A stretch of 33,337 nucleotides of DNA, taken from the IMG/VR virus record IMGVR_UViG_3300021185_004134, positions 1 through 33,337 of that record. The stretch is one strand, 5' to 3'. The notes under the pieces are model-generated. The model was not told the DNA's origin and did not search any database. It worked only from the letters and a program-made list of their open reading frames with translations. This stretch comes from a virus. This document shows positions 1 to 33,337 of the stretch, in pieces. Position 1 is the stretch's first letter; every line of letters begins with the position of its first letter. The translations under genes were made by a program, and so were the position numbers.

Positions 1-279
1 CCCTACCAGTACATGTATGCGCCCCCTCCGCCTCCTCCAACATACGCTAATCCGATGACCGCCGCTGACGGCGGTTCGGCGGAATATCCACGTAAAAATG
101 GCCATATTAGTGGCCCCGGCACTGGCACTTCAGACGACATACCTGCGATGTTGAGCGATGGTGAGTTTGTATTCACTGCTAAATCAGTAAGAAACATGGG
201 CGACGGATCAAGGCGCAAAGGCGCTAAGCGTATGTACGCTTTAATGAAGAAACTTGAGGGAGGCCGCTCGAATGGCTGA
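1..279 (+). CDS. C-terminal end of a phage structural protein (5' partial)
   Basis: The frame is open from the first base, so this is probably the tail of a gene that begins before the window; the ATG at 13 has no visible ribosome binding site. The peptide has a Pro run, an ADGG motif and then a stretch reading SDDIPAMLSDGEFVFTAKSV, followed by a basic helix ending at the stop. Endings of this kind recur at the C-termini of virion proteins in uncultured aquatic phages (recalled family knowledge, not searched). It overlaps the next gene by 8 bases, which suggests translational coupling within the late structural operon. The exact role (tail, ejection or scaffold) cannot be assigned from this fragment. 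Confidence 0.6.
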   Translation, partial: PYQYMYAPPPPPPTYANPMTAADGGSAEYPRKNGHISGPGTGTSDDIPAMLSDGEFVFTAKSVRNMGDGSRRKGAKRMYALMKKLEGGRSNG

Positions 280-1834
280 TGATATTACCTACACCGGCTC
301 GATAGTCCGAGAGGCTCCCGAAATTGAGGCCTACAAACTAGGCCTCATTGAGCAAGCTAATAAGCTCTACAATACGCCGATGGTCCTCCCTGCAGTAGAA
401 GCAGCAGGCCTGTCGCAGAGCCAACTTCAGGCTACAGACCTTGCAAAGCAGGGGATTGGCGCGTATGAGCCATATATTCAAGGAGCCTCTCAAGCCCTTA
501 CGCAGGGGATGGACCTCACTTCGCAAGGTGCTCGAGCAGCGGGCGCTATAAACGTCACCCCACAGTTCCAGTCGGCTCAAAACATCCTTGGTCAGGGTAT
601 CAATGTCACTGATCAGTTAGGCGCTTATTCAGAGTTAGCCGGAGCAGGGCTGCAAGACGTTGGGGCAGGCACAGGCCGCGTTGCAAGAGCAGGCGACCTT
701 GCCGGAAGTTATTTACAGGGCGATATACGTCAATCTTTAGGCACTTTAAACGCTGCAGAGCAGGCTGCGATGGCGGCAAGGCCTTCCGATTTCGGCGTTT
801 CGGCTGAAATACTTGGAGGGGCAAGGCAGATTGCCGGTGGAGCTGCTCAGAGCTATGATCCGGGTTCTTTTTATGGGTTTATGAACCCATATCAAGAGGC
901 AGTTACACAAAATAGCCTTCAGGAAATGCGCCGTCAGGCGAGCATCGCGGAACAAGGACAGGCCGCTCAAGCAATTGGCGCAGGTGCTTTTGGCGGCACT
1001 CGTGAGGGTGTTCAACGTGCTGAATTTGAGCGCGGTGTTCAGGACCTGATGGGTCAGAAAATCATGCAGGATTACGCCCAGAACTACGGGCAAGCGCAAA
1101 ATGCGGCGATGAACGCCTTTGAGGCGCAGCAAGGCAGGCAGTTACAGGTGGGTGGATTTGAAGCAAATGCTGCAAATCAACTGGCTAACCTTCAACAGAC
1201 GCAAGTCCAACAAGCACTACAGCAAAGTGGTGCTCTACAGGGAATTGGCGGTTTATATGGGCAGCAGGCCCTACAGCAGGCTCAGATCGGCCAATCAGGC
1301 GTTGGTTTAGTGGGCCAACTTGGGTCTCAGCAAGCTAATTTAGGCCTATTACCTGCTCAAATAGCGGCCCAACAGGCAAATATCGCAGGTCAACGCGCGG
1401 GCCTATATGGGTCTCTTGGCCAAGGTATCGGTTCCCTAGCTGCTCAACAAGCGGGTGTAGACCTCCAGAAAGCAAGCACTTTAGGCTCGTTAGGTGGTCA
1501 AATAGGCTCGTTAGGCGGTCAAATGGGTGCGCTTGGACAGGCAACTCAACAATTAGGCGCTTCAGACGTAAGTATGCTTAGTGATCTTGGTGCTATTGAG
1601 CAGCAAAATGCACAGGCTCAACTAGACGCGATGCGCGCGACAGAAATGCAAGAAACAATGGCTCCTTATCAGCAGTTGGGCTTTGTTTCTGACATCTTCC
1701 GTGGCGCCCCAACTACGCAAATGGCTTTGACCTCTGAAACAAGCCCTAGCGCAGGACCTTTACAGACGGCTGTGGGTCTGGGTGTTGGCGCAGTATCAAC
1801 GGCTGCCGGTGCAGCCAAAGCAGGATTATTCTAA
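272..1834 (+). CDS. virion structural / ejection-type protein, Gln/Ala/Gly-rich, 520 aa
   Basis: The start at ATG 272 is chosen because GAGGGAGG lies just upstream; an in-frame TTG at 254 has no comparable site. The 520-aa product is dominated by Ala, Gln and Gly, with predicted long amphipathic helices and almost no Cys. Around residues 205-255 it carries the motifs GFMNPYQEAV and GAFGGTREGVQRAEFE, which I recall from virion-associated proteins of uncultured aquatic phages. The second half is a Q/G/L-rich quasi-repeat (QQAxIGxLGxQ pattern), as seen in helical ejection or tail-tube-associated proteins. It sits in a run of four co-directional late genes and is followed 10 bases later by the next start. 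Assignment as structural is fairly safe; the specific role is inference. Confidence 0.6.
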   Translation: MADDITYTGSIVREAPEIEAYKLGLIEQANKLYNTPMVLPAVEAAGLSQSQLQATDLAKQGIGAYEPYIQGASQALTQGMDLTSQGARAAGAINVTPQFQSAQNILGQGINVTDQLGAYSELAGAGLQDVGAGTGRVARAGDLAGSYLQGDIRQSLGTLNAAEQAAMAARPSDFGVSAEILGGARQIAGGAAQSYDPGSFYGFMNPYQEAVTQNSLQEMRRQASIAEQGQAAQAIGAGAFGGTREGVQRAEFERGVQDLMGQKIMQDYAQNYGQAQNAAMNAFEAQQGRQLQVGGFEANAANQLANLQQTQVQQALQQSGALQGIGGLYGQQALQQAQIGQSGVGLVGQLGSQQANLGLLPAQIAAQQANIAGQRAGLYGSLGQGIGSLAAQQAGVDLQKASTLGSLGGQIGSLGGQMGALGQATQQLGASDVSMLSDLGAIEQQNAQAQLDAMRATEMQETMAPYQQLGFVSDIFRGAPTTQMALTSETSPSAGPLQTAVGLGVGAVSTAAGAAKAGLF

Positions 1835-1844
1835 GGTGGGCGAC

Positions 1845-4445
1845 ATGAAAAATAGTATTCAAATGGTTGACGAGGATCAGGTCGAAAATGTTGGCATAAT
1901 GTCAGGGTTTATGGACGACCTAGAAGGCCTCCTTGAAGAATTGTCTGCCGAAGAAATGGAAGGAATGAAAGAGGGCGACGAGGCCGACATGGCCCGCACT
2001 ATGGAGCGCTCACCGGACTCTCCTGAGATTTTGATGAATAACCTACGCGGCGACATGCGTTCTATAGACGCTAGACGCGAGGAATTATCGGATCTGGTCG
2101 GTTTCCGCGAAGCTGAAGAAACGCCTGAGGGTGTTCTTGCGTTATTACAGCCTATTCTTGGCCAACAAGCTGAGCCTATGATGCCTCCTCAGGGAATGCC
2201 CGCTATGATGCCCCCGCAGGGAATGCCTCCACAAGGAATGCCACCTATGCCTCCACAAGGAATGCCACCTATGATGCCTCCTCAGGGAATGCCACCACAA
2301 CAATTAGCTGCAGGTGGTCCTGTGGGCTACGCCGACGGCGGTTCTACTTTGTCTCAGGAGCAAGCAGACGCGCAAGCAGAGGCACAGGCTATGGCAGGCC
2401 TTCTTGGGAGGGAAGCTCAAGCGGCTGCGGAAGCCCGAGCCGCACAGACGCCCGAATATCAGCAAGCACAAGCCATAGCAGATGCACAAGCCCGAGCAGA
2501 CGCTCAAGCCCAAGCCGCACGAGGAGAGTCTATGCCTCCACAAGGCACTCCAGTTTACGACCCTAATACTGGCGCACTAATTGGCATGTCGTATGCCAAT
2601 GACAACTTGCCTGCAGGGTTCCCAACTCCGCCTCCAATGGGCGACAGAGAGTCTATGCCTATTTCCCCTGATGACGCTGCGATACGTGACCTTTTGCTGC
2701 AGCAAGGCCAACAGGTTGCGCCACCAGTGGCAGGCCCGGCAGCAAGAGGAATTGGTTCTCTTGCACCACCAGTGGACCCTGTTGGTGAGATTAATGACGG
2801 CTCTATAATGCAAAGAATGCAGGAAGAGCAGCAGCGCCGTATGATGGAAGAGCAGCAGCGTCGTATGATGGAAGAGCAGCAGCGTCGTATGATGGAAGAG
2901 CAGCAGCGTCGTATGATGGAAGAGCAGCAGCGCCGTATTATGGAAGAGCGTCCGCGCACTGGGGGCATAGGGACACCTATGCCTCCTTATGATCCGCGCA
3001 CTGGAGGCATAGGGACACCTATTGATGGCCTGCCTCAACTGCCCCCTACTGATATCGGGTATGACCCTAGACCTAGGCGGCGCTCGGATATGCCTCCAAT
3101 GATGCCTCCAATGGATGATAGGATGCCTCCAATGATGCCTGTAGGAACGCCCGTGGACCAACGGCCTATGTTCATGCCTCAAGGCATGCAGCAGGGTATG
3201 CCGCCTCCCGATTCGGGGGTGGGGGCATTGTTTGCCCCCACAAATGCGCCGATGTTCATGGCTGACGGAGGCATGGTCCAACATTTTCAAGACGGTAGCG
3301 ACGCGGCGGGCGTTACCCCTTCTGGAACTTACTCGCCTGAGATAATTGCCGAAGCCCTTAGGCGTATGGGGGGTTCTTCCGTGCCCACGATCCAAGAGGG
3401 AGTGGAACGCAATTTACCTATGTACCAAGAGCTATTAGGCTCTGACCCAAGCAACACGCAGGCTCAAATGCTGTTTGACATTGGTCAGGCGGCGCTCGGC
3501 TATGCCGGTAATGTCGGTCCTGACGGGCAACCCCTTCGTGGTTCTGCTGCGGCAAGACTGGCAGGCGCTACGCGAGAATTACCCGGCCGTATCGGCGCAC
3601 GTGCAGCAGCAATGGACCAAGAGAAGCAGGGCATAAGATTAGCGGCTCTGCAGGCTTCTCAGGCTGAACGAGCCGCTGCACTACAGGCTCAAGGGGAGCG
3701 GTTTGTTACGCTGACTCCTGAAGAGATAGAGGCTGAAGGTCTAGACCCCGTTTATACGTGGCAGCGCAGTCCCCTAACAGGGGAACTCAAGACCCTTGGC
3801 TCACGGCCCAGAGTCCCTGACAACGTGACGGTGACCTCCGGTGAGACCTACGCTGAAAGCGTGGCAAAGCTCAGCGCCACAGGTGACGGGGAGTTAGTCC
3901 AAAACGCAGGTGCCGCAACTAACAACATTGCAAAGCTAGACGAAGCCCTTAGGGTTATTGACAGCGGCGATGTAAACCTTGGAATTGGCTCTGAAATAGC
4001 GACTAACTTTGATAGGGTTAAGGCCCAGTTCTTAGGGGATTCTGAGGCTCAAAGAAGGGCGTCAACGGATCAATACTTAGATGCGTTGCTAGGATCGGAC
4101 GTGTTTACTGCAATAAGCAGTTTAGGTATTGGAGCCAGAGGCTTGGATACTCCTGCAGAAAGAGAATTCTTGAGGCAGGTTCTAACAGGCACAAGAGCGC
4201 TTGATCAAAGCGCGTTAAGACGTATTACCGAATTAAGGCGTCAACGTGAAGTTAATATTATTAAAGAGTATAACAACCGAGTTGAGTTAGGCGAGCTAGA
4301 TGCCTTCTTTGATGCGTCTAACAAGGTAAAACGCACGTTTGAAATTCCGTCTTTGCCTTCTTTTTCTCCCAAGCCCCGAGGAGAAGAGACCGCTGAAGAA
4401 GCTTTAGCAAGAAGGCGTAGAGAAGCCCTAGAAGGAGCGGGATAA
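1845..4445 (+). CDS. large virion-type protein with Met/Pro/Gln repeats, 866 aa
   Basis: The start at ATG 1845 follows AAGGTGGG; the frame is also open upstream to GTG 1782, but that has no ribosome binding site. The protein has an acidic N-terminus, a MPPQGMPP repeat block (roughly residues 105-155), a GGPVGYADGG motif, an Ala/Gln helix, then five copies of the octapeptide EEQQRRMM (roughly residues 327-366) and two copies of PRTGGIGTP. A second glycine motif (MADGGMV) comes before a more ordered C-terminal half. That half contains IGARGLDTPAEREFLRQVL near the end, a motif I recall from phage structural proteins. Low-complexity N-terminal and ordered C-terminal halves suggest a scaffold, ejection or tail-associated protein. 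The stop overlaps the next ATG by one base, so the two are probably coupled. Confidence 0.6.
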   Translation: MKNSIQMVDEDQVENVGIMSGFMDDLEGLLEELSAEEMEGMKEGDEADMARTMERSPDSPEILMNNLRGDMRSIDARREELSDLVGFREAEETPEGVLALLQPILGQQAEPMMPPQGMPAMMPPQGMPPQGMPPMPPQGMPPMMPPQGMPPQQLAAGGPVGYADGGSTLSQEQADAQAEAQAMAGLLGREAQAAAEARAAQTPEYQQAQAIADAQARADAQAQAARGESMPPQGTPVYDPNTGALIGMSYANDNLPAGFPTPPPMGDRESMPISPDDAAIRDLLLQQGQQVAPPVAGPAARGIGSLAPPVDPVGEINDGSIMQRMQEEQQRRMMEEQQRRMMEEQQRRMMEEQQRRMMEEQQRRIMEERPRTGGIGTPMPPYDPRTGGIGTPIDGLPQLPPTDIGYDPRPRRRSDMPPMMPPMDDRMPPMMPVGTPVDQRPMFMPQGMQQGMPPPDSGVGALFAPTNAPMFMADGGMVQHFQDGSDAAGVTPSGTYSPEIIAEALRRMGGSSVPTIQEGVERNLPMYQELLGSDPSNTQAQMLFDIGQAALGYAGNVGPDGQPLRGSAAARLAGATRELPGRIGARAAAMDQEKQGIRLAALQASQAERAAALQAQGERFVTLTPEEIEAEGLDPVYTWQRSPLTGELKTLGSRPRVPDNVTVTSGETYAESVAKLSATGDGELVQNAGAATNNIAKLDEALRVIDSGDVNLGIGSEIATNFDRVKAQFLGDSEAQRRASTDQYLDALLGSDVFTAISSLGIGARGLDTPAEREFLRQVLTGTRALDQSALRRITELRRQREVNIIKEYNNRVELGELDAFFDASNKVKRTFEIPSLPSFSPKPRGEETAEEALARRRREALEGAG
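2823..2942 (+). repeat. five tandem 24-bp units encoding EEQQRRMM
   Basis: Five head-to-tail 24-bp units begin at 2823, 2847, 2871, 2895 and 2919. They differ at only a few positions (CGC/CGT in the Arg codon, ATG/ATT in the last unit). They are in frame with the 866-aa protein and encode a highly charged helical heptad-like segment. Near identity at synonymous sites indicates recent duplication, so unit number is likely to vary among relatives. Confidence 0.95.
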
Positions 4446-6880
4446 TGGCTGAGCCAAACAGCACCGAGGGTACTGGTGTCGATTTTGACATGTCGTCTTT
4501 GTCCGATGCTGACCAACAAGCCTATGCCGTCCGTGACTGGGACGGTATGTCGATGCGTGGTCTGGAAATCGTTAATAACGACCGACCGCCGGGTATTACA
4601 GACAGGATAGTCGATAACGCCGGTAAAGCCGTTGGAGTAGTCACCGAATTCGGCCGTGATATCTATGACTGGACTCGAGGAGCTAAGGTTAGCTACCCAA
4701 ACCTGCCTATTTTAGGTCAAGGCATAGGCGTAAATACGCTTAACCTACCTCCTGAAAAAGCCGCCCGTCTCATGACCCTTGTCGGAACTACTCTTGATCC
4801 TGACCGCCTCGCTGAAGGCATAATAGATATCATTCCAAACGCCACTACATCAAAAGATGAGTTCGGCAATGTAATCGCTAATGTCCCTGTAAAAAATGAT
4901 AAAGGCGAAATGCTCGGGTATAAAAACTTCTACCCCAACCCCAGAGGCCTAGATATACCTACCGCAACTCAATTAGCGGGAGCCACTGCGGCGTTGCCTG
5001 TGGTTGAGACAGCAATTACAGCACTAGGGGTCCCTAATGTACTAGGCGCTCCGGTTATAGCTTCTGCAGGAGTAGAGGCCGCCGGAACAGAGGTAGCCTC
5101 GGCGCTTTCGGCGGGAGACGATGTCTCCCTACGTCCAATGGTTGAGGGCACTGGCTTTGGCGCCGCATTCTACGGACTAGGCCGCTTGTTCATAGGTCTA
5201 GGCGGGAAAATAGGGGACATGTTCCGCAAGTCCCCCGCTACCGTGGTGGATAAAAACGCCAAGCTTCAGCCTGAAGCCATTAAATACCTCAAAAGCGTAG
5301 GCATTGACCCTGACGAAGTGCAGGTGTCTGTTTACGCTGACCTCGAAAGGGCATTGCGCGAAGGCGCTATTCCACAAGAGGCGTTGGCCAAGATGACAGC
5401 GCAGGGACTGCCTGTTCCTGTACCGTTGACCACGGGTCAGATTACGGGTGACGCTGAGCAGCAGTTATTCGAAGATTTAGCTGCTAAGGGCGTTTATGGT
5501 GAAAAAGCCAAAGAGATAATCCGAGCGCAATTTGATGCTCAACAGGCGGCGATTAAGTCAAACATTGAAGAAACGCAGAGAATCATTGCTCGTGGCGGCC
5601 CTAATGTTGCCCGCACAGAAGGAGGCCAAGCGGCACAAGAAGCCTTGGTTAACATGCGTGCAGCGGCTAAAGACAACGCGGATTTGATGTATCAAGAAGC
5701 GCGTAGTGCCGGAGTGGCTTACCTTGATCCGTTAACAGCGTCAAATTTCGGTGAAGAGATATTAGAGAATCTAAGCAAAGACTTTAACCGAAGGTCAGCC
5801 CCTGACACGTTGAGCATGATTGACGAGCTAGACGAGGCGCTTAATTTAGGCGTATCGCTCGACGAGATACAGGCAATTAGAACCCAACTGACTAATCAAG
5901 CTCGGAATGTAGGTTCTGAAGGCGCCGCAGCGTCAAAAGCAGTTAAGATGCTCGACCAAAAGCTCTATGATATGGCAGAGCAGAACCTGTTCTACGGCAA
6001 CAATGAAGCCGTAGGAATGTGGGCCAATGCAATAAAGAATTATCGCCAGTACAAAAACACTTGGGACAGTAAGGGCGGCATTTTAAACAAGCTCACTAAA
6101 CAGGATGTAATGGACGGGCCAGTAGTGTTAGGCGTGGCCCCTGAAGCGGCAGCTAAAGCTATATTGGGCTCTTCTTTCAGCGGCCTGATTAGTAAGCCAG
6201 AGACTATTCGCACGCTTAGAACTTTGAAGGAGCAGCTTCCTGAAGTAGAGTGGAACATGCTCCGTCAAGAGGCGTTTATGCAAATATCTGACGGCATTGT
6301 CTCTAATGCCACAGGTAGAGCATCTAACGCATTCTCCAGAGAGTGGAGAAATGCACGCCAAAGAAACCCAATGCTGCTGACTACTTTATTCACGCCGGAT
6401 GAAATGGTGATAATGAACAACCTAGCTGACACGACGGCTAGGGTTGTTCGAACAGAAAAGAACACTTCTAACAGCGGCGCGGCAATAGGCAGTTTGCTTG
6501 GCAGGCTTTTCAGAGGAATGGGGAACACCAATGTCGGCAACGCAGCGGCCGAGTGGTTCCTTGTAAACGGAGCTGTTCGATCCTACGGCGTATCTAGGGT
6601 AATGAACGCGGTAGAGGGTGTCGTTGGACAAAGAGGAAATACGCTCAACAACTTAATCCTTGGTGGCGGCACTGGTTTTGGTGCTACGCCTGAAACAGAA
6701 GACCCAATCGAAGAACCTGCCGCGCCACCTCAAGCTCGAGTCATGCCTAGCGCACCGCAAACACGTGGCGTGCCGGGCCTTGGCGGAGGGCAACCGGCTC
6801 CCGCTGCACCTGCCGTGGCCCAAGGACCAACGGACATGGGCAGCAGGGAAATGCTAGATCAACTATTCCCCTTTGGCTAA
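4445..6880 (+). CDS. large virion-associated / ejection-type protein, 811 aa
   Basis: The ATG at 4445 overlaps the preceding stop (TAATG). After an acidic N-terminus there is a moderately hydrophobic Ala/Gly/Val segment around residues 175-220 and another glycine-rich patch near 235-255, either of which could interact with membrane. The middle (about 360-560) is helical and charged. The last ~60 residues are Pro/Ala-rich and end in SREMLDQLFPFG. Size, position at the end of the structural operon and the hydrophobic patch fit an internal virion or DNA-ejection protein, but no catalytic motif such as a transglycosylase was recognised. Transcription is expected to stop at the hairpin just downstream. 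Confidence 0.55.
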   Translation: MAEPNSTEGTGVDFDMSSLSDADQQAYAVRDWDGMSMRGLEIVNNDRPPGITDRIVDNAGKAVGVVTEFGRDIYDWTRGAKVSYPNLPILGQGIGVNTLNLPPEKAARLMTLVGTTLDPDRLAEGIIDIIPNATTSKDEFGNVIANVPVKNDKGEMLGYKNFYPNPRGLDIPTATQLAGATAALPVVETAITALGVPNVLGAPVIASAGVEAAGTEVASALSAGDDVSLRPMVEGTGFGAAFYGLGRLFIGLGGKIGDMFRKSPATVVDKNAKLQPEAIKYLKSVGIDPDEVQVSVYADLERALREGAIPQEALAKMTAQGLPVPVPLTTGQITGDAEQQLFEDLAAKGVYGEKAKEIIRAQFDAQQAAIKSNIEETQRIIARGGPNVARTEGGQAAQEALVNMRAAAKDNADLMYQEARSAGVAYLDPLTASNFGEEILENLSKDFNRRSAPDTLSMIDELDEALNLGVSLDEIQAIRTQLTNQARNVGSEGAAASKAVKMLDQKLYDMAEQNLFYGNNEAVGMWANAIKNYRQYKNTWDSKGGILNKLTKQDVMDGPVVLGVAPEAAAKAILGSSFSGLISKPETIRTLRTLKEQLPEVEWNMLRQEAFMQISDGIVSNATGRASNAFSREWRNARQRNPMLLTTLFTPDEMVIMNNLADTTARVVRTEKNTSNSGAAIGSLLGRLFRGMGNTNVGNAAAEWFLVNGAVRSYGVSRVMNAVEGVVGQRGNTLNNLILGGGTGFGATPETEDPIEEPAAPPQARVMPSAPQTRGVPGLGGGQPAPAAPAVAQGPTDMGSREMLDQLFPFG

Positions 6881-6893
6881 TGATAGGCATAAA

Positions 6894-6917
6894 AAAGGCC
6901 CCTAGTTAGGGGCCTTT
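6894..6917. terminator. bidirectional intrinsic terminator
   Basis: A perfect 9-bp stem AAAGGCCCC / GGGGCCTTT has a TAGTTA loop. It is flanked by an A-run on the left (6891-6896) and a T-rich run on the right, so it can terminate in both directions. It lies between the converging plus-strand structural operon and the minus-strand gene ending at 6921. Confidence 0.9.
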
Positions 6918-6920
6918 CCT

Positions 6921-7127
6921 TTATGGGCAGACTACAGAATACGTGCCATCTTCGTTGTGATCTATAACCCCGCAAGTTAAATAACCAAAATCATAGCCTA
7001 GTGCTTCAACCTCGATCATTTCTTCACGCGCTACTTTCGAGGCATCTTTAGCCTCTTCCAAAGTCTCGTAATATCTCCAACTTACTTTGCACCCGTGTCT
7101 GCGCCGTAATGGTTTCGGATAATCCAT
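6921..7127 (-). CDS. small unknown protein, 68 aa, cassette-controlled
   Basis: The start at 7127 is chosen because it follows AATACAGGAGAAAGAAA, the same ribosome binding leader used by nine plus-strand genes around 17.7-25.1 kb. The frame is open upstream to 7184 but that extension would run through the leader. The product is charged (basic N-terminus with PLRRRHG, then an acidic helix) and ends in a short strand-rich segment. No family is recognised. It has its own strong promoter and 5' hairpin on the minus strand and stops against the bidirectional terminator, so it is a single-gene transcription unit. Its leader groups it with the putative early regulon rather than with the nuclease/helicase genes next to it. 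Confidence 0.75.
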   Translation of the reverse strand: MDYPKPLRRRHGCKVSWRYYETLEEAKDASKVAREEMIEVEALGYDFGYLTCGVIDHNEDGTYSVVCP

Positions 7128-7211
7128 TTTCTTTCTCCTGTATTGGTTTTTAAAGAACTGCCATCTCTCAGATGACAAAGTCATTATACCACATCTTACT
7201 ACTTAATGCAA
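7128..7211 (-). promoter_or_regulatory. promoter-hairpin-RBS cassette, minus-strand copy
   Basis: Reading the minus strand: -35 TTGCAT (7211-7206), a 17-bp spacer, -10 TATAAT (7188-7183), six bases, then a 7-bp stem (GTCATCT / AGATGGC with one G-T pair, 7176-7160) with a GAG loop, then AATACAGGAGA and the ATG at 7127. The -35 is preceded by the block TAGG-TAG that resembles the GTAGTTG element of the other copies. This copy has the best -10 and validates the promoter reading of the weaker ones. The stem and loop sequences are unrelated to the other copies although the geometry is the same. Confidence 0.85.
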
Positions 7212-7215
7212 CTAC

Positions 7216-7908
7216 CTATTTTTCACTACTGTTATGAAACTCGTCAACTCGACGCATCCACATGTCTTTATACCCCTGAAACTCGCGGCCTGCGGTGGAA
7301 AACTCCGCAGTGCTGCCGTCTGATCGAACCGCCATCAACACAACTGCATTGTCGATTTTAGTGCCGTGCATTTCATCGTGCGCTAAAGCGTAGGCGGCAA
7401 GCTGACAAAAATAATCCTCGATCCACTGGCGCTTCTTTGGCTTGTTGCTTTGCTTGAAGTCGATAATAGCAGGCTTGTCTCGATAGACTCCAACAAGGTC
7501 AGTCGTACCCGCATACTTCTCAGGATAAAACAGCGACACCTCACTGCCCCAGATTTCATTGACGTTGTGGAAATAGGTGTTGATGATTTTGTAGCCAAGC
7601 TCATAGCCCTTGCACATTTCCCAGTTCGTCGGACGGGGCAGGTCTCGATACGCGACCATTCGTTCTATGACCTCGTGCAGATAGGTGCCGACCAATGCCG
7701 CCTCGTTCTTAATACGATCCGCTTCTACTTCACCTACGCGCGCGACCCACGCATCAAGGCCCCCTTTGTCGGCCTTAGTGGCGGACAGGATAGTCGTCAC
7801 GCTTGGCAGCTTCTGCTCGCCGTAGATATACCGGCGGCCCTCGGGCAGGTCTTGGCGTTGCAGTGAGATATACTTAAATTTCTTTCGCAGTGGGATTAAA
7901 TCAACCAA
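7216..7908 (-). CDS. PD-(D/E)XK exonuclease, RecB/Cas4-like, 230 aa
   Basis: The motif series of RecB-type exonucleases is in order: His78 in GTYLHEVIE, Glu123, GTTDLVG with Asp137, IIDFKQ with Asp150 and Lys152, and QLAAYA starting at Gln169. These residues bind metal and cleave DNA in the superfamily. Size is typical of stand-alone phage exonucleases. The start appears to be TTG at 7908, inside the end of the SNF2 gene, which overlaps it by 13 bases; GAGGAG lies 12 bases upstream, a longer spacing than ideal. It is co-transcribed with the SNF2 helicase and probably processes DNA ends during replication or recombination, or degrades host DNA; which of these cannot be told from sequence. Confidence 0.85.
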   Translation of the reverse strand: MVDLIPLRKKFKYISLQRQDLPEGRRYIYGEQKLPSVTTILSATKADKGGLDAWVARVGEVEADRIKNEAALVGTYLHEVIERMVAYRDLPRPTNWEMCKGYELGYKIINTYFHNVNEIWGSEVSLFYPEKYAGTTDLVGVYRDKPAIIDFKQSNKPKKRQWIEDYFCQLAAYALAHDEMHGTKIDNAVVLMAVRSDGSTAEFSTAGREFQGYKDMWMRRVDEFHNSSEK

Positions 7909-9350
7909 TCTTTTAGCTCCTCGCCAAGCACTTCGTTGGCTATGTCAATTTTGGAACGCAGGGCTTTGACTATTTTCTCGTCGACCGTGCCCGGCACCAT
8001 CAAGTCCACGTAGGTGACCGACTTAGTCTGTCCGATTCGATGCGCGCGGTCCTCGCTCTGCAAACGTACCTCGAGGTCAAAGTTGTTACTAAAATACACA
8101 ACTGTGCTCGCTGCTGTGAGCGTAAGTCCATACCCACCAGTGCGCGGGTTGCCTACAAAGAACCTCAGCTCGCTGTCGGGGTCTTGGAATTCACGGACCA
8201 CGCGCCTGCGCTCCTCGTCATCGGTGTCACCGTAGTAAGTGCCGACGGCATTCATGCCGTATTCTTTTGATAGGGCAAGCTTGATGGCTTCGATATCATG
8301 GCGGTAGTTCGCCCAAATGATAACCTTGTCAGACGTTTCTTCGATCACGGACATCATCTCGGCGACTCTGTTCGTTGGGATGTTAATCTCTGTCCCATCG
8401 TCGAGCTTGCTGTGGCCGCAGGTTATCTGGTGCAGGCGCATGAGCTGTGTCAGGGCATTTACCGTGGTCGTCATACCTTGGTCAAAGAGGGCCAAGGCAA
8501 GCGTGGACATTTCGTTGTAGGCCTTGAGCTGCTCTTTGGTCAACTCAACCTCACGCTTGATAAATACTTTCGGAGGTAAATCTAAACATTCTTCTTTGGT
8601 GATGCGATAGGCAAATTTATCAAGCTTTTCTTTAAGCTCGTCAAGCTTGCGATAGCCCACTATCTTCTTAAAGCTGTGGCTGCCCATATGCTTCTCGACG
8701 AGAATCGCGTAGCGTGCTCGAAAAGAATAGAAGCTCGGCGCGTCAAGGCATTCCTCTGACAAGAAGGCACACTGCTGATACAGGTCCATCGGGCTGCGCG
8801 TCACAGGTGAACCCGTCATGATCCGTCGGTAGATTGCTTGCTGTCCCACCTTAAGCACGTTCTTTGCACGCTTGGCCGTCGGCGTTTTGATCGTCGTGCT
8901 CTCGTCGATGGACATAAAACACTTGGTATACATTGCAAAACGCTTTGCATATTCAAAGCCCTTTGTCGTAGACAAGGCCTCCACGTTCATGACGAGAATC
9001 TTTAAATCCTCAGTGACTTCCCAAAGGTTTTCGAGTTCTTCCCTTTCGGCTTTACGTGGATTTGGGGTCCACAGGGCTGTGCGATGAACCACATGATCAG
9101 GCAAATGCTTGGGCAGTTCTTCATCCACCCAGTTCCTGTACACGCCCTTAGGGGCTATGATCAGAGCTGCGTTTATCTTACCCACGTCATAAAGCATAGC
9201 CAGATTGTTGATGACCATGAATGATTTGCCAGTGCCCATGTCAGCAAAAAGCGCTGCTACAGGTCTTTTCCAGAACTGTTCCAGATATTTTTTTTGATGC
9301 TCAAACGGTTGATTTTTAAACCGATAGCGATCAATCCACAAGTTTTCCAC
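7896..9350 (-). CDS. SNF2-family DNA helicase/translocase, 484 aa
   Basis: The start is GTG at 9350, seven bases after AAGGAG; the longer frame to 9461 runs across the divergent promoter region and is rejected. Superfamily 2 SNF2 motifs are all visible: Walker A DMGTGKS (about 37-43), DEST box (about 149-152), TGSPVTRSP (about 179), the IIWANY segment, and QSEDRAHRIGQ (about 431-441), which is diagnostic of the SWI2/SNF2 group. The C-terminal lobe ends soon after. Phage SNF2 proteins of this size are common in replication modules and are thought to remodel protein-DNA complexes or recombination intermediates. It is translated with the overlapping exonuclease and diverges from the replication operon. 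Confidence 0.93.
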   Translation of the reverse strand: MENLWIDRYRFKNQPFEHQKKYLEQFWKRPVAALFADMGTGKSFMVINNLAMLYDVGKINAALIIAPKGVYRNWVDEELPKHLPDHVVHRTALWTPNPRKAEREELENLWEVTEDLKILVMNVEALSTTKGFEYAKRFAMYTKCFMSIDESTTIKTPTAKRAKNVLKVGQQAIYRRIMTGSPVTRSPMDLYQQCAFLSEECLDAPSFYSFRARYAILVEKHMGSHSFKKIVGYRKLDELKEKLDKFAYRITKEECLDLPPKVFIKREVELTKEQLKAYNEMSTLALALFDQGMTTTVNALTQLMRLHQITCGHSKLDDGTEINIPTNRVAEMMSVIEETSDKVIIWANYRHDIEAIKLALSKEYGMNAVGTYYGDTDDEERRRVVREFQDPDSELRFFVGNPRTGGYGLTLTAASTVVYFSNNFDLEVRLQSEDRAHRIGQTKSVTYVDLMVPGTVDEKIVKALRSKIDIANEVLGEELKDWLI

Positions 9351-9381
9351 AGGTATTCTCCTTTCTAGGTTTGCTTTTCGG

Positions 9382-9446
9382 TTGACACCGATAGGCACAC
9401 GCAGTGTATCATAGCGACTCGCATTTGCGAAACAACCAGAAAGGAG
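9382..9446. promoter_or_regulatory. overlapping divergent promoters with a small palindrome
   Basis: Plus strand: TTGACA (9382-9387) with a -10 candidate TATCAT (9407-9412, 19-bp spacing) or TGTATC (17-bp spacing) drives the replication operon. Minus strand: TTGTTT (9435-9430), 16 bp, then TATGAT (9413-9408) drives SNF2 and the exonuclease. The two -10 boxes occupy the same bases, so polymerase could serve only one direction at a time. TCGCATTTGCGA (9419-9430) is an inverted repeat inside the minus-strand spacer and could be an operator. The plus-strand ribosome binding site AAAGGAG ends at 9446. Confidence 0.65.
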
Positions 9447-9454
9447 AATGAAAA

Positions 9455-9793
9455 GTGGCAAAAGTTTTTGTTGTTTCTGAGACCCAGAAACATAATATTA
9501 TTCCTGCAGCAGATTTCGGTGACATAGAAATTGTGCTGCCGCCAAACCAAGCGCAGGTTATTTTCTCGTCCGGTCCGACAGTGCAACGAGTCAAGCGGGC
9601 GCTAGAAGATTTCTGCGACGACGACTACCTCTTGTTTATTGGTGACCCCACCGCCATTAGTATTTTAGCTGCAGTTGCTGCCGCTAAGAACTCTGGCCGG
9701 TACAAGGCGCTGAAGTGGGACAAGCAGGAACGTCGCTACTTACCTATCCAGATCGACTTATTTCCACACAGGAGAGATAACGACGATGATTGA
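9455..9793 (+). CDS. unknown conserved-looking phage protein, 112 aa
   Basis: The start is GTG 9455, eight bases after AAAGGAG; an ATG at 9448 opens only a ten-codon frame. This is the first gene of the replication operon. The sequence begins with alternating strands (MAKVFVVSET, then IEIVLPPNQAQVIFSSGP), has a DDDYLLFIGDPTAISILAAV segment suggesting a small alpha/beta fold, and ends with a charged tail. No catalytic signature was recognised. It overlaps the following gene by 8 bases. Position implies an accessory role in replication or early control, but this is context only. Confidence 0.75.
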   Translation: MAKVFVVSETQKHNIIPAADFGDIEIVLPPNQAQVIFSSGPTVQRVKRALEDFCDDDYLLFIGDPTAISILAAVAAAKNSGRYKALKWDKQERRYLPIQIDLFPHRRDNDDD

Positions 9794-10328
9794 TTTTGAA
9801 AAAGATGCAGACGCGCTGAAGCTGCAGGACGACGATATCGAAGGTATCGCAGGATTAGCAAAAAGAGCTAAAGAATTAGAGAAAGAGGTCGACGACCTTG
9901 AAGTGGTCATGAAAGAGAGAAAGGACCAACTTCGTAAATTAACTGAGCAGTCCATTCCAGAAGCCTTAGCCCAAGTTGGCATGCAGGGTTTCATTATGGA
10001 AGACGGTAGTAGAATCGAGCTGAAGGCATTTTACTCAGCTAGTATCTCTGCTGCTCGCAAGGCCGAGGCGTTTCAGTGGCTGCGCGATCATGGGATGGAC
10101 GACATCATTAAGAACACTGTCTCGATCCGATTTGGACGAGGCGAAGACGAGCTTTGCAGCCGTCTACTGAATCTACTTGGTCAGCAAGGCTATCCGGCCG
10201 AGCAGGCTGAGAAGATAGAACCGATGACCTTGAAGGCATTTGTTCGAGAGCAGACCGAGCGGGGGAATGATTTCCCGAGCGACTTGTTCGGCGCTTACGC
10301 AGGCCAAAAAGCAATTATTAAATCTTAA
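9786..10328 (+). CDS. coiled-coil replication-module protein, 180 aa, function unknown
   Basis: ATG 9786 overlaps the preceding gene end; GGAGAG lies upstream. Residues ~20-58 form a strongly predicted charged coiled coil (KRAKELEKEVDDLEVVMKER), followed by a compact domain with an IELKAFYSASIS strand pair and a C-terminal PMTLKAFVREQ motif. Proteins with this coiled-coil-plus-domain layout are commonly found beside the gene family that follows here in phage replication modules (recollection, not searched). A role in binding DNA or bridging replication proteins is possible. No enzymatic residues are evident. Confidence 0.7.
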   Translation: MIDFEKDADALKLQDDDIEGIAGLAKRAKELEKEVDDLEVVMKERKDQLRKLTEQSIPEALAQVGMQGFIMEDGSRIELKAFYSASISAARKAEAFQWLRDHGMDDIIKNTVSIRFGRGEDELCSRLLNLLGQQGYPAEQAEKIEPMTLKAFVREQTERGNDFPSDLFGAYAGQKAIIKS

Positions 10329-10348
10329 AGACAAAAGGAAAACGAAAA

Positions 10349-11125
10349 ATGGCTAAATCAGTAGCAGTAGCAGGTAACACCGCAGTGGCGGTCGCAATGA
10401 ACTTTGAAGGTGACGCACAAAGCGGTTTTGAGGAAATGAATCAGGACGACTTTGCATTACCGTTCTTGAGAATCCTGACTAATATGAGTCCAGAGATTGG
10501 TGAGGTTGATGGGGCAAGCCCCGGCATGCTTTACAACTCGGTCACCGGCGAACTGTTCGACGGCAAGAAAGGCGTCGAAGTAATTCCCTGCAGTTATGTA
10601 CGTCAGTACATTGAGTGGGCACCGCGTGGATCAGGAAGTGGCGGTCCTCTAAACATCTATCCTGCAACGAGCGACATCTTAAGCCGCACGCACAGGGAGC
10701 CGGGCGATAACCGTGACTATCTCGATAACGGTAATTATATCGAAAACACAGCTAACCATTACGTGCAAGTGCTCGACGAGAATGGTGTCGCCAGTCCTGC
10801 CCTCATTGTCATGAAATCCACGCAGCTTAAGATGAGCCGCAAGTGGAACAGCATGATGATGTCAGTAAAACTGCAGGGCAAAAACGGCCTGTTCACGCCT
10901 CCGATGTACTCTCAAGTCTATCGACTCACCGTCGTCAGCCAAGAGAATGCCAAGGGCAAGTGGCATGGTTGGAATTGCGAGCGAATTGGTGACGTTCAAG
11001 ACGCCAATGCGTATACACAGGCAAAGACTTTTGCCGAAAGTATTAGCTCGGGAGACGTAAAAGCTAAGCATCAGGATGAAAATAAGCCTGACGCAACAGG
11101 CGGGGAGTCACACAGCCACTTTTAA
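10349..11125 (+). CDS. conserved phage replication-module protein, possibly ssDNA-binding, 258 aa
   Basis: The ATG at 10349 is preceded by AAAAGGAAA. After a short Ala/Val-rich N-terminus, residues ~28-45 read FEEMNQDDFALPFLRIL and are followed by a strand-rich body with IPCSYVRQYIEWAPRG and a KSTQLKMSRKWNSMMM segment. The C-terminus is a short acidic/polar tail. Strand-rich core plus acidic tail between a coiled-coil protein and a primase is suggestive of a single-stranded DNA-binding protein, but the acidic tail is weak and no OB-fold signature can be proven by eye. Treat the function as a hypothesis. A GC-rich hairpin follows the stop and may cap this transcript segment. Confidence 0.6.
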   Translation: MAKSVAVAGNTAVAVAMNFEGDAQSGFEEMNQDDFALPFLRILTNMSPEIGEVDGASPGMLYNSVTGELFDGKKGVEVIPCSYVRQYIEWAPRGSGSGGPLNIYPATSDILSRTHREPGDNRDYLDNGNYIENTANHYVQVLDENGVASPALIVMKSTQLKMSRKWNSMMMSVKLQGKNGLFTPPMYSQVYRLTVVSQENAKGKWHGWNCERIGDVQDANAYTQAKTFAESISSGDVKAKHQDENKPDATGGESHSHF

Positions 11126-11132
11126 GTCTTTT

Positions 11133-11158
11133 GCCGGAGGGGCAACCCTCCGGCCTTT
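11133..11158 (+). terminator. GC-rich hairpin, partial terminator or mRNA-stabilising stem
   Basis: A 9-bp stem GCCGGAGGG / CCCTCCGGC with a GCAA (GNRA-type) tetraloop is followed only by CTTTAC. The poor T-run and the co-directional primase 16 bases later suggest attenuation or 3'-end protection rather than complete termination. Confidence 0.6.
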
Positions 11159-11173
11159 ACCCGAGAAAGAAGA

Positions 11174-12703
11174 ATGGAAAAGCTAGAAAAATTTATGGCC
11201 ATCTTCGAGGGCCTAGACTGTGCCTACGGTACTTATCGTGTTTCAGGCGAGCCGAATGCAAAAGGCAAGAGCACTGGTCAGGCGCTCGTGGTACGCAAAG
11301 CGCCGACCAAGGACCTGTGGCAGCGCCACTTTGACGGCATAGACCCGTCACTAGGAATCATCCCAATACGCGCCGACAATAGCTGTACGTGGGGCGCGAT
11401 AGACATCGACCAGTACCCGCTAGACCTGCAGGCGCTGATCGAAAAGATTAAGAAGCTTGGCCTGCCGCTTGTTACCTTCCGCAGCAAGTCAGGTGGCGCG
11501 CACGTATACTGCTTTACGAAGACGCCAGTGCCTGCCGGTGATATGCAAAAGTATCTGACTGCATGCGGTGGCCTGCTCGGTGAGGCGGGGCGCGAGATAT
11601 TCCCGAAACAATCTGAAATCCTAGTCGAGCGTGGTGACACCGGCAACTACCTTAACCTGCCTTACTTTGGCGGTGAGAAGACCTTGCGCTACGCGCTTAA
11701 GGAAGACGGCAACAGCGCGACGCTTGACGAGTTTTTTGCTATCTACGAGGCCAACGTCCAAGACGCTTTGGTCACGCCTAAGCCTCCTGAGAAACCCGAT
11801 ACACCCGTGAAGGATGGGCCGCCATGCCTGCAGGCTCTCTGCTCGCAGGGCTTTCCTGAAGGCTCACGGAATAACGGAATGTTCAGCGTCGGCATCTACC
11901 TCAAGAAAGCTTTTCCTACCGGATGGGAAGACAAGCTGATGGAGTACAATCAAAAGTATTTTAATCCGCCCCTTGCTTTGCAGGAAATCTTGCTCATTCA
12001 GAAGCAGCTCGAGAAAAAGGAATACCGCTACAAGTGCAAGGATGACCCCATCAAATCATTCTGCAACCCTGCTTTGTGCAGGCAGCGCAAGCACGGAATT
12101 GGGGGTGATGGACCTGACAGCCCGCAGCTCACCTCACTAAGCAAGTACGCGAGCGAGCCGCCACTGTGGTTCCTAGACGTGAACGGGAAACGCATAGAGC
12201 TTGAGACCGAGAGTCTGTTTAATCAGATGTTTTTTCAGAAGGCGTGCATGGAGCGGCTGAACGTACTGCCGCCGACAGTTAAAAAGCCTGACTGGGAGGC
12301 CCTTATCAACGAGCTGCTGAGTGAGATGGTCGAGATGCAGGCCATCACCGAGGCGAGCGAAGACACCACAATCACCGGCCGGTTCGCTGATTTGGTTGAA
12401 GAGTTTACGACTCACCTGCAGCAGGCTATGGACCGCGACGAGATTCTCATGGGCCGAGTGTGGACTGATGAAGCAAACGGTGTTTCTTATCTACGGATCA
12501 AGGACCTCGAAGCGCATTTGAAGCGCAACAACTTCGGCGCGCTGTCGGCGCCTAAAATGGCGCAGCGGTTACGCGAGTTGGGTGGCGAGCCTAGCAGCAT
12601 AAACCTTAAAGGCCGCACGGCTCGGGTATGGAAGCTGCCTGTGTTTGATAAGCAGGACTCACCTTTCGATACGCCGACGAGCGACGATTCGGTGCCGTTC
12701 TAA
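11174..12703 (+). CDS. archaeo-eukaryotic-type (AEP) DNA primase, 509 aa
   Basis: The N-terminal ~200 residues match AEP primases of the kind often labelled TOTE conflict-system primase: CTWGAIDIDQYP supplies the metal-binding Asp77/Asp79 pair, and FRSKSGGAHVYCF supplies the S-x-x-x-H motif with His110. A middle domain (GFPEGSRNNGMFSVGIYLKK) resembles the primase C-terminal helical domain, and a Cys cluster (CKDDPIKSFCNPALC) near residues 290-306 may bind zinc. The C-terminal ~150 residues include a winged-helix-like segment. It synthesises primers for the polymerase two genes downstream. AGAAAGAAG precedes the ATG; the stop overlaps the helicase ATG by one base. Confidence 0.85.
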   Translation: MEKLEKFMAIFEGLDCAYGTYRVSGEPNAKGKSTGQALVVRKAPTKDLWQRHFDGIDPSLGIIPIRADNSCTWGAIDIDQYPLDLQALIEKIKKLGLPLVTFRSKSGGAHVYCFTKTPVPAGDMQKYLTACGGLLGEAGREIFPKQSEILVERGDTGNYLNLPYFGGEKTLRYALKEDGNSATLDEFFAIYEANVQDALVTPKPPEKPDTPVKDGPPCLQALCSQGFPEGSRNNGMFSVGIYLKKAFPTGWEDKLMEYNQKYFNPPLALQEILLIQKQLEKKEYRYKCKDDPIKSFCNPALCRQRKHGIGGDGPDSPQLTSLSKYASEPPLWFLDVNGKRIELETESLFNQMFFQKACMERLNVLPPTVKKPDWEALINELLSEMVEMQAITEASEDTTITGRFADLVEEFTTHLQQAMDRDEILMGRVWTDEANGVSYLRIKDLEAHLKRNNFGALSAPKMAQRLRELGGEPSSINLKGRTARVWKLPVFDKQDSPFDTPTSDDSVPF

Positions 12704-14199
12704 TGATCACTAAGGTGTTCGGCCCGCCCGGCTCGGGCAAGACCACGTTCCTTCTCAATGTCGTTGAGAAGGAGCTTGCCGACAATACGCTATCAAGTCA
12801 GATAGGTTACTTCTCGTTTACTCGCAAAGCTGCAGGTGAAGCTCGAGACCGAGCGATCCAGAAATTCCCTAGCCTGAACGCCGAGACTGATTTCCCGTGG
12901 TTCCGCACGCTACATAGCCTTGCCTATCATTGCCTAGGAGCAGGGGCCAAGGACCTGATGTCTGCCGAGGACTACGCGACTTTCGCCAAGGAAACCGGAC
13001 TTGAGGTATCAACCTCGCTAGAGGGCGACGAGTACATCGTGCGCGCGGACAACGCGATCCTGAACGAGATAAACATCGCACGCATTCGAGGCATAGACCT
13101 GCGGACACATTACAACCGCAGCAATATGGACATCGAATGGTTCTATTTTGAATTCGTCGAGCGCGCCTACCGCAAGTTTAAAGCGGCGCATATGCTGATG
13201 GATTTTACGGACCTGCTCGAGAGACTAATAGAGCAGGACGAACGCCTGCCCTCACTCGAGGTACTGATTGTCGACGAGGCACAGGACCTGTCACGCCTGC
13301 AGTGGAAACTGGTTATGGCATTAGCGGAGAAGGCGGACCGCACGTTCGTCGCAGGAGATGATGACCAAGCGGTATACACGTGGTCCGGTGCTGACGTAGA
13401 AAGCTTTCTGTCATGTGAAGGTGAGGTAAAGATTCTCGAGCAGTCCTATCGCGTACCGGCTAAAGTCCACTTCCTCGCAAACTCTATCGTGAAGCGAATC
13501 CAGAACCGGCAGGAGAAAATCTGGGCGCCACGACAAGAGCAGGGCGAGATAAATTATTACAACCAATTCGAGCAGGTGGATATTAGCGAGGGCGAGTGGC
13601 TGATTATGGCGTCCACGAATTACATGCTCAACGACCTCCATACTTGGATAAAGAACCAAGGCCTGCTCTTCGAGCGCCAAGGACAACGGAGCATCGCCGA
13701 TTCGGTGGTGACCTCGGTTGTTGGTTGGGAGAGGTTACGCAGGGGCCAGTCAATTGGCTACGACGTGTTGCGGCAAGTCTATAAGCACCTGCCTGCTTCC
13801 TCTATTAAGCGCGGGTTTAAGTCACTAAGGCATGCGGACCCAGAGGGCCTGTACGACATGGCCGAACTCAAGGCAAATCAGGGCCTACTCACCGACGCAA
13901 TTTGGCACGAAGCGCTGACCAAGATAGGCGAAGACAAGCGCGACTATCTAATTGCGGTGCTGCGGCGCGGTGCGAAGTTAGGTGTGAAGCCTGCTATACA
14001 ACTGTCCACGATTCACGGAGCCAAGGGCGGAGAGGCGGACAATGTTTTATTGCTCACGGACCTTTCGCCAAAGTTTGCAAAAGATTATGCGAAGAACGCC
14101 GATGATATAAATCGACTCCTGTACGTCGGCGTCACGCGCACGAGGCAGTCACTGCACATCGTGCTACCTAAGAATGAAGAAAGAGGATTTAGATTTTGA
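12703..14199 (+). CDS. UvrD/PcrA-like superfamily 1 DNA helicase, 498 aa
   Basis: All core SF1A motifs are visible: Walker A GPPGSGKTT (7-15), FSFTRKAAGEARDRA (motif Ia), the Phe-Arg-Thr-Leu-His segment, Walker B LIVDEAQD (Asp191-Glu192), GDDDQAVYTWSGAD (motif III), EQSYRVP (motif IV), STIHGAKGGEADNV (motif V) and YVGVTRTR (motif VI, about 474-481). It is shorter than bacterial UvrD (about 720 aa), as usual for phage versions with reduced 1B/2B insertions. It is expected to unwind duplex DNA 3' to 5' ahead of the polymerase. It starts on the last base of the primase stop and ends inside the polymerase start codon, so primase, helicase and polymerase are tightly coupled. Confidence 0.95.
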   Translation: MITKVFGPPGSGKTTFLLNVVEKELADNTLSSQIGYFSFTRKAAGEARDRAIQKFPSLNAETDFPWFRTLHSLAYHCLGAGAKDLMSAEDYATFAKETGLEVSTSLEGDEYIVRADNAILNEINIARIRGIDLRTHYNRSNMDIEWFYFEFVERAYRKFKAAHMLMDFTDLLERLIEQDERLPSLEVLIVDEAQDLSRLQWKLVMALAEKADRTFVAGDDDQAVYTWSGADVESFLSCEGEVKILEQSYRVPAKVHFLANSIVKRIQNRQEKIWAPRQEQGEINYYNQFEQVDISEGEWLIMASTNYMLNDLHTWIKNQGLLFERQGQRSIADSVVTSVVGWERLRRGQSIGYDVLRQVYKHLPASSIKRGFKSLRHADPEGLYDMAELKANQGLLTDAIWHEALTKIGEDKRDYLIAVLRRGAKLGVKPAIQLSTIHGAKGGEADNVLLLTDLSPKFAKDYAKNADDINRLLYVGVTRTRQSLHIVLPKNEERGFRF

Positions 14200-16064
14200 A
14201 TAGGACTGGATCATTATTTCCACAGAGCAGTGAGTGGCTACCGCCGCAGAATTTCCCTGACCTGTCGGAGGCAAAAGAGATTGCAATCGACCTTGAGACC
14301 TGCGACCCGAACCTAGAAAAGTTTGGGCCGGGTTGGCCGCGCAAAGACGGGTTCATTGTCGGCTACGCCGTAGCCGTTGACGGGTGGTGCGGTTACTATC
14401 CCATCGCGCACGGTGGTGGCGGTAACCTAGATAAAAGAATGGTCGAGGCGTGGATCACGGACATTCTAAAACTGCCCTGCCCTAAGGTTATGCACAATGC
14501 TGCCTACGACTTGGGTTGGCTGCTTGCGTCAGGGTTCGAGGTCCAAGGCACAATTATCGACACGATGATTGCTGCAGGGCTAGTCGACGAGAACCGTTAC
14601 AGTTACGCGCTCAACTCTTTAGGCTTCGACATGCTGAAGGAAGTTAAGAGCGAGGTGGCGTTGAAGCAGGCGGCGGCAGACTTTGGCGTTCATCCGAAGA
14701 AAGAACTGTGGAAGCTTCCCGCTAATTTTGTCGGCAGCTACGGCGAGCAGGATGCGGCACTGACTCTAAAGCTTTGGCATCACCTCGAGACCCTGCTGAG
14801 GCAGGAAGAGGTTGAGTCTATTTTCAAGCTTGAGACAGAGATACTGCCGGTGCTTGTCGGCATGACACTTAAGGGCGTTCGCTTTGATAGGGAAAAAGCA
14901 ATAGCGCTTACCGAAGAGCTTAAGCAGAAAGAAAAGAAGATGATGGCTTTTATCCGCAAGGAGGCAGGCGTACCTGTCGACATGTGGGCAGCGGCAAGCA
15001 TTGCTAAGGCGTTTGATAAGTTAAATGTCGCCTATCCGAAGACCGACAAGGGCGCGCCAAGTTTCACCAAGTCATTCCTTGAGGGGTGCGAGCACCCAAT
15101 TGCCAAGGCCATTGTTGAGGTGCGCGAGATAAATAAAACGCACAACACTTTCCTACAGCCGTATCTAGACGCCAGTGAGGCGACCGGGCGAATCCATTCG
15201 CACATTAACCAGTTGCGCGGTGAGGGCGGCGGCACGGTTACCGGACGACTGTCAATGAACCAACCGAACCTGCAGCAGGTGCCTGCACGCCATCCGATAA
15301 TCGGTCCGATGGTCCGCAGTTTATTCTTGCCTGAGGAGGGTGAACTCTGGGCGGCAAACGATTTCTCGAGTCAGGAGCCGAGGCTACTGGTGCATTATGC
15401 AAGCTTGTTGAAGTTGGATGGCGCCGAGAAAATGGCAGACGCATATCAAGAGGACCCCGATACCGATTTTCACCAGATGGTTGCGGACCTCGCAGGCATT
15501 AGCCGCAAACAGGCAAAGACAATTGGACTCGGTTTGATCTACGGCATGGGCGTTAAGAAGCTCGCGCTAGAGCTTGACATGCACGACGACGAAGCTAAGG
15601 AGTTAATCCAGACATTCCACGCGAAGGTCCCGTTCTTGAAATCCACAATTGGTGCGGTGCAGAAGCGCATCGAATACCCTGCTTCCGGCGGATCAATTCG
15701 CACACTGCTAGGTCGCAAGTGTAGGTTCCCATTGTGGGAGCCGCAGCAGTGGGGCATCAACAAAGCGCTGCCCTACGAAGAAGCTGCCGCTAAGTACGGC
15801 ACGCGCATCCGCCGAGCGATGACGTACAAGGGCACCAACAAATTGATTCAGGGTTCGGCTGCGGATCAGTGCAAGAGCGCTATGCTTGCCCTGCACAAGG
15901 CAGGCTTCAACATTATGCTGCAGGTGCATGACGAGATAGCCCTGTCGGTAAAGAGCCGTGAAGAGGCGGAGGAGGCCGCTAGAATCATGCGCGAAGCGGT
16001 GGAGCTTGCCGTGCCAAGCAAGGTAGATGTTGAGCTAGGGCCAAGTTGGGGTGAATCAAAGTAG
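14196..16064 (+). CDS. polA: family A DNA polymerase with 3'-5' exonuclease, 622 aa
   Basis: The start is TTG 14196, overlapping the helicase stop by four bases and preceded by GAAAGAGGA. Exonuclease motifs: Asp32-x-Glu34 (Exo I), Asn101/Asp105 (Exo II), Tyr182-x3-Asp186 (Exo III). Polymerase motifs: the TVTGRLSMNQPNLQ segment, motif A with Asp389, motif B RKQAKTIGLGLIYG (Arg437, Lys441, Leu445, Tyr449) and motif C HDE at 578-580. There is no 5' nuclease domain, as in T7-type phage polymerases. The residue equivalent to E. coli Phe762 is Leu445. This is the replicative polymerase of the phage. Confidence 0.97.
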   Translation: MNRTGSLFPQSSEWLPPQNFPDLSEAKEIAIDLETCDPNLEKFGPGWPRKDGFIVGYAVAVDGWCGYYPIAHGGGGNLDKRMVEAWITDILKLPCPKVMHNAAYDLGWLLASGFEVQGTIIDTMIAAGLVDENRYSYALNSLGFDMLKEVKSEVALKQAAADFGVHPKKELWKLPANFVGSYGEQDAALTLKLWHHLETLLRQEEVESIFKLETEILPVLVGMTLKGVRFDREKAIALTEELKQKEKKMMAFIRKEAGVPVDMWAAASIAKAFDKLNVAYPKTDKGAPSFTKSFLEGCEHPIAKAIVEVREINKTHNTFLQPYLDASEATGRIHSHINQLRGEGGGTVTGRLSMNQPNLQQVPARHPIIGPMVRSLFLPEEGELWAANDFSSQEPRLLVHYASLLKLDGAEKMADAYQEDPDTDFHQMVADLAGISRKQAKTIGLGLIYGMGVKKLALELDMHDDEAKELIQTFHAKVPFLKSTIGAVQKRIEYPASGGSIRTLLGRKCRFPLWEPQQWGINKALPYEEAAAKYGTRIRRAMTYKGTNKLIQGSAADQCKSAMLALHKAGFNIMLQVHDEIALSVKSREEAEEAARIMREAVELAVPSKVDVELGPSWGESK

Positions 16065-16119
16065 CCACGTATATTAGAATACTGTAAGCTTAATATACCG
16101 AAACAGAAAGGAGAAAATT

Positions 16120-16431
16120 ATGCCAACAGGCGTGTATGTCCGGCGCAAATTGAAGCGCAAAAAGAAGAGACCGAAGGGCTACGTGGCTCCTCCCTCGCCG
16201 TCTAAGCGAGAAACGCCGTGGGCTAACCTGTGCGTCCGGTCTGAGAATTACGCGATGCTGCGTGAGCTTGGGGAGTATTACGAGGCGCCGCTGAGCAAGA
16301 TCGCAGGATCGTTGATCACGCGCCATTTTATTGAGCTTTTGCGGCAGAGTGACCCAGAAAAAGCCGACGCGCTAGAGGAGGAATACAAAAATGAAAAATA
16401 CGCTAGTCAGCTCATTGAACTTGCCCGTTGA
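16120..16431 (+). CDS. small basic protein, possible ribbon-helix-helix DNA-binding protein, 103 aa
   Basis: AAAGGAGA lies just upstream of the ATG. The first 30 residues are strongly basic (RRKLKRKKKRPKG). Residues ~38-75 read like a strand followed by two helices (LCVRSENYAMLRELGEYY, then a Ser-Lys-Ile-Ala helix), the pattern of ribbon-helix-helix repressors, which would fit an operon-autoregulating role; this is by eye only. It follows the polymerase after 55 bases containing an AATACTGTA word also found in the 26.4-26.7 kb control region. The end overlaps the next gene by 41 bases. Confidence 0.65.
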   Translation: MPTGVYVRRKLKRKKKRPKGYVAPPSPSKRETPWANLCVRSENYAMLRELGEYYEAPLSKIAGSLITRHFIELLRQSDPEKADALEEEYKNEKYASQLIELAR

Positions 16432-16609
16432 GGTTGTCTACGAGATTCTGCCTGCAGAGTTCGGCTTGCCTGAACAGGTTGACATCGTGGCAGTGAATAT
16501 CAAAGTGAGAGGGCCAACCGGCCGCAAACGAAAGGTCGACGTGCTATCCATGCTCGACGAGGCGGAGGTATTCAGACTTGAAGACGAAACCGATCCAACA
16601 GGAGAATGA
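16391..16609 (+). CDS. small unknown protein, 72 aa
   Basis: ATG 16391 has a strong GAGGAGG upstream, inside the end of the preceding gene, which it overlaps by 41 bases in another frame. The peptide is strand-rich with an EVVYEILPAEFGLPEQVDIV stretch and a short basic turn (RGPTGRKRK), then an acidic C-terminus. No family recognised. It belongs to a chain of tiny overlapping genes after the polymerase, typical of phage early or middle genes. Confidence 0.65.
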   Translation: MKNTLVSSLNLPVEVVYEILPAEFGLPEQVDIVAVNIKVRGPTGRKRKVDVLSMLDEAEVFRLEDETDPTGE

Positions 16610-16610
16610 A

Positions 16611-16757
16611 ATGTCCGTTTATAAAATAGGGCCGAACTGGTACAAATCGATGGTCACCATTGGCACGACCAAGCACACGTTCTTCGGCTACAGCCGAGAG
16701 GAAGTTGCGGGCCGAGCTAAGCAGGAGATTGCAAAGAAGGAGACGCGCGATGTCTGA
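16611..16757 (+). CDS. tiny unknown protein, 48 aa
   Basis: ATG 16611 lies seven bases after AGGAG, one base past the previous stop, and the frame closes with TGA at 16757. The product begins MSVYKIGPNWYKSMVTIG and has a FFGYSREEVAGRAKQEIAKK segment: a strand-strand-helix pattern vaguely like the small DNA-binding N-terminal domain of integrases, but far too short for such an enzyme. Ribosome binding site, spacing and overlap (8 bases with the next start) make it a probable real gene. Confidence 0.6.
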   Translation: MSVYKIGPNWYKSMVTIGTTKHTFFGYSREEVAGRAKQEIAKKETRDV

Positions 16758-17004
16758 TTTCGTACTGCAATTTGACTACAGGGTAGCAGGCATTCCTTGC
16801 CAGATCGGAGTACTAAACTATGACTACACGCCTCCGGTCTCTCTAGACCCGCGCCAGTGTCACAGTGATCTTGAGTACTACGGGTATTCGGAAGTCGATT
16901 ACGTCGTCCTAGACCGCCGTGGAAGGCCTGCTGAGTGGCTGCAAAAGAAGGTGATTGACGACGGGGATATCATCGAAGAAATTAACGAGAGGATACGTTC
17001 ATGA
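16750..17004 (+). CDS. small unknown protein, 84 aa
   Basis: The start is ATG 16750 because AAGGAG is placed correctly before it; the frame is open further upstream but through the preceding gene. The product has a CQIGVLNYDYTPPVSLD segment, a repeated DYVV strand and a C-terminal acidic helix (DGDIIEEINERI). No family recognised. It overlaps the genes on both sides (8 bases upstream, ATGA downstream), consistent with a coupled operon. Confidence 0.7.
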   Translation: MSDFVLQFDYRVAGIPCQIGVLNYDYTPPVSLDPRQCHSDLEYYGYSEVDYVVLDRRGRPAEWLQKKVIDDGDIIEEINERIRS

Positions 17005-17195
17005 TTAAAAGAATAAAGGCTCTGTTACTGGGGCAGAAGCCTCTCGATGAGGACCAGATACTGCAGCTTTACATGGACGCAGCGAAGCACATCAAGCCCG
17101 CGCCACTGTTCGCCAAGGACTTCGTGCGCCTTGTCGAGGCCAAGCACGGCATTGTGGGCAAGTATAAAGTGGAGCCGGTTAACTATGGAGAGTGA
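17001..17195 (+). CDS. small unknown protein, 64 aa
   Basis: It begins at the ATGA overlap with the preceding stop. The 64-aa product has a basic N-terminus, a DEDQILQLYMDAAKHI helix and a short FAKDFVRLVEAKHG helix. No membrane segment or catalytic motif. The end overlaps the next start by 11 bases. Confidence 0.65.
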   Translation: MIKRIKALLLGQKPLDEDQILQLYMDAAKHIKPAPLFAKDFVRLVEAKHGIVGKYKVEPVNYGE

Positions 17196-17364
17196 AGACT
17201 TAAGCAGTAAGCCCTGCCGATGTGGCGAAACAATGGTGCAGATAATCGGGCACGACGAGAACGCCAAAAAAGAATTGGTCCCCGCGCGCCGAGGTTGGTA
17301 TTGTTTCAGTTGCCGACACTGGGACACGGCAGTATTGCGGGAGACGGTAGTTGAAGACTATTGA
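17185..17364 (+). CDS. small zinc-ribbon protein, 59 aa
   Basis: ATG 17185 is chosen to include both Cys pairs: CRCG near residue 11 and CFSC near residue 40, the spacing of a compact zinc ribbon. GGAG lies ten bases upstream. Small zinc ribbons of this type in phages bind nucleic acids or host transcription factors, but no target can be named. It overlaps its neighbours at both ends (11 and 14 bases). Confidence 0.65.
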   Translation: MESEDLSSKPCRCGETMVQIIGHDENAKKELVPARRGWYCFSCRHWDTAVLRETVVEDY

Positions 17365-17605
17365 AGAGTTCAGCCAGTTAGTTGTTGCGATGTACGACGA
17401 GATGTGGGCCGTCGTCGAAGAGATGGAGGACACTCTCGACATTGGACCTAGCGAGCTGATGTGCGTCTTGACTAATATGCTGTGCGACACGGCTCAGGGA
17501 TCAGGCATCCGCAAGGAAGTTTTCCTGCAGATGATGGAAATTCACTACGACGTGGATAGAAAAAAAGGCGAAGATTACATAGAAGAAGGGATCACGGTCC
17601 ACTAA
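17351..17605 (+). CDS. small acidic helical protein, 84 aa
   Basis: The start appears to be TTG 17351 with GGGAG upstream. The product is helical and acidic (VVAMYDEMWAVVEEMEDTL), contains CVLTNMLCDTAQG, and ends in GEDYIEEGITVH. No family recognised. It is the last gene of the replication operon; the next gene has its own promoter cassette after a 25-base AT-rich gap. Confidence 0.6.
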   Translation: MKTIEEFSQLVVAMYDEMWAVVEEMEDTLDIGPSELMCVLTNMLCDTAQGSGIRKEVFLQMMEIHYDVDRKKGEDYIEEGITVH

Positions 17606-17630
17606 CCTGTTGATTTAGTTAATTAAAATA

Positions 17631-17713
17631 AGTAGTAAAAAGTAGTTGACGGTAGTATTTAATTCGTGAGAAGATTCAGTTGTCGGGTTGGCCGACGCAT
17701 ACAGGAGAAAGAC
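17631..17713 (+). promoter_or_regulatory. promoter-hairpin-RBS cassette A
   Basis: Block AGTAGTAAAAAGTAGTTG (17631-17648) contains the -35 TTGACG (17646-17651). An 18-bp spacer leads to a weak -10 GAAGAT (17670-17675). Six bases later a stem GTCGG / CCGAC (17682-17686 and 17692-17696) encloses the loop GTTGG, followed by ATACAGGAGA and ATG 17714. From the hairpin onward it is almost identical to cassette D. Confidence 0.85.
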
Positions 17714-17983
17714 ATGACAGACTTCAACAACATCGCAGCAATCAACGCTACTGTACTCAAGAATGGTAAAGCCAAGATGGTAGCAATCATGAATGACGGT
17801 TCTGAAGTGATCGTCCGCAAGGTTAGTGCGGCAAAAGCCTACGCTAACATTTACGACCATGAGGTAAATGGCAACGCAGGTGGTTTGGCTTCGTACATTA
17901 CAATCAACGCCAAGCCCGGCGTTCCAAGCCGAGGGGGGGACAACGCTGCCCCTGTTAAGTCAATCAAAATAACTTACCTCTAA
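17714..17983 (+). CDS. small unknown cassette protein, 89 aa
   Basis: ATG 17714 is fixed by the ATACAGGAGA leader eight bases upstream. The product looks like a small alpha/beta protein: MVAIMNDGSEVIVRKVSA strands, a helix, and a Gly-rich loop before a final IKITYL strand. No family recognised. First gene of cassette A; the following gene carries the same ribosome binding leader behind a UUCG hairpin. Confidence 0.75.
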   Translation: MTDFNNIAAINATVLKNGKAKMVAIMNDGSEVIVRKVSAAKAYANIYDHEVNGNAGGLASYITINAKPGVPSRGGDNAAPVKSIKITYL

Positions 17984-17991
17984 ACCCAACC

Positions 17992-18028
17992 GGCCCCTTC
18001 GGGGGCCAACCCCATACAGGAGAAAGAC
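17992..18028 (+). promoter_or_regulatory. UUCG-capped hairpin leader with ATACAGGAG ribosome binding site
   Basis: Stem GGCCCC / GGGGCC (17992-17997 and 18002-18007) with a TTCG tetraloop is followed by AACCCC-ATACAGGAGA and ATG 18029. There is no -35/-10 and no T-run after the stem, so this is more likely a processing or stability element between two cistrons than a terminator. Confidence 0.75.
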
Positions 18029-18244
18029 ATGAAAGCGACTATAAAGAATCTAAACGCCTACATACAGGCACGCTATTCTGATCTTGGCCTTGAATTTGTT
18101 AAAGGGGAAGGCTACTTTTATTTCGTCGGCAACGACGACCTTTACGTCGAGTCGATCATGGTCTACGCGCTCAATCGTTGTGGCCACGCCAAGTGGTGCG
18201 AAATGATCGACGGACAAATTTATCAAGCTTTATTAAACAAGTAA
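18029..18244 (+). CDS. small unknown cassette protein, 71 aa
   Basis: The start follows the shared ATACAGGAGAAAGAC leader. The product has a basic N-terminal helix (IKNLNAYIQARYSDLG), a YFYFVGNDDLYVES strand pair and a final helix with CGHAKWCEMIDG. No family recognised, and no obvious paralogue elsewhere in the window. Confidence 0.75.
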   Translation: MKATIKNLNAYIQARYSDLGLEFVKGEGYFYFVGNDDLYVESIMVYALNRCGHAKWCEMIDGQIYQALLNK

Positions 18245-18265
18245 TTTTAAATACAGGAGAAAGAC

Positions 18266-18589
18266 ATGAAAATTGAAACTGAAGTAGGACCCATCGAGAT
18301 TGACTTTGACCCTAAGAAGTACAAGACCAAGGCAGGTGCTGCCAAGGCCTTCCACAAAGCCTTGTGCAAATTCTGCAAAGAGGTGTACGGGCAAAACCCT
18401 GATATAGAAATCTTTATCGATACCCCAGAGGAAAGCCAAGCCCGTGGCTACGGCAAAAATTGGCGGGTATGTTGGGAAGGCGGACCTTACGAGTGGTCCA
18501 TCGGCGCTTCAATGCAGGTACAGAACTACTTTAAAGGCGGTTGGTACACGGAGCCTTACTACTCATTCGACCTGTGTTTCACTGGGTAG
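18266..18589 (+). CDS. small unknown cassette protein, 107 aa
   Basis: The start follows ATACAGGAGAAAGAC directly, here without a hairpin. The product starts with two short strands (IETEVGPIEIDFDP), then a basic helix with KAFHKALCKFCKEVYG, and ends with several aromatic residues (YEWSIGASMQVQNYFKGG). The stop codon lies inside the conserved upstream block of cassette B, so the next promoter is embedded in the end of this gene. Function unknown. Confidence 0.75.
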   Translation: MKIETEVGPIEIDFDPKKYKTKAGAAKAFHKALCKFCKEVYGQNPDIEIFIDTPEESQARGYGKNWRVCWEGGPYEWSIGASMQVQNYFKGGWYTEPYYSFDLCFTG

Positions 18590-18667
18590 TAAAAAGTAGT
18601 TGCGAGTGGTCTCATAATGTGAGACCATCTCTTTGTCGGATTGGCCGACACCATACAGGAGAAAGAC
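18586..18667 (+). promoter_or_regulatory. promoter-hairpin-RBS cassette B
   Basis: GTAGTAAAAAGTAGTTGC begins in the last codons of the preceding gene. -35 TTGCGA (18600-18605), 17 bp, -10 GACCAT (18623-18628), six bases, then stem GTCGG / CCGAC (18635-18639 and 18645-18649) with loop ATTGG, then ATACAGGAGA and ATG 18668. The spacer holds a perfect inverted repeat GGTCTCA-TAATG-TGAGACC (18608-18626) overlapping the -10, which may be an extra operator not found in the other copies. Confidence 0.85.
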
Positions 18668-19246
18668 ATGAAACTGACTAGAGAATTTTTTGTACCCGCT
18701 GAGTTCAAGGAAAAGATTGTTAAGTTCGATGGCGCCCTCGAGGTCTACATTGTTGAGAACGGTCCTAGCTACGTGGCCAAGGGCTTCAAAGGCAAAGCTG
18801 CCAAGCCTGCTTTCTATTACGATTTCAAGACTGCCGAGCGAATGGCTGAGTATATCGACGGCTTTTTTGCTGACTACGCCGAAATGGTTGAGTACAAGGC
18901 TAACGAAAAAGCAAAGGCCAAAGCTAAGAAAGCTGAGGCTGCCAAGAACCTTAAAGTCGGAGACATCTACTACAGCTCTTGGGGCTACGACCAGACTAAC
19001 ATTGACTTTTACAAGATTGTCGATGTTAAGGGCGCTAAAGCTACATTGGTTGAGATTGCTAAGTCATACTTAGACAGCGAGTTTGCTTACGAAGACAAGG
19101 TTGTGCCTGCTCCTAACGTCATTGTAGGTAAGCCCATGAACAAGATCGTTGACCAGTTCGGCAACTTCAACATTGCAAGCTACGCCGGTGCCTATAAATG
19201 GAACGGTGAGCCTAAATCTCAAACTGCTTCGGGGTACGGACACTAA
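18668..19246 (+). CDS. cassette protein with WGYDQTN domain, 192 aa
   Basis: ATG 18668 follows the cassette leader. After ~75 residues of alpha/beta sequence comes a basic helix (KAKAKKAEAAKNL), then a domain that begins LKVGDIYYSSWGYDQTNIDF (about residues 97-116). This WGYDQTN motif recurs in phage and plasmid proteins of unknown function (recalled). The basic helix followed by a compact strand-rich module suggests interaction with nucleic acid or a host protein. It leads a run of small overlapping genes. Role unknown. Confidence 0.75.
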   Translation: MKLTREFFVPAEFKEKIVKFDGALEVYIVENGPSYVAKGFKGKAAKPAFYYDFKTAERMAEYIDGFFADYAEMVEYKANEKAKAKAKKAEAAKNLKVGDIYYSSWGYDQTNIDFYKIVDVKGAKATLVEIAKSYLDSEFAYEDKVVPAPNVIVGKPMNKIVDQFGNFNIASYAGAYKWNGEPKSQTASGYGH

Positions 19247-19506
19247 TGAAAAACAAAAAAGAAACAGTTGAAGCGTACATGGCGTGCCACAAGGAAGGTG
19301 TGTGGTACGTCGATCCGATGCCCCACTATGAGACGGTTTTTGCAAACATGGTTGGTGGTGTGTACGGCGAATGCCGACCCGCCTTCGAGGATGGCAAATT
19401 CGGCCTTTATGAGATAGAGATAAGCGGTTCGGAAACCGAATCGGGCAATCCCACTCTTTTTCTTTTTAGAGATTACGACTGGGTGAACGAAAAGGAGGCA
19501 GCGTAA
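19246..19506 (+). CDS. small unknown protein, 86 aa
   Basis: It starts on the last base of the preceding stop (TAATG) without a clear ribosome binding site, so translation probably depends on coupling. The product has a KEGVWYVDPMPHYETVFAN stretch, several aromatic residues and an acidic tail. No family recognised. Confidence 0.65.
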   Translation: MKNKKETVEAYMACHKEGVWYVDPMPHYETVFANMVGGVYGECRPAFEDGKFGLYEIEISGSETESGNPTLFLFRDYDWVNEKEAA

Positions 19507-19540
19507 TGAAAACAATAAAGGTTAATTTTGAGGTAATACC

Positions 19541-19705
19541 ATGAGACATTTACTAGCAGTGGCCGCGCTCGTCGCGGCCCTCGGCGTTGCCGGTAACTTT
19601 GATTTTGAAGAAGCACAACAGCAGCAGGATCGCTACTGTGAGTTCGTGGCCGACGGAACATGGCCCGCGTACAACCCTGATATCAACTGCGAGGAAATAA
19701 AATGA
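19541..19705 (+). CDS. small exported or membrane-anchored protein, 54 aa
   Basis: ATG 19541 follows GAGG. The first ~18 residues form a hydrophobic signal or membrane segment (MRHLLAVAALVAALGVAG), followed by an acidic/Gln-rich periplasmic-type tail with two Cys residues and WPAYNPDINC. Layout is like small secreted phage proteins, possibly lysis- or envelope-related. It overlaps the next exported gene by ATGA. No family assigned. Confidence 0.65.
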   Translation: MRHLLAVAALVAALGVAGNFDFEEAQQQQDRYCEFVADGTWPAYNPDINCEEIK

Positions 19706-20067
19706 AAGCGCTACTGTTAGCAGCATCCTTAGTTCTTGCCCCATGCGCCACGGCTCAAATCACGTTCACCACTATCGGTGACATCACTTTCGGGAGCGAC
19801 GGCTCAACGGCCACCACCATCGGTGGTACGACATTCGTCACGGGTGGTAGCCCTGTAGTGCAGCACTCTCTTGGCTCGACTCTATCCGCACAGAACTCGA
19901 CAACCTCGAGCACCGCTCAAAAGATTGGCAACATTACCTACGTCACGGACAGCGAGGGTAAGTCTACAACTTTCCAGAAGATTGGGAATTTTACGTTTGG
20001 CTCCGACGGCTCGACCGTGCAGAAAATCGGCAATACTTATTTTGTAACTGAGGGAAATAAAAAATGA
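19702..20067 (+). CDS. exported beta-repeat protein, 121 aa
   Basis: A cleavable signal peptide (MKALLLAASLVLAPCATAQ; likely cut after ATA) precedes about five imperfect repeats built on IGxxTFGSDGST or IGNxTYVTD, rich in Thr, Ser and Gly. The pattern predicts a short beta-solenoid or stacked beta hairpins outside the cytoplasm. Similar IGNTTY repeat proteins exist in bacteria with unknown roles (recollection). In a phage, an exported repeat protein made early could alter the envelope, for example superinfection exclusion; this is speculation. It is coupled to the neighbours by ATGA overlaps. Confidence 0.7.
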   Translation: MKALLLAASLVLAPCATAQITFTTIGDITFGSDGSTATTIGGTTFVTGGSPVVQHSLGSTLSAQNSTTSSTAQKIGNITYVTDSEGKSTTFQKIGNFTFGSDGSTVQKIGNTYFVTEGNKK

Positions 20068-20276
20068 AAATTGAAACAGACGTTCCATTGCCTGATTCTA
20101 GTCGGGCACGCAAGTACCCCTTCCTCGAAATGGAGGTAGGCCAGTCAGTCCTTTTTGAGGATGAAGAAGTAAACGGCCGCGCTTACCGCGCAGCGATGTC
20201 AACTGGTAGGCGCCACAACCAAAAGTATGTTGCCCGCCGCGAAGATAATGGTATAAGAATTTGGAGAGCAGAATGA
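20064..20276 (+). CDS. DUF7303-like small protein, 70 aa
   Basis: The N-terminal PLPDSSRARKYPFLEMEVGQ and the C-terminal GIRIWRAE match the YPFxxMxVGxS...WR pattern of a widespread small phage and bacterial family that I recall as DUF7303. A related 81-aa protein is encoded at 26728-26973, so the genome has two distant paralogues. It begins with an ATGA overlap. Function unknown; the family is often found near replication or regulatory genes. Confidence 0.7.
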   Translation: MKIETDVPLPDSSRARKYPFLEMEVGQSVLFEDEEVNGRAYRAAMSTGRRHNQKYVARREDNGIRIWRAE

Positions 20277-20491
20277 CTAGCGCCGAACACGATAAAGAAA
20301 TGGTACAGGAAGCTGTTAATCATTTTGAACTTATGCAGCTCGCCGATAAACTTAAACTGTTGCAGGCGATGAAGGATGTAATCCATAACCCCGACAAGGC
20401 GCTTAGCTCGTTCGTAGCAATAGCGCACGAAGCTCGAGTGTCCGGCTATAACTTTGGACGCCCCGAGGTCCATAAAATTAAAAGTAAGTAA
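20273..20491 (+). CDS. small helical protein, 72 aa
   Basis: ATG 20273 overlaps the preceding stop (ATGA) with GGAGA upstream. The product is helical (ELMQLADKLKLLQAMKDVIH) and ends in a short basic segment with GRPEVHKIKSK. No membrane segment and no known family. Confidence 0.65.
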   Translation: MTSAEHDKEMVQEAVNHFELMQLADKLKLLQAMKDVIHNPDKALSSFVAIAHEARVSGYNFGRPEVHKIKSK

Positions 20492-20492
20492 A

Positions 20493-20702
20493 ATGGCAAA
20501 AGTTATGACTGATAAACAAAAGCAGCAGGAAAAGCTTGCCGAAGACATACGCCAGTACTTTAAGAAGGGCGGGCAAGTTACCAAGTTCGCACGCGGTGAA
20601 TCGGCACGGGATAAGAAAGGTCAAGTGCCGATGTCACCGTTTGATGTTGGCAGGTTGCGAGGTCCCTCGCTCACATTCACTAAGGAAAAGAATAATGAGT
20701 AA
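20493..20702 (+). CDS. small basic protein, 69 aa
   Basis: ATG 20493 lies two bases after the preceding stop; the frame extends upstream but through that gene. The product has a charged helix and then YFKKGGQVTKFARGESAR, a pattern I recall from small phage proteins with a GGxIxxxxxGxS core. It overlaps the next start by 8 bases. Function unknown. Confidence 0.6.
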   Translation: MAKVMTDKQKQQEKLAEDIRQYFKKGGQVTKFARGESARDKKGQVPMSPFDVGRLRGPSLTFTKEKNNE

Positions 20703-20901
20703 AGGCAGCAGAAGGCGCCCCGTGTTTGTCCCTGATAAAAAGTTCGGGGAAGCTTGGGATTTAATTTTTGGAACGAAGGATAAAGAACATGAGCAAAACA
20801 ATCAGAGTGTCAGTGAGCGGCGTCGACGCGAAAGCGACGACGGACCAAGCGACAAGGACCAAGGAACCGACGGGGCCAGTGCCCTTCAGTTACCCGTGTA
20901 A
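20695..20901 (+). CDS. small MSKGS-type phage protein, 68 aa, with overprinted tail
   Basis: ATG 20695 follows AAGGAAAAG. The N-terminus MSKGSRRRPVFVPDKKFGEA with the following WDLIFG belongs to a very common family of tiny phage proteins (MSKGS...RP...F...W..IFG). The family part ends near residue 30; the remaining ~35 residues lie over the start of the nuclease gene in another frame (113-base overlap) and look disordered. The N-terminal core is probably real; the tail is probably a by-product of the overlap. Confidence 0.65.
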   Translation: MSKGSRRRPVFVPDKKFGEAWDLIFGTKDKEHEQNNQSVSERRRRESDDGPSDKDQGTDGASALQLPV

Positions 20902-21289
20902 GATTGTGAGGGTTATAGATGGTGACAGTATCGTGGTTGACATTGACCTTGGTTTTAGCCACTGGATTCATGGTGAGTCTATCCGTCTTTATGGTGTGGA
21001 TTGCCCCGAGTGTCGTAGCCGAAATAAAGAAGAAAAAGCTGCCGGATTCTTGGCAAAAGAATTTGTCGAAGACACGCTCCACGTCGGAGGAACCTACATG
21101 CTCCAAACAAAACAAAAAGGAAAGTTTGGCAGATTCTTGGGAGTGATTTTTATTCAGGGCAGCGCTTCAATAAACGCTGCGCTTATCAGTGAGAACTTGG
21201 CGGTCCCGTACACAGGCCAAAGCAAAAAAGAAATCCAAGCAGAGCACGAGGCTAACTATAAAATACTCAAGGACAAGTGGCTCATATGA
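20789..21289 (+). CDS. SNase-like (thermonuclease) nuclease, 166 aa
   Basis: ATG 20789 is placed eight bases after AAGGA. The SNc domain starts near residue 33: VIDGDS (Asp44, Asp46), an IDLGF strand, IRLYGVDCPE supplying Arg66, Asp71 and Glu74, and KFGRFLG supplying Arg115. These correspond to Asp21, Arg35, Asp40, Glu43 and Arg87 of staphylococcal nuclease, so the active site appears intact. No signal peptide is present, so it should act in the cytoplasm on DNA or RNA. It could take part in host DNA breakdown or recombination. The first ~38 residues overlap the preceding gene. Confidence 0.85.
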   Translation: MSKTIRVSVSGVDAKATTDQATRTKEPTGPVPFSYPCKIVRVIDGDSIVVDIDLGFSHWIHGESIRLYGVDCPECRSRNKEEKAAGFLAKEFVEDTLHVGGTYMLQTKQKGKFGRFLGVIFIQGSASINAALISENLAVPYTGQSKKEIQAEHEANYKILKDKWLI

Positions 21290-21519
21290 AAGCGTGGCCG
21301 TGGGAAGTAGTACAGGAAGCCTTCCGACTTCGTGACGAGGGCGTTCCAAAAAAATTAATCAGCCGCAAGCTCGGGCCGTCAACACACACATTGAACGACT
21401 GGTTTAATAGACCGGGTTATCTGGAGAAAATAAATGGACGAAGAAAAAGCAATCCTAGCGTTAGTCTCGACGGTAATGATGCACGCGCTGATCGGCAAAT
21501 CGAAGCACGCAACTACTGA
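21286..21519 (+). CDS. small helix-turn-helix protein, 77 aa
   Basis: ATG 21286 overlaps the nuclease stop (ATGA). Residues ~7-45 read as a homeodomain-like HTH (VVQEAFRLRDEGVPKKLISR, then a LGPSTHTLNDWFN recognition helix), so DNA binding is likely. The final ~28 residues overlap another gene in a different frame and are low in structure. Could be a local transcriptional regulator. Confidence 0.65.
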   Translation: MKAWPWEVVQEAFRLRDEGVPKKLISRKLGPSTHTLNDWFNRPGYLEKINGRRKSNPSVSLDGNDARADRQIEARNY

Positions 21520-21595
21520 TCAACTGGTGGTCGAAGCGGTGATGGTTGCTCAGCAACTTATCGACGAAGTTCACGACACTGTGGATGAGCGCTGA
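21434..21595 (+). CDS. small unknown protein, 53 aa
   Basis: ATG 21434 follows CTGGAG; the frame closes with TGA at 21595, one base before the next ATG. The product begins MDEEKAILALVSTVMMHALI and continues as a helical chain ending HDTVDER. It overlaps the HTH gene by 86 bases in another frame. Good ribosome binding site and one-base coupling to the hydrolase support it. Confidence 0.55.
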   Translation: MDEEKAILALVSTVMMHALIGKSKHATTDQLVVEAVMVAQQLIDEVHDTVDER

Positions 21596-22032
21596 TGTTT
21601 ACCTCAGCCCTAGCCTGCCTAGCACTGACCATTTACCACGAAGCACGCAACCAAGACCTGCAGGGGCAGGTCGCCGTCGCACAGGTCGTCCTCGAGCGCA
21701 AATACGACTCACGTTTCCCTGATACCGTCTGCGGCGTCGTCACCGACGGCGGCGAGGTCCGCAACCGCTGCGCCTTCTCGTTCTACTGCGACGGCCAGTC
21801 CGATAAACCTCAAGACGAGCGCGCCTACACTGTAGCGCGGTGGATCGCCTCAGGCGTCCTCAGCGGCGTTGTGAAGGACGTTACGGGTTACGCGACCCAT
21901 TATCATGCCTACTACGTCCGGCCCGACTGGGCGCTTACAATGCGTCCTACGGCCGTTATCGGCGATCATATATTCTACCGAGAGGGTGCAGGCGCCGAGG
22001 ACCACGGGCCTTATGTCGGGTGGGAAAAATGA
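21595..22032 (+). CDS. SleB-like cell wall hydrolase (Hydrolase_2), 145 aa
   Basis: The motif series of the SleB/Hydrolase_2 family is visible: LTIYHEARNQDLQGQVAVAQ with the likely catalytic Glu16, FPDTVCGVV, CAFSFYCDGQSD, and ATHYHAYYVRPDW followed by GDHIFYR. The family cleaves peptidoglycan glycan strands. The first residues are hydrophobic but too short for a normal signal peptide, so export may need a holin or an accessory protein. It is probably the endolysin, although no holin was recognised beside it. It starts on the last base of the preceding stop. Confidence 0.85.
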   Translation: MFTSALACLALTIYHEARNQDLQGQVAVAQVVLERKYDSRFPDTVCGVVTDGGEVRNRCAFSFYCDGQSDKPQDERAYTVARWIASGVLSGVVKDVTGYATHYHAYYVRPDWALTMRPTAVIGDHIFYREGAGAEDHGPYVGWEK

Positions 22033-22247
22033 ATAAACCAATTCAAGAAGAGTTCTGGTTTGATATGCCGGAATTTGTGCAAGAAAAGCAGGCCCCGTAC
22101 CTCGAGCTTAAGGTACGGTTTGCAGACCAAGAAGCTCTCGAGGAGTTTTCCAAATTGATCGGCCAAAAGCTCACGGTTAAGACCAAGTCTATCTGGCACC
22201 CAGAGCTTGTTAGAGGGCTTAACGGAGGCAAGAGGTATGTTGAGTAA
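22029..22247 (+). CDS. small MPEFVQ-motif protein, 72 aa, linked to the glycosyltransferase
   Basis: ATG 22029 overlaps the hydrolase stop (ATGA). The product contains FWFDMPEFVQEKQAPYLELK and a LTVKTKSIWHPE ending. This motif pair recurs in phages next to glycosyltransferases or as a C-terminal add-on of other proteins (recollection, not verified). It overlaps the glycosyltransferase by 11 bases, so the two probably act together. Mechanism unknown. Confidence 0.65.
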   Translation: MNKPIQEEFWFDMPEFVQEKQAPYLELKVRFADQEALEEFSKLIGQKLTVKTKSIWHPELVRGLNGGKRYVE

Positions 22248-23136
22248 CCGTTACCCCGTTTACGTCGTCAGCAAGGGCAGGGCGCATTCTAGGCAGACTG
22301 TCAAAGCTCTTGAGCGGATGTCTGTAGAATACAGCGTGGTTGTCGAACAGGCTGAGCTTGAGGAGTACGCTCAGCACATTGATCGGCGCAGGCTGTTGGT
22401 GCTGCCGGAGCGATACAGGGCGGAGTATGAGCTGTGTGACGAGCTTGGCTTTACGAGGTCCACGGGCCCCGGCCCTGCCAGAAACTTTGTATGGGACCAC
22501 GCTACCGCTCTAGGCGTTAAACGCCACTGGGTCATGGATGACAACCTCGACGATTTTCATCGCTTAAATCGCAACATGAAGGTCCCAGTGCGGTCCCCTG
22601 CTACCCTTCGAGCGTCAGAGGATTTTGTCGACAGATTCGCCAACGTGCCAGTGGCCGGTATGAATTACTATTCGTTCTGCAAGAGCACTGACGGCGTGCC
22701 GCCGTTCGTGGCCAACACTCGAATCTATTCCTGCCTGCTGATTGAGAATGCTGCACCGTACAGGTGGCGAGGACGGTACAACGAGGATACCGATCTCAGC
22801 CTGAGAGTTCTCAAGGATGGCCTGTGTACGATCCAGTTCAATGCTTTCCTGTGTGGCAAGACAACCACGCAACGGATGAAGGGAGGCAACACAAAAGAAT
22901 TCTACGCAGGTGAAGGCACCTTGCCTAAATCTCAGATGATCGTGGACCTGCACCCTGACGTATCCAAGGTTGTTTGGCGCTTCAACCGATGGCACCACCA
23001 CGTCGACTACCGGCCATTTAAAAACAATAAGCTTATCTACCGAGACGACTATCAGAAGGTGGACCGAAATAACGAGTACGGCATGCGCCTTGTTGATTAC
23101 GGGATGAAAGCGCCAAAAGACTCCGGACGGCAGTAG
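22237..23136 (+). CDS. TAGT-like glycosyltransferase (candidate DNA base modification), 299 aa
   Basis: ATG 22237 is preceded by GGAGG. The protein matches the TET-associated glycosyltransferase (TAGT) pattern: RYPVYVVSKGRAHSRQT at the N-terminus, GPGPARNF (about 77-84), a WVMDDNLDDF stretch with the acidic sugar-nucleotide/metal site (Asp101, Asp102), and EDTDLSLR (about 183-190). Family members attach sugars to hydroxymethylated cytosines made by phage TET/JBP dioxygenases. No TET-type dioxygenase is seen in this window, so the acceptor base is unknown or the partner lies outside. DNA hypermodification to resist restriction is the most likely role, by inference. Confidence 0.75.
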   Translation: MLSNRYPVYVVSKGRAHSRQTVKALERMSVEYSVVVEQAELEEYAQHIDRRRLLVLPERYRAEYELCDELGFTRSTGPGPARNFVWDHATALGVKRHWVMDDNLDDFHRLNRNMKVPVRSPATLRASEDFVDRFANVPVAGMNYYSFCKSTDGVPPFVANTRIYSCLLIENAAPYRWRGRYNEDTDLSLRVLKDGLCTIQFNAFLCGKTTTQRMKGGNTKEFYAGEGTLPKSQMIVDLHPDVSKVVWRFNRWHHHVDYRPFKNNKLIYRDDYQKVDRNNEYGMRLVDYGMKAPKDSGRQ

Positions 23137-23141
23137 CGCAG

Positions 23142-23193
23142 AAAAGTGCATATAATTTTGTCCGGAGGCGTAAAAAAGTGCAGATGTTTTTGT
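23142..23193 (+). repeat. two 20-bp direct repeats, AAAAGTGCA...TTTTGT
   Basis: AAAAGTGCATATAATTTTGT (23142-23161) and AAAAGTGCAGATGTTTTTGT (23174-23193) match at 17 of 20 positions and start 32 bp apart, about three helical turns. They lie in the noncoding gap before cassette E and could be paired regulator sites; no protein is known. Confidence 0.7.
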
Positions 23194-23257
23194 ACTTAGC
23201 CTCTAAGTCCTTGAATTGATTAGAATATAAATAAGTAAAATAAAGTGGTCGAAAGTA

Positions 23258-23332
23258 TTGTTTTCTAGGATTAGATCGACTAAGCTGCAGTTGTTGTCAG
23301 GGAATGGCCCTGACCGGATACAGGAGACAGAC
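23258..23332 (+). promoter_or_regulatory. promoter-hairpin-RBS cassette E
   Basis: -35 TTGTTT (23258-23263), 17 bp, -10 TAAGCT (23281-23286), nine bases, then stem GTCAGGG / CCCTGAC (23296-23302 and 23308-23314) with loop AATGG, then GGATACAGGAGA and ATG 23333. Relative to cassette C the stem differs by one compensated pair (G-C to A-T). This is the most divergent promoter of the set; the AT-rich upstream block is degenerate. Confidence 0.75.
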
Positions 23333-24061
23333 ATGCTAAACATCATCGCCAACGCTGAGTACCGTCACGGTGCAGAGAACTCAACTCCTAAGTCTTACCA
23401 GAAGAAAGCACAGAAGCTCTTCGCTGAGCTTGGCGAGAATGTCCAAATCGTCAAAATCCAGTGCAACTACAGCAGCAGCAAGTATCACCTGTTCGCCTTC
23501 GGTGAGGACGTGAGCAACCCCCTCTACCGACAGCAGGGCCGAATCGAGATCAGCGAGAAACAGCGCGCTCTCCACGGACCTGACTACAGGGACGGTGCCG
23601 ATCACTTCTACGCCGTTTGGTCAGACTGGCAAGACGGCACTGGCTACACTGAGTACCAAGCTCAGGCCAAGGCGGCCATCGAGAAGCACCGTAAAACTCA
23701 AGAGGCCAAGGCAGCTAAAGCCGAGCCAGTGGAGCAGGTGCAGTTCTGGGCCAACCAAGCTTGGAGAGATGGGATCGTCTTAGCGACTATCGAGGACCGC
23801 GCCCTGATCGCCTACCGTATGCCTGCCGGTGCTGTCTACATGGTCATAGTGGCTCACGACCCAGACACAGGGGCCGCTAAGCGCCAGTGGGAGTGCGGCA
23901 GCAGCTACGTCAAGGGTTACCGCTACGGCAGCTACAAATCGATCTCAGCCAACGCCCTGAAGAAGAATGCCAAGTGGCTTGCTGAGGTGGTCAAGGTCGA
24001 GGGCTTTGAAGATGGGAACGTGGACCAAGGACTTGAATATCTGGGCGAGGACCTAGAGTAA
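23333..24061 (+). CDS. unknown cassette protein, 242 aa
   Basis: The start follows the cassette leader. The N-terminal ~115 residues are alpha/beta with aromatic clusters (YHLFAFGEDVSNPLYRQQG, HFYAVWSDWQDGTGYTEYQ). A Lys/Ala-rich helix follows, and the C-terminal ~90 residues include QAWRDGIVLATIEDRALIAY and a basic patch. Base composition is a bit higher in GC than flanking small genes. No known family or catalytic motif was found. It is the only gene of its transcription unit before cassette C. Confidence 0.75.
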   Translation: MLNIIANAEYRHGAENSTPKSYQKKAQKLFAELGENVQIVKIQCNYSSSKYHLFAFGEDVSNPLYRQQGRIEISEKQRALHGPDYRDGADHFYAVWSDWQDGTGYTEYQAQAKAAIEKHRKTQEAKAAKAEPVEQVQFWANQAWRDGIVLATIEDRALIAYRMPAGAVYMVIVAHDPDTGAAKRQWECGSSYVKGYRYGSYKSISANALKKNAKWLAEVVKVEGFEDGNVDQGLEYLGEDLE

Positions 24062-24088
24062 AATTGAAACAATTTAAAATGGTGTAAA

Positions 24089-24177
24089 GTAGTAAAAAGT
24101 AGTTGCAGCCCTCCCTGATATCAATTACGATGCAGTTGTTGTCGGGGAATGGCCCCGACCGGATACAGGAGAAAGAC
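24089..24177 (+). promoter_or_regulatory. promoter-hairpin-RBS cassette C
   Basis: GTAGTAAAAAGTAGTTGC (24089-24106), -35 TTGCAG (24103-24108), 17 bp, -10 TACGAT (24126-24131), nine bases, stem GTCGGGG / CCCCGAC (24141-24147 and 24153-24159) with loop AATGG, then GGATACAGGAGA and ATG 24178. Best plus-strand -10 of the set. Confidence 0.85.
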
Positions 24178-24438
24178 ATGAGCAAAATCACTAACTGGGA
24201 AATCAAGAGCTACCCCGAGCTAAAGGGAGATTTCAACGGCCCTACTGGATACGCACTAGGCGTTGCCAACGTGAAGGACGCTTGGGGTGAAGTTGAGATT
24301 GTCCCCGCTTGGATCAAAGTGGTGTTCGCCGACGATGCCGCCCACGTTATCCTGATTAACAAGAAAGGCGACTACAACGGCCTTTACCACATTGTCCCGC
24401 TTCCTGAAGAGGAAGCTATCGAAAGCATTCCACTCTAA
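24178..24438 (+). CDS. small unknown cassette protein, 86 aa
   Basis: The start follows the cassette leader. The product is strand-rich with a GPTGYALGVANVKDAWGEVE segment, KVVFADDAAHVILINKKGDY, and a short acidic tail. No family recognised. The second gene of this unit (24484) follows a UUCG-capped leader. Confidence 0.75.
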   Translation: MSKITNWEIKSYPELKGDFNGPTGYALGVANVKDAWGEVEIVPAWIKVVFADDAAHVILINKKGDYNGLYHIVPLPEEEAIESIPL

Positions 24439-24446
24439 ACTAACCA

Positions 24447-24483
24447 CGGCCCTTCGGGGCCGACCCCATACAGGAGAATGGCC
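24447..24483 (+). promoter_or_regulatory. UUCG-capped hairpin leader with ATACAGGAG ribosome binding site
   Basis: Stem CGGCCC / GGGCCG (24447-24452 and 24457-24462) with TTCG loop, then ACCCC-ATACAGGAGA before ATG 24484. Same arrangement as the leader at 17992 but a different stem. An upstream ATG at 24478 is only two bases from the ribosome binding site and is rejected as start. Confidence 0.75.
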
Positions 24484-24822
24484 ATGGCTCAAGTTAAATT
24501 CGGAATTACTTTTTCTCTCAACGACTACGCTTATGCCGAAGTCGATCAGTTCATCGAGTGTACAGGCAACATATCAGAGGAGAGCAATCTGCGTCAGCGT
24601 TACGTTGATTTTCTGAATGCTGTCCTAGCCAAAAAAGTAAAACCGTCAACACTGGTTGACGTGGATGTTCTCAATCTGTTTATTGGCGATTTAGACAACC
24701 GCGCTCATATCGATTACCTCGAGGATCACTGGAACGACGATCCTAGAATAACGGCAGGCGGCAAAATGTTCTGGGGCAGATGCAACAAGCTCCGAGCAAT
24801 ACATCAAGCCGCACTATCCTAA
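24484..24822 (+). CDS. small acidic cassette protein, 112 aa
   Basis: ATG 24484 has proper spacing to AGGAG. The product is acidic, with a strand-rich start (VKFGITFSLNDYAYAEVDQF), a helical middle and NRAHIDYLEDHWNDDPR, then a basic C-terminus. No family recognised. High acidity would fit a DNA-mimic or protein-binding inhibitor, which is speculation. Confidence 0.7.
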   Translation: MAQVKFGITFSLNDYAYAEVDQFIECTGNISEESNLRQRYVDFLNAVLAKKVKPSTLVDVDVLNLFIGDLDNRAHIDYLEDHWNDDPRITAGGKMFWGRCNKLRAIHQAALS

Positions 24823-24834
24823 GTAGAAATAAAT

Positions 24835-24915
24835 GTAAAAAAGTAGTTGACCGCACTATTTGATCCATGAGACGATTCAGTTGTCGGGTTGGCCGACGCA
24901 TACAGGAGAAAGACA
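24835..24915 (+). promoter_or_regulatory. promoter-hairpin-RBS cassette D
   Basis: GTAAAAAAGTAGTTGACC (24835-24852) includes the -35 TTGACC (24847-24852). An 18-bp spacer leads to -10 GACGAT (24871-24876), six bases, stem GTCGG / CCGAC (24883-24887 and 24893-24897) with loop GTTGG, then GCATACAGGAGA and ATG 24916. Nearly identical to cassette A from the -10 through the ribosome binding site. Confidence 0.85.
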
Positions 24916-25113
24916 ATGTACAGCGATCAATTTCAAGCAAAGATAGAAGCGCTAATAGCGGAATATCCAGAGCTTACAGAAAGCCACGTAATAGAGGCGG
25001 CTCAAAACGTAGAGTCATTTGGCTACCCTTTTGAAGAAGAATCTGACCGGGTTTTGGACGCTTATGCAGCTTGCTTGGGTGGCACTTCCGAACAGTATTA
25101 CGGCCCTCGATAA
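24916..25113 (+). CDS. small acidic cassette protein, 65 aa
   Basis: The start follows the cassette leader (AAAGACA spacing one base longer). The product is helical and acidic (MYSDQFQAKIEALIAEYPEL, FGYPFEEESDRVLDAYAAC). No family recognised. It is followed by the zinc-finger gene with the shared leader. Confidence 0.7.
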   Translation: MYSDQFQAKIEALIAEYPELTESHVIEAAQNVESFGYPFEEESDRVLDAYAACLGGTSEQYYGPR

Positions 25114-25138
25114 ACCAACCCCATACAGGAGACAAGAG

Positions 25139-26059
25139 ATGAAAGTACCTCAACTAAACCACGGCGTTATCTATAACGGCGAAGAGATCACCACACCTCT
25201 CGGCCTACCACGCAATGCCGAGATCAGCTTCGACGACCTCGAGGATGACTTCGACTCAATCGACGTTCGTGAGTCTACTGGCCAGTACGCCAAGCGCGAG
25301 CAGCACCCCTGCAGCAAGTGCGGCGGTAAGGGTGTTTACCAGTACGGTTACGCGAACCCTCGTCAGGGCAAGTGCTTCGCCTGTAACGGCAAGGGCTACT
25401 TCCTCACTAGCGCTGCAGATCGCGCCAAGGCCAAAGCATCACGCAACAAGAGCAAAGCCTCTAAGCAGCAGGCAAACGCCGACGCCGGCCTTAAGCAATT
25501 GCTCGAGGCCCTCGGCGCTGAGGGTCTGCAATGGCTCACTAACGCAACTTGGTCCGACTTCTATCAGGACCTACTTGCCAAGGCTAAGAAGTACGGCGCT
25601 TTGTCTGACAAGCAGCTTGCTTGTGTCGTCAACGGATACGCTAAGCAGCAGGCACGCGATGCCGCTAAGAACGCCGCCGCGCCTACGCTTGATCTGGCCA
25701 AGATCAACGCGCTGTTCGCCACGGCCCTTGAGAACGGTATCGCCAAGCCTAAGCTTGTGTTTGGCGAGCTGAAGCTCTCTCTGGCCCCTGCCAACGGCAA
25801 GAACGGCGGATGCCTCTACGTCAAGGACAGCGGCGAGTACGCCGGTAAGATCACGCCTGAAGGACAATTCTTCGCGGTTCGTGGTTCACGTGAGACTATC
25901 CCCGCCGAATTGCAGGCCATCGCCGAGGACCCTAAGAACGCTGCAATAAAGCACGGGCAGGCAACAGGAAACTGCGCTTGCTGCAACAGGCTTCTCACTA
26001 ACGCCAAATCAATCGAGATAGGCATAGGTCCTATCTGCCTCGAGAACTGGGGCCTATAA
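25139..26059 (+). CDS. zinc-binding protein with DnaJ-like finger and DUF6011-like end, 306 aa
   Basis: ATG 25139 follows ATACAGGAGACAAGAG. Residues 58-84 form a CSKCGGKG...CFACNGKG pair like one DnaJ zinc finger (Cys58, 61, 79, 82). A Lys/Ala-rich linker and a helical middle follow, then a C-terminal Cys cluster in TGNCACCNRLLTNAKSIEIG and GIGPICLENWG, the pattern of DUF6011-type domains found in phage and plasmid proteins. Function is unknown; nucleic acid or protein binding through zinc modules is the safest reading. It is the last gene before the noncoding control region. Confidence 0.75.
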   Translation: MKVPQLNHGVIYNGEEITTPLGLPRNAEISFDDLEDDFDSIDVRESTGQYAKREQHPCSKCGGKGVYQYGYANPRQGKCFACNGKGYFLTSAADRAKAKASRNKSKASKQQANADAGLKQLLEALGAEGLQWLTNATWSDFYQDLLAKAKKYGALSDKQLACVVNGYAKQQARDAAKNAAAPTLDLAKINALFATALENGIAKPKLVFGELKLSLAPANGKNGGCLYVKDSGEYAGKITPEGQFFAVRGSRETIPAELQAIAEDPKNAAIKHGQATGNCACCNRLLTNAKSIEIGIGPICLENWGL

Positions 26060-26072
26060 ACCCCTAATCACT

Positions 26073-26112
26073 AGGTACTCAAATCACGCATTTGAGTACC
26101 TTGAATTTTATA
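26073..26112 (+). terminator. inverted repeat, probable terminator
   Basis: Perfect 12-bp stem AGGTACTCAAAT / ATTTGAGTACCT (26073-26084 and 26090-26101) with loop CACGC, followed by TGAATTTTATA. The T-run is displaced by several bases, so it may be a weak terminator or a protein-binding dyad. Confidence 0.7.
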
Positions 26113-26173
26113 CCTAACCCCACTAGGAGGCGCTGTAAACTACGCCGGTTAGGCATTACAGTACATTACAGTG
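26113..26173 (+). repeat. CCTAACC/GGTTAGG dyad and tandem CATTACAGT repeats
   Basis: CCTAACC (26113-26119) pairs with GGTTAGG (26147-26153), with a nested GGCG / CGCC. Immediately after come two tandem 10-bp units CATTACAGTA and CATTACAGTG (26154-26173). The 10-bp spacing puts both units on one helix face, as with iterons or operators. Confidence 0.65.
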
Positions 26174-26184
26174 CACACCCCGAT

Positions 26185-26218
26185 ACCGCAAAAAACGGCC
26201 TTTTTTGCGGTTTTTTTT
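26185..26218 (+). terminator. strong intrinsic terminator
   Basis: Stem ACCGCAAAAAA / TTTTTTGCGGT (26185-26195 and 26201-26211) with loop CGGCC, followed directly by seven T. This ends the early region transcripts; the A-rich left arm makes it able to work on the other strand as well. Confidence 0.92.
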
Positions 26219-26223
26219 GTTTT

Positions 26224-26578
26224 TGACGTAATCTGACGTAATCTTTTTTTGTCTATTAAGGTGGAGGCCCCGTGAATAAAGGAACGAGGGGTCTTTAATG
26301 TGGAGGAGTAAAGATGGGCCGTGGACCACGGGAAATGGCGGCGGAATTGCTCTGGAGGCCACGCGGTGCGGGCTTTGAGGGGCATGGGTCATGGACCAAG
26401 GACCTGCCTATGCAAGCCCCTTCTATAGTACAGTATTTTGAGAAAAAAAAGATTCGATTTTATTTTTAATGGAATACTGTACGTTTGACGTAACTGACGT
26501 AACCCTTCCCTATCTACGGGGTCTGTAGCGTTACGTCTGCCATTACGTCTAAATATTATAGACGTAATGACGTAATGG
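26224..26578. repeat. GACGTAA iterons in tandem and inverted pairs (candidate origin or control region)
   Basis: Eight copies of GACGTAA occur in 355 bp: tandem TGACGTAATC x2 (26224-26243), tandem TGACGTAAC x2 (26486-26503), two inverted copies (26531-26537 and 26543-26549) and two direct copies (26561-26567 and 26569-26575). The 26541-26569 segment is a perfect 11-bp dyad, CATTACGTCTA / TAGACGTAATG around a 7-base AT loop. The words ATCTACGGGGT also repeat at 26512 and 26588. Flanking tracts (26439-26470 and 26610-26640) are extremely AT-rich. This is the architecture of an iteron origin or of a multi-operator control region. Confidence 0.8.
26314..26469 (+). CDS. possible small ORF, 51 aa
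   Basis: ATG 26314 lies five bases after GGAGGAG, a near-ideal site, and opens 51 codons (MGRGPREMAAELLWRPRGAG at the start) that run through one copy of the long inverted repeat and end in an AT-rich tract. Composition is odd and the frame overlaps cis-acting elements, so this may be fortuitous. Confidence 0.3.
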   Translation: MGRGPREMAAELLWRPRGAGFEGHGSWTKDLPMQAPSIVQYFEKKKIRFYF

Positions 26579-26660
26579 TTTTACTAAATCTACGGGGTGC
26601 GCGCGCGACTTCTTTTTTAGAAAAAAAACTTATTTTTTGTGAGAATACTGTACTATAGAA
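26421..26660. repeat. 17-bp perfect inverted repeat flanking the inner control region
   Basis: TTCTATAGTACAGTATT (26421-26437) is the exact reverse complement of AATACTGTACTATAGAA (26644-26660), with 206 bp between. A third partial copy AATACTGTAC lies at 26473-26482, and AATACTGTA also occurs at 16078-16086 before a putative DNA-binding protein gene. Likely binding sites of one phage or host regulator. Confidence 0.9.
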
Positions 26661-26671
26661 ACCGCTGAAAA

Positions 26672-26700
26672 TAGACAGATTAGCAGCCTGTCGATACAAT
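26672..26700 (+). promoter_or_regulatory. sigma70-like promoter for the packaging operon
   Basis: TAGACA (26672-26677), 17 bp, TACAAT (26695-26700); each box matches consensus at five of six positions. Start of transcription would be about 20 bases before ATG 26728. It is just outside the right copy of the 17-bp inverted repeat, so a protein bound there could control it. Confidence 0.7.
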
Positions 26701-26727
26701 ACAGTTTTTTCCACTGACGAGGCTACA

Positions 26728-26973
26728 ATGACACTCTCAGGCATTACTCCACGGCAGCACACCCTGCGCCGTTGCAACGGTGACCACAAACAAGCCAGTT
26801 ATCCTTTCAAGGCGATGATTATCGGCGATTACTTTGTTGTCCTCTCGAAAGAGGATGCCAAGCGCATTAACGGCGCTTTGTCGACGTTTTATAGGTCTCG
26901 TAATGGCACAGGCAGGCGATTTTCTGTTACGCAGTCAGAAGGCCCTATGTGGACCTGTAGGAGGACAGCATGA
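26728..26973 (+). CDS. DUF7303-like small protein, 81 aa
   Basis: ATG 26728 follows GAGG. Residues ~26-80 contain YPFKAMIIGDYFVVLSKEDA and end in GPMWTCRRTA, the same YPFxxMxxGDxF...W layout as the 70-aa protein at 20064, to which it is probably a distant paralogue. It begins the operon for the small terminase and may be a regulator or accessory factor. The end overlaps the terminase start by ATGA. Confidence 0.7.
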   Translation: MTLSGITPRQHTLRRCNGDHKQASYPFKAMIIGDYFVVLSKEDAKRINGALSTFYRSRNGTGRRFSVTQSEGPMWTCRRTA

Positions 26974-27896
26974 GCAGCGAAGGGAAGAAACGCCGAGACA
27001 TTCTGAACACGTCGCCACTGCGGGGCAGCGCTAAAGAAAGGATTCAAGCACGGCTGAGTGAGCCGGTAGCCCCACTCAAAAATCAGAAGCACATTGTCAG
27101 CGCTCAGCAATGGACCTTCATTCAAGAATTCATATCGAACGACGGGCACATTACTCTGACTGAGGCCGCAATACGCGCCGGTTATCCTAAGGATTCGGCA
27201 AGCTCGATAGCCTCGGAACTTACGGACCCAAAAAAGAAACCGCACGTCGTCGCAGCCATCCAAGAATATCGAGCACAACTCGCTGAGAAATACGGCACGA
27301 ACTTCGACCGGCACATGCGCGACATGCAGATGATTCGTGATAAGGCTCTCGAGGCAGGCAACTTCGGCGCAGCAGTCTCTGCTGAATACCGGCGCGGCCA
27401 AGCTCTCGGCACCATCTACATCGAGCGGAAGGAAATTAGGCACGGCACCATCGACAGCATGTCGAAAGAGGAGGTCACTCGAAAGCTCGAAGAGATCAAG
27501 GCGCTGTACGGTTCACCACCGCAGACCCTGATAGACATCGAGCCTGAGCAGCTCGAAGAGATCGAAGAGATCGAAGAGATTCCCCCCGCCAAAACAATGA
27601 TCGAGGAGATGCGCGATGCCGAGCGGTCCAGAGGCAGCACTGCACAAACGAGTGAAGACAAACCTGCCGGACGCGACGATAGTGCGACTGGAGAACCGGG
27701 TGAACCTCGGGATACCGGACTGCCTGATAGCCCTGCCGCCGACATACTCGATGGTGGAGCTGAAGGTGGTGAAGACCGGCAAGAAAGTGCGCTTGAGTCC
27801 GCACCAGATAGCCTTCGCCCTGAAACACGGGACGATGGGGATGCCGACGTACATTCTAGTCCAGTGGCACCCTCAGGGGACGACCAAGGCCGCTGA
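26970..27896 (+). CDS. terS: terminase small subunit, 308 aa
   Basis: ATG 26970 overlaps the preceding stop; GGAGGAC lies upstream. Residues ~44-95 form the DNA-binding helical domain of phage small terminases (QQWTFIQEFISNDGHITLTE, AAIRAGYPKDSASSIASEL), followed by a helical oligomerisation region to about residue 195 and a KLEEIKALYG helix. The last ~93 residues are Asp/Glu/Ser/Pro-rich and disordered, and overlap the next gene for 281 bases in another frame. The subunit recognises the packaging site and positions TerL. Longer than typical small terminases (about 150-200 aa) because of this tail. Confidence 0.85.
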   Translation: MSSEGKKRRDILNTSPLRGSAKERIQARLSEPVAPLKNQKHIVSAQQWTFIQEFISNDGHITLTEAAIRAGYPKDSASSIASELTDPKKKPHVVAAIQEYRAQLAEKYGTNFDRHMRDMQMIRDKALEAGNFGAAVSAEYRRGQALGTIYIERKEIRHGTIDSMSKEEVTRKLEEIKALYGSPPQTLIDIEPEQLEEIEEIEEIPPAKTMIEEMRDAERSRGSTAQTSEDKPAGRDDSATGEPGEPRDTGLPDSPAADILDGGAEGGEDRQESALESAPDSLRPETRDDGDADVHSSPVAPSGDDQGR

Positions 27897-28041
27897 CACG
27901 CGCCTGCTGCTGTACCACGGCACGCAGGCTCAAGAGCTGCACGAAAAGGGCGTAGAGACGCCTCCAGTAGCCCAGTGGGCCTTGAATGCAGTCAACTGGA
28001 GTGAAATGCGCGCTGAAATAGTAAAAGGACGCCGTATATGA
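27616..28041 (+). CDS. VRR-NUC/PD-(D/E)XK-like endonuclease, 141 aa
   Basis: ATG 27616 follows GAGGAG. Core motifs are GIPDCLIA (Asp35), YSMVELKVVK (Glu48, Lys50) and SPHQIAFAL (Gln64), the arrangement of VRR-NUC / Hjc-like nucleases that cut branched DNA. The C-terminal half is less conserved. It begins inside terS in another frame and lies before terL, so it may resolve replication intermediates before packaging. Real-gene status is well supported because the conserved nuclease motif lies in this frame. Confidence 0.82.
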   Translation: MPSGPEAALHKRVKTNLPDATIVRLENRVNLGIPDCLIALPPTYSMVELKVVKTGKKVRLSPHQIAFALKHGTMGMPTYILVQWHPQGTTKAADTRLLLYHGTQAQELHEKGVETPPVAQWALNAVNWSEMRAEIVKGRRI

Positions 28042-28131
28042 GCCAAACAAGCCCTGTGAGCGCGCCTAGCCTGACCCCTTGCCTACCTACCACTTACAAG
28101 AGAACGTGGCACAGTGGAAACTGGGAAGGGG

Positions 28132-28417
28132 GCCTCGGCCGCCCCCGCGCGGGGTGCGAGCGGCGCGTTTTTGGCTCTGGGCGCCCAGATGCGTGGACCA
28201 AGGCCCGAGGTGCCCGAATCGGGGCAACCACTAGATGTAGTGTTTGGCGGGGGCCGAGGCGCATGGAAATAGCTAAGTGCTTGATTTTAAACGATTCACT
28301 ATTTCCGGTAATAGGTATTACCGGAAATAGCGGGTCCCTTTTGGCCGTTTCTGAGGCCAGATGAGAATCGTTCGCATCTGGCCCGAACGGCCGCCCCCTC
28401 CTCGCGGAGTGCGGGGC
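28132..28417 (+). ncRNA. highly foldable element: candidate structured RNA or packaging site
   Basis: Outer pairing GCCTCGGCC (28132-28140) with GGCCGAGGC (28252-28260) encloses palindromes CCCCGCGCGGGG (28143-28154) and TCTGGGCGCCCAGA (28176-28189), plus CACTA / TAGTG (28229-28242). Next come a perfect 14-bp stem (28299-28330), a nested pair GGCCGTT / AACGGCC (28343-28349, 28386-28392) around GGCCAGATG / CATCTGGCC, and GCCCC / GGGGC (28393-28417) around CTCC-TCGC-GGAG. Such density is unlikely by chance. It could be a noncoding RNA, a pac/cos site, or both. Confidence 0.55.
28299..28330. repeat. perfect 14-bp inverted repeat with 4-base loop
   Basis: CTATTTCCGGTAAT (28299-28312) and ATTACCGGAAATAG (28317-28330) are exact reverse complements around AGGT. 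There is no T-run, so it is not an ordinary terminator; a protein-binding dyad, a terminase site or part of the structured element are alternatives. Confidence 0.92.
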
Positions 28418-28466
28418 TTAAGCTAGATTTCACACAAATAATTTGGCCCAAAACAAAAATGGACTA

Positions 28467-28482
28467 TGTTCCACGTGGAACA
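28467..28482. promoter_or_regulatory. parS-like palindrome
   Basis: TGTTCCACGTGGAACA is a perfect 16-bp palindrome and matches the bacterial chromosomal parS consensus (TGTTnCACGTGnAACA) at every fixed position. ParB proteins bind this site. It lies 19 bp upstream of the terL -35 box. No ParB gene is seen in the window. Confidence 0.85.
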
Positions 28483-28501
28483 CCCTAGCTAACCCACCCC
28501 C

Positions 28502-28530
28502 TTGTTTCTGACAATCAAAAGGGCTATAAA
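28502..28530 (+). promoter_or_regulatory. sigma70-like promoter for terL
   Basis: TTGTTT (28502-28507), 17 bp, TATAAA (28525-28530), followed by an AT-rich start region ending near the ATG at 28552. The leader would be very short (about 15 bases) with no strong ribosome binding site. Confidence 0.7.
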
Positions 28531-28551
28531 TTTTTAGCAAATTTCTACTAA

Positions 28552-30033
28552 ATGGGAATTTTTATGCAACAAGATGTCGATGCCGAACGATTAAAGTTAG
28601 AGCTACGCTTAGCCTTGCTAGAGGGCCAAGAACGGGCACAGGACACCTTTATCGGTTTCTCTCAGTACGTCTGGCCTGAAGCGATACTCAGCAGCCACCA
28701 TAAGATTATGGCTGACGCTTTTGACCGAATAGCCAAGGGAACCCTAAAGCGCTTAATCGTGAACATGCCTCCTCGACACACCAAATCAGAATTTGCGTCG
28801 TATCTGCTGCCTGCTTACATCATGGGCCGTCGTCCAAGCACCAAGATCATTCAGGCGACACACACCGGCGAGCTTGCTGTCAGATTCGGCCGTAAGGTGC
28901 GTAACCTCATGGACCTTGATAAATACAAGGAAGTATTCCCTGACGTAGCCTTGAAGGCTGATAGTAAAGCCGCCGGAAGGTGGGACACGGACAAAGGAGG
29001 GGAGTACTTTGCTGTAGGTGTAGGCGGCGCGATGACGGGCCGTGGTGCGGATATGCTGATTATCGATGACCCGCACTCGGAGCAGGACGCGGCGTCGGTG
29101 TTAGCTCTGGACAACGCTTGGGACTGGTACACGTCTGGGCCTAGAACTAGATTGCAGCCGGGTGGGGCAATTGTTATCGTCATGACTCGGTGGGGAACCA
29201 AGGACCTAACGGCCCGATTACTCAAATCTCAGTCCAACATGAATGCGGACCAATGGGAGGTTATTGAGTTCCCTGCCGTTTTTGATGAAGGCGAAGAGAA
29301 CGAGCGCGCCCTTTGGCCTAGCTTCTGGGAGCTTGACGAACTCAGGGCTGTGCGTGCTTCTATGTCCATTCAGAAATGGAACGCGATGTACCAACAACGG
29401 CCCACGGCTGATGAGGGTGCAATCTTAAAGCGTGAGTGGTGGCGCGTGTGGGATAAGGACTACATGCCGCACATGGAATATCTTATTCAGTCGTATGATA
29501 CCGCGTACTCGAAGAAGGAGACGGCGGATTTCTCTGTCATTACGACGTGGGCGGTGTTCTTCCCCACGGAGGACTCGGGGCCTAATCTGTTGCTTGTTGA
29601 CATGCGTAAAGGCCGGTGGGACTTTCCTGACCTTAAGCGTAAGGCGAAGGAGCAGTATGACTACTGGCAGCCGGATAATGTCTTAATCGAGGCCAAGGCG
29701 ACGGGAATCACGCTTCAGCAGGAACTGCGTAGGATGGGCATTCCGGTTACTATGTATAGCCCCGGCGGGCGACGCGCAGGCCAAGACAAGGTGTCACGAG
29801 CAAACTCTGTCGCACCGATTTTTGAGTCCGGCATGGTCTGGGCACCTGAGACGGATTGGGCAGACGAAGTGATCGAGCAGTGTGCGGCGTTCCCTAACGG
29901 TGACAACGACGACATGGTGGATAGTACGACTCAGGCTTTGATGCGTTTTCGTGCCGGTAATTTCATCTCTCTGCACAGTGATGAGGACGACGATCCCTCG
30001 GAAAATGAAGGGCTTGTCCCTGAGTATTATTAG
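28552..30033 (+). CDS. terL: terminase large subunit, 493 aa
   Basis: Packaging motor with N-terminal ATPase and C-terminal nuclease. Walker A-like PPRHTKS (73-79), Walker B LIIDDP (about 169-174), and a coupling segment with TRWGTKD follow. The nuclease acidic residues are Asp316 in SYDTAYS, Glu380 in LIEAKATG and Asp454/Asp457 in DDMVDS. Length is usual for the family. Start is uncertain: ATG 28552 has no clear ribosome binding site, and ATG 28564 has GGGA upstream. It lies after TerS and the nuclease, separated by a structured gap, and drives DNA into proheads. Confidence 0.95.
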   Translation: MGIFMQQDVDAERLKLELRLALLEGQERAQDTFIGFSQYVWPEAILSSHHKIMADAFDRIAKGTLKRLIVNMPPRHTKSEFASYLLPAYIMGRRPSTKIIQATHTGELAVRFGRKVRNLMDLDKYKEVFPDVALKADSKAAGRWDTDKGGEYFAVGVGGAMTGRGADMLIIDDPHSEQDAASVLALDNAWDWYTSGPRTRLQPGGAIVIVMTRWGTKDLTARLLKSQSNMNADQWEVIEFPAVFDEGEENERALWPSFWELDELRAVRASMSIQKWNAMYQQRPTADEGAILKREWWRVWDKDYMPHMEYLIQSYDTAYSKKETADFSVITTWAVFFPTEDSGPNLLLVDMRKGRWDFPDLKRKAKEQYDYWQPDNVLIEAKATGITLQQELRRMGIPVTMYSPGGRRAGQDKVSRANSVAPIFESGMVWAPETDWADEVIEQCAAFPNGDNDDMVDSTTQALMRFRAGNFISLHSDEDDDPSENEGLVPEYY

Positions 30034-30077
30034 GCCTAGAATGCGAAATAACTAACCTTATCTGTAGGGCTTTACCC

Positions 30078-33000
30078 ATGCCTAATTATACCGCTCGACA
30101 AATGCTGTCTCAACTTCCTCTTCGTCGTGCTGAGGGCGGCCCTGTTTACAGAGCATACGGGGGCCCAATGGGTGAGGATACTGAAGGGCGTTATATTGAC
30201 GAAGCGGCTCTTGAAAGGCAGATTCAAGAAGCGGTAGCTGCTCGGGCCGCTCAACAAGAAGCAGCCAGAGTAGCTCAACAAGAAGCGGCTAGAGTAGCGG
30301 CAGCCCAACAAGAAGCGGCCAGAATAGCAGCCGAGCAACAAGCAGCAGCGGAAGCAATGGCCGCACAACAGGCAGCGGAAAAAGCCGCAGCGGATAAGGC
30401 CGCAGCGGATAAGGCCGCAGCGGATAAGGCGGCAGCGGATAAGGCCGCAGCGGAACAAGCGGCGGCGCAAAAATCCGCAGCAGATAAGGCGGCAGCGGAT
30501 AAATCCGCAGCAGATAGGGCGGCCAGTCTTTTAGCAGCAGAAAAACGCGTCATGGGTGAGATGGACGCTGCGGGTTCTAATTGGAACGCGGCCCAAGCCT
30601 ATAACGAGATTTTAAAATCAGGCGTTACAACCGACGAAGCGTTGGCTGCCGGTGTAAAGCAGGAAAGTATTGATAGGATTTTTTCCACTGACCAACCGAT
30701 CACAACGGCGGACATTGCGACTACAAGTGGTCGCGCTTCGGCCTTTGACACCAGTGCGGCGTTTGCCGGACAGGACCTTGCTACCATTTCCCAGAACGCG
30801 CAGAACTACCTCGCAACGATGATGGAGGACGGGGTAATCTCCCCTGAAGAGCGACGTGAAACCCAAGCCTTTGCAATAGAGCAGGGCGTTACTTTTCAGG
30901 ACATGGAGGCAGCGGGCGTAGACCCCAATATCCTGTTTGACACTAGCGCAGCGGATGCACGCAGGGCGGCAGCGGAAAAGGCGGCAGCGGAAAAGGCGGC
31001 AGCGGATAAAGCGGCAGCGGATAAAGCGGCAGCGGATAAAGCAGCGGCGGATAAAGCAGCAGCGGATAAGGCGGCAGCGGAATCGGCAGCAGCAGCTAAA
31101 GCGGCGGCGGAAAAGGCAGCAGCGGATAAAGCAAATGCGGATGCGGCAGCAGCAGCTAAAGCGGCAGCGGAAAAAGCAGCGGCGGATAAAGCCGCAGCGG
31201 ATAAGGCGGCAGCGGATAAGGCGGCAGCGGATAAGGCAATAGCGGATAAAGCAGCAGCGGATAAAGCAGCAGCGGATAAGGCGGCAGCGGATAAAGCGGC
31301 AGCGGATAAAGCGGCGGCGGATAAGGCAGCGGCGGATAAAGCACTATCAGACGAAGAAAGGGCGGCAGCGGCAGCGGCAGCAGCGGATGCAGCAACCAAA
31401 GCGGCAGCGGACAAGGCGGCAGCGGAATCTAAAGCTTTTGACGATAGGGTAGCCGCAGAAGTAGCTAGGTTATTAGGAGAGGCAGAAGCCGCTAGGCTCA
31501 AGGCTTTAGCAGAGAAGATGGGGGCCGCAGCCACAGGCGTGGACGTCAACAATGTTGCAGAAACTGTAGACGAAGTAACAACAGAGGACATTGTCAGCGT
31601 GGTTTCTGACAACGACTTAACTGACCTTGTGTTAGATAACACACCATCTACTACAGTTATTGAGGGCACCACAACAACCCCTGTCGACACCACTGCCGCT
31701 ACAGCGGTAGATACTGGAATAAATGATTTCCTAGAAACGTATGTCGCCCCTACGGCAACCGTATTCCCAACCTACACGGCAGACACGGTGTACCAACCCC
31801 TGCCTGACCCAACCCCTATTTACGCTGAGGGCGAAACGGCGCTAGACACGGAGTTCAGGGAAAGCGCTCCGAGAACCGCTACTTACAACCCTCAAGGCGC
31901 TTTTACAGGATATGATTACACTACAGCGGCCAAGCTCATGCCTGCCACTGGATCGGGAATGAGTTGGACTCCTCCGTCGGTCACTAGCCGCCCGCGTCAA
32001 CTCTTAAGCTCTGCAGCTAGTATGCCCGGCCTATCTGCTTCACAGCGATTTGCCCGCGCCAGACAAGGCCAACAAGCTACGCTAATGGGTGCCTTCAACG
32101 ACACCGGCGCAAAAAGGAACTCGGCCAACTACTACGACTGGATGAATCAAATCCGTTCAGGCATGTTTAACAACTCAGCAGGACAGTTTGACAATCAGCT
32201 ATTCCTAAATGCCTTCAACCCGTGGGCCGCGAGCCAAACTTCAGGCGCGGGCACTACCACAACCGGACAAGCTCTAGCAGCGGCGGACCCTTACACGGTT
32301 AAAGCGGTAGATTTAGAAAACTTCACGGGTTTTGATAACTTTAATGCTTACGGCGGCACGGAGGTAGACGGTGAAGGAAGGCCATTTGCGGGAGGAGGCT
32401 ACGTAAAAAAGCCTAGGGGGTTCGCGGACGGTGGTCCTGCGAACTCGATGACGGCTGAAGAGCTTACTGCACAGTTAATGGCGATGGATTCAGCAGCCGC
32501 TGCCCAAGCACCACGGCCCACGGATCAAGTACAGACCGAAAGCCGCAGCATGCTTGATAACATACTCAGTGGAGCAAAACAAATGCCTTCCACTGTTTAC
32601 GAATACGGAAAGGACGTAGTGCAAAGCCAGAGCCCTTCTGCAAAATTGCTTACGGATATTTATAAAGTAGGCAAGACAATGCAGACCGGAGCAGCGGATG
32701 ATCCTGTGGGTTATGCGTTGGACATGGCACCTGTGACTGGCGAAATACGTTCAGGCATGGACGTAGAGAAGTTCTCTGATCTTGCCAACGAGGCCCGCGC
32801 TGCGGGGGACACGGAAGCTGCTAAGATGTACGAGCAGCTAGTCACGATGTCCATGGCGGGTGCAGCACCGGGACTTGGAATATTAGCAAGAGGCGCTAAG
32901 CGCACTGCAAAAGCGGGCGCGGAAGCAGCAACACAATCAGCTAAGATGTTGGATGAGATAGCTCCGGTCGCAACCAAAGCGCCAGAAGCCCCTACAGTCT

Positions 33001-33337
33001 ACCCTGCTGAAAAATTAAGAGCGAACCCTGTTGTAGCAAACGATCCGGTTGCTGTTCGTTTTAACGAGCAGATAGCCGCTGACCCTCAGGCTGCGATTGA
33101 GCAATATAAGCTTATCCCTAAGACTAAAGGCGGTAAGATTTTAAATTCCGACCTTTGGCGCGAGTTGAGCCCTGACTATCTTGCGGACCGTTCCCTTGCC
33201 CAGAGCGTGCATCAACCTGCAAGCGAGATGAATAAACTGCTGTATCAGCAGCGTCTTGCTGAAGACATGGGTAAAGAAGGCGTTTGGGTATTCACTGGCG
33301 GAGGCGCGGCCTCAGGTAAATCTGCCGGTCTATCGGA
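30078..33337 (+). CDS. giant polyvalent-type protein with (K/D)AAA repeats and a zeta-toxin-like P-loop (3' partial)
   Basis: ATG 30078 opens a frame with no stop to the window end (at least 1086 codons). After a short N-terminus with the GGPVYRAYGG motif there are two Ala-rich helical repeat blocks (DKAAADKAAA), a Thr/Pro-rich middle, and a second glycine motif GGGYVKKPRGFADGG near residue 775. From about residue 1015 the text resembles zeta-toxin/kinase-type proteins: LWRELSPDYLADRSLAQSVH, PASEMNKLLY, then FTGGGAASGKSAG with Lys1081 in the Walker A. Large multidomain phage proteins carrying such domains are called polyvalent proteins and are thought to be virion-delivered. The C-terminal part lies outside the window. 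Confidence 0.8.
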   Translation, partial: MPNYTARQMLSQLPLRRAEGGPVYRAYGGPMGEDTEGRYIDEAALERQIQEAVAARAAQQEAARVAQQEAARVAAAQQEAARIAAEQQAAAEAMAAQQAAEKAAADKAAADKAAADKAAADKAAAEQAAAQKSAADKAAADKSAADRAASLLAAEKRVMGEMDAAGSNWNAAQAYNEILKSGVTTDEALAAGVKQESIDRIFSTDQPITTADIATTSGRASAFDTSAAFAGQDLATISQNAQNYLATMMEDGVISPEERRETQAFAIEQGVTFQDMEAAGVDPNILFDTSAADARRAAAEKAAAEKAAADKAAADKAAADKAAADKAAADKAAAESAAAAKAAAEKAAADKANADAAAAAKAAAEKAAADKAAADKAAADKAAADKAIADKAAADKAAADKAAADKAAADKAAADKAAADKALSDEERAAAAAAAADAATKAAADKAAAESKAFDDRVAAEVARLLGEAEAARLKALAEKMGAAATGVDVNNVAETVDEVTTEDIVSVVSDNDLTDLVLDNTPSTTVIEGTTTTPVDTTAATAVDTGINDFLETYVAPTATVFPTYTADTVYQPLPDPTPIYAEGETALDTEFRESAPRTATYNPQGAFTGYDYTTAAKLMPATGSGMSWTPPSVTSRPRQLLSSAASMPGLSASQRFARARQGQQATLMGAFNDTGAKRNSANYYDWMNQIRSGMFNNSAGQFDNQLFLNAFNPWAASQTSGAGTTTTGQALAAADPYTVKAVDLENFTGFDNFNAYGGTEVDGEGRPFAGGGYVKKPRGFADGGPANSMTAEELTAQLMAMDSAAAAQAPRPTDQVQTESRSMLDNILSGAKQMPSTVYEYGKDVVQSQSPSAKLLTDIYKVGKTMQTGAADDPVGYALDMAPVTGEIRSGMDVEKFSDLANEARAAGDTEAAKMYEQLVTMSMAGAAPGLGILARGAKRTAKAGAEAATQSAKMLDEIAPVATKAPEAPTVYPAEKLRANPVVANDPVAVRFNEQIAADPQAAIEQYKLIPKTKGGKILNSDLWRELSPDYLADRSLAQSVHQPASEMNKLLYQQRLAEDMGKEGVWVFTGGGAASGKSAGLS
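30240..30535 (+). repeat. Ala-rich repeat block 1 in the giant protein
   Basis: In-frame repeats first of QQEAARVA type and then of DKAAA type (15-bp unit GATAAGGCNGCAGCG). The segment encodes a long uninterrupted helix. The opposite strand is also open because of the repeat codons; those antisense frames are artefacts. Confidence 0.9.
30946..31440 (+). repeat. Ala-rich repeat block 2 in the giant protein
   Basis: More than 20 units of (D/E)KAAA, each 15 bp, with local variants (AAAAK, DKANA, DKAIA, DKALS). Codon choice within Ala varies (GCA, GCG, GCC), which shows the repeats are older than the 24-bp repeats at 2823. A single-helix rod or coiled coil of roughly 160 residues is expected. 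Confidence 0.92.

Follow-up and report, generated by a model that had tools for sequence, protein, structure and literature searches.

The question raised by this locus is what a phage glycosyltransferase of the TAGT family glycosylates when no enzyme preparing a hydroxylated base is encoded in its vicinity. To our knowledge, the known phage DNA glycosyltransferases require a base hydroxyl made beforehand (5hmC, 5hmU or 5-hydroxyC). The enzyme considered here is encoded in an incomplete linear virus contig of 33,337 bases, the whole of which was analysed and is referred to as the window. A widespread two-gene clade of TAGTs devoid of any recognisable hydroxyl-making enzyme would mean either that DNA is modified by a new chemistry or that the glycosyltransferase is directed towards a different target. 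The features on which the argument depends are as follows.

21595..22032, plus strand: cell-wall hydrolase (Hydrolase_2; PF07486, E = 8e-24), in the same operon and outside the module
22029..22247, plus strand: 72-aa MPEFVQ partner ORF, with 54 homologues, adjoining or fused to the TAGT in relatives
22065-22076, plus strand: MPEF of the partner
22179-22202, plus strand: KTKSIWHP of the partner
22237..22247, plus strand: 11-nt overlap between the partner stop and the TAGT start (ATGTTGAGTAA), read from the sequence
22237..23136, plus strand: TAGT-family glycosyltransferase, 299 aa from ATG 22237 (PF20691, phrog_842, 47-sequence alignment)
22465..22485, plus strand: GPGPARN motif, TAGT residues 77-83, with G77, A81, R82 and N83 invariant (47 homologues)
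22537..22545, plus strand: DDN, TAGT residues 101-103, invariant columns
22783..22794, plus strand: EDTD, TAGT residues 183-186, with E183 and D184 invariant, T185 and D186 almost so
22987..22998, plus strand: RWHH motif, TAGT residues 251-254, from the alignment; RIHH in most ParB-coupled TAGTs

The window enzyme belongs to the TAGT (PF20691) family, of the GT-A type. The PF20691 profile is matched over its entire length (1-205/205) with E = 3.5e-50 and 171.2 bits, against a curated cut-off of 27.5, and phrog_842 is matched with E = 1.5e-52. The assignment proposed by the initial annotation thus stands, since GPGPARN, DDN and EDTD are all present and their core residues are invariant; across 47 diverse homologues, R82, N83, D101, D102, N103, E183 and D184 show no variation, and both the DD and ED motifs of the active site are intact in the window protein. 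From what is known of the GT-A family, DDN is the probable DxD-type nucleotide-sugar/metal site and EDTD the probable catalytic-base motif of GT2-like enzymes. The start given by the ORF finder, TTG 22207, is probably not used; ATG 22237 is preferred because it matches the homologues and yields the 11-nt overlap with the 72-aa ORF. That the two genes might be chance or spurious ORFs was rejected on the grounds of the PF20691 match and of the invariant residues in both alignments. Searches of the PDB by sequence and of plasmids returned no match.

The partner protein, for its part, matches nothing in Pfam or NCBIfam and only weakly phrog_22103, while its residues W10, M13, P14, W56 and P58 are without variation across 54 homologues. 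Its start overlaps the stop of the hydrolase gene by 4 nt (ATGA), and its own overlap with the TAGT start is consistent with translational coupling of the two products. AlphaFold2 modelling of MPEFVQ alone gave one helix (residues 34-44; mean pLDDT 84, pTM 0.53) and no clear fold, and in the model of a fused homologue (L005) the partner region remained under pLDDT 60, with just three fused rows covering that region. It is plausible that MPEFVQ is a subunit that folds onto the glycosyltransferase, with which it would be in physical contact.

MPEFVQ and the TAGT are obligately paired. Depending on the search, the evidence was gathered from either side. When relatives were collected with the TAGT as query, all 84 loci examined proved to have an MPEFVQ ORF or domain upstream of the glycosyltransferase, in seven of them in the same reading frame. 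Taken together, both proteins occur at 180 of the 184 loci found by either protein, many of these loci overlapping or coming from the same contigs and so not amounting to 184 independent observations; the four exceptions, with the partner only, are contigs that stop directly after it. The 180 paired loci comprise 9 fusions, 150 loci with a gap under about 120 nt (median -10 nt across relatives) and 21 in which the partner stands further away, mostly owing to genes inserted in between. In Aeromonas phage 65 and Vibrio phages 1.124.O and 1.076.O, MPEFVQ forms the N-terminal part of a single protein. The possibility that MPEFVQ serves as a general partner of other enzymes was discarded, since a search with the partner profile led to a TAGT at every sufficiently long locus among the best 80 of 552 IMG/VR matches inspected; phage searches with MPEFVQ likewise returned TAGT phages only. 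The proposal that the 72-aa protein is a linked partner of the TAGT is therefore borne out by its universal occurrence in the clade and its fusion in some phages.

The genes inserted between partner and TAGT at some loci encode methyltransferases (Methyltransf_31; FkbM, E = 2.9e-16), a radical SAM protein (3.5e-20), a protein with a weak GT1-like match, and 355-aa proteins with no Pfam match; ParB-like ORFs occur at 21 MPEFVQ loci. The ParB-like ORFs and the scattered methyltransferase, radical-SAM and glycosyltransferase-like inserts are regarded as accessory; the inserted genes would suit an elaboration of the transferred sugar, but they are sporadic. In one contig associated with methanogens (L178:1541-2581), MPEFVQ and TAGT are separated by a radical SAM gene. 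Vibrio phage Kuja (L226:8596-11284) contains two TAGT paralogues in tandem, the first of which is extended at its N terminus, at the place expected for MPEFVQ; a comparable double protein may be represented by A0A6G6XN95 (890 aa), which ranked first among the viral structure matches.

With respect to genomic setting, the cell-wall hydrolase gene is not conserved beside the module in relatives, and a protein comparison of the window with phages 1.124.O, 1.076.O and henriette, covering about 98 kb of the 107-kb henriette genome, identified MPEFVQ and TAGT as the sole proteins common to all; a conserved third gene of the module was sought and none is shared by the four carriers. As nothing else is held in common by these unrelated carriers, the module is either self-sufficient or draws on something that every host possesses. 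In DSL-LC04 (61.5 kb, circular), which among annotated relatives is the closest to the window phage, no match to TAGT, TET or thymidylate synthase was found, so that the module looks like an accessory acquisition in the window phage. In Vibrio phage 1.076.O the module is placed among head genes, a position that was counted against a DNA-glycosylation reading.

Elsewhere in the window, several small genes are preceded by a repeated leader (17626-17726, 18004-18041, 18643-18680, 23275-23345, 24120-24190, 24458-24495 and 24827-24915), in which ATACAGGAGAAAGACATG comes after a short inverted repeat, for example GTCGGGTTGGCCGAC; its longer copies are 85-88% identical over 71-89 nt. None occurs upstream of the TAGT, and the leader might be a 5' UTR or expression module that these genes have in common. 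A primase with an archaeo-eukaryotic primase domain of the TOTE-conflict-system type (11174-12703) adjoins genes for a UvrD-like helicase and a family A DNA polymerase, and a big open-ended ORF (30078-33335) contains a histone H1-like HC2 low-complexity stretch.

The absence of precursor enzymes was examined with the profiles of TET/JBP (PF12851) and of the thymidylate-synthase family (PF00303), neither of which found a match in the window record. The earlier observation that no TET dioxygenase lies nearby is confirmed for these 33.3 kb; since the record is incomplete, an absence there means little by itself and the argument is carried by the relatives. All 36 carrier records were negative for PF12851, as were Kuja, POP12, PTm1, Aeh1 and those ParB-coupled phages that were scanned. 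The positive control, phage Nigel, gave a weak match (4.2e-8, below the curated cut-off), which indicates that the search can detect a TET/JBP-like domain with modest sensitivity; a scan of 398 genomes for a TET positive control yielded nothing.

PF00303, which detects gp42 of T6 at 1.7e-16, matched three of the 36 carrier records. These three, together with the strong matches in Aeh1, Kuja and PTm1, possess the Asn of thymidylate synthase and not the Asp of gp42. An enzyme of the Asn type could in principle be a dUMP hydroxymethylase, the residue alone not being decisive. No enzyme of the dCMP-hydroxymethylase type was found in the 36 carrier records scanned. Among complete genomes, Aeromonas phage 65 and Vibrio phage henriette contain only an Asn-type thymidylate synthase, and the near-complete Vibrio phages 1.124.O and 1.076.O contain no gene of the family. 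Tenacibaculum phage PTm1, an MPEFVQ-TAGT phage, possesses a second, very divergent thymidylate-synthase-family ORF (L235, about 123231-123866; E = 1.5e-10, with one stop in the match), possibly a pyrimidine hydroxymethylase. Table 4 of Petrov et al. 2010 (PMC2993671) has no gene 42 entry for Aeh1 or 65, and T4 relatives devoid of the whole gene-42 network were judged to be probably without major dCMP modification (Petrov et al., PMC2993671), a judgement that would speak against wholesale base replacement in these two phages.

These results bear directly on the classical pathway, according to which a TET/JBP enzyme or a pyrimidine hydroxymethylase would be encoded outside the 33-kb window and the TAGT would decorate the resulting 5hmC or 5hmU. 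The window is indeed a fragment, other TAGTs adjoin a hydroxymethylase (T6 gp42; MW202897), and PTm1 has its second, divergent ORF; against this, TET is absent from all carrier records scanned, phage 65 and henriette have Asn-type enzymes only, 1.124.O and 1.076.O have no gene of the family, and gene 42 is unlisted for Aeh1/65 (PMC2993671). The lack of known precursor enzymes in several complete and near-complete relatives makes a precursor encoded elsewhere in the phage unlikely for the clade. The suggestion of the initial annotation that a nucleotide pathway lying beyond the window provides the base is accordingly disfavoured, no TET or enzyme of the dCMP-hydroxymethylase type having been found in the relatives scanned, and the classical pathway as a whole appears quite improbable. 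Its two other suggestions, a different base modification and glycosylation of something else, are both still plausible.

A base-hydroxylating enzyme of a kind not recognised by these profiles, encoded by phage or host, might instead supply the hydroxyl. The Krischvirus SAP has glucosylated cytosines and no known hydroxymethylase (PMC13390438), so that an unrecognised oxygenating enzyme is conceivable, and some TAGTs are found together with radical SAM and methyltransferase genes. The latter genes are sporadic, however, and the four unrelated carriers share nothing beyond MPEFVQ-TAGT, which leaves this explanation unlikely.

A distant TAGT, that of the gut phage MT835491, led to a second group of TAGTs devoid of TET, in which the enzyme is coupled to a ParB-like protein. 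Carriers include Lactobacillus phages phi jlb1 and c5, the halovirus HHTV-2, Nocardia phage NTR1, a Porphyromonas phage and lambdoid phages of E. coli (vB_EcoS-683R6). The TAGT gene overlaps the end of the upstream ParB-like gene by 4-29 nt and terminase genes are usually next; neither TET nor thymidylate synthase was found in the five ParB-coupled records scanned for both families, including the complete 31.8-kb phage c5. The ParB-like partner possesses a PxYEP C-terminal domain, and in Vibrio phage pv27 just this C-terminal half remains, as a stand-alone protein upstream of the TAGT. The similar MPEF and IPxYE motifs suggested that MPEFVQ and this C-terminal domain might be homologous, an idea that hhalign did not support. 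In MT835491 a radical SAM gene adjoins the TAGT (L225:4327-6904).

The ParB-coupled glycosyltransferases are about 17-24% identical to that of the window. In the TAGT tree they form one supported monophyletic group, well separated from the T6 and MW202897 TAGTs, which are linked to a hydroxymethylase; their point of attachment falls within the MPEFVQ group, and owing to the very long branches there their exact place is unsure. Fusions to DNA methyltransferases are common among phage ParB-fold proteins, and the phosphorothioate system has a ParB-like component in DndB (PMC12704722); by analogy, the ParB coupling and the terminase neighbours may point, weakly, to DNA as the target. The pair also occurs in Rac-like prophages (L240:3217-4933), with a match in 1,572 of 5,426 complete E. 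coli genomes and at least 80% of the query pair present in 885 of the 5,426. The annotation of E. coli 266917_2 gives ynaK as an incomplete ParB gene, and the Rac prophage of K-12 MG1655 (L247:4878-5481) has retained only the first 254 nt (ynaK), with no TAGT in the stretch read. This sister pair renders the question of the target directly testable in E. coli.

Structural comparisons introduce a different possibility. The AF2 model of the homologue L005 has a predicted GT-A fold, with pLDDT mostly over 90 in the glycosyltransferase core; it aligns with GT-A enzymes at a VIA-align Z of about 14 and with TAGT proteins in BFVD at a TMt of up to 0.90. The closest PDB folds, ppGalNAc-T2, COLGALT1 and cellulose synthase, act on proteins or polysaccharides, which was counted against a DNA target, although GT-A folds are generic. 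The acceptor could hence be a protein, a tRNA or a cell-surface molecule of every host, modified for example for superinfection exclusion or takeover; a target already available in every host would explain why no phage-made acceptor is needed. The lack of any precursor enzyme, or of a shared partner enzyme besides MPEFVQ, agrees with such a target, as do the FkbM methyltransferase and the weak GT1-like match among the inserts. This alternative is serious because of these nearest folds and because DNA activity in the family is established only for members linked to a hydroxymethylase or TET. Yet DNA is the substrate of those members that have been characterised (T2/T6, PMC13216743), a membrane anchor was not apparent, and the sister clade is paired with a ParB-like protein beside terminase genes; a non-DNA target is regarded as less likely than DNA.

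The reading to which we give about even chances is that of a mobile, self-contained two-component phage glycosyltransferase, probably directed to DNA, the acceptor of which is not phage-made 5-hydroxymethylcytosine. The TAGT would be the GT-A catalytic subunit, using as expected donor a nucleotide sugar of the host such as UDP-glucose. MPEFVQ would be an obligate subunit, translationally coupled or fused, which probably folds onto the enzyme and helps to select or present the acceptor. The latter is most likely a nucleic acid, probably phage DNA modified before packaging, and the modification might act as a shield against host nucleases. The hydroxyl or amine that receives the sugar would not belong to 5-hydroxymethylcytosine produced by any phage TET or hydroxymethylase of a recognisable kind. 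A stricter form of this two-component reading, that MPEFVQ-TAGT directly glycosylates a canonical, non-hydroxylated position of DNA, e.g., the exocyclic amine of adenine or cytosine, by analogy with ParB-TAGT, is considered rather unlikely; if true, it would amount to a DNA chemistry dispensing with hydroxymethylated precursors, in which a small partner selects the target.

Compared with the known systems, the module occupies a separate position. A PF12851 match in the genome, which defines TET-linked DNA hypermodification, occurs in none of the carrier records scanned, the window record being incomplete; a gp42-type dCMP hydroxymethylase, which defines T-even HMC glucosylation, was likewise not found in the carriers scanned, which have either no thymidylate-synthase-family gene or one of the Asn type, the second, divergent ORF of PTm1 aside. 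Pyle et al., in 2024, reportedly described phage glycosyltransferases of the TAGT type associated with TET/5mYOX, with sugar-tailoring neighbours in some cases; they share the TAGT type with the MPEFVQ clade but differ in that no TET was found in any clade record scanned. The TAGTs of T2 and T6 act downstream of 5hmC made by gp42 and of an alpha-glucosyltransferase (PMC13216743, PMC2993671), and a solitary TAGT occurs in 288 of 753 glycosyltransferase-bearing phage genomes (PMC13216743). The statement of the initial annotation that TAGTs decorate hydroxymethylcytosine made by TET/JBP is thus incomplete with regard to T2/T6, which use gp42-made 5hmC, and to the solitary enzymes. That TAGTs occur alone was already known (PMC13216743); no description of an obligate MPEFVQ partner or of ParB-TAGT coupling was found in the open literature, most subscription papers lying outside the search.

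The beta-glucosyl-HMC-alpha-glucosyltransferase of T2/T6 resembles the window TAGT in its PF20691 domain, its GT-A type (PMC13216743) and its DD and ED motifs, but the two show no significant BLASTP similarity, and the T6 enzyme scores just 1.4e-10 against PF20691 versus 7e-46 to 1e-63 for the phage relatives of the window TAGT. Unlike the window gene, that of T6 lies beside gp42, its product acts on already glucosylated 5hmC, and neither an MPEFVQ partner nor RWHH is seen. The TAGT of MW202897 also sits beside a hydroxymethylase, and no neighbours of this TAGT were found in IMG/VR. The ParB-coupled TAGTs are closer in organization, being solitary, overlapped with a small upstream partner and, for most of them, provided with RIHH; they differ by a ParB-like partner not detectably homologous to MPEFVQ. 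The direct orthologues are the TAGTs of Aeromonas phages 65, Aeh1 and phiAS5 and of the Vibrio phages, about 55-68% identical and fused to MPEFVQ where examined. RefSeq uses the name beta-glucosyl-HMC-alpha-glucosyltransferase for NC_015251, NC_005260, NC_019449, NC_021340, NC_024206 and others, in which no HMC-making enzyme was detected; for genes of the MPEFVQ clade this name is unsupported and was probably propagated from T2/T6.

Follow-up and report, generated by a model that had tools for sequence, protein, structure and literature searches.

The oriV of IncQ plasmids (RSF1010) combines iterons, GC-rich and A/T-rich blocks, inverted signals recognised by the primase, and an AEP-like primase. 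Phage SPP1 has two origins (oriL and oriR), one of them intergenic, which contain direct repeats and an A/T-rich DUE, a single initiator binding both (PMC6316719). Origin initiators also exist among AEP primases: those fused to a PriCT-1 domain, ColE2 Rep for instance, can recognise and open origins (PMC5862659), and IHF is known to assist both plasmid and chromosomal origins (PMC4980987). We analysed a viral record from IMG/VR, 33,337 bases long and used over its whole length (the window), in which an earlier, sequence-only reading had proposed an iteron-rich replication origin or master control region. The window encodes an exonuclease, an SNF2-type helicase, an AEP primase, a UvrD-type helicase and PolA; many small genes follow these, and terS and terL come last. 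The site does lie, as had been claimed, at the boundary between early and packaging genes, with early and replication genes on one side and terS and terL on the other. The features to which we refer are the following (the limits of the gap are from the ORF list):

7216-16064, the whole replication module: exonuclease, SNF2 helicase, Pam3 gp32/gp33/gp34-like proteins, AEP primase, UvrD and PolA
11174-12703, plus strand, AEP (TOTE-type) primase of the replication module associated with the element
26060-26727, noncoding gap of 668 bp holding the element, between the phrog_4046 gene (end 26059) and orf82 (start 26728)
26185-26211, plus strand, terminator-like hairpin followed by a T run, downstream of the upstream gene
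26222-26241, plus strand, outer direct GACGTAA pair with 10-bp spacing, outside the arms; near relatives have an equivalent pair
26421-26448, plus strand, left arm of the long inverted repeat, TTCTATAGTACAGTATTTTGAGAAAAAA
26472-26482, minus strand, third occurrence of the arm word, GAATACTGTAC, inside the arms and inverted relative to the left one
26487-26502, plus strand, direct iteron pair with 9-bp spacing
26531-26549, minus strand, inverted iteron pair with 12-bp spacing
26561-26575, plus strand, second direct iteron pair with 8-bp spacing, forming an 11-bp dyad with 26541-26551
26591-26608, plus strand, conserved TACGGGGTGCGCGCGCGA (GC) block
26609-26632, A/T tract, candidate unwinding region
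26633-26660, minus strand, right arm of the long inverted repeat
26672-26700, plus strand, sigma-70-like promoter candidate TAGACA-N17-TACAAT (score 10/12), 11 bases past the right arm
26728-26973, plus strand, orf82, a small conserved protein, located between the element and terS in many relatives
26970-27896, plus strand, terS (Terminase_2)
28552-30033, plus strand, terL

The eight GACGTAA words announced for the gap were all found as exact copies, at 26225, 26235, 26487, 26496, 26531 (minus strand), 26543 (minus strand), 26561 and 26569, while the rest of the window held five further copies, as scattered singles. When the gap was shuffled 5,000 times with dinucleotides preserved, this word occurred on average 0.11 times and at most twice, and the best count reached by any 7-mer was 5. 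The gap is thus a noncoding region with several copies of a short word, far above chance, as expected of iterons. The copies form three direct pairs, spaced by 10, 9 and 8 bp, and one inverted pair, spaced by 12 bp. The proposal that the tandem pairs sit on one face of the helix holds for the 10- and 9-bp pairs; the 8-bp pair, which the sequence-only reading had not listed, fits it poorly. The perfect 11-bp dyad is real (26541-26551/26559-26569). The description of the region as iteron-rich was correct but understated, as it missed the 28-bp arms, which are the strongest feature, and the GC block. We define the element as 26421-26660 (about 240 bp), with six of the eight GACGTAA words as its core; it is made of inverted 28-bp arms, direct-inverted-direct iteron groups, the TACGGGGTGCGCGCGCG block and A/T tracts, and, read from left to right between the arms, it has a direct, an inverted and a second direct pair, followed by the TACGGGGTGCGCGCGCGA block and an A/T tract. 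The A+T content was 78% at 26607-26660 and 77% in the left flank (26421-26486), so that by composition an A/T-rich region lies beside the iterons, and this region may melt.

Other repeats were observed around the element. To its left, at 26314-26401, there are GGACCACGG-type repeats, which recur in many relatives, including HTVC023P (GGACCACGAACCACGG). The dyad stretch 26541-26569 (CATTACGTCTAAATATTATAGACGTAATG) is exactly inverted (reverse complement) in a near-identical relative (L084), which suggests flipping through a hairpin or template switch. Among the neighbouring genes, the small proteins encoded at 20064-20276 and 26728-26973 both show a YPF..M..GD.. pattern and could be paralogues; a weak match to DUF7303 was seen for the former. 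Ahead of several small early genes there is a recurrent leader that contains a ribosome-binding site and reads through as ..RIQEKDM.. (around 17980-18034, 18251-18274, 18645-18673, 23258-23340, 24103-24180 and 25101-25144). The protein encoded at 22207-23136 belongs to the TET-associated glycosyltransferase family (PF20691), which hints at DNA base modification.

The two arms (26421-26448/26633-26660) are 89% complementary over 28 bp. Their exact 17-bp core is the longest inverted repeat of the window at a spacing of 100-300 bp; in ten whole-window shuffles the longest was 10-12 bp. To score arms, we used 50 dereplicated elements that had been picked by distance and position relative to terS, word repetition and A/T content, the arms being ignored. 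The score of left against right arms was 12.2 within a phage and 6.6 between phages, with a maximum mean of 8.1 in 10,000 permutations (n = 50); as for all our statistics on relatives, these sequences were dereplicated yet still related. For 21 of the 50 left arms, the phage's own right arm was the best match. The sequence of the arms is specific to each phage, yet the two arms appear constrained to match one another. Examples are L063, with 30/30 identical positions, and L118, with 32/33, both from an earlier set of elements that was chosen partly by arm score and is hence biased. Long exact arms were not found in three pelagiphage-type genomes (HTVC023P, HTVC027P and 023Pt_psg01), though iterons are present there; the arms are therefore not universal.

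Relatives were gathered by searches based on TerS and TerL, which gave 143 loci with a terS match, and the layout was kept in relatives whose TerS identity was as low as about 45%. The iteron word drifted among them (GACGTAA, GGTGTAA, CCGTAA, GACGCAA, GACGTGTT), the copies changing in concert between phages. A search with the GC block, blind to terS, matched 55 IMG/VR contigs, with a single copy in each, and terS was found 62-658 bp downstream of the element, on the same strand, in 52 of the 52 contigs that reached far enough. The distance from terS to terL differs by kilobases among relatives. At the corresponding place, HTVC023P has CTAGGAAA words. In HTVC027P and 023Pt_psg01, terS is inverted, whereas the element, which has a word of its own there, is still oriented towards terL as elsewhere, so it is not just a promoter for terS. 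An exact match to the IHF consensus (WATCAANNNNTTR) was present between the direct and the inverted iterons in 18 of the 50 elements, nearly always at the identical position, versus 1.2% of mononucleotide shuffles. It was not found in the window's own element or clade. From these comparisons, we consider this a real, functional and conserved cis element, with features in an unusual combination. In a more distant cyanophage, MinM2 (L234, 32060-32640), clusters of GTATGAC were observed in noncoding DNA directly upstream of the terL operon.

We also looked at phages that share either the replication or the packaging module. The identity between the window and JeffCo was 35% for SNF2, 31% for the primase, 30% for the Pam3 gp34-like protein, and 29% for UvrD and PolA, while the window TerS had no match in JeffCo. 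An arm-iteron-arm element immediately precedes the AEP primase gene in module-sharing phages of Acinetobacter, Providencia, Salmonella, Klebsiella and Pseudomonas. In Kokobel2, 18-bp arms, 211 bp apart, flank TGGAACC words. The primase-linked words are TGGAACG in PMBT28, VLCpiS6a and PSA28, GCAACCGA in SH-Ab 15497 and DMU1 (with related words in Bhz9 and Ab53), and GGGGTAAC in JeffCo and Barton. A second copy of the element was present in all six phages checked (JeffCo, SH-Ab 15497, Kokobel2, PMBT28, DMU1 and Bhz9); in JeffCo and SH-Ab this copy is full-length and inverted, whereas Kokobel2 and PMBT28 have it in direct orientation. Several observations weigh against an origin. Within the family to which the window belongs, the element lies close to terS and more than 10 kb away from the primase. 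The window's element resembles that of the Acinetobacter-type phages in architecture, not by sequence homology. No element was detectable in ct3Et533, whose primase is 41% identical. The roseophage CRP-901 has homologous structural and packaging genes and a different replication module (PMC10149686), and we found no element ahead of its terS. As its TerL is only 36% identical, this absence is weak evidence on its own, but together with the module-sharing phages it suggests that the element goes more closely with the replication genes than with the packaging genes. Like phages with diaminopurine genomes, SH-Ab 15497 (L243) and Bhz9 (L251) carry adenylosuccinate-synthetase-like (PurZ-type) and dATP-hydrolase genes; we saw no such gene in the window.

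Between the two functions that had been proposed, replication origin or master control region, we favour the origin, because the architecture adjoins the AEP primase gene in the module-sharing phages and is absent before terS in the phage that shares packaging genes only. With moderate confidence, we regard the element (26421-26660), together with the outer pair (26222-26241), as a putative iteron-type origin of a phage with an AEP-primase/UvrD/PolA module. This appears the most likely function because the element is kept in place across many marine and freshwater phages and is built alike in distant phages that share DNA-copying genes. A protein that belongs to the replication module, or that the module recruits, would bind cooperatively to both kinds of iteron, direct and inverted; in many relatives, the two groups would be brought together by an intervening IHF-type bend. 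The bound complex would then melt the adjacent A/T tracts, allowing the helicase to enter, and the AEP primase would begin synthesis; the arms might serve in this as hairpins, or else as a pair of opposed binding sites. What is directly supported is the conservation of position and layout, the matching of the arms, the concerted change of the words and, in the module-sharing phages, the association with the replication module. Cumulative GC skew had a single sign all round DSL-LC04 and showed no inflection at the elements of four other genomes; since it holds one sign around the genome, it is uninformative on the origin. The A-T skew turns near the elements of JeffCo and SH-Ab, but we set this aside because the turns coincide with module boundaries. 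The text of the HTVC027P transcriptome paper (PMC12753301) gives no data on the element locus, and the passages of two genome papers reached by a term search (PMC9599517 and PMC10611076) do not treat origin, skew or termini.

We considered which protein might read the iterons. The window primase contains no PriCT or HTH domain according to Pfam, while PriCT_1 is present in that of SH-Ab. Different iteron words accompany primases with 95-97% identity, which makes it doubtful that the primase alone is the reader. Comparison of the proteins of JeffCo, SH-Ab, DMU1, Bhz9 and Ab53 did not make any candidate reader stand out. TerS was rejected as a candidate on inspection of the residues of its recognition helix (helix 3), which show free variation across phages that share one word. 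In one pair of phages (G001 and G008), TerS is 74% identical and the helix is changed, which is compatible with TerS tracking the word, and this leaves TerS as a residual possibility.

A control region, which we hold to be rather unlikely, would mean that the iterons and arms are operators of a phage regulator, which switches the adjacent operon (terS and late genes in the window, the primase operon in the Acinetobacter-type phages) from the promoter to the right of the right arm. The good sigma-70-like box at 26672 would suit this function, as would the TTGAC[CG]-N17-TTTAAT box that JeffCo and SH-Ab have past the right arm of their primase-linked element, and the location of the elements at module boundaries. 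Promoter scores of at least 10/12 were modestly enriched downstream of the elements (13% of 53 elements versus 2% of shuffles), but the mean score was barely above that of shuffles (8.23 versus 7.90). Origins often adjoin promoters, so that a promoter box is compatible with both an origin and a control region. Furthermore, the inversion of the second copy in JeffCo and SH-Ab means that the orientation to the following operon is not fixed, the constant orientation towards terL in the two phages with an inverted terS also argues against control of the adjacent operon, and a 240-bp structure with matched arms of 25-48 bp is large for an operator. The possibility that the arms close a structured noncoding RNA is very remote. 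The arms covary and the predicted folds are very stable, with z scores of -7.25 on the plus strand and -6.12 on the minus strand; however, the two strands fold about equally, and any inverted repeat must fold in this way. Arm mismatches, counted in the biased earlier set, had no G-U bias on either strand (14 versus 15), and the constraint on the arms therefore looks DNA-level rather than RNA-level. The element stretch had no Rfam match, and the iteron and arm words recur as repeated sites, which also speaks against an RNA.

The proximity of terS raises the question of packaging. In a pac site, modelled on that of SPP1 or, with an IHF bend, on lambda cosB, TerS would bind the iterons and headful packaging would start with a first cut in the GC block or the A/T tract. 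This agrees with the constant presence of terS shortly downstream in the 52 informative contigs when the terS-terL distance varies by kilobases, with terS staying near the element even where it is inverted, with the resemblance of repeats flanking an IHF site to cosB R3-I1-R2 (PMC4856287), and with circular or scattered assembly ends, which are compatible with headful packaging. We nevertheless find a pac site improbable, since the recognition helix of TerS does not track the word, the same architecture lies upstream of the primase gene and in second copies of either orientation in the module-sharing phages, and CRP-901 has homologous terS and terL genes without the element. A cos site, in which the GC block would be the nicking site and the physical end of the genome, is most unlikely. 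The GC-rich block does adjoin repeats and terS, and two contigs from different metagenomes stop 7 bp before it, but contigs of 48-68 kb span the element and break at scattered places, with no general cluster of ends, the element is internal in the circular record DSL-LC04, and the CRP-901/902 relatives were assembled as circles (PMC10149686).

The origin therefore remains our preferred reading, ahead of an operator region or a pac site. A more specific idea, which we put forward tentatively, is that such elements could form a phage replicator class of their own, linked to AEP-primase modules, with direct-inverted-direct iterons lying within inverted arms whose sequence is free and whose match is conserved. 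The signal would then be the pairing of the arms, which could be priming hairpins or identical, opposed loading sites. Between close relatives, the words of the arms and those of the iterons change together, as though private recognition were being selected for, and this turnover would provide a natural series in which to follow the co-evolution of replicator and reader. Direct-inverted-direct iterons in matched inverted arms would be a landmark allowing origins to be called in many uncultured genomes, and origin firing becomes testable in cultures, for example with HTVC027P on HTCC1062 or JeffCo on Acinetobacter calcoaceticus.

Layout alone would fit lambda cosB (R3-IHF-R2-R1), SPP1 pac and iteron origins, and as in lambda cosB and SPP1 pac, repeats lie on both sides of a bend beside terS (PMC4856287). 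The present element differs from these packaging sites in that there is no sign of physical ends, the TerS helix does not track the word, and the same architecture also stands beside the primase gene in other phages; the IHF site between repeats that characterises lambda-type cosB is missing from the window element and exact in 18 of 50 relatives. With SPP1 oriL and oriR, the element has in common direct repeats with an A/T-rich region and, in the Acinetobacter-type relatives, two copies per genome. In contrast, the window phage has a single copy, to which inverted iterons, long arms and a GC block are added, and a gp38-like initiator and a DnaB-type helicase were not found in the window's replication module. 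Iteron plasmid and ColE2-type origins also combine repeated short words, an A/T-rich flank, an IHF site (here in many relatives) and, in the module, an AEP primase (PMC4980987, PMC5862659). Unlike in the ColE2-type origins, Pfam detects neither PriCT nor HTH in the primase of the window. To our knowledge, matched long arms are not part of iteron plasmid or ColE2-type origins. The IncQ (RSF1010) oriV resembles the element in its iterons, GC-rich and A/T-rich blocks, inverted signals and AEP-like primase, a likeness that we take as a lead only, and differs from it in that the arm sequence is phage-specific in the window's element family. The element is probably a known kind of element, an iteron-type origin, in a new form that joins arms, iteron groups and a GC block.

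Follow-up and report, generated by a model that had tools for sequence, protein, structure and literature searches.

A spacer upstream of terL in a viral contig probably combines copied host recombination and partition sites

What purpose is served by the dense palindromes between the terminase genes of a viral contig? The contig of 33,337 bases (the whole of which is referred to here as the window) has a spacer flanked by the terS and phrog_2165 genes on one side and terL on the other. In a preliminary description, positions 28132-28417 of this spacer had been singled out for their nested palindromes, and a packaging site or a non-coding RNA had been proposed. As judged from sequence comparisons, the palindromes are mostly DNA landing sites, not RNA, by way of which host enzymes are probably enlisted for closing and sorting the phage genome. 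The features of the region are as follows.

26970-27896, + strand: terS, small terminase subunit (PF03592, 3.3e-6; phrog_51, 3.5e-9)
27616-28041, + strand: phrog_2165 protein, putative nuclease (phrog_2165, 4.5e-12), in another frame and overlapping terS
28132-28260, no strand: GC-rich nested stems, not conserved even among close relatives
28274-28286, - strand: IHF-consensus site AATCAAGCACTTA, 16 bp from the 24-bp core of the dif-like site
28301-28328, no strand: dif-like Xer recombination site of 11-6-11 bp, ATTTCCGGTAA-TAGGTA-TTACCGGAAAT, with the arms of chromosomal terminus sites
28331-28354, no strand: conserved block CGGGTCCCTTTTGGCCG (alignment A1)
28355-28383, no strand: variable palindrome, Fur-box-like (GATGAGAAT..) in close relatives, unrelated palindromes elsewhere
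28420-28547, no strand: conserved terL-proximal block around parS, TTAAGC..GATTTCACACAA.., AACCCACCCCCTT..AATCAAA (alignment A1)
28467-28482, no strand: parS TGTTCCACGTGGAACA, 0 mismatches, the sole close match in the window
28552-30033, + strand: terL, large terminase subunit (phrog_38, 2.3e-109; PF17289)

The overlap of terS and the phrog_2165 gene amounts to about 280 nt (27616-27896) in different frames, and the pair is kept in relatives. Elsewhere in the window, a TET-associated glycosyltransferase (PF20691, 3.5e-50) is encoded at 22207-23136, which suggests that the phage DNA is hypermodified, and an AEP primase of the TOTE-conflict-system type (PF22548) is encoded at 11174-12703 in the replication module.

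The strongest palindrome of the spacer, 28299-28330, surrounds the dif-like site and consists of a fully paired 15-bp stem (28299-28313/28316-28330, 100%) with a 2-nt loop. Further stems were found at 28355-28367/28371-28383 (13 bp, 92%), a hairpin that is itself surrounded by GGCCGTT..AACGGCC, and at 28132-28146/28246-28260 (15 bp, 87%), together with shorter, GC-rich nested stems. The folding of the spacer was stronger than that of dinucleotide shuffles (z -4.3 on the + strand, z -5.7 on the - strand); the density of palindromes noted earlier is real and exceeds chance, the exact stem lengths being slightly different from those first given. No family match was obtained for a 108-aa ORF running across the palindromes (28038-28364), in line with the earlier view that no believable protein is encoded, and the flanking genes agree with the proposed packaging-region location. 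The segment first described ends 50 nt before another perfect 16-bp palindrome, the parS at 28467-28482.

Relatives were collected as 80 loci by terL homology and as 112 viral stretches by the palindrome itself, and 14 related spacers were aligned (alignment A1). Conservation in this alignment extends to TAAGTNNTTGATTT, to the palindrome (10-bp arms TTCCGGTAAT/ATTACCGGAA), to GGGTCCC and to the terL-proximal block with its parS; this block is partly retained in DSL-LC04, which has no parS. The nested GC-rich part is swapped out in close relatives (e.g. L007). Between GGGTCCC and parS, the palindrome at 28355-28383 has counterparts at the same position in L004, L006, L011 and L041, taking the Fur-box-like form GATGAGAATGATTCTCATT in close relatives and unrelated forms elsewhere, for example TCGAGCGAACGCTCGCTCGA. 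BLASTN searches with the spacer and with a 36-mer gave no match among named phages, and a literature text search on the palindrome returned unrelated papers only.

The folding scores could point to a structured phage non-coding RNA acting in packaging or titration, as had been suggested from the nested, RNA-like layout, but a search of the spacer against Rfam gave no match and a search for a sigma-70-like promoter found none. RNAalifold analysis of the 14 spacers returned a covariation term of 0.02 and left the dif-like and parS stems besides a few short helices. With the GC-rich stems unconserved, covariation at this level and Rfam silent, the RNA hypothesis is without support. Both conserved palindromes, moreover, have counterparts in bacterial chromosomes that are DNA sites of known type, and we regard an RNA as extremely improbable. 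What stands of the earlier proposal is the non-coding character of the segment, its place in the packaging region and the probable binding of host factors there.

The arms of the phage dif-like site are identical to those of chromosomal terminus sites linked to a Xer-type recombinase. These arms were found in at least 119 bacterial genome stretches, mostly from marine and freshwater Gammaproteobacteria, and 84 of the at least 119 listed stretches had the asymmetric centre AAAG; many of these loci were found by scanning for the palindrome itself, which biases the frequencies among them. A 20-bp core, CCGGTAATNNNNATTACCGG, was present as one exact copy in 10 of 12 palindrome genomes, some of which have an additional one-mismatch match, and as two copies in the other two. 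When stretches were oriented by AAAG, GC skew was +0.030 on the left and -0.017 on the right, being lower on the right in 57 of 72 cases. The complete chromosome of Pseudohongiella has its AAAG copy at 3.308 of 6.587 Mb, and the sampled skew flips sign between 3.25 and 3.35 Mb. A tyrosine recombinase of about 400 amino acids was encoded within the same 8-kb stretch at 57 of the at least 119 listed loci, often 65-200 bp away, and the centre was AAAG in 52 of these 57; the recombinase was present in 17 of 20 palindrome genomes. A survey of 274 gammaproteobacterial genomes, 43 of them with the recombinase, identified the AAAG palindrome (allowing up to 2 mismatches) in eight, six of which encode the recombinase. 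Symmetric variants, TTCCGATAAT..ATTATCGGAA and TTCCTGTAAT..ATTACAGGAA, are among the matches in these six; imperfect palindromes make up the remaining two matches. Where host arms vary, both arms change together and AAAG is constant.

Neither a XerD over the cut-off nor a canonical dif was found in eight genomes that carry the palindrome, and in relatives without the palindrome no canonical XerCD dif was clearly above shuffled controls. The recombinase had no sequence relatives in the PDB; a homolog from a Legionellales MAG was 59% identical. The GC-skew switch, the adjacent XerL-like tyrosine recombinase and the usual centre AAAG together identify the host palindrome as a candidate chromosomal dif. 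It would be consistent with a system run by one recombinase, as described for dif/XerL in the Legionellales, in which a terminus-proximal intergenic site with perfect-dyad arms of 10-12 bp and a short centre is served by one tyrosine recombinase of about 400 amino acids (PMC9765430). The type of arms, short centre, terminus-proximal intergenic location and probably the single recombinase are shared on the host side here, but the hosts are Pseudomonadales and related lineages and the recombinase gene is usually close to dif, whereas in L. pneumophila it is more than 400 kb away (PMC9765430). An XerL-like dif system would thereby be revealed in abundant aquatic Gammaproteobacteria. Classification of the palindrome as a REP or MITE was rejected, the host copies being usually single, at the skew switch and accompanied by the recombinase. 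In Pseudohongiella (G021:C1:4.477-4.487 Mb; L384), two dif-like sites with centres other than AAAG (7054 and 16530) flank a segment of about 9.5 kb that resembles a Xer-mobilised module or an integrated element.

In the phages, 11-bp inverted arms that are near-invariant among relatives enclose a 6-bp centre, and what sets the phage copy apart from the dif/XerL site is its private centre, together with the IHF site. The centre is AGGT in the present phage, compared with AAAG in hosts. The arms were retained across 87 distinct phage sites whose centres were diverse, AAAG occurring in none (0/87); eight viral sites with variant arms were likewise without AAAG, and the centre of phage L037, AATA, is that of a rare host centre (L208). 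The absence of AAAG by itself is expected with random centres; what matters is that the centre fixed in the host is not shared by phages. The IHF consensus WATCAANNNNTTR, met by 28274-28286, occurred within 80 nt of 79 of 84 phage sites (expected 0.3), and near 5 of 82 host sites (expected 1.2). In 54 cases a gap of 16 bp separates the IHF site from the dif-like site, and in 10 others the gap is 26-28 bp, longer by roughly one turn of the helix; with the IHF site in the opposite orientation it was 8-9 bp in five cases, and in one group of relatives (L020-L023, L029, L041, L047) the IHF site is on the other flank. The identity of the dif-like site is well supported, and the agreement between phage arms and host dif arms may provide a signal for host prediction. 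A telomere (protelomerase) site was rejected, since most members have a non-palindromic centre.

No relative of the host recombinase was found in 20 phage records, and 17 of 18 records lacked a tyrosine recombinase of any kind. A dif mimic in phages usually without an integrase is what characterises integrative mobile elements exploiting Xer (IMEX) such as LME-1, CTXphi, VGJphi and TLCphi (PMC9765430, PMC5357621), and the phage might accordingly be thought to integrate at the chromosomal dif via host Xer, as do CTXphi/VGJphi and, in Legionella, LME-1, an IMEX that resembles a phage and belongs to the related XerL system (PMC9765430). The attachment site of LME-1, however, is a 22-bp identical copy of dif, whereas the centre of the present sites is unlike host dif, an IHF site is added, the position is linked to packaging and the phages are tailed, of about 60 kb. 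Nor was any insertion at dif found: in TBLASTN searches, none of the at least 119 listed 8-kb genome stretches encoded a terS, nuclease-like protein or terL of the present phage's family. Differing centres do not strictly bar integration, since VGJphi tolerates four differences (PMC5357621), and for this reason IMEX-type integration is disfavoured rather than excluded; we consider it improbable. Dif mimics were until now associated with phages that integrate, whereas the centre here makes integration less likely and the position links the site to packaging.

The dif-like site was upstream of terL in all 79 distinct sites with terL in the locus, at a distance of 225-3766 nt. The TerL proteins belong to at least three groups (the present phage's family, L132 and the L150/L110/L131 set) with no significant BLASTP similarity between them, and even within the last set L150 is just 24-25% identical to L110 and L131. 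The same placement beside unrelated TerLs, a case of convergence, suggests that the function of the site is tied to DNA packaging. The phage genomes are metagenomic; near-complete assemblies have repeats of 99-126 nt at or near both ends and breaks at varying places relative to terL, which is compatible with circular or permuted genomes and is no proof of headful packaging. Circular assemblies measure about 57-62 kb.

Location between terS and terL would also suit a lambda-like cos or pac site, with palindromes and IHF site serving terminase binding and cutting and the likeness to dif being secondary. The cosB site of lambda includes an IHF site too, and contigs L024, L092 and L158 start or stop no more than about 5 nt from the dif-like palindrome. 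These ends may be real DNA ends or assembly breaks, however; the arms are identical to chromosomal dif in every letter, and the same palindrome accompanies unrelated terminases, which is unexpected for a terminase-specific site, so that we judge this explanation quite improbable.

The second conserved palindrome, 28467-28482, fits the 16-bp parS consensus with 0 mismatches. Among the closest relatives (terL at least 80% identical) parS was upstream of terL in 39 of 45 and the dif-like site in 42 of 45; at 70-80% the figures were 19 of 44 and 15 of 44, usually apart, the dif share being inflated as part of the relatives came via the palindrome. Neither site is universal, given the absence of parS from six of the 45 and of one or both from most of the 70-80% relatives. 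Hosts with this dif have an origin-proximal parS of the same sequence, TGTTCCACGTGGAACA, within recF, which neighbours dnaN and gyrB and is not far from dnaA; exact parS was found in 9 of 14 hosts. The phage site is thus like bacterial parS in being a 16-bp palindrome, TGTTYCACGTGRAACA, identical to that of the host, but it adjoins terL on a phage without detectable parB, no ParB_N domain having been found in 20 phage records. The phage parS would be expected to recruit host ParB, and the idea that phages hijack ParB via parS without a ParB gene of their own is testable.

The pairing of the two sites invites comparison with phage P1, which has lox next to pac, plus parS, and which encodes Cre, ParA and ParB. 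Cre-loxP is a multimer resolution system (PMC10999674). The likeness lies in a recombination site by the packaging region together with parS, and the difference in that the present phages copy host sites and neither a recombinase relative nor ParB was found in their records (0/20 each). As on P1, a multimer-resolution site paired with parS could serve maintenance of a phage-plasmid, the one resolving plasmid-prophage dimers and the other partitioning the prophage plasmid, with cyclisation at infection secondary. The circular assemblies would agree with this, but ParB is missing from the records, no close relative was found among 72,556 plasmids in PLSDB (best below 60% identity), and maintenance alone does not account for a site hugging terL in unrelated phages; it appears rather unlikely. 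Alternatively, the dif-like and parS sites might act as decoys, tying up the Xer and ParB of the host so that its division is disturbed, or as tags by which phage DNA passes for self. Site copies do increase with phage replication, and parS is identical to that of the host, yet there is usually one copy per genome, titration needs no private centre and the IHF phasing is left unaccounted for, making this very improbable.

On balance we favour, with some reservation, a locus for recombination and partition that is linked to packaging and operated by Xer, IHF and ParB of the host. The spacer would be a cis-acting DNA locus made of copied host chromosome-maintenance sites, its dif-like core bound by the single XerL-like tyrosine recombinase of the host. 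The phased IHF site may bend the DNA and build the synapse, standing in for FtsK control or for plasmid-type accessory factors. The private 6-bp centre would direct recombination to the phage's own copies and disfavour host dif (AAAG) or the sites of other phages. The site lies just upstream of terL, close to where packaging presumably starts; headful DNA with terminal redundancy would therefore often have a copy at each end, and host Xer could turn injected genomes into circles, or resolve multimers, independently of RecA, comparable to Cre-lox beside pac in P1. The adjacent parS may then recruit host ParB, by which the circular genome would be positioned or segregated. The result would be a phage genome circularised or monomerised without integration at host dif. 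The comparison shows the identity, conservation, phasing and position of the sites, with no phage recombinase or ParB in the records searched, and from it we infer recombination, ParB binding, headful packaging and the purpose of the locus; the centre and the position suggest that host Xer can circularise tailed-phage genomes. The arrangement resembles plasmid cer and psi, where a Xer core with an accessory-protein site at fixed distance serves intramolecular resolution (PMC5357621), but those sites are plasmid-borne, depend on the XerCD pair and use ArgR, PepA or ArcA, not IHF (PMC5357621).

A wider reading, which we put forward tentatively as a possibility, is that tailed phages which belong to one large group of bacteria but are unrelated to each other convergently use a host-Xer site with a private crossover and an IHF site by the packaging start, many with a host-type parS, and leave host proteins to circularise, monomerise and partition their genomes: a P1-like maintenance made only of DNA sites. 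In L059, L064, L072, L073 and L078, the expected place of the dif-like site, some 300-420 nt before terL, is occupied by another palindrome of the type GTGTTTGTAT-N4-ATACAAACAC, whose arms of 11-13 bp enclose a 4-nt centre; it is possibly the same device for different hosts. L048, L049 and L062, which have no dif-like site, carry three parS-like sites upstream of terL, spaced 35-48 nt in L048 and L049. A parS-like site with 1 mismatch to the 16-mer is also located near terS (16412-16427) in Pelagibacter phage HTVC027P (L085), an isolate with a known host, SAR11 HTCC1062, which makes it a good experimental entry point.

Follow-up and report, generated by a model that had tools for sequence, protein, structure and literature searches.

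A conserved chromosomal-type parS site near terL in a phage lineage with no detectable partition genes: a probable loading site for host ParB

Among the described systems closest to the locus considered here, the lytic phage phi29 carries four exact host-type parS sites and phage B103 two, and no ParB is found among the annotated phi29 genes; Spo0J (ParB) reportedly helps to trap phi29 DNA in spores, and the lifestyle of this phage is said to be Spo0J-dependent. Phage use of a host-type parS is thus known at least once, and our literature search found no publication describing phages that exploit the ParB of the host by way of a parS. Phage-plasmids with ParABS systems, viz., P1 and the extrachromosomal mycobacteriophages, encode their own partition proteins, and KorB of RK2 is encoded by the plasmid itself and acts with its own operator. 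On the bacterial side, parS2 and parS3 are the two perfect palindromes of the Pseudomonas aeruginosa PAO1 chromosome (PMC4368675).

The lineage described below resembles phi29 in combining exact parS sites with the lack of a phage ParB, but it is unrelated to phi29 and larger, mostly has one site near terL as against four spread over the phi29 genome, and comes without evidence of a sporulating host; it represents an unrelated and apparently wider variant of the phi29 case. With the phage-plasmids (PMC7157519) it shares a centromere-like site on a phage genome, whereas a ParB or ParA of its own is found in neither the window nor its full-length relatives. The window, i.e., the entire stretch of 33,337 nucleotides analyzed here, is the whole of an IMG/VR record (IMGVR_UViG_3300021185_004134, 33.3 kb, classed as linear), and, judging from relatives of 60.9–61.8 kb, it is probably about half of a genome of ~61 kb. 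The features around its terminase genes are:

26970–27896, plus strand: terminase small subunit (phrog_51, E 3.5e-9; PF03592, E 3.3e-6)
27616–28041, plus strand: small gene preceding the module (phrog_2165, labelled DNA helicase; E 4.5e-12)
28042–28551, no strand: conserved noncoding module with parS, upstream of terL (alignment of 25 sequences)
28299–28330, no strand: inverted repeat IR1, CTATTTCCGGTAATA-GG-TATTACCGGAAATAG (arms kept in relatives, centre variable)
28332–28344, plus strand: conserved block GGGTCCCTTTTGG (alignment of relatives)
28355–28383, no strand: inverted repeat I2 in a variable spacer (palindromic in relatives too, with differing sequence)
28421–28462, plus strand: conserved block AGCTAGATTTCACACAAATAATTTGGCCCAAAACAAAAATGG, immediately 5' of parS (alignment)
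28467–28482, no strand: parS-type palindrome TGTTCCACGTGGAACA (consensus match, identity to PAO1 sites, conservation in relatives)
28491–28504, plus strand: conserved block AACCCACCCCCTTG, immediately 3' of parS (alignment)
28552–30033, plus strand: terL, terminase large subunit (phrog_38, E 2.3e-109)

The palindrome TGTTCCACGTGGAACA shows 0 mismatches to the chromosomal parS consensus TGTTNCACGTGNAACA, matching it at every fixed position, and is the sole place in the window with two or fewer mismatches to that consensus; about 1e-4 such sites are expected by chance in 33 kb (33337/4^14, for 14 fixed positions and equal base frequencies). It is perfectly symmetrical (inverted repeat I9) and letter-for-letter the same 16 bp as parS2 and parS3, high-affinity sites of PAO1 (PMC4368675 Table 1). 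These values bear out a prior sequence-only reading of this DNA, which had pointed to the consensus agreement, the perfect palindrome and the very low likelihood of a chance origin. Judged by its letters, the element is a true chromosomal-type parS for which ParB binding is predicted. Its setting differs from that of the P. aeruginosa sites in that it lies on a phage record adjoining terL rather than in the proximity of a chromosomal origin (oriC), with no parAB found on the same replicon.

The module in the clade of the window is compact and consists, in order, of IR1, GGGTCCCTTTTGG, a spacer that is palindromic but variable, a block with AAAACRAAAATGG at its end, parS, AACCCACCCCCTT and an A/T tract, followed by terL. 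IR1, which can also be written TATTTCCGGTAAT-N4-ATTACCGGAAATA, is strongly conserved and occurs once per genome in this clade, as it does in every checked sequence possessing it; parS is likewise found once in the sequence of each checked clade member, and the C-rich block has a weak two-mismatch match elsewhere in one of them. Rfam models matched no family over 27900–28700, and so no known RNA element is recognized there; a GC-skew search for a replication origin was uninformative, and a packaging end at the module was rejected as the ends of the contigs do not pile up at a single position. The spacer (28355–28383) and the flank of IR1 are often palindromic in the manner of GATGAGAATGATTCTCATTT, which has a resemblance, and only that, to a Fur box (the window; L003, L004, L022, L028), and one relative (L019) has a parS-like site in place of one such palindrome beside IR1. 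The window also codes for a TET-associated glycosyltransferase (22207–23136; PF20691, E 3.5e-50), which suggests that the phage DNA is modified; the parS contains a CpG, and its modification could affect ParB binding.

The placement of parS in a conserved module before terL, where, in the clade of the window, a constant gap of a few bases separates it from the AACCCACCCCC block, favors a possible, if doubtful, reading in which host ParB would load at parS and its clamps would spread over the terL control region, damping the packaging and late genes early on until the multiplying phage copies titrate ParB and the block lifts. P. aeruginosa ParB is known to repress promoters beside the intergenic parS3 and parS4 (PMC5521831), and the ParB relative KorB, a clamp that silences distant genes (PMC11790492), offers a model for such a gate. 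However, the transcriptional effects of chromosomal ParB are usually modest, and a sigma-70 scan recognized no promoter-like pair in 28000–28700. The latter result also leaves the -35 element of terL posited in the sequence-only reading without support, and relatives do not conserve the TATAAA expected as the matching -10.

With TerL (28552–30033) as the query, we recovered 80 viral loci with 74–100% identity. Within the 600 bp upstream of terL in 70 sequences (the window and its relatives), the site is present in exact form in 19, with at most one mismatch in 44 and with at most two in 54. Four hundred decoy palindromes obtained by permuting the half-site gave means of 0.07 and 0.27 sequences at one and two mismatches, respectively, and the sole decoy with many matches (24) is a near-copy of parS. 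Given the contrast between 44 of the 70 sequences and a decoy mean of 0.07, the occurrence of parS near terL is no accident. The palindrome is present in relatives, where its absence would have counted against the sequence-only reading. Nevertheless, no site within one mismatch was found in the records of G011 (61.8 kb), G017 and G019 or in the complete genome of DSL-LC04, which indicates that the site is not essential across the whole family.

The 25 distinct variants of the site in the lineage have the core CACGTG or CATGTG, retain both the GTT and AAC arms in 23 cases, and are almost confined in their changes to positions 1, 5, 8, 12 and 16. Set against published consensus sequences as the yardstick, these variable positions appear much as those of chromosomal parS sites. 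One variant from a sibling phage, TGTTCCACGTGGAACC, equals parS1/parS4 of PAO1 (PMC4368675), and another, TGTTCCACGTGGAACG, equals the Myxococcus parS consensus. Thus, the sequence is kept by selection with a parS-like tolerance of change. The same variants bear on the reading of the palindrome as a hairpin, such as a transcription terminator, in place of a protein-binding site: while its perfect symmetry and a minus-strand match that weakly resembles a terminator would fit a hairpin, nine of the 25 variants are unpaired or wobble at positions 5/12 (five T-G and four C-A) and the CATGTG cores break the symmetry, and such variants, keeping parS letters but being unable to pair, count against it. 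Moreover, the number of terminators is not above that in shuffled sequences, and the copies within coding sequences described below would not be terminators, making this reading extremely improbable.

The site does not occupy one homologous place but falls into distinct position classes (A–D), which need 12 label changes on the TerL tree. In clade 1, parS follows AAAACGAAAATGG, whereas in clade 2 it lies in the stretch occupied by GATGCTGCACAAAACAG in siblings without parS. Elsewhere it is found at -49 (L058), in three copies between -447 and -798 (L047, L048, L061), or with the module at -1218 (L018); in L017 the clade-1 (ancestral) copy is lost and two others are present at -440 and -231. 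In three members with no copy in the searched stretch upstream of terL, which were not picked for having a site (L056, L059, L066), a large open frame downstream of terL contains an exact TGTTTCACGTGAAACA, read as VSRET. Among contigs drawn from the 16-mer scan, i.e., chosen for bearing the site, TGTTCCACGTGGAACA is found in coding sequence read as VPRGT in L106, L126, L137 and L148, with L148 having both the VSRET and VPRGT copies; the peptide around the coding parS is common to L126 and L137. The coding copies lie 1.7–4.6 kb downstream of the terL start in some members, and nearly all sites are no more than a few kb away from terL, the exception being that of L187, which is 8 kb off. The combination of shifting positions, replacement copies and copies in coding sequence indicates selection for the DNA site itself, with limited dependence on its exact place. 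Control of late transcription, as entertained in the sequence-only reading, is possible on this evidence but is weakened by the variation of the site relative to the module between clades, by positions as far as 1.2 kb upstream, and by the coding copies downstream of terL.

Searches with the ParB_N (PF02195, even at E<=10), HTH_ParB (PF17762) and TIGR00180 models recovered nothing in the window or in the full-length relatives (~57–62 kb, up to 61.8 kb), and neither a ParA-type AAA_31 (PF13614) nor a phage integrase (PF00589) was found in the window or the relatives, including complete and near-complete genomes; control genomes were positive in these profile searches. As the window covers about half of its own phage genome, the remainder was judged from the full-length relatives. 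The search for parA and parB thus confirms the claim of the sequence-only reading that no ParB is visible, and makes its alternative of a phage ParB encoded elsewhere a disfavored one, since three models at relaxed thresholds were negative even in full-length relatives. A phage ParB-like protein too divergent for these models may nonetheless exist, and we count this against a role for host ParB. The family appears to encode no segregation proteins, and hence probably borrows those of its host. The proposal of a plasmid-like prophage fares poorly: the searches for integrase, ParA and ParB were all negative, and DSL-LC04, a complete relative that lacks the site, is predicted to be virulent by its authors (PMC10611076); the parS-bearing lineage is probably virulent as well. 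A search for the host via TerL in bacterial genomes gave a single match with 64% identity, which we did not use because the 40.8-kb contig bearing it, assigned to a Verrucomicrobia MAG, is possibly misbinned.

Beyond this lineage, a scan of IMG/VR for the 16-mer recovered at least 120 contigs, as against 40 in a complete scan for a control palindrome matched in composition and core. Among the matches listed, 38 of 108 lie outside ORFs of at least 80 aa versus 4 of 38 for the control (p = 0.002), and this excess holds without the lineage of the window (p = 0.004, again among the matches listed). Fourteen contigs among the matches listed encode a TerL 55–64% identical to that of the window; in six of these the site precedes the beginning of the TerL alignment by 139–231 bp, and four of them have it at exactly -164. 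A ParB_N search of 39 other viral contigs with the 16-mer, some of which are chance matches, was likewise negative. A laboratory isolate from among close kin that bears the site was sought without success: phages of Pseudomonas, Xanthomonas, Luteibacter, Aeromonas, Burkholderia and Serratia sharing a replication gene with the window have no site within two mismatches. Two near-parS sites, with one and two mismatches, occur between annotated genes in Vibrio phage JSF39 (L299; 34811–34826 and 40308–40323), which has the conserved replication gene of the window, and Pelagibacter phage HTVC023P (L203) has TGTTACATGTGTAACA, one mismatch from parS, on the minus strand in the gp44/gp45 gap (29137–29152). 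These distributions also touch on the idea that a DNA-binding protein of the phage, coincidentally parS-like in its specificity, uses the palindrome as its operator. The other conserved repeats around it and the regulatory look of the region would suit such an operator, but the enrichment of the 16-mer in many other viral contigs, the tolerated variants being those of chromosomal parS, the exact copies inside genes and a relocation unlike that of a promoter operator render it unlikely.

We propose that the palindrome probably acts in cis as a site for the loading of host ParB, with selection more for its presence than for its exact place, a role that the sequence-only reading had allowed and that is favored by the conservation of the site and the absence of a phage ParB. 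Upon entry of the phage DNA into the cell, host ParB-CTP would load at parS and its clamps would slide outward, so that the phage genome is marked as segregation cargo, and the ParB on the phage DNA would then bring in ParA and SMC. This course of events follows the behavior of ParB-CTP, whose clamps slide away from parS after loading there and which recruits ParA (PMC12704722); ParB also recruits SMC (PMC8494293). The most likely benefit would be that the host machinery positions, compacts or retains the phage genome, for instance such that an infecting genome is not lost while the cell grows slowly or divides. A single site could serve this end: one high-affinity parS is enough for partition in P. 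aeruginosa, and a single parS with parAB stabilizes an unstable plasmid (PMC4368675).

Positioning or retention as the benefit is a plausible but tentative suggestion. We regard it as slightly more likely than the gating of late genes by ParB, with which it has the host-ParB step in common and differs in the benefit, because of the positional freedom of the site, including the coding copies; gating stays alive because the site is near terL in nearly all members, a closeness not required by pure positioning and hence counting against it. A variant of gating, in which ParB at the single parS would restrain the packaging/late operon until replicated genomes titrate it, such that a host segregation protein times assembly as a copy-number sensor and the downstream coding sites act by clamp sliding, strikes us as improbable. 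Replicated phage DNA might alternatively soak up host ParB, thereby disturbing host segregation or freeing SMC; a single site would be multiplied by copy number during infection, but most members have just one site per genome where many copies would be expected of a decoy, and we consider this very unlikely.

If the palindrome is indeed a host-ParB loading site, it would suggest that a widespread, lytic-type aquatic phage family taps the chromosome segregation of its host with just a 16-bp site, and that other parS-bearing viral contigs in IMG/VR may do likewise. The phi29 case would then no longer be confined to sporulating Bacillus, and the placement of phage genomes would become testable in non-model hosts. 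Having been lost and regained repeatedly, also within genes, the site offers a natural experiment on the requirements that a parS has to satisfy.
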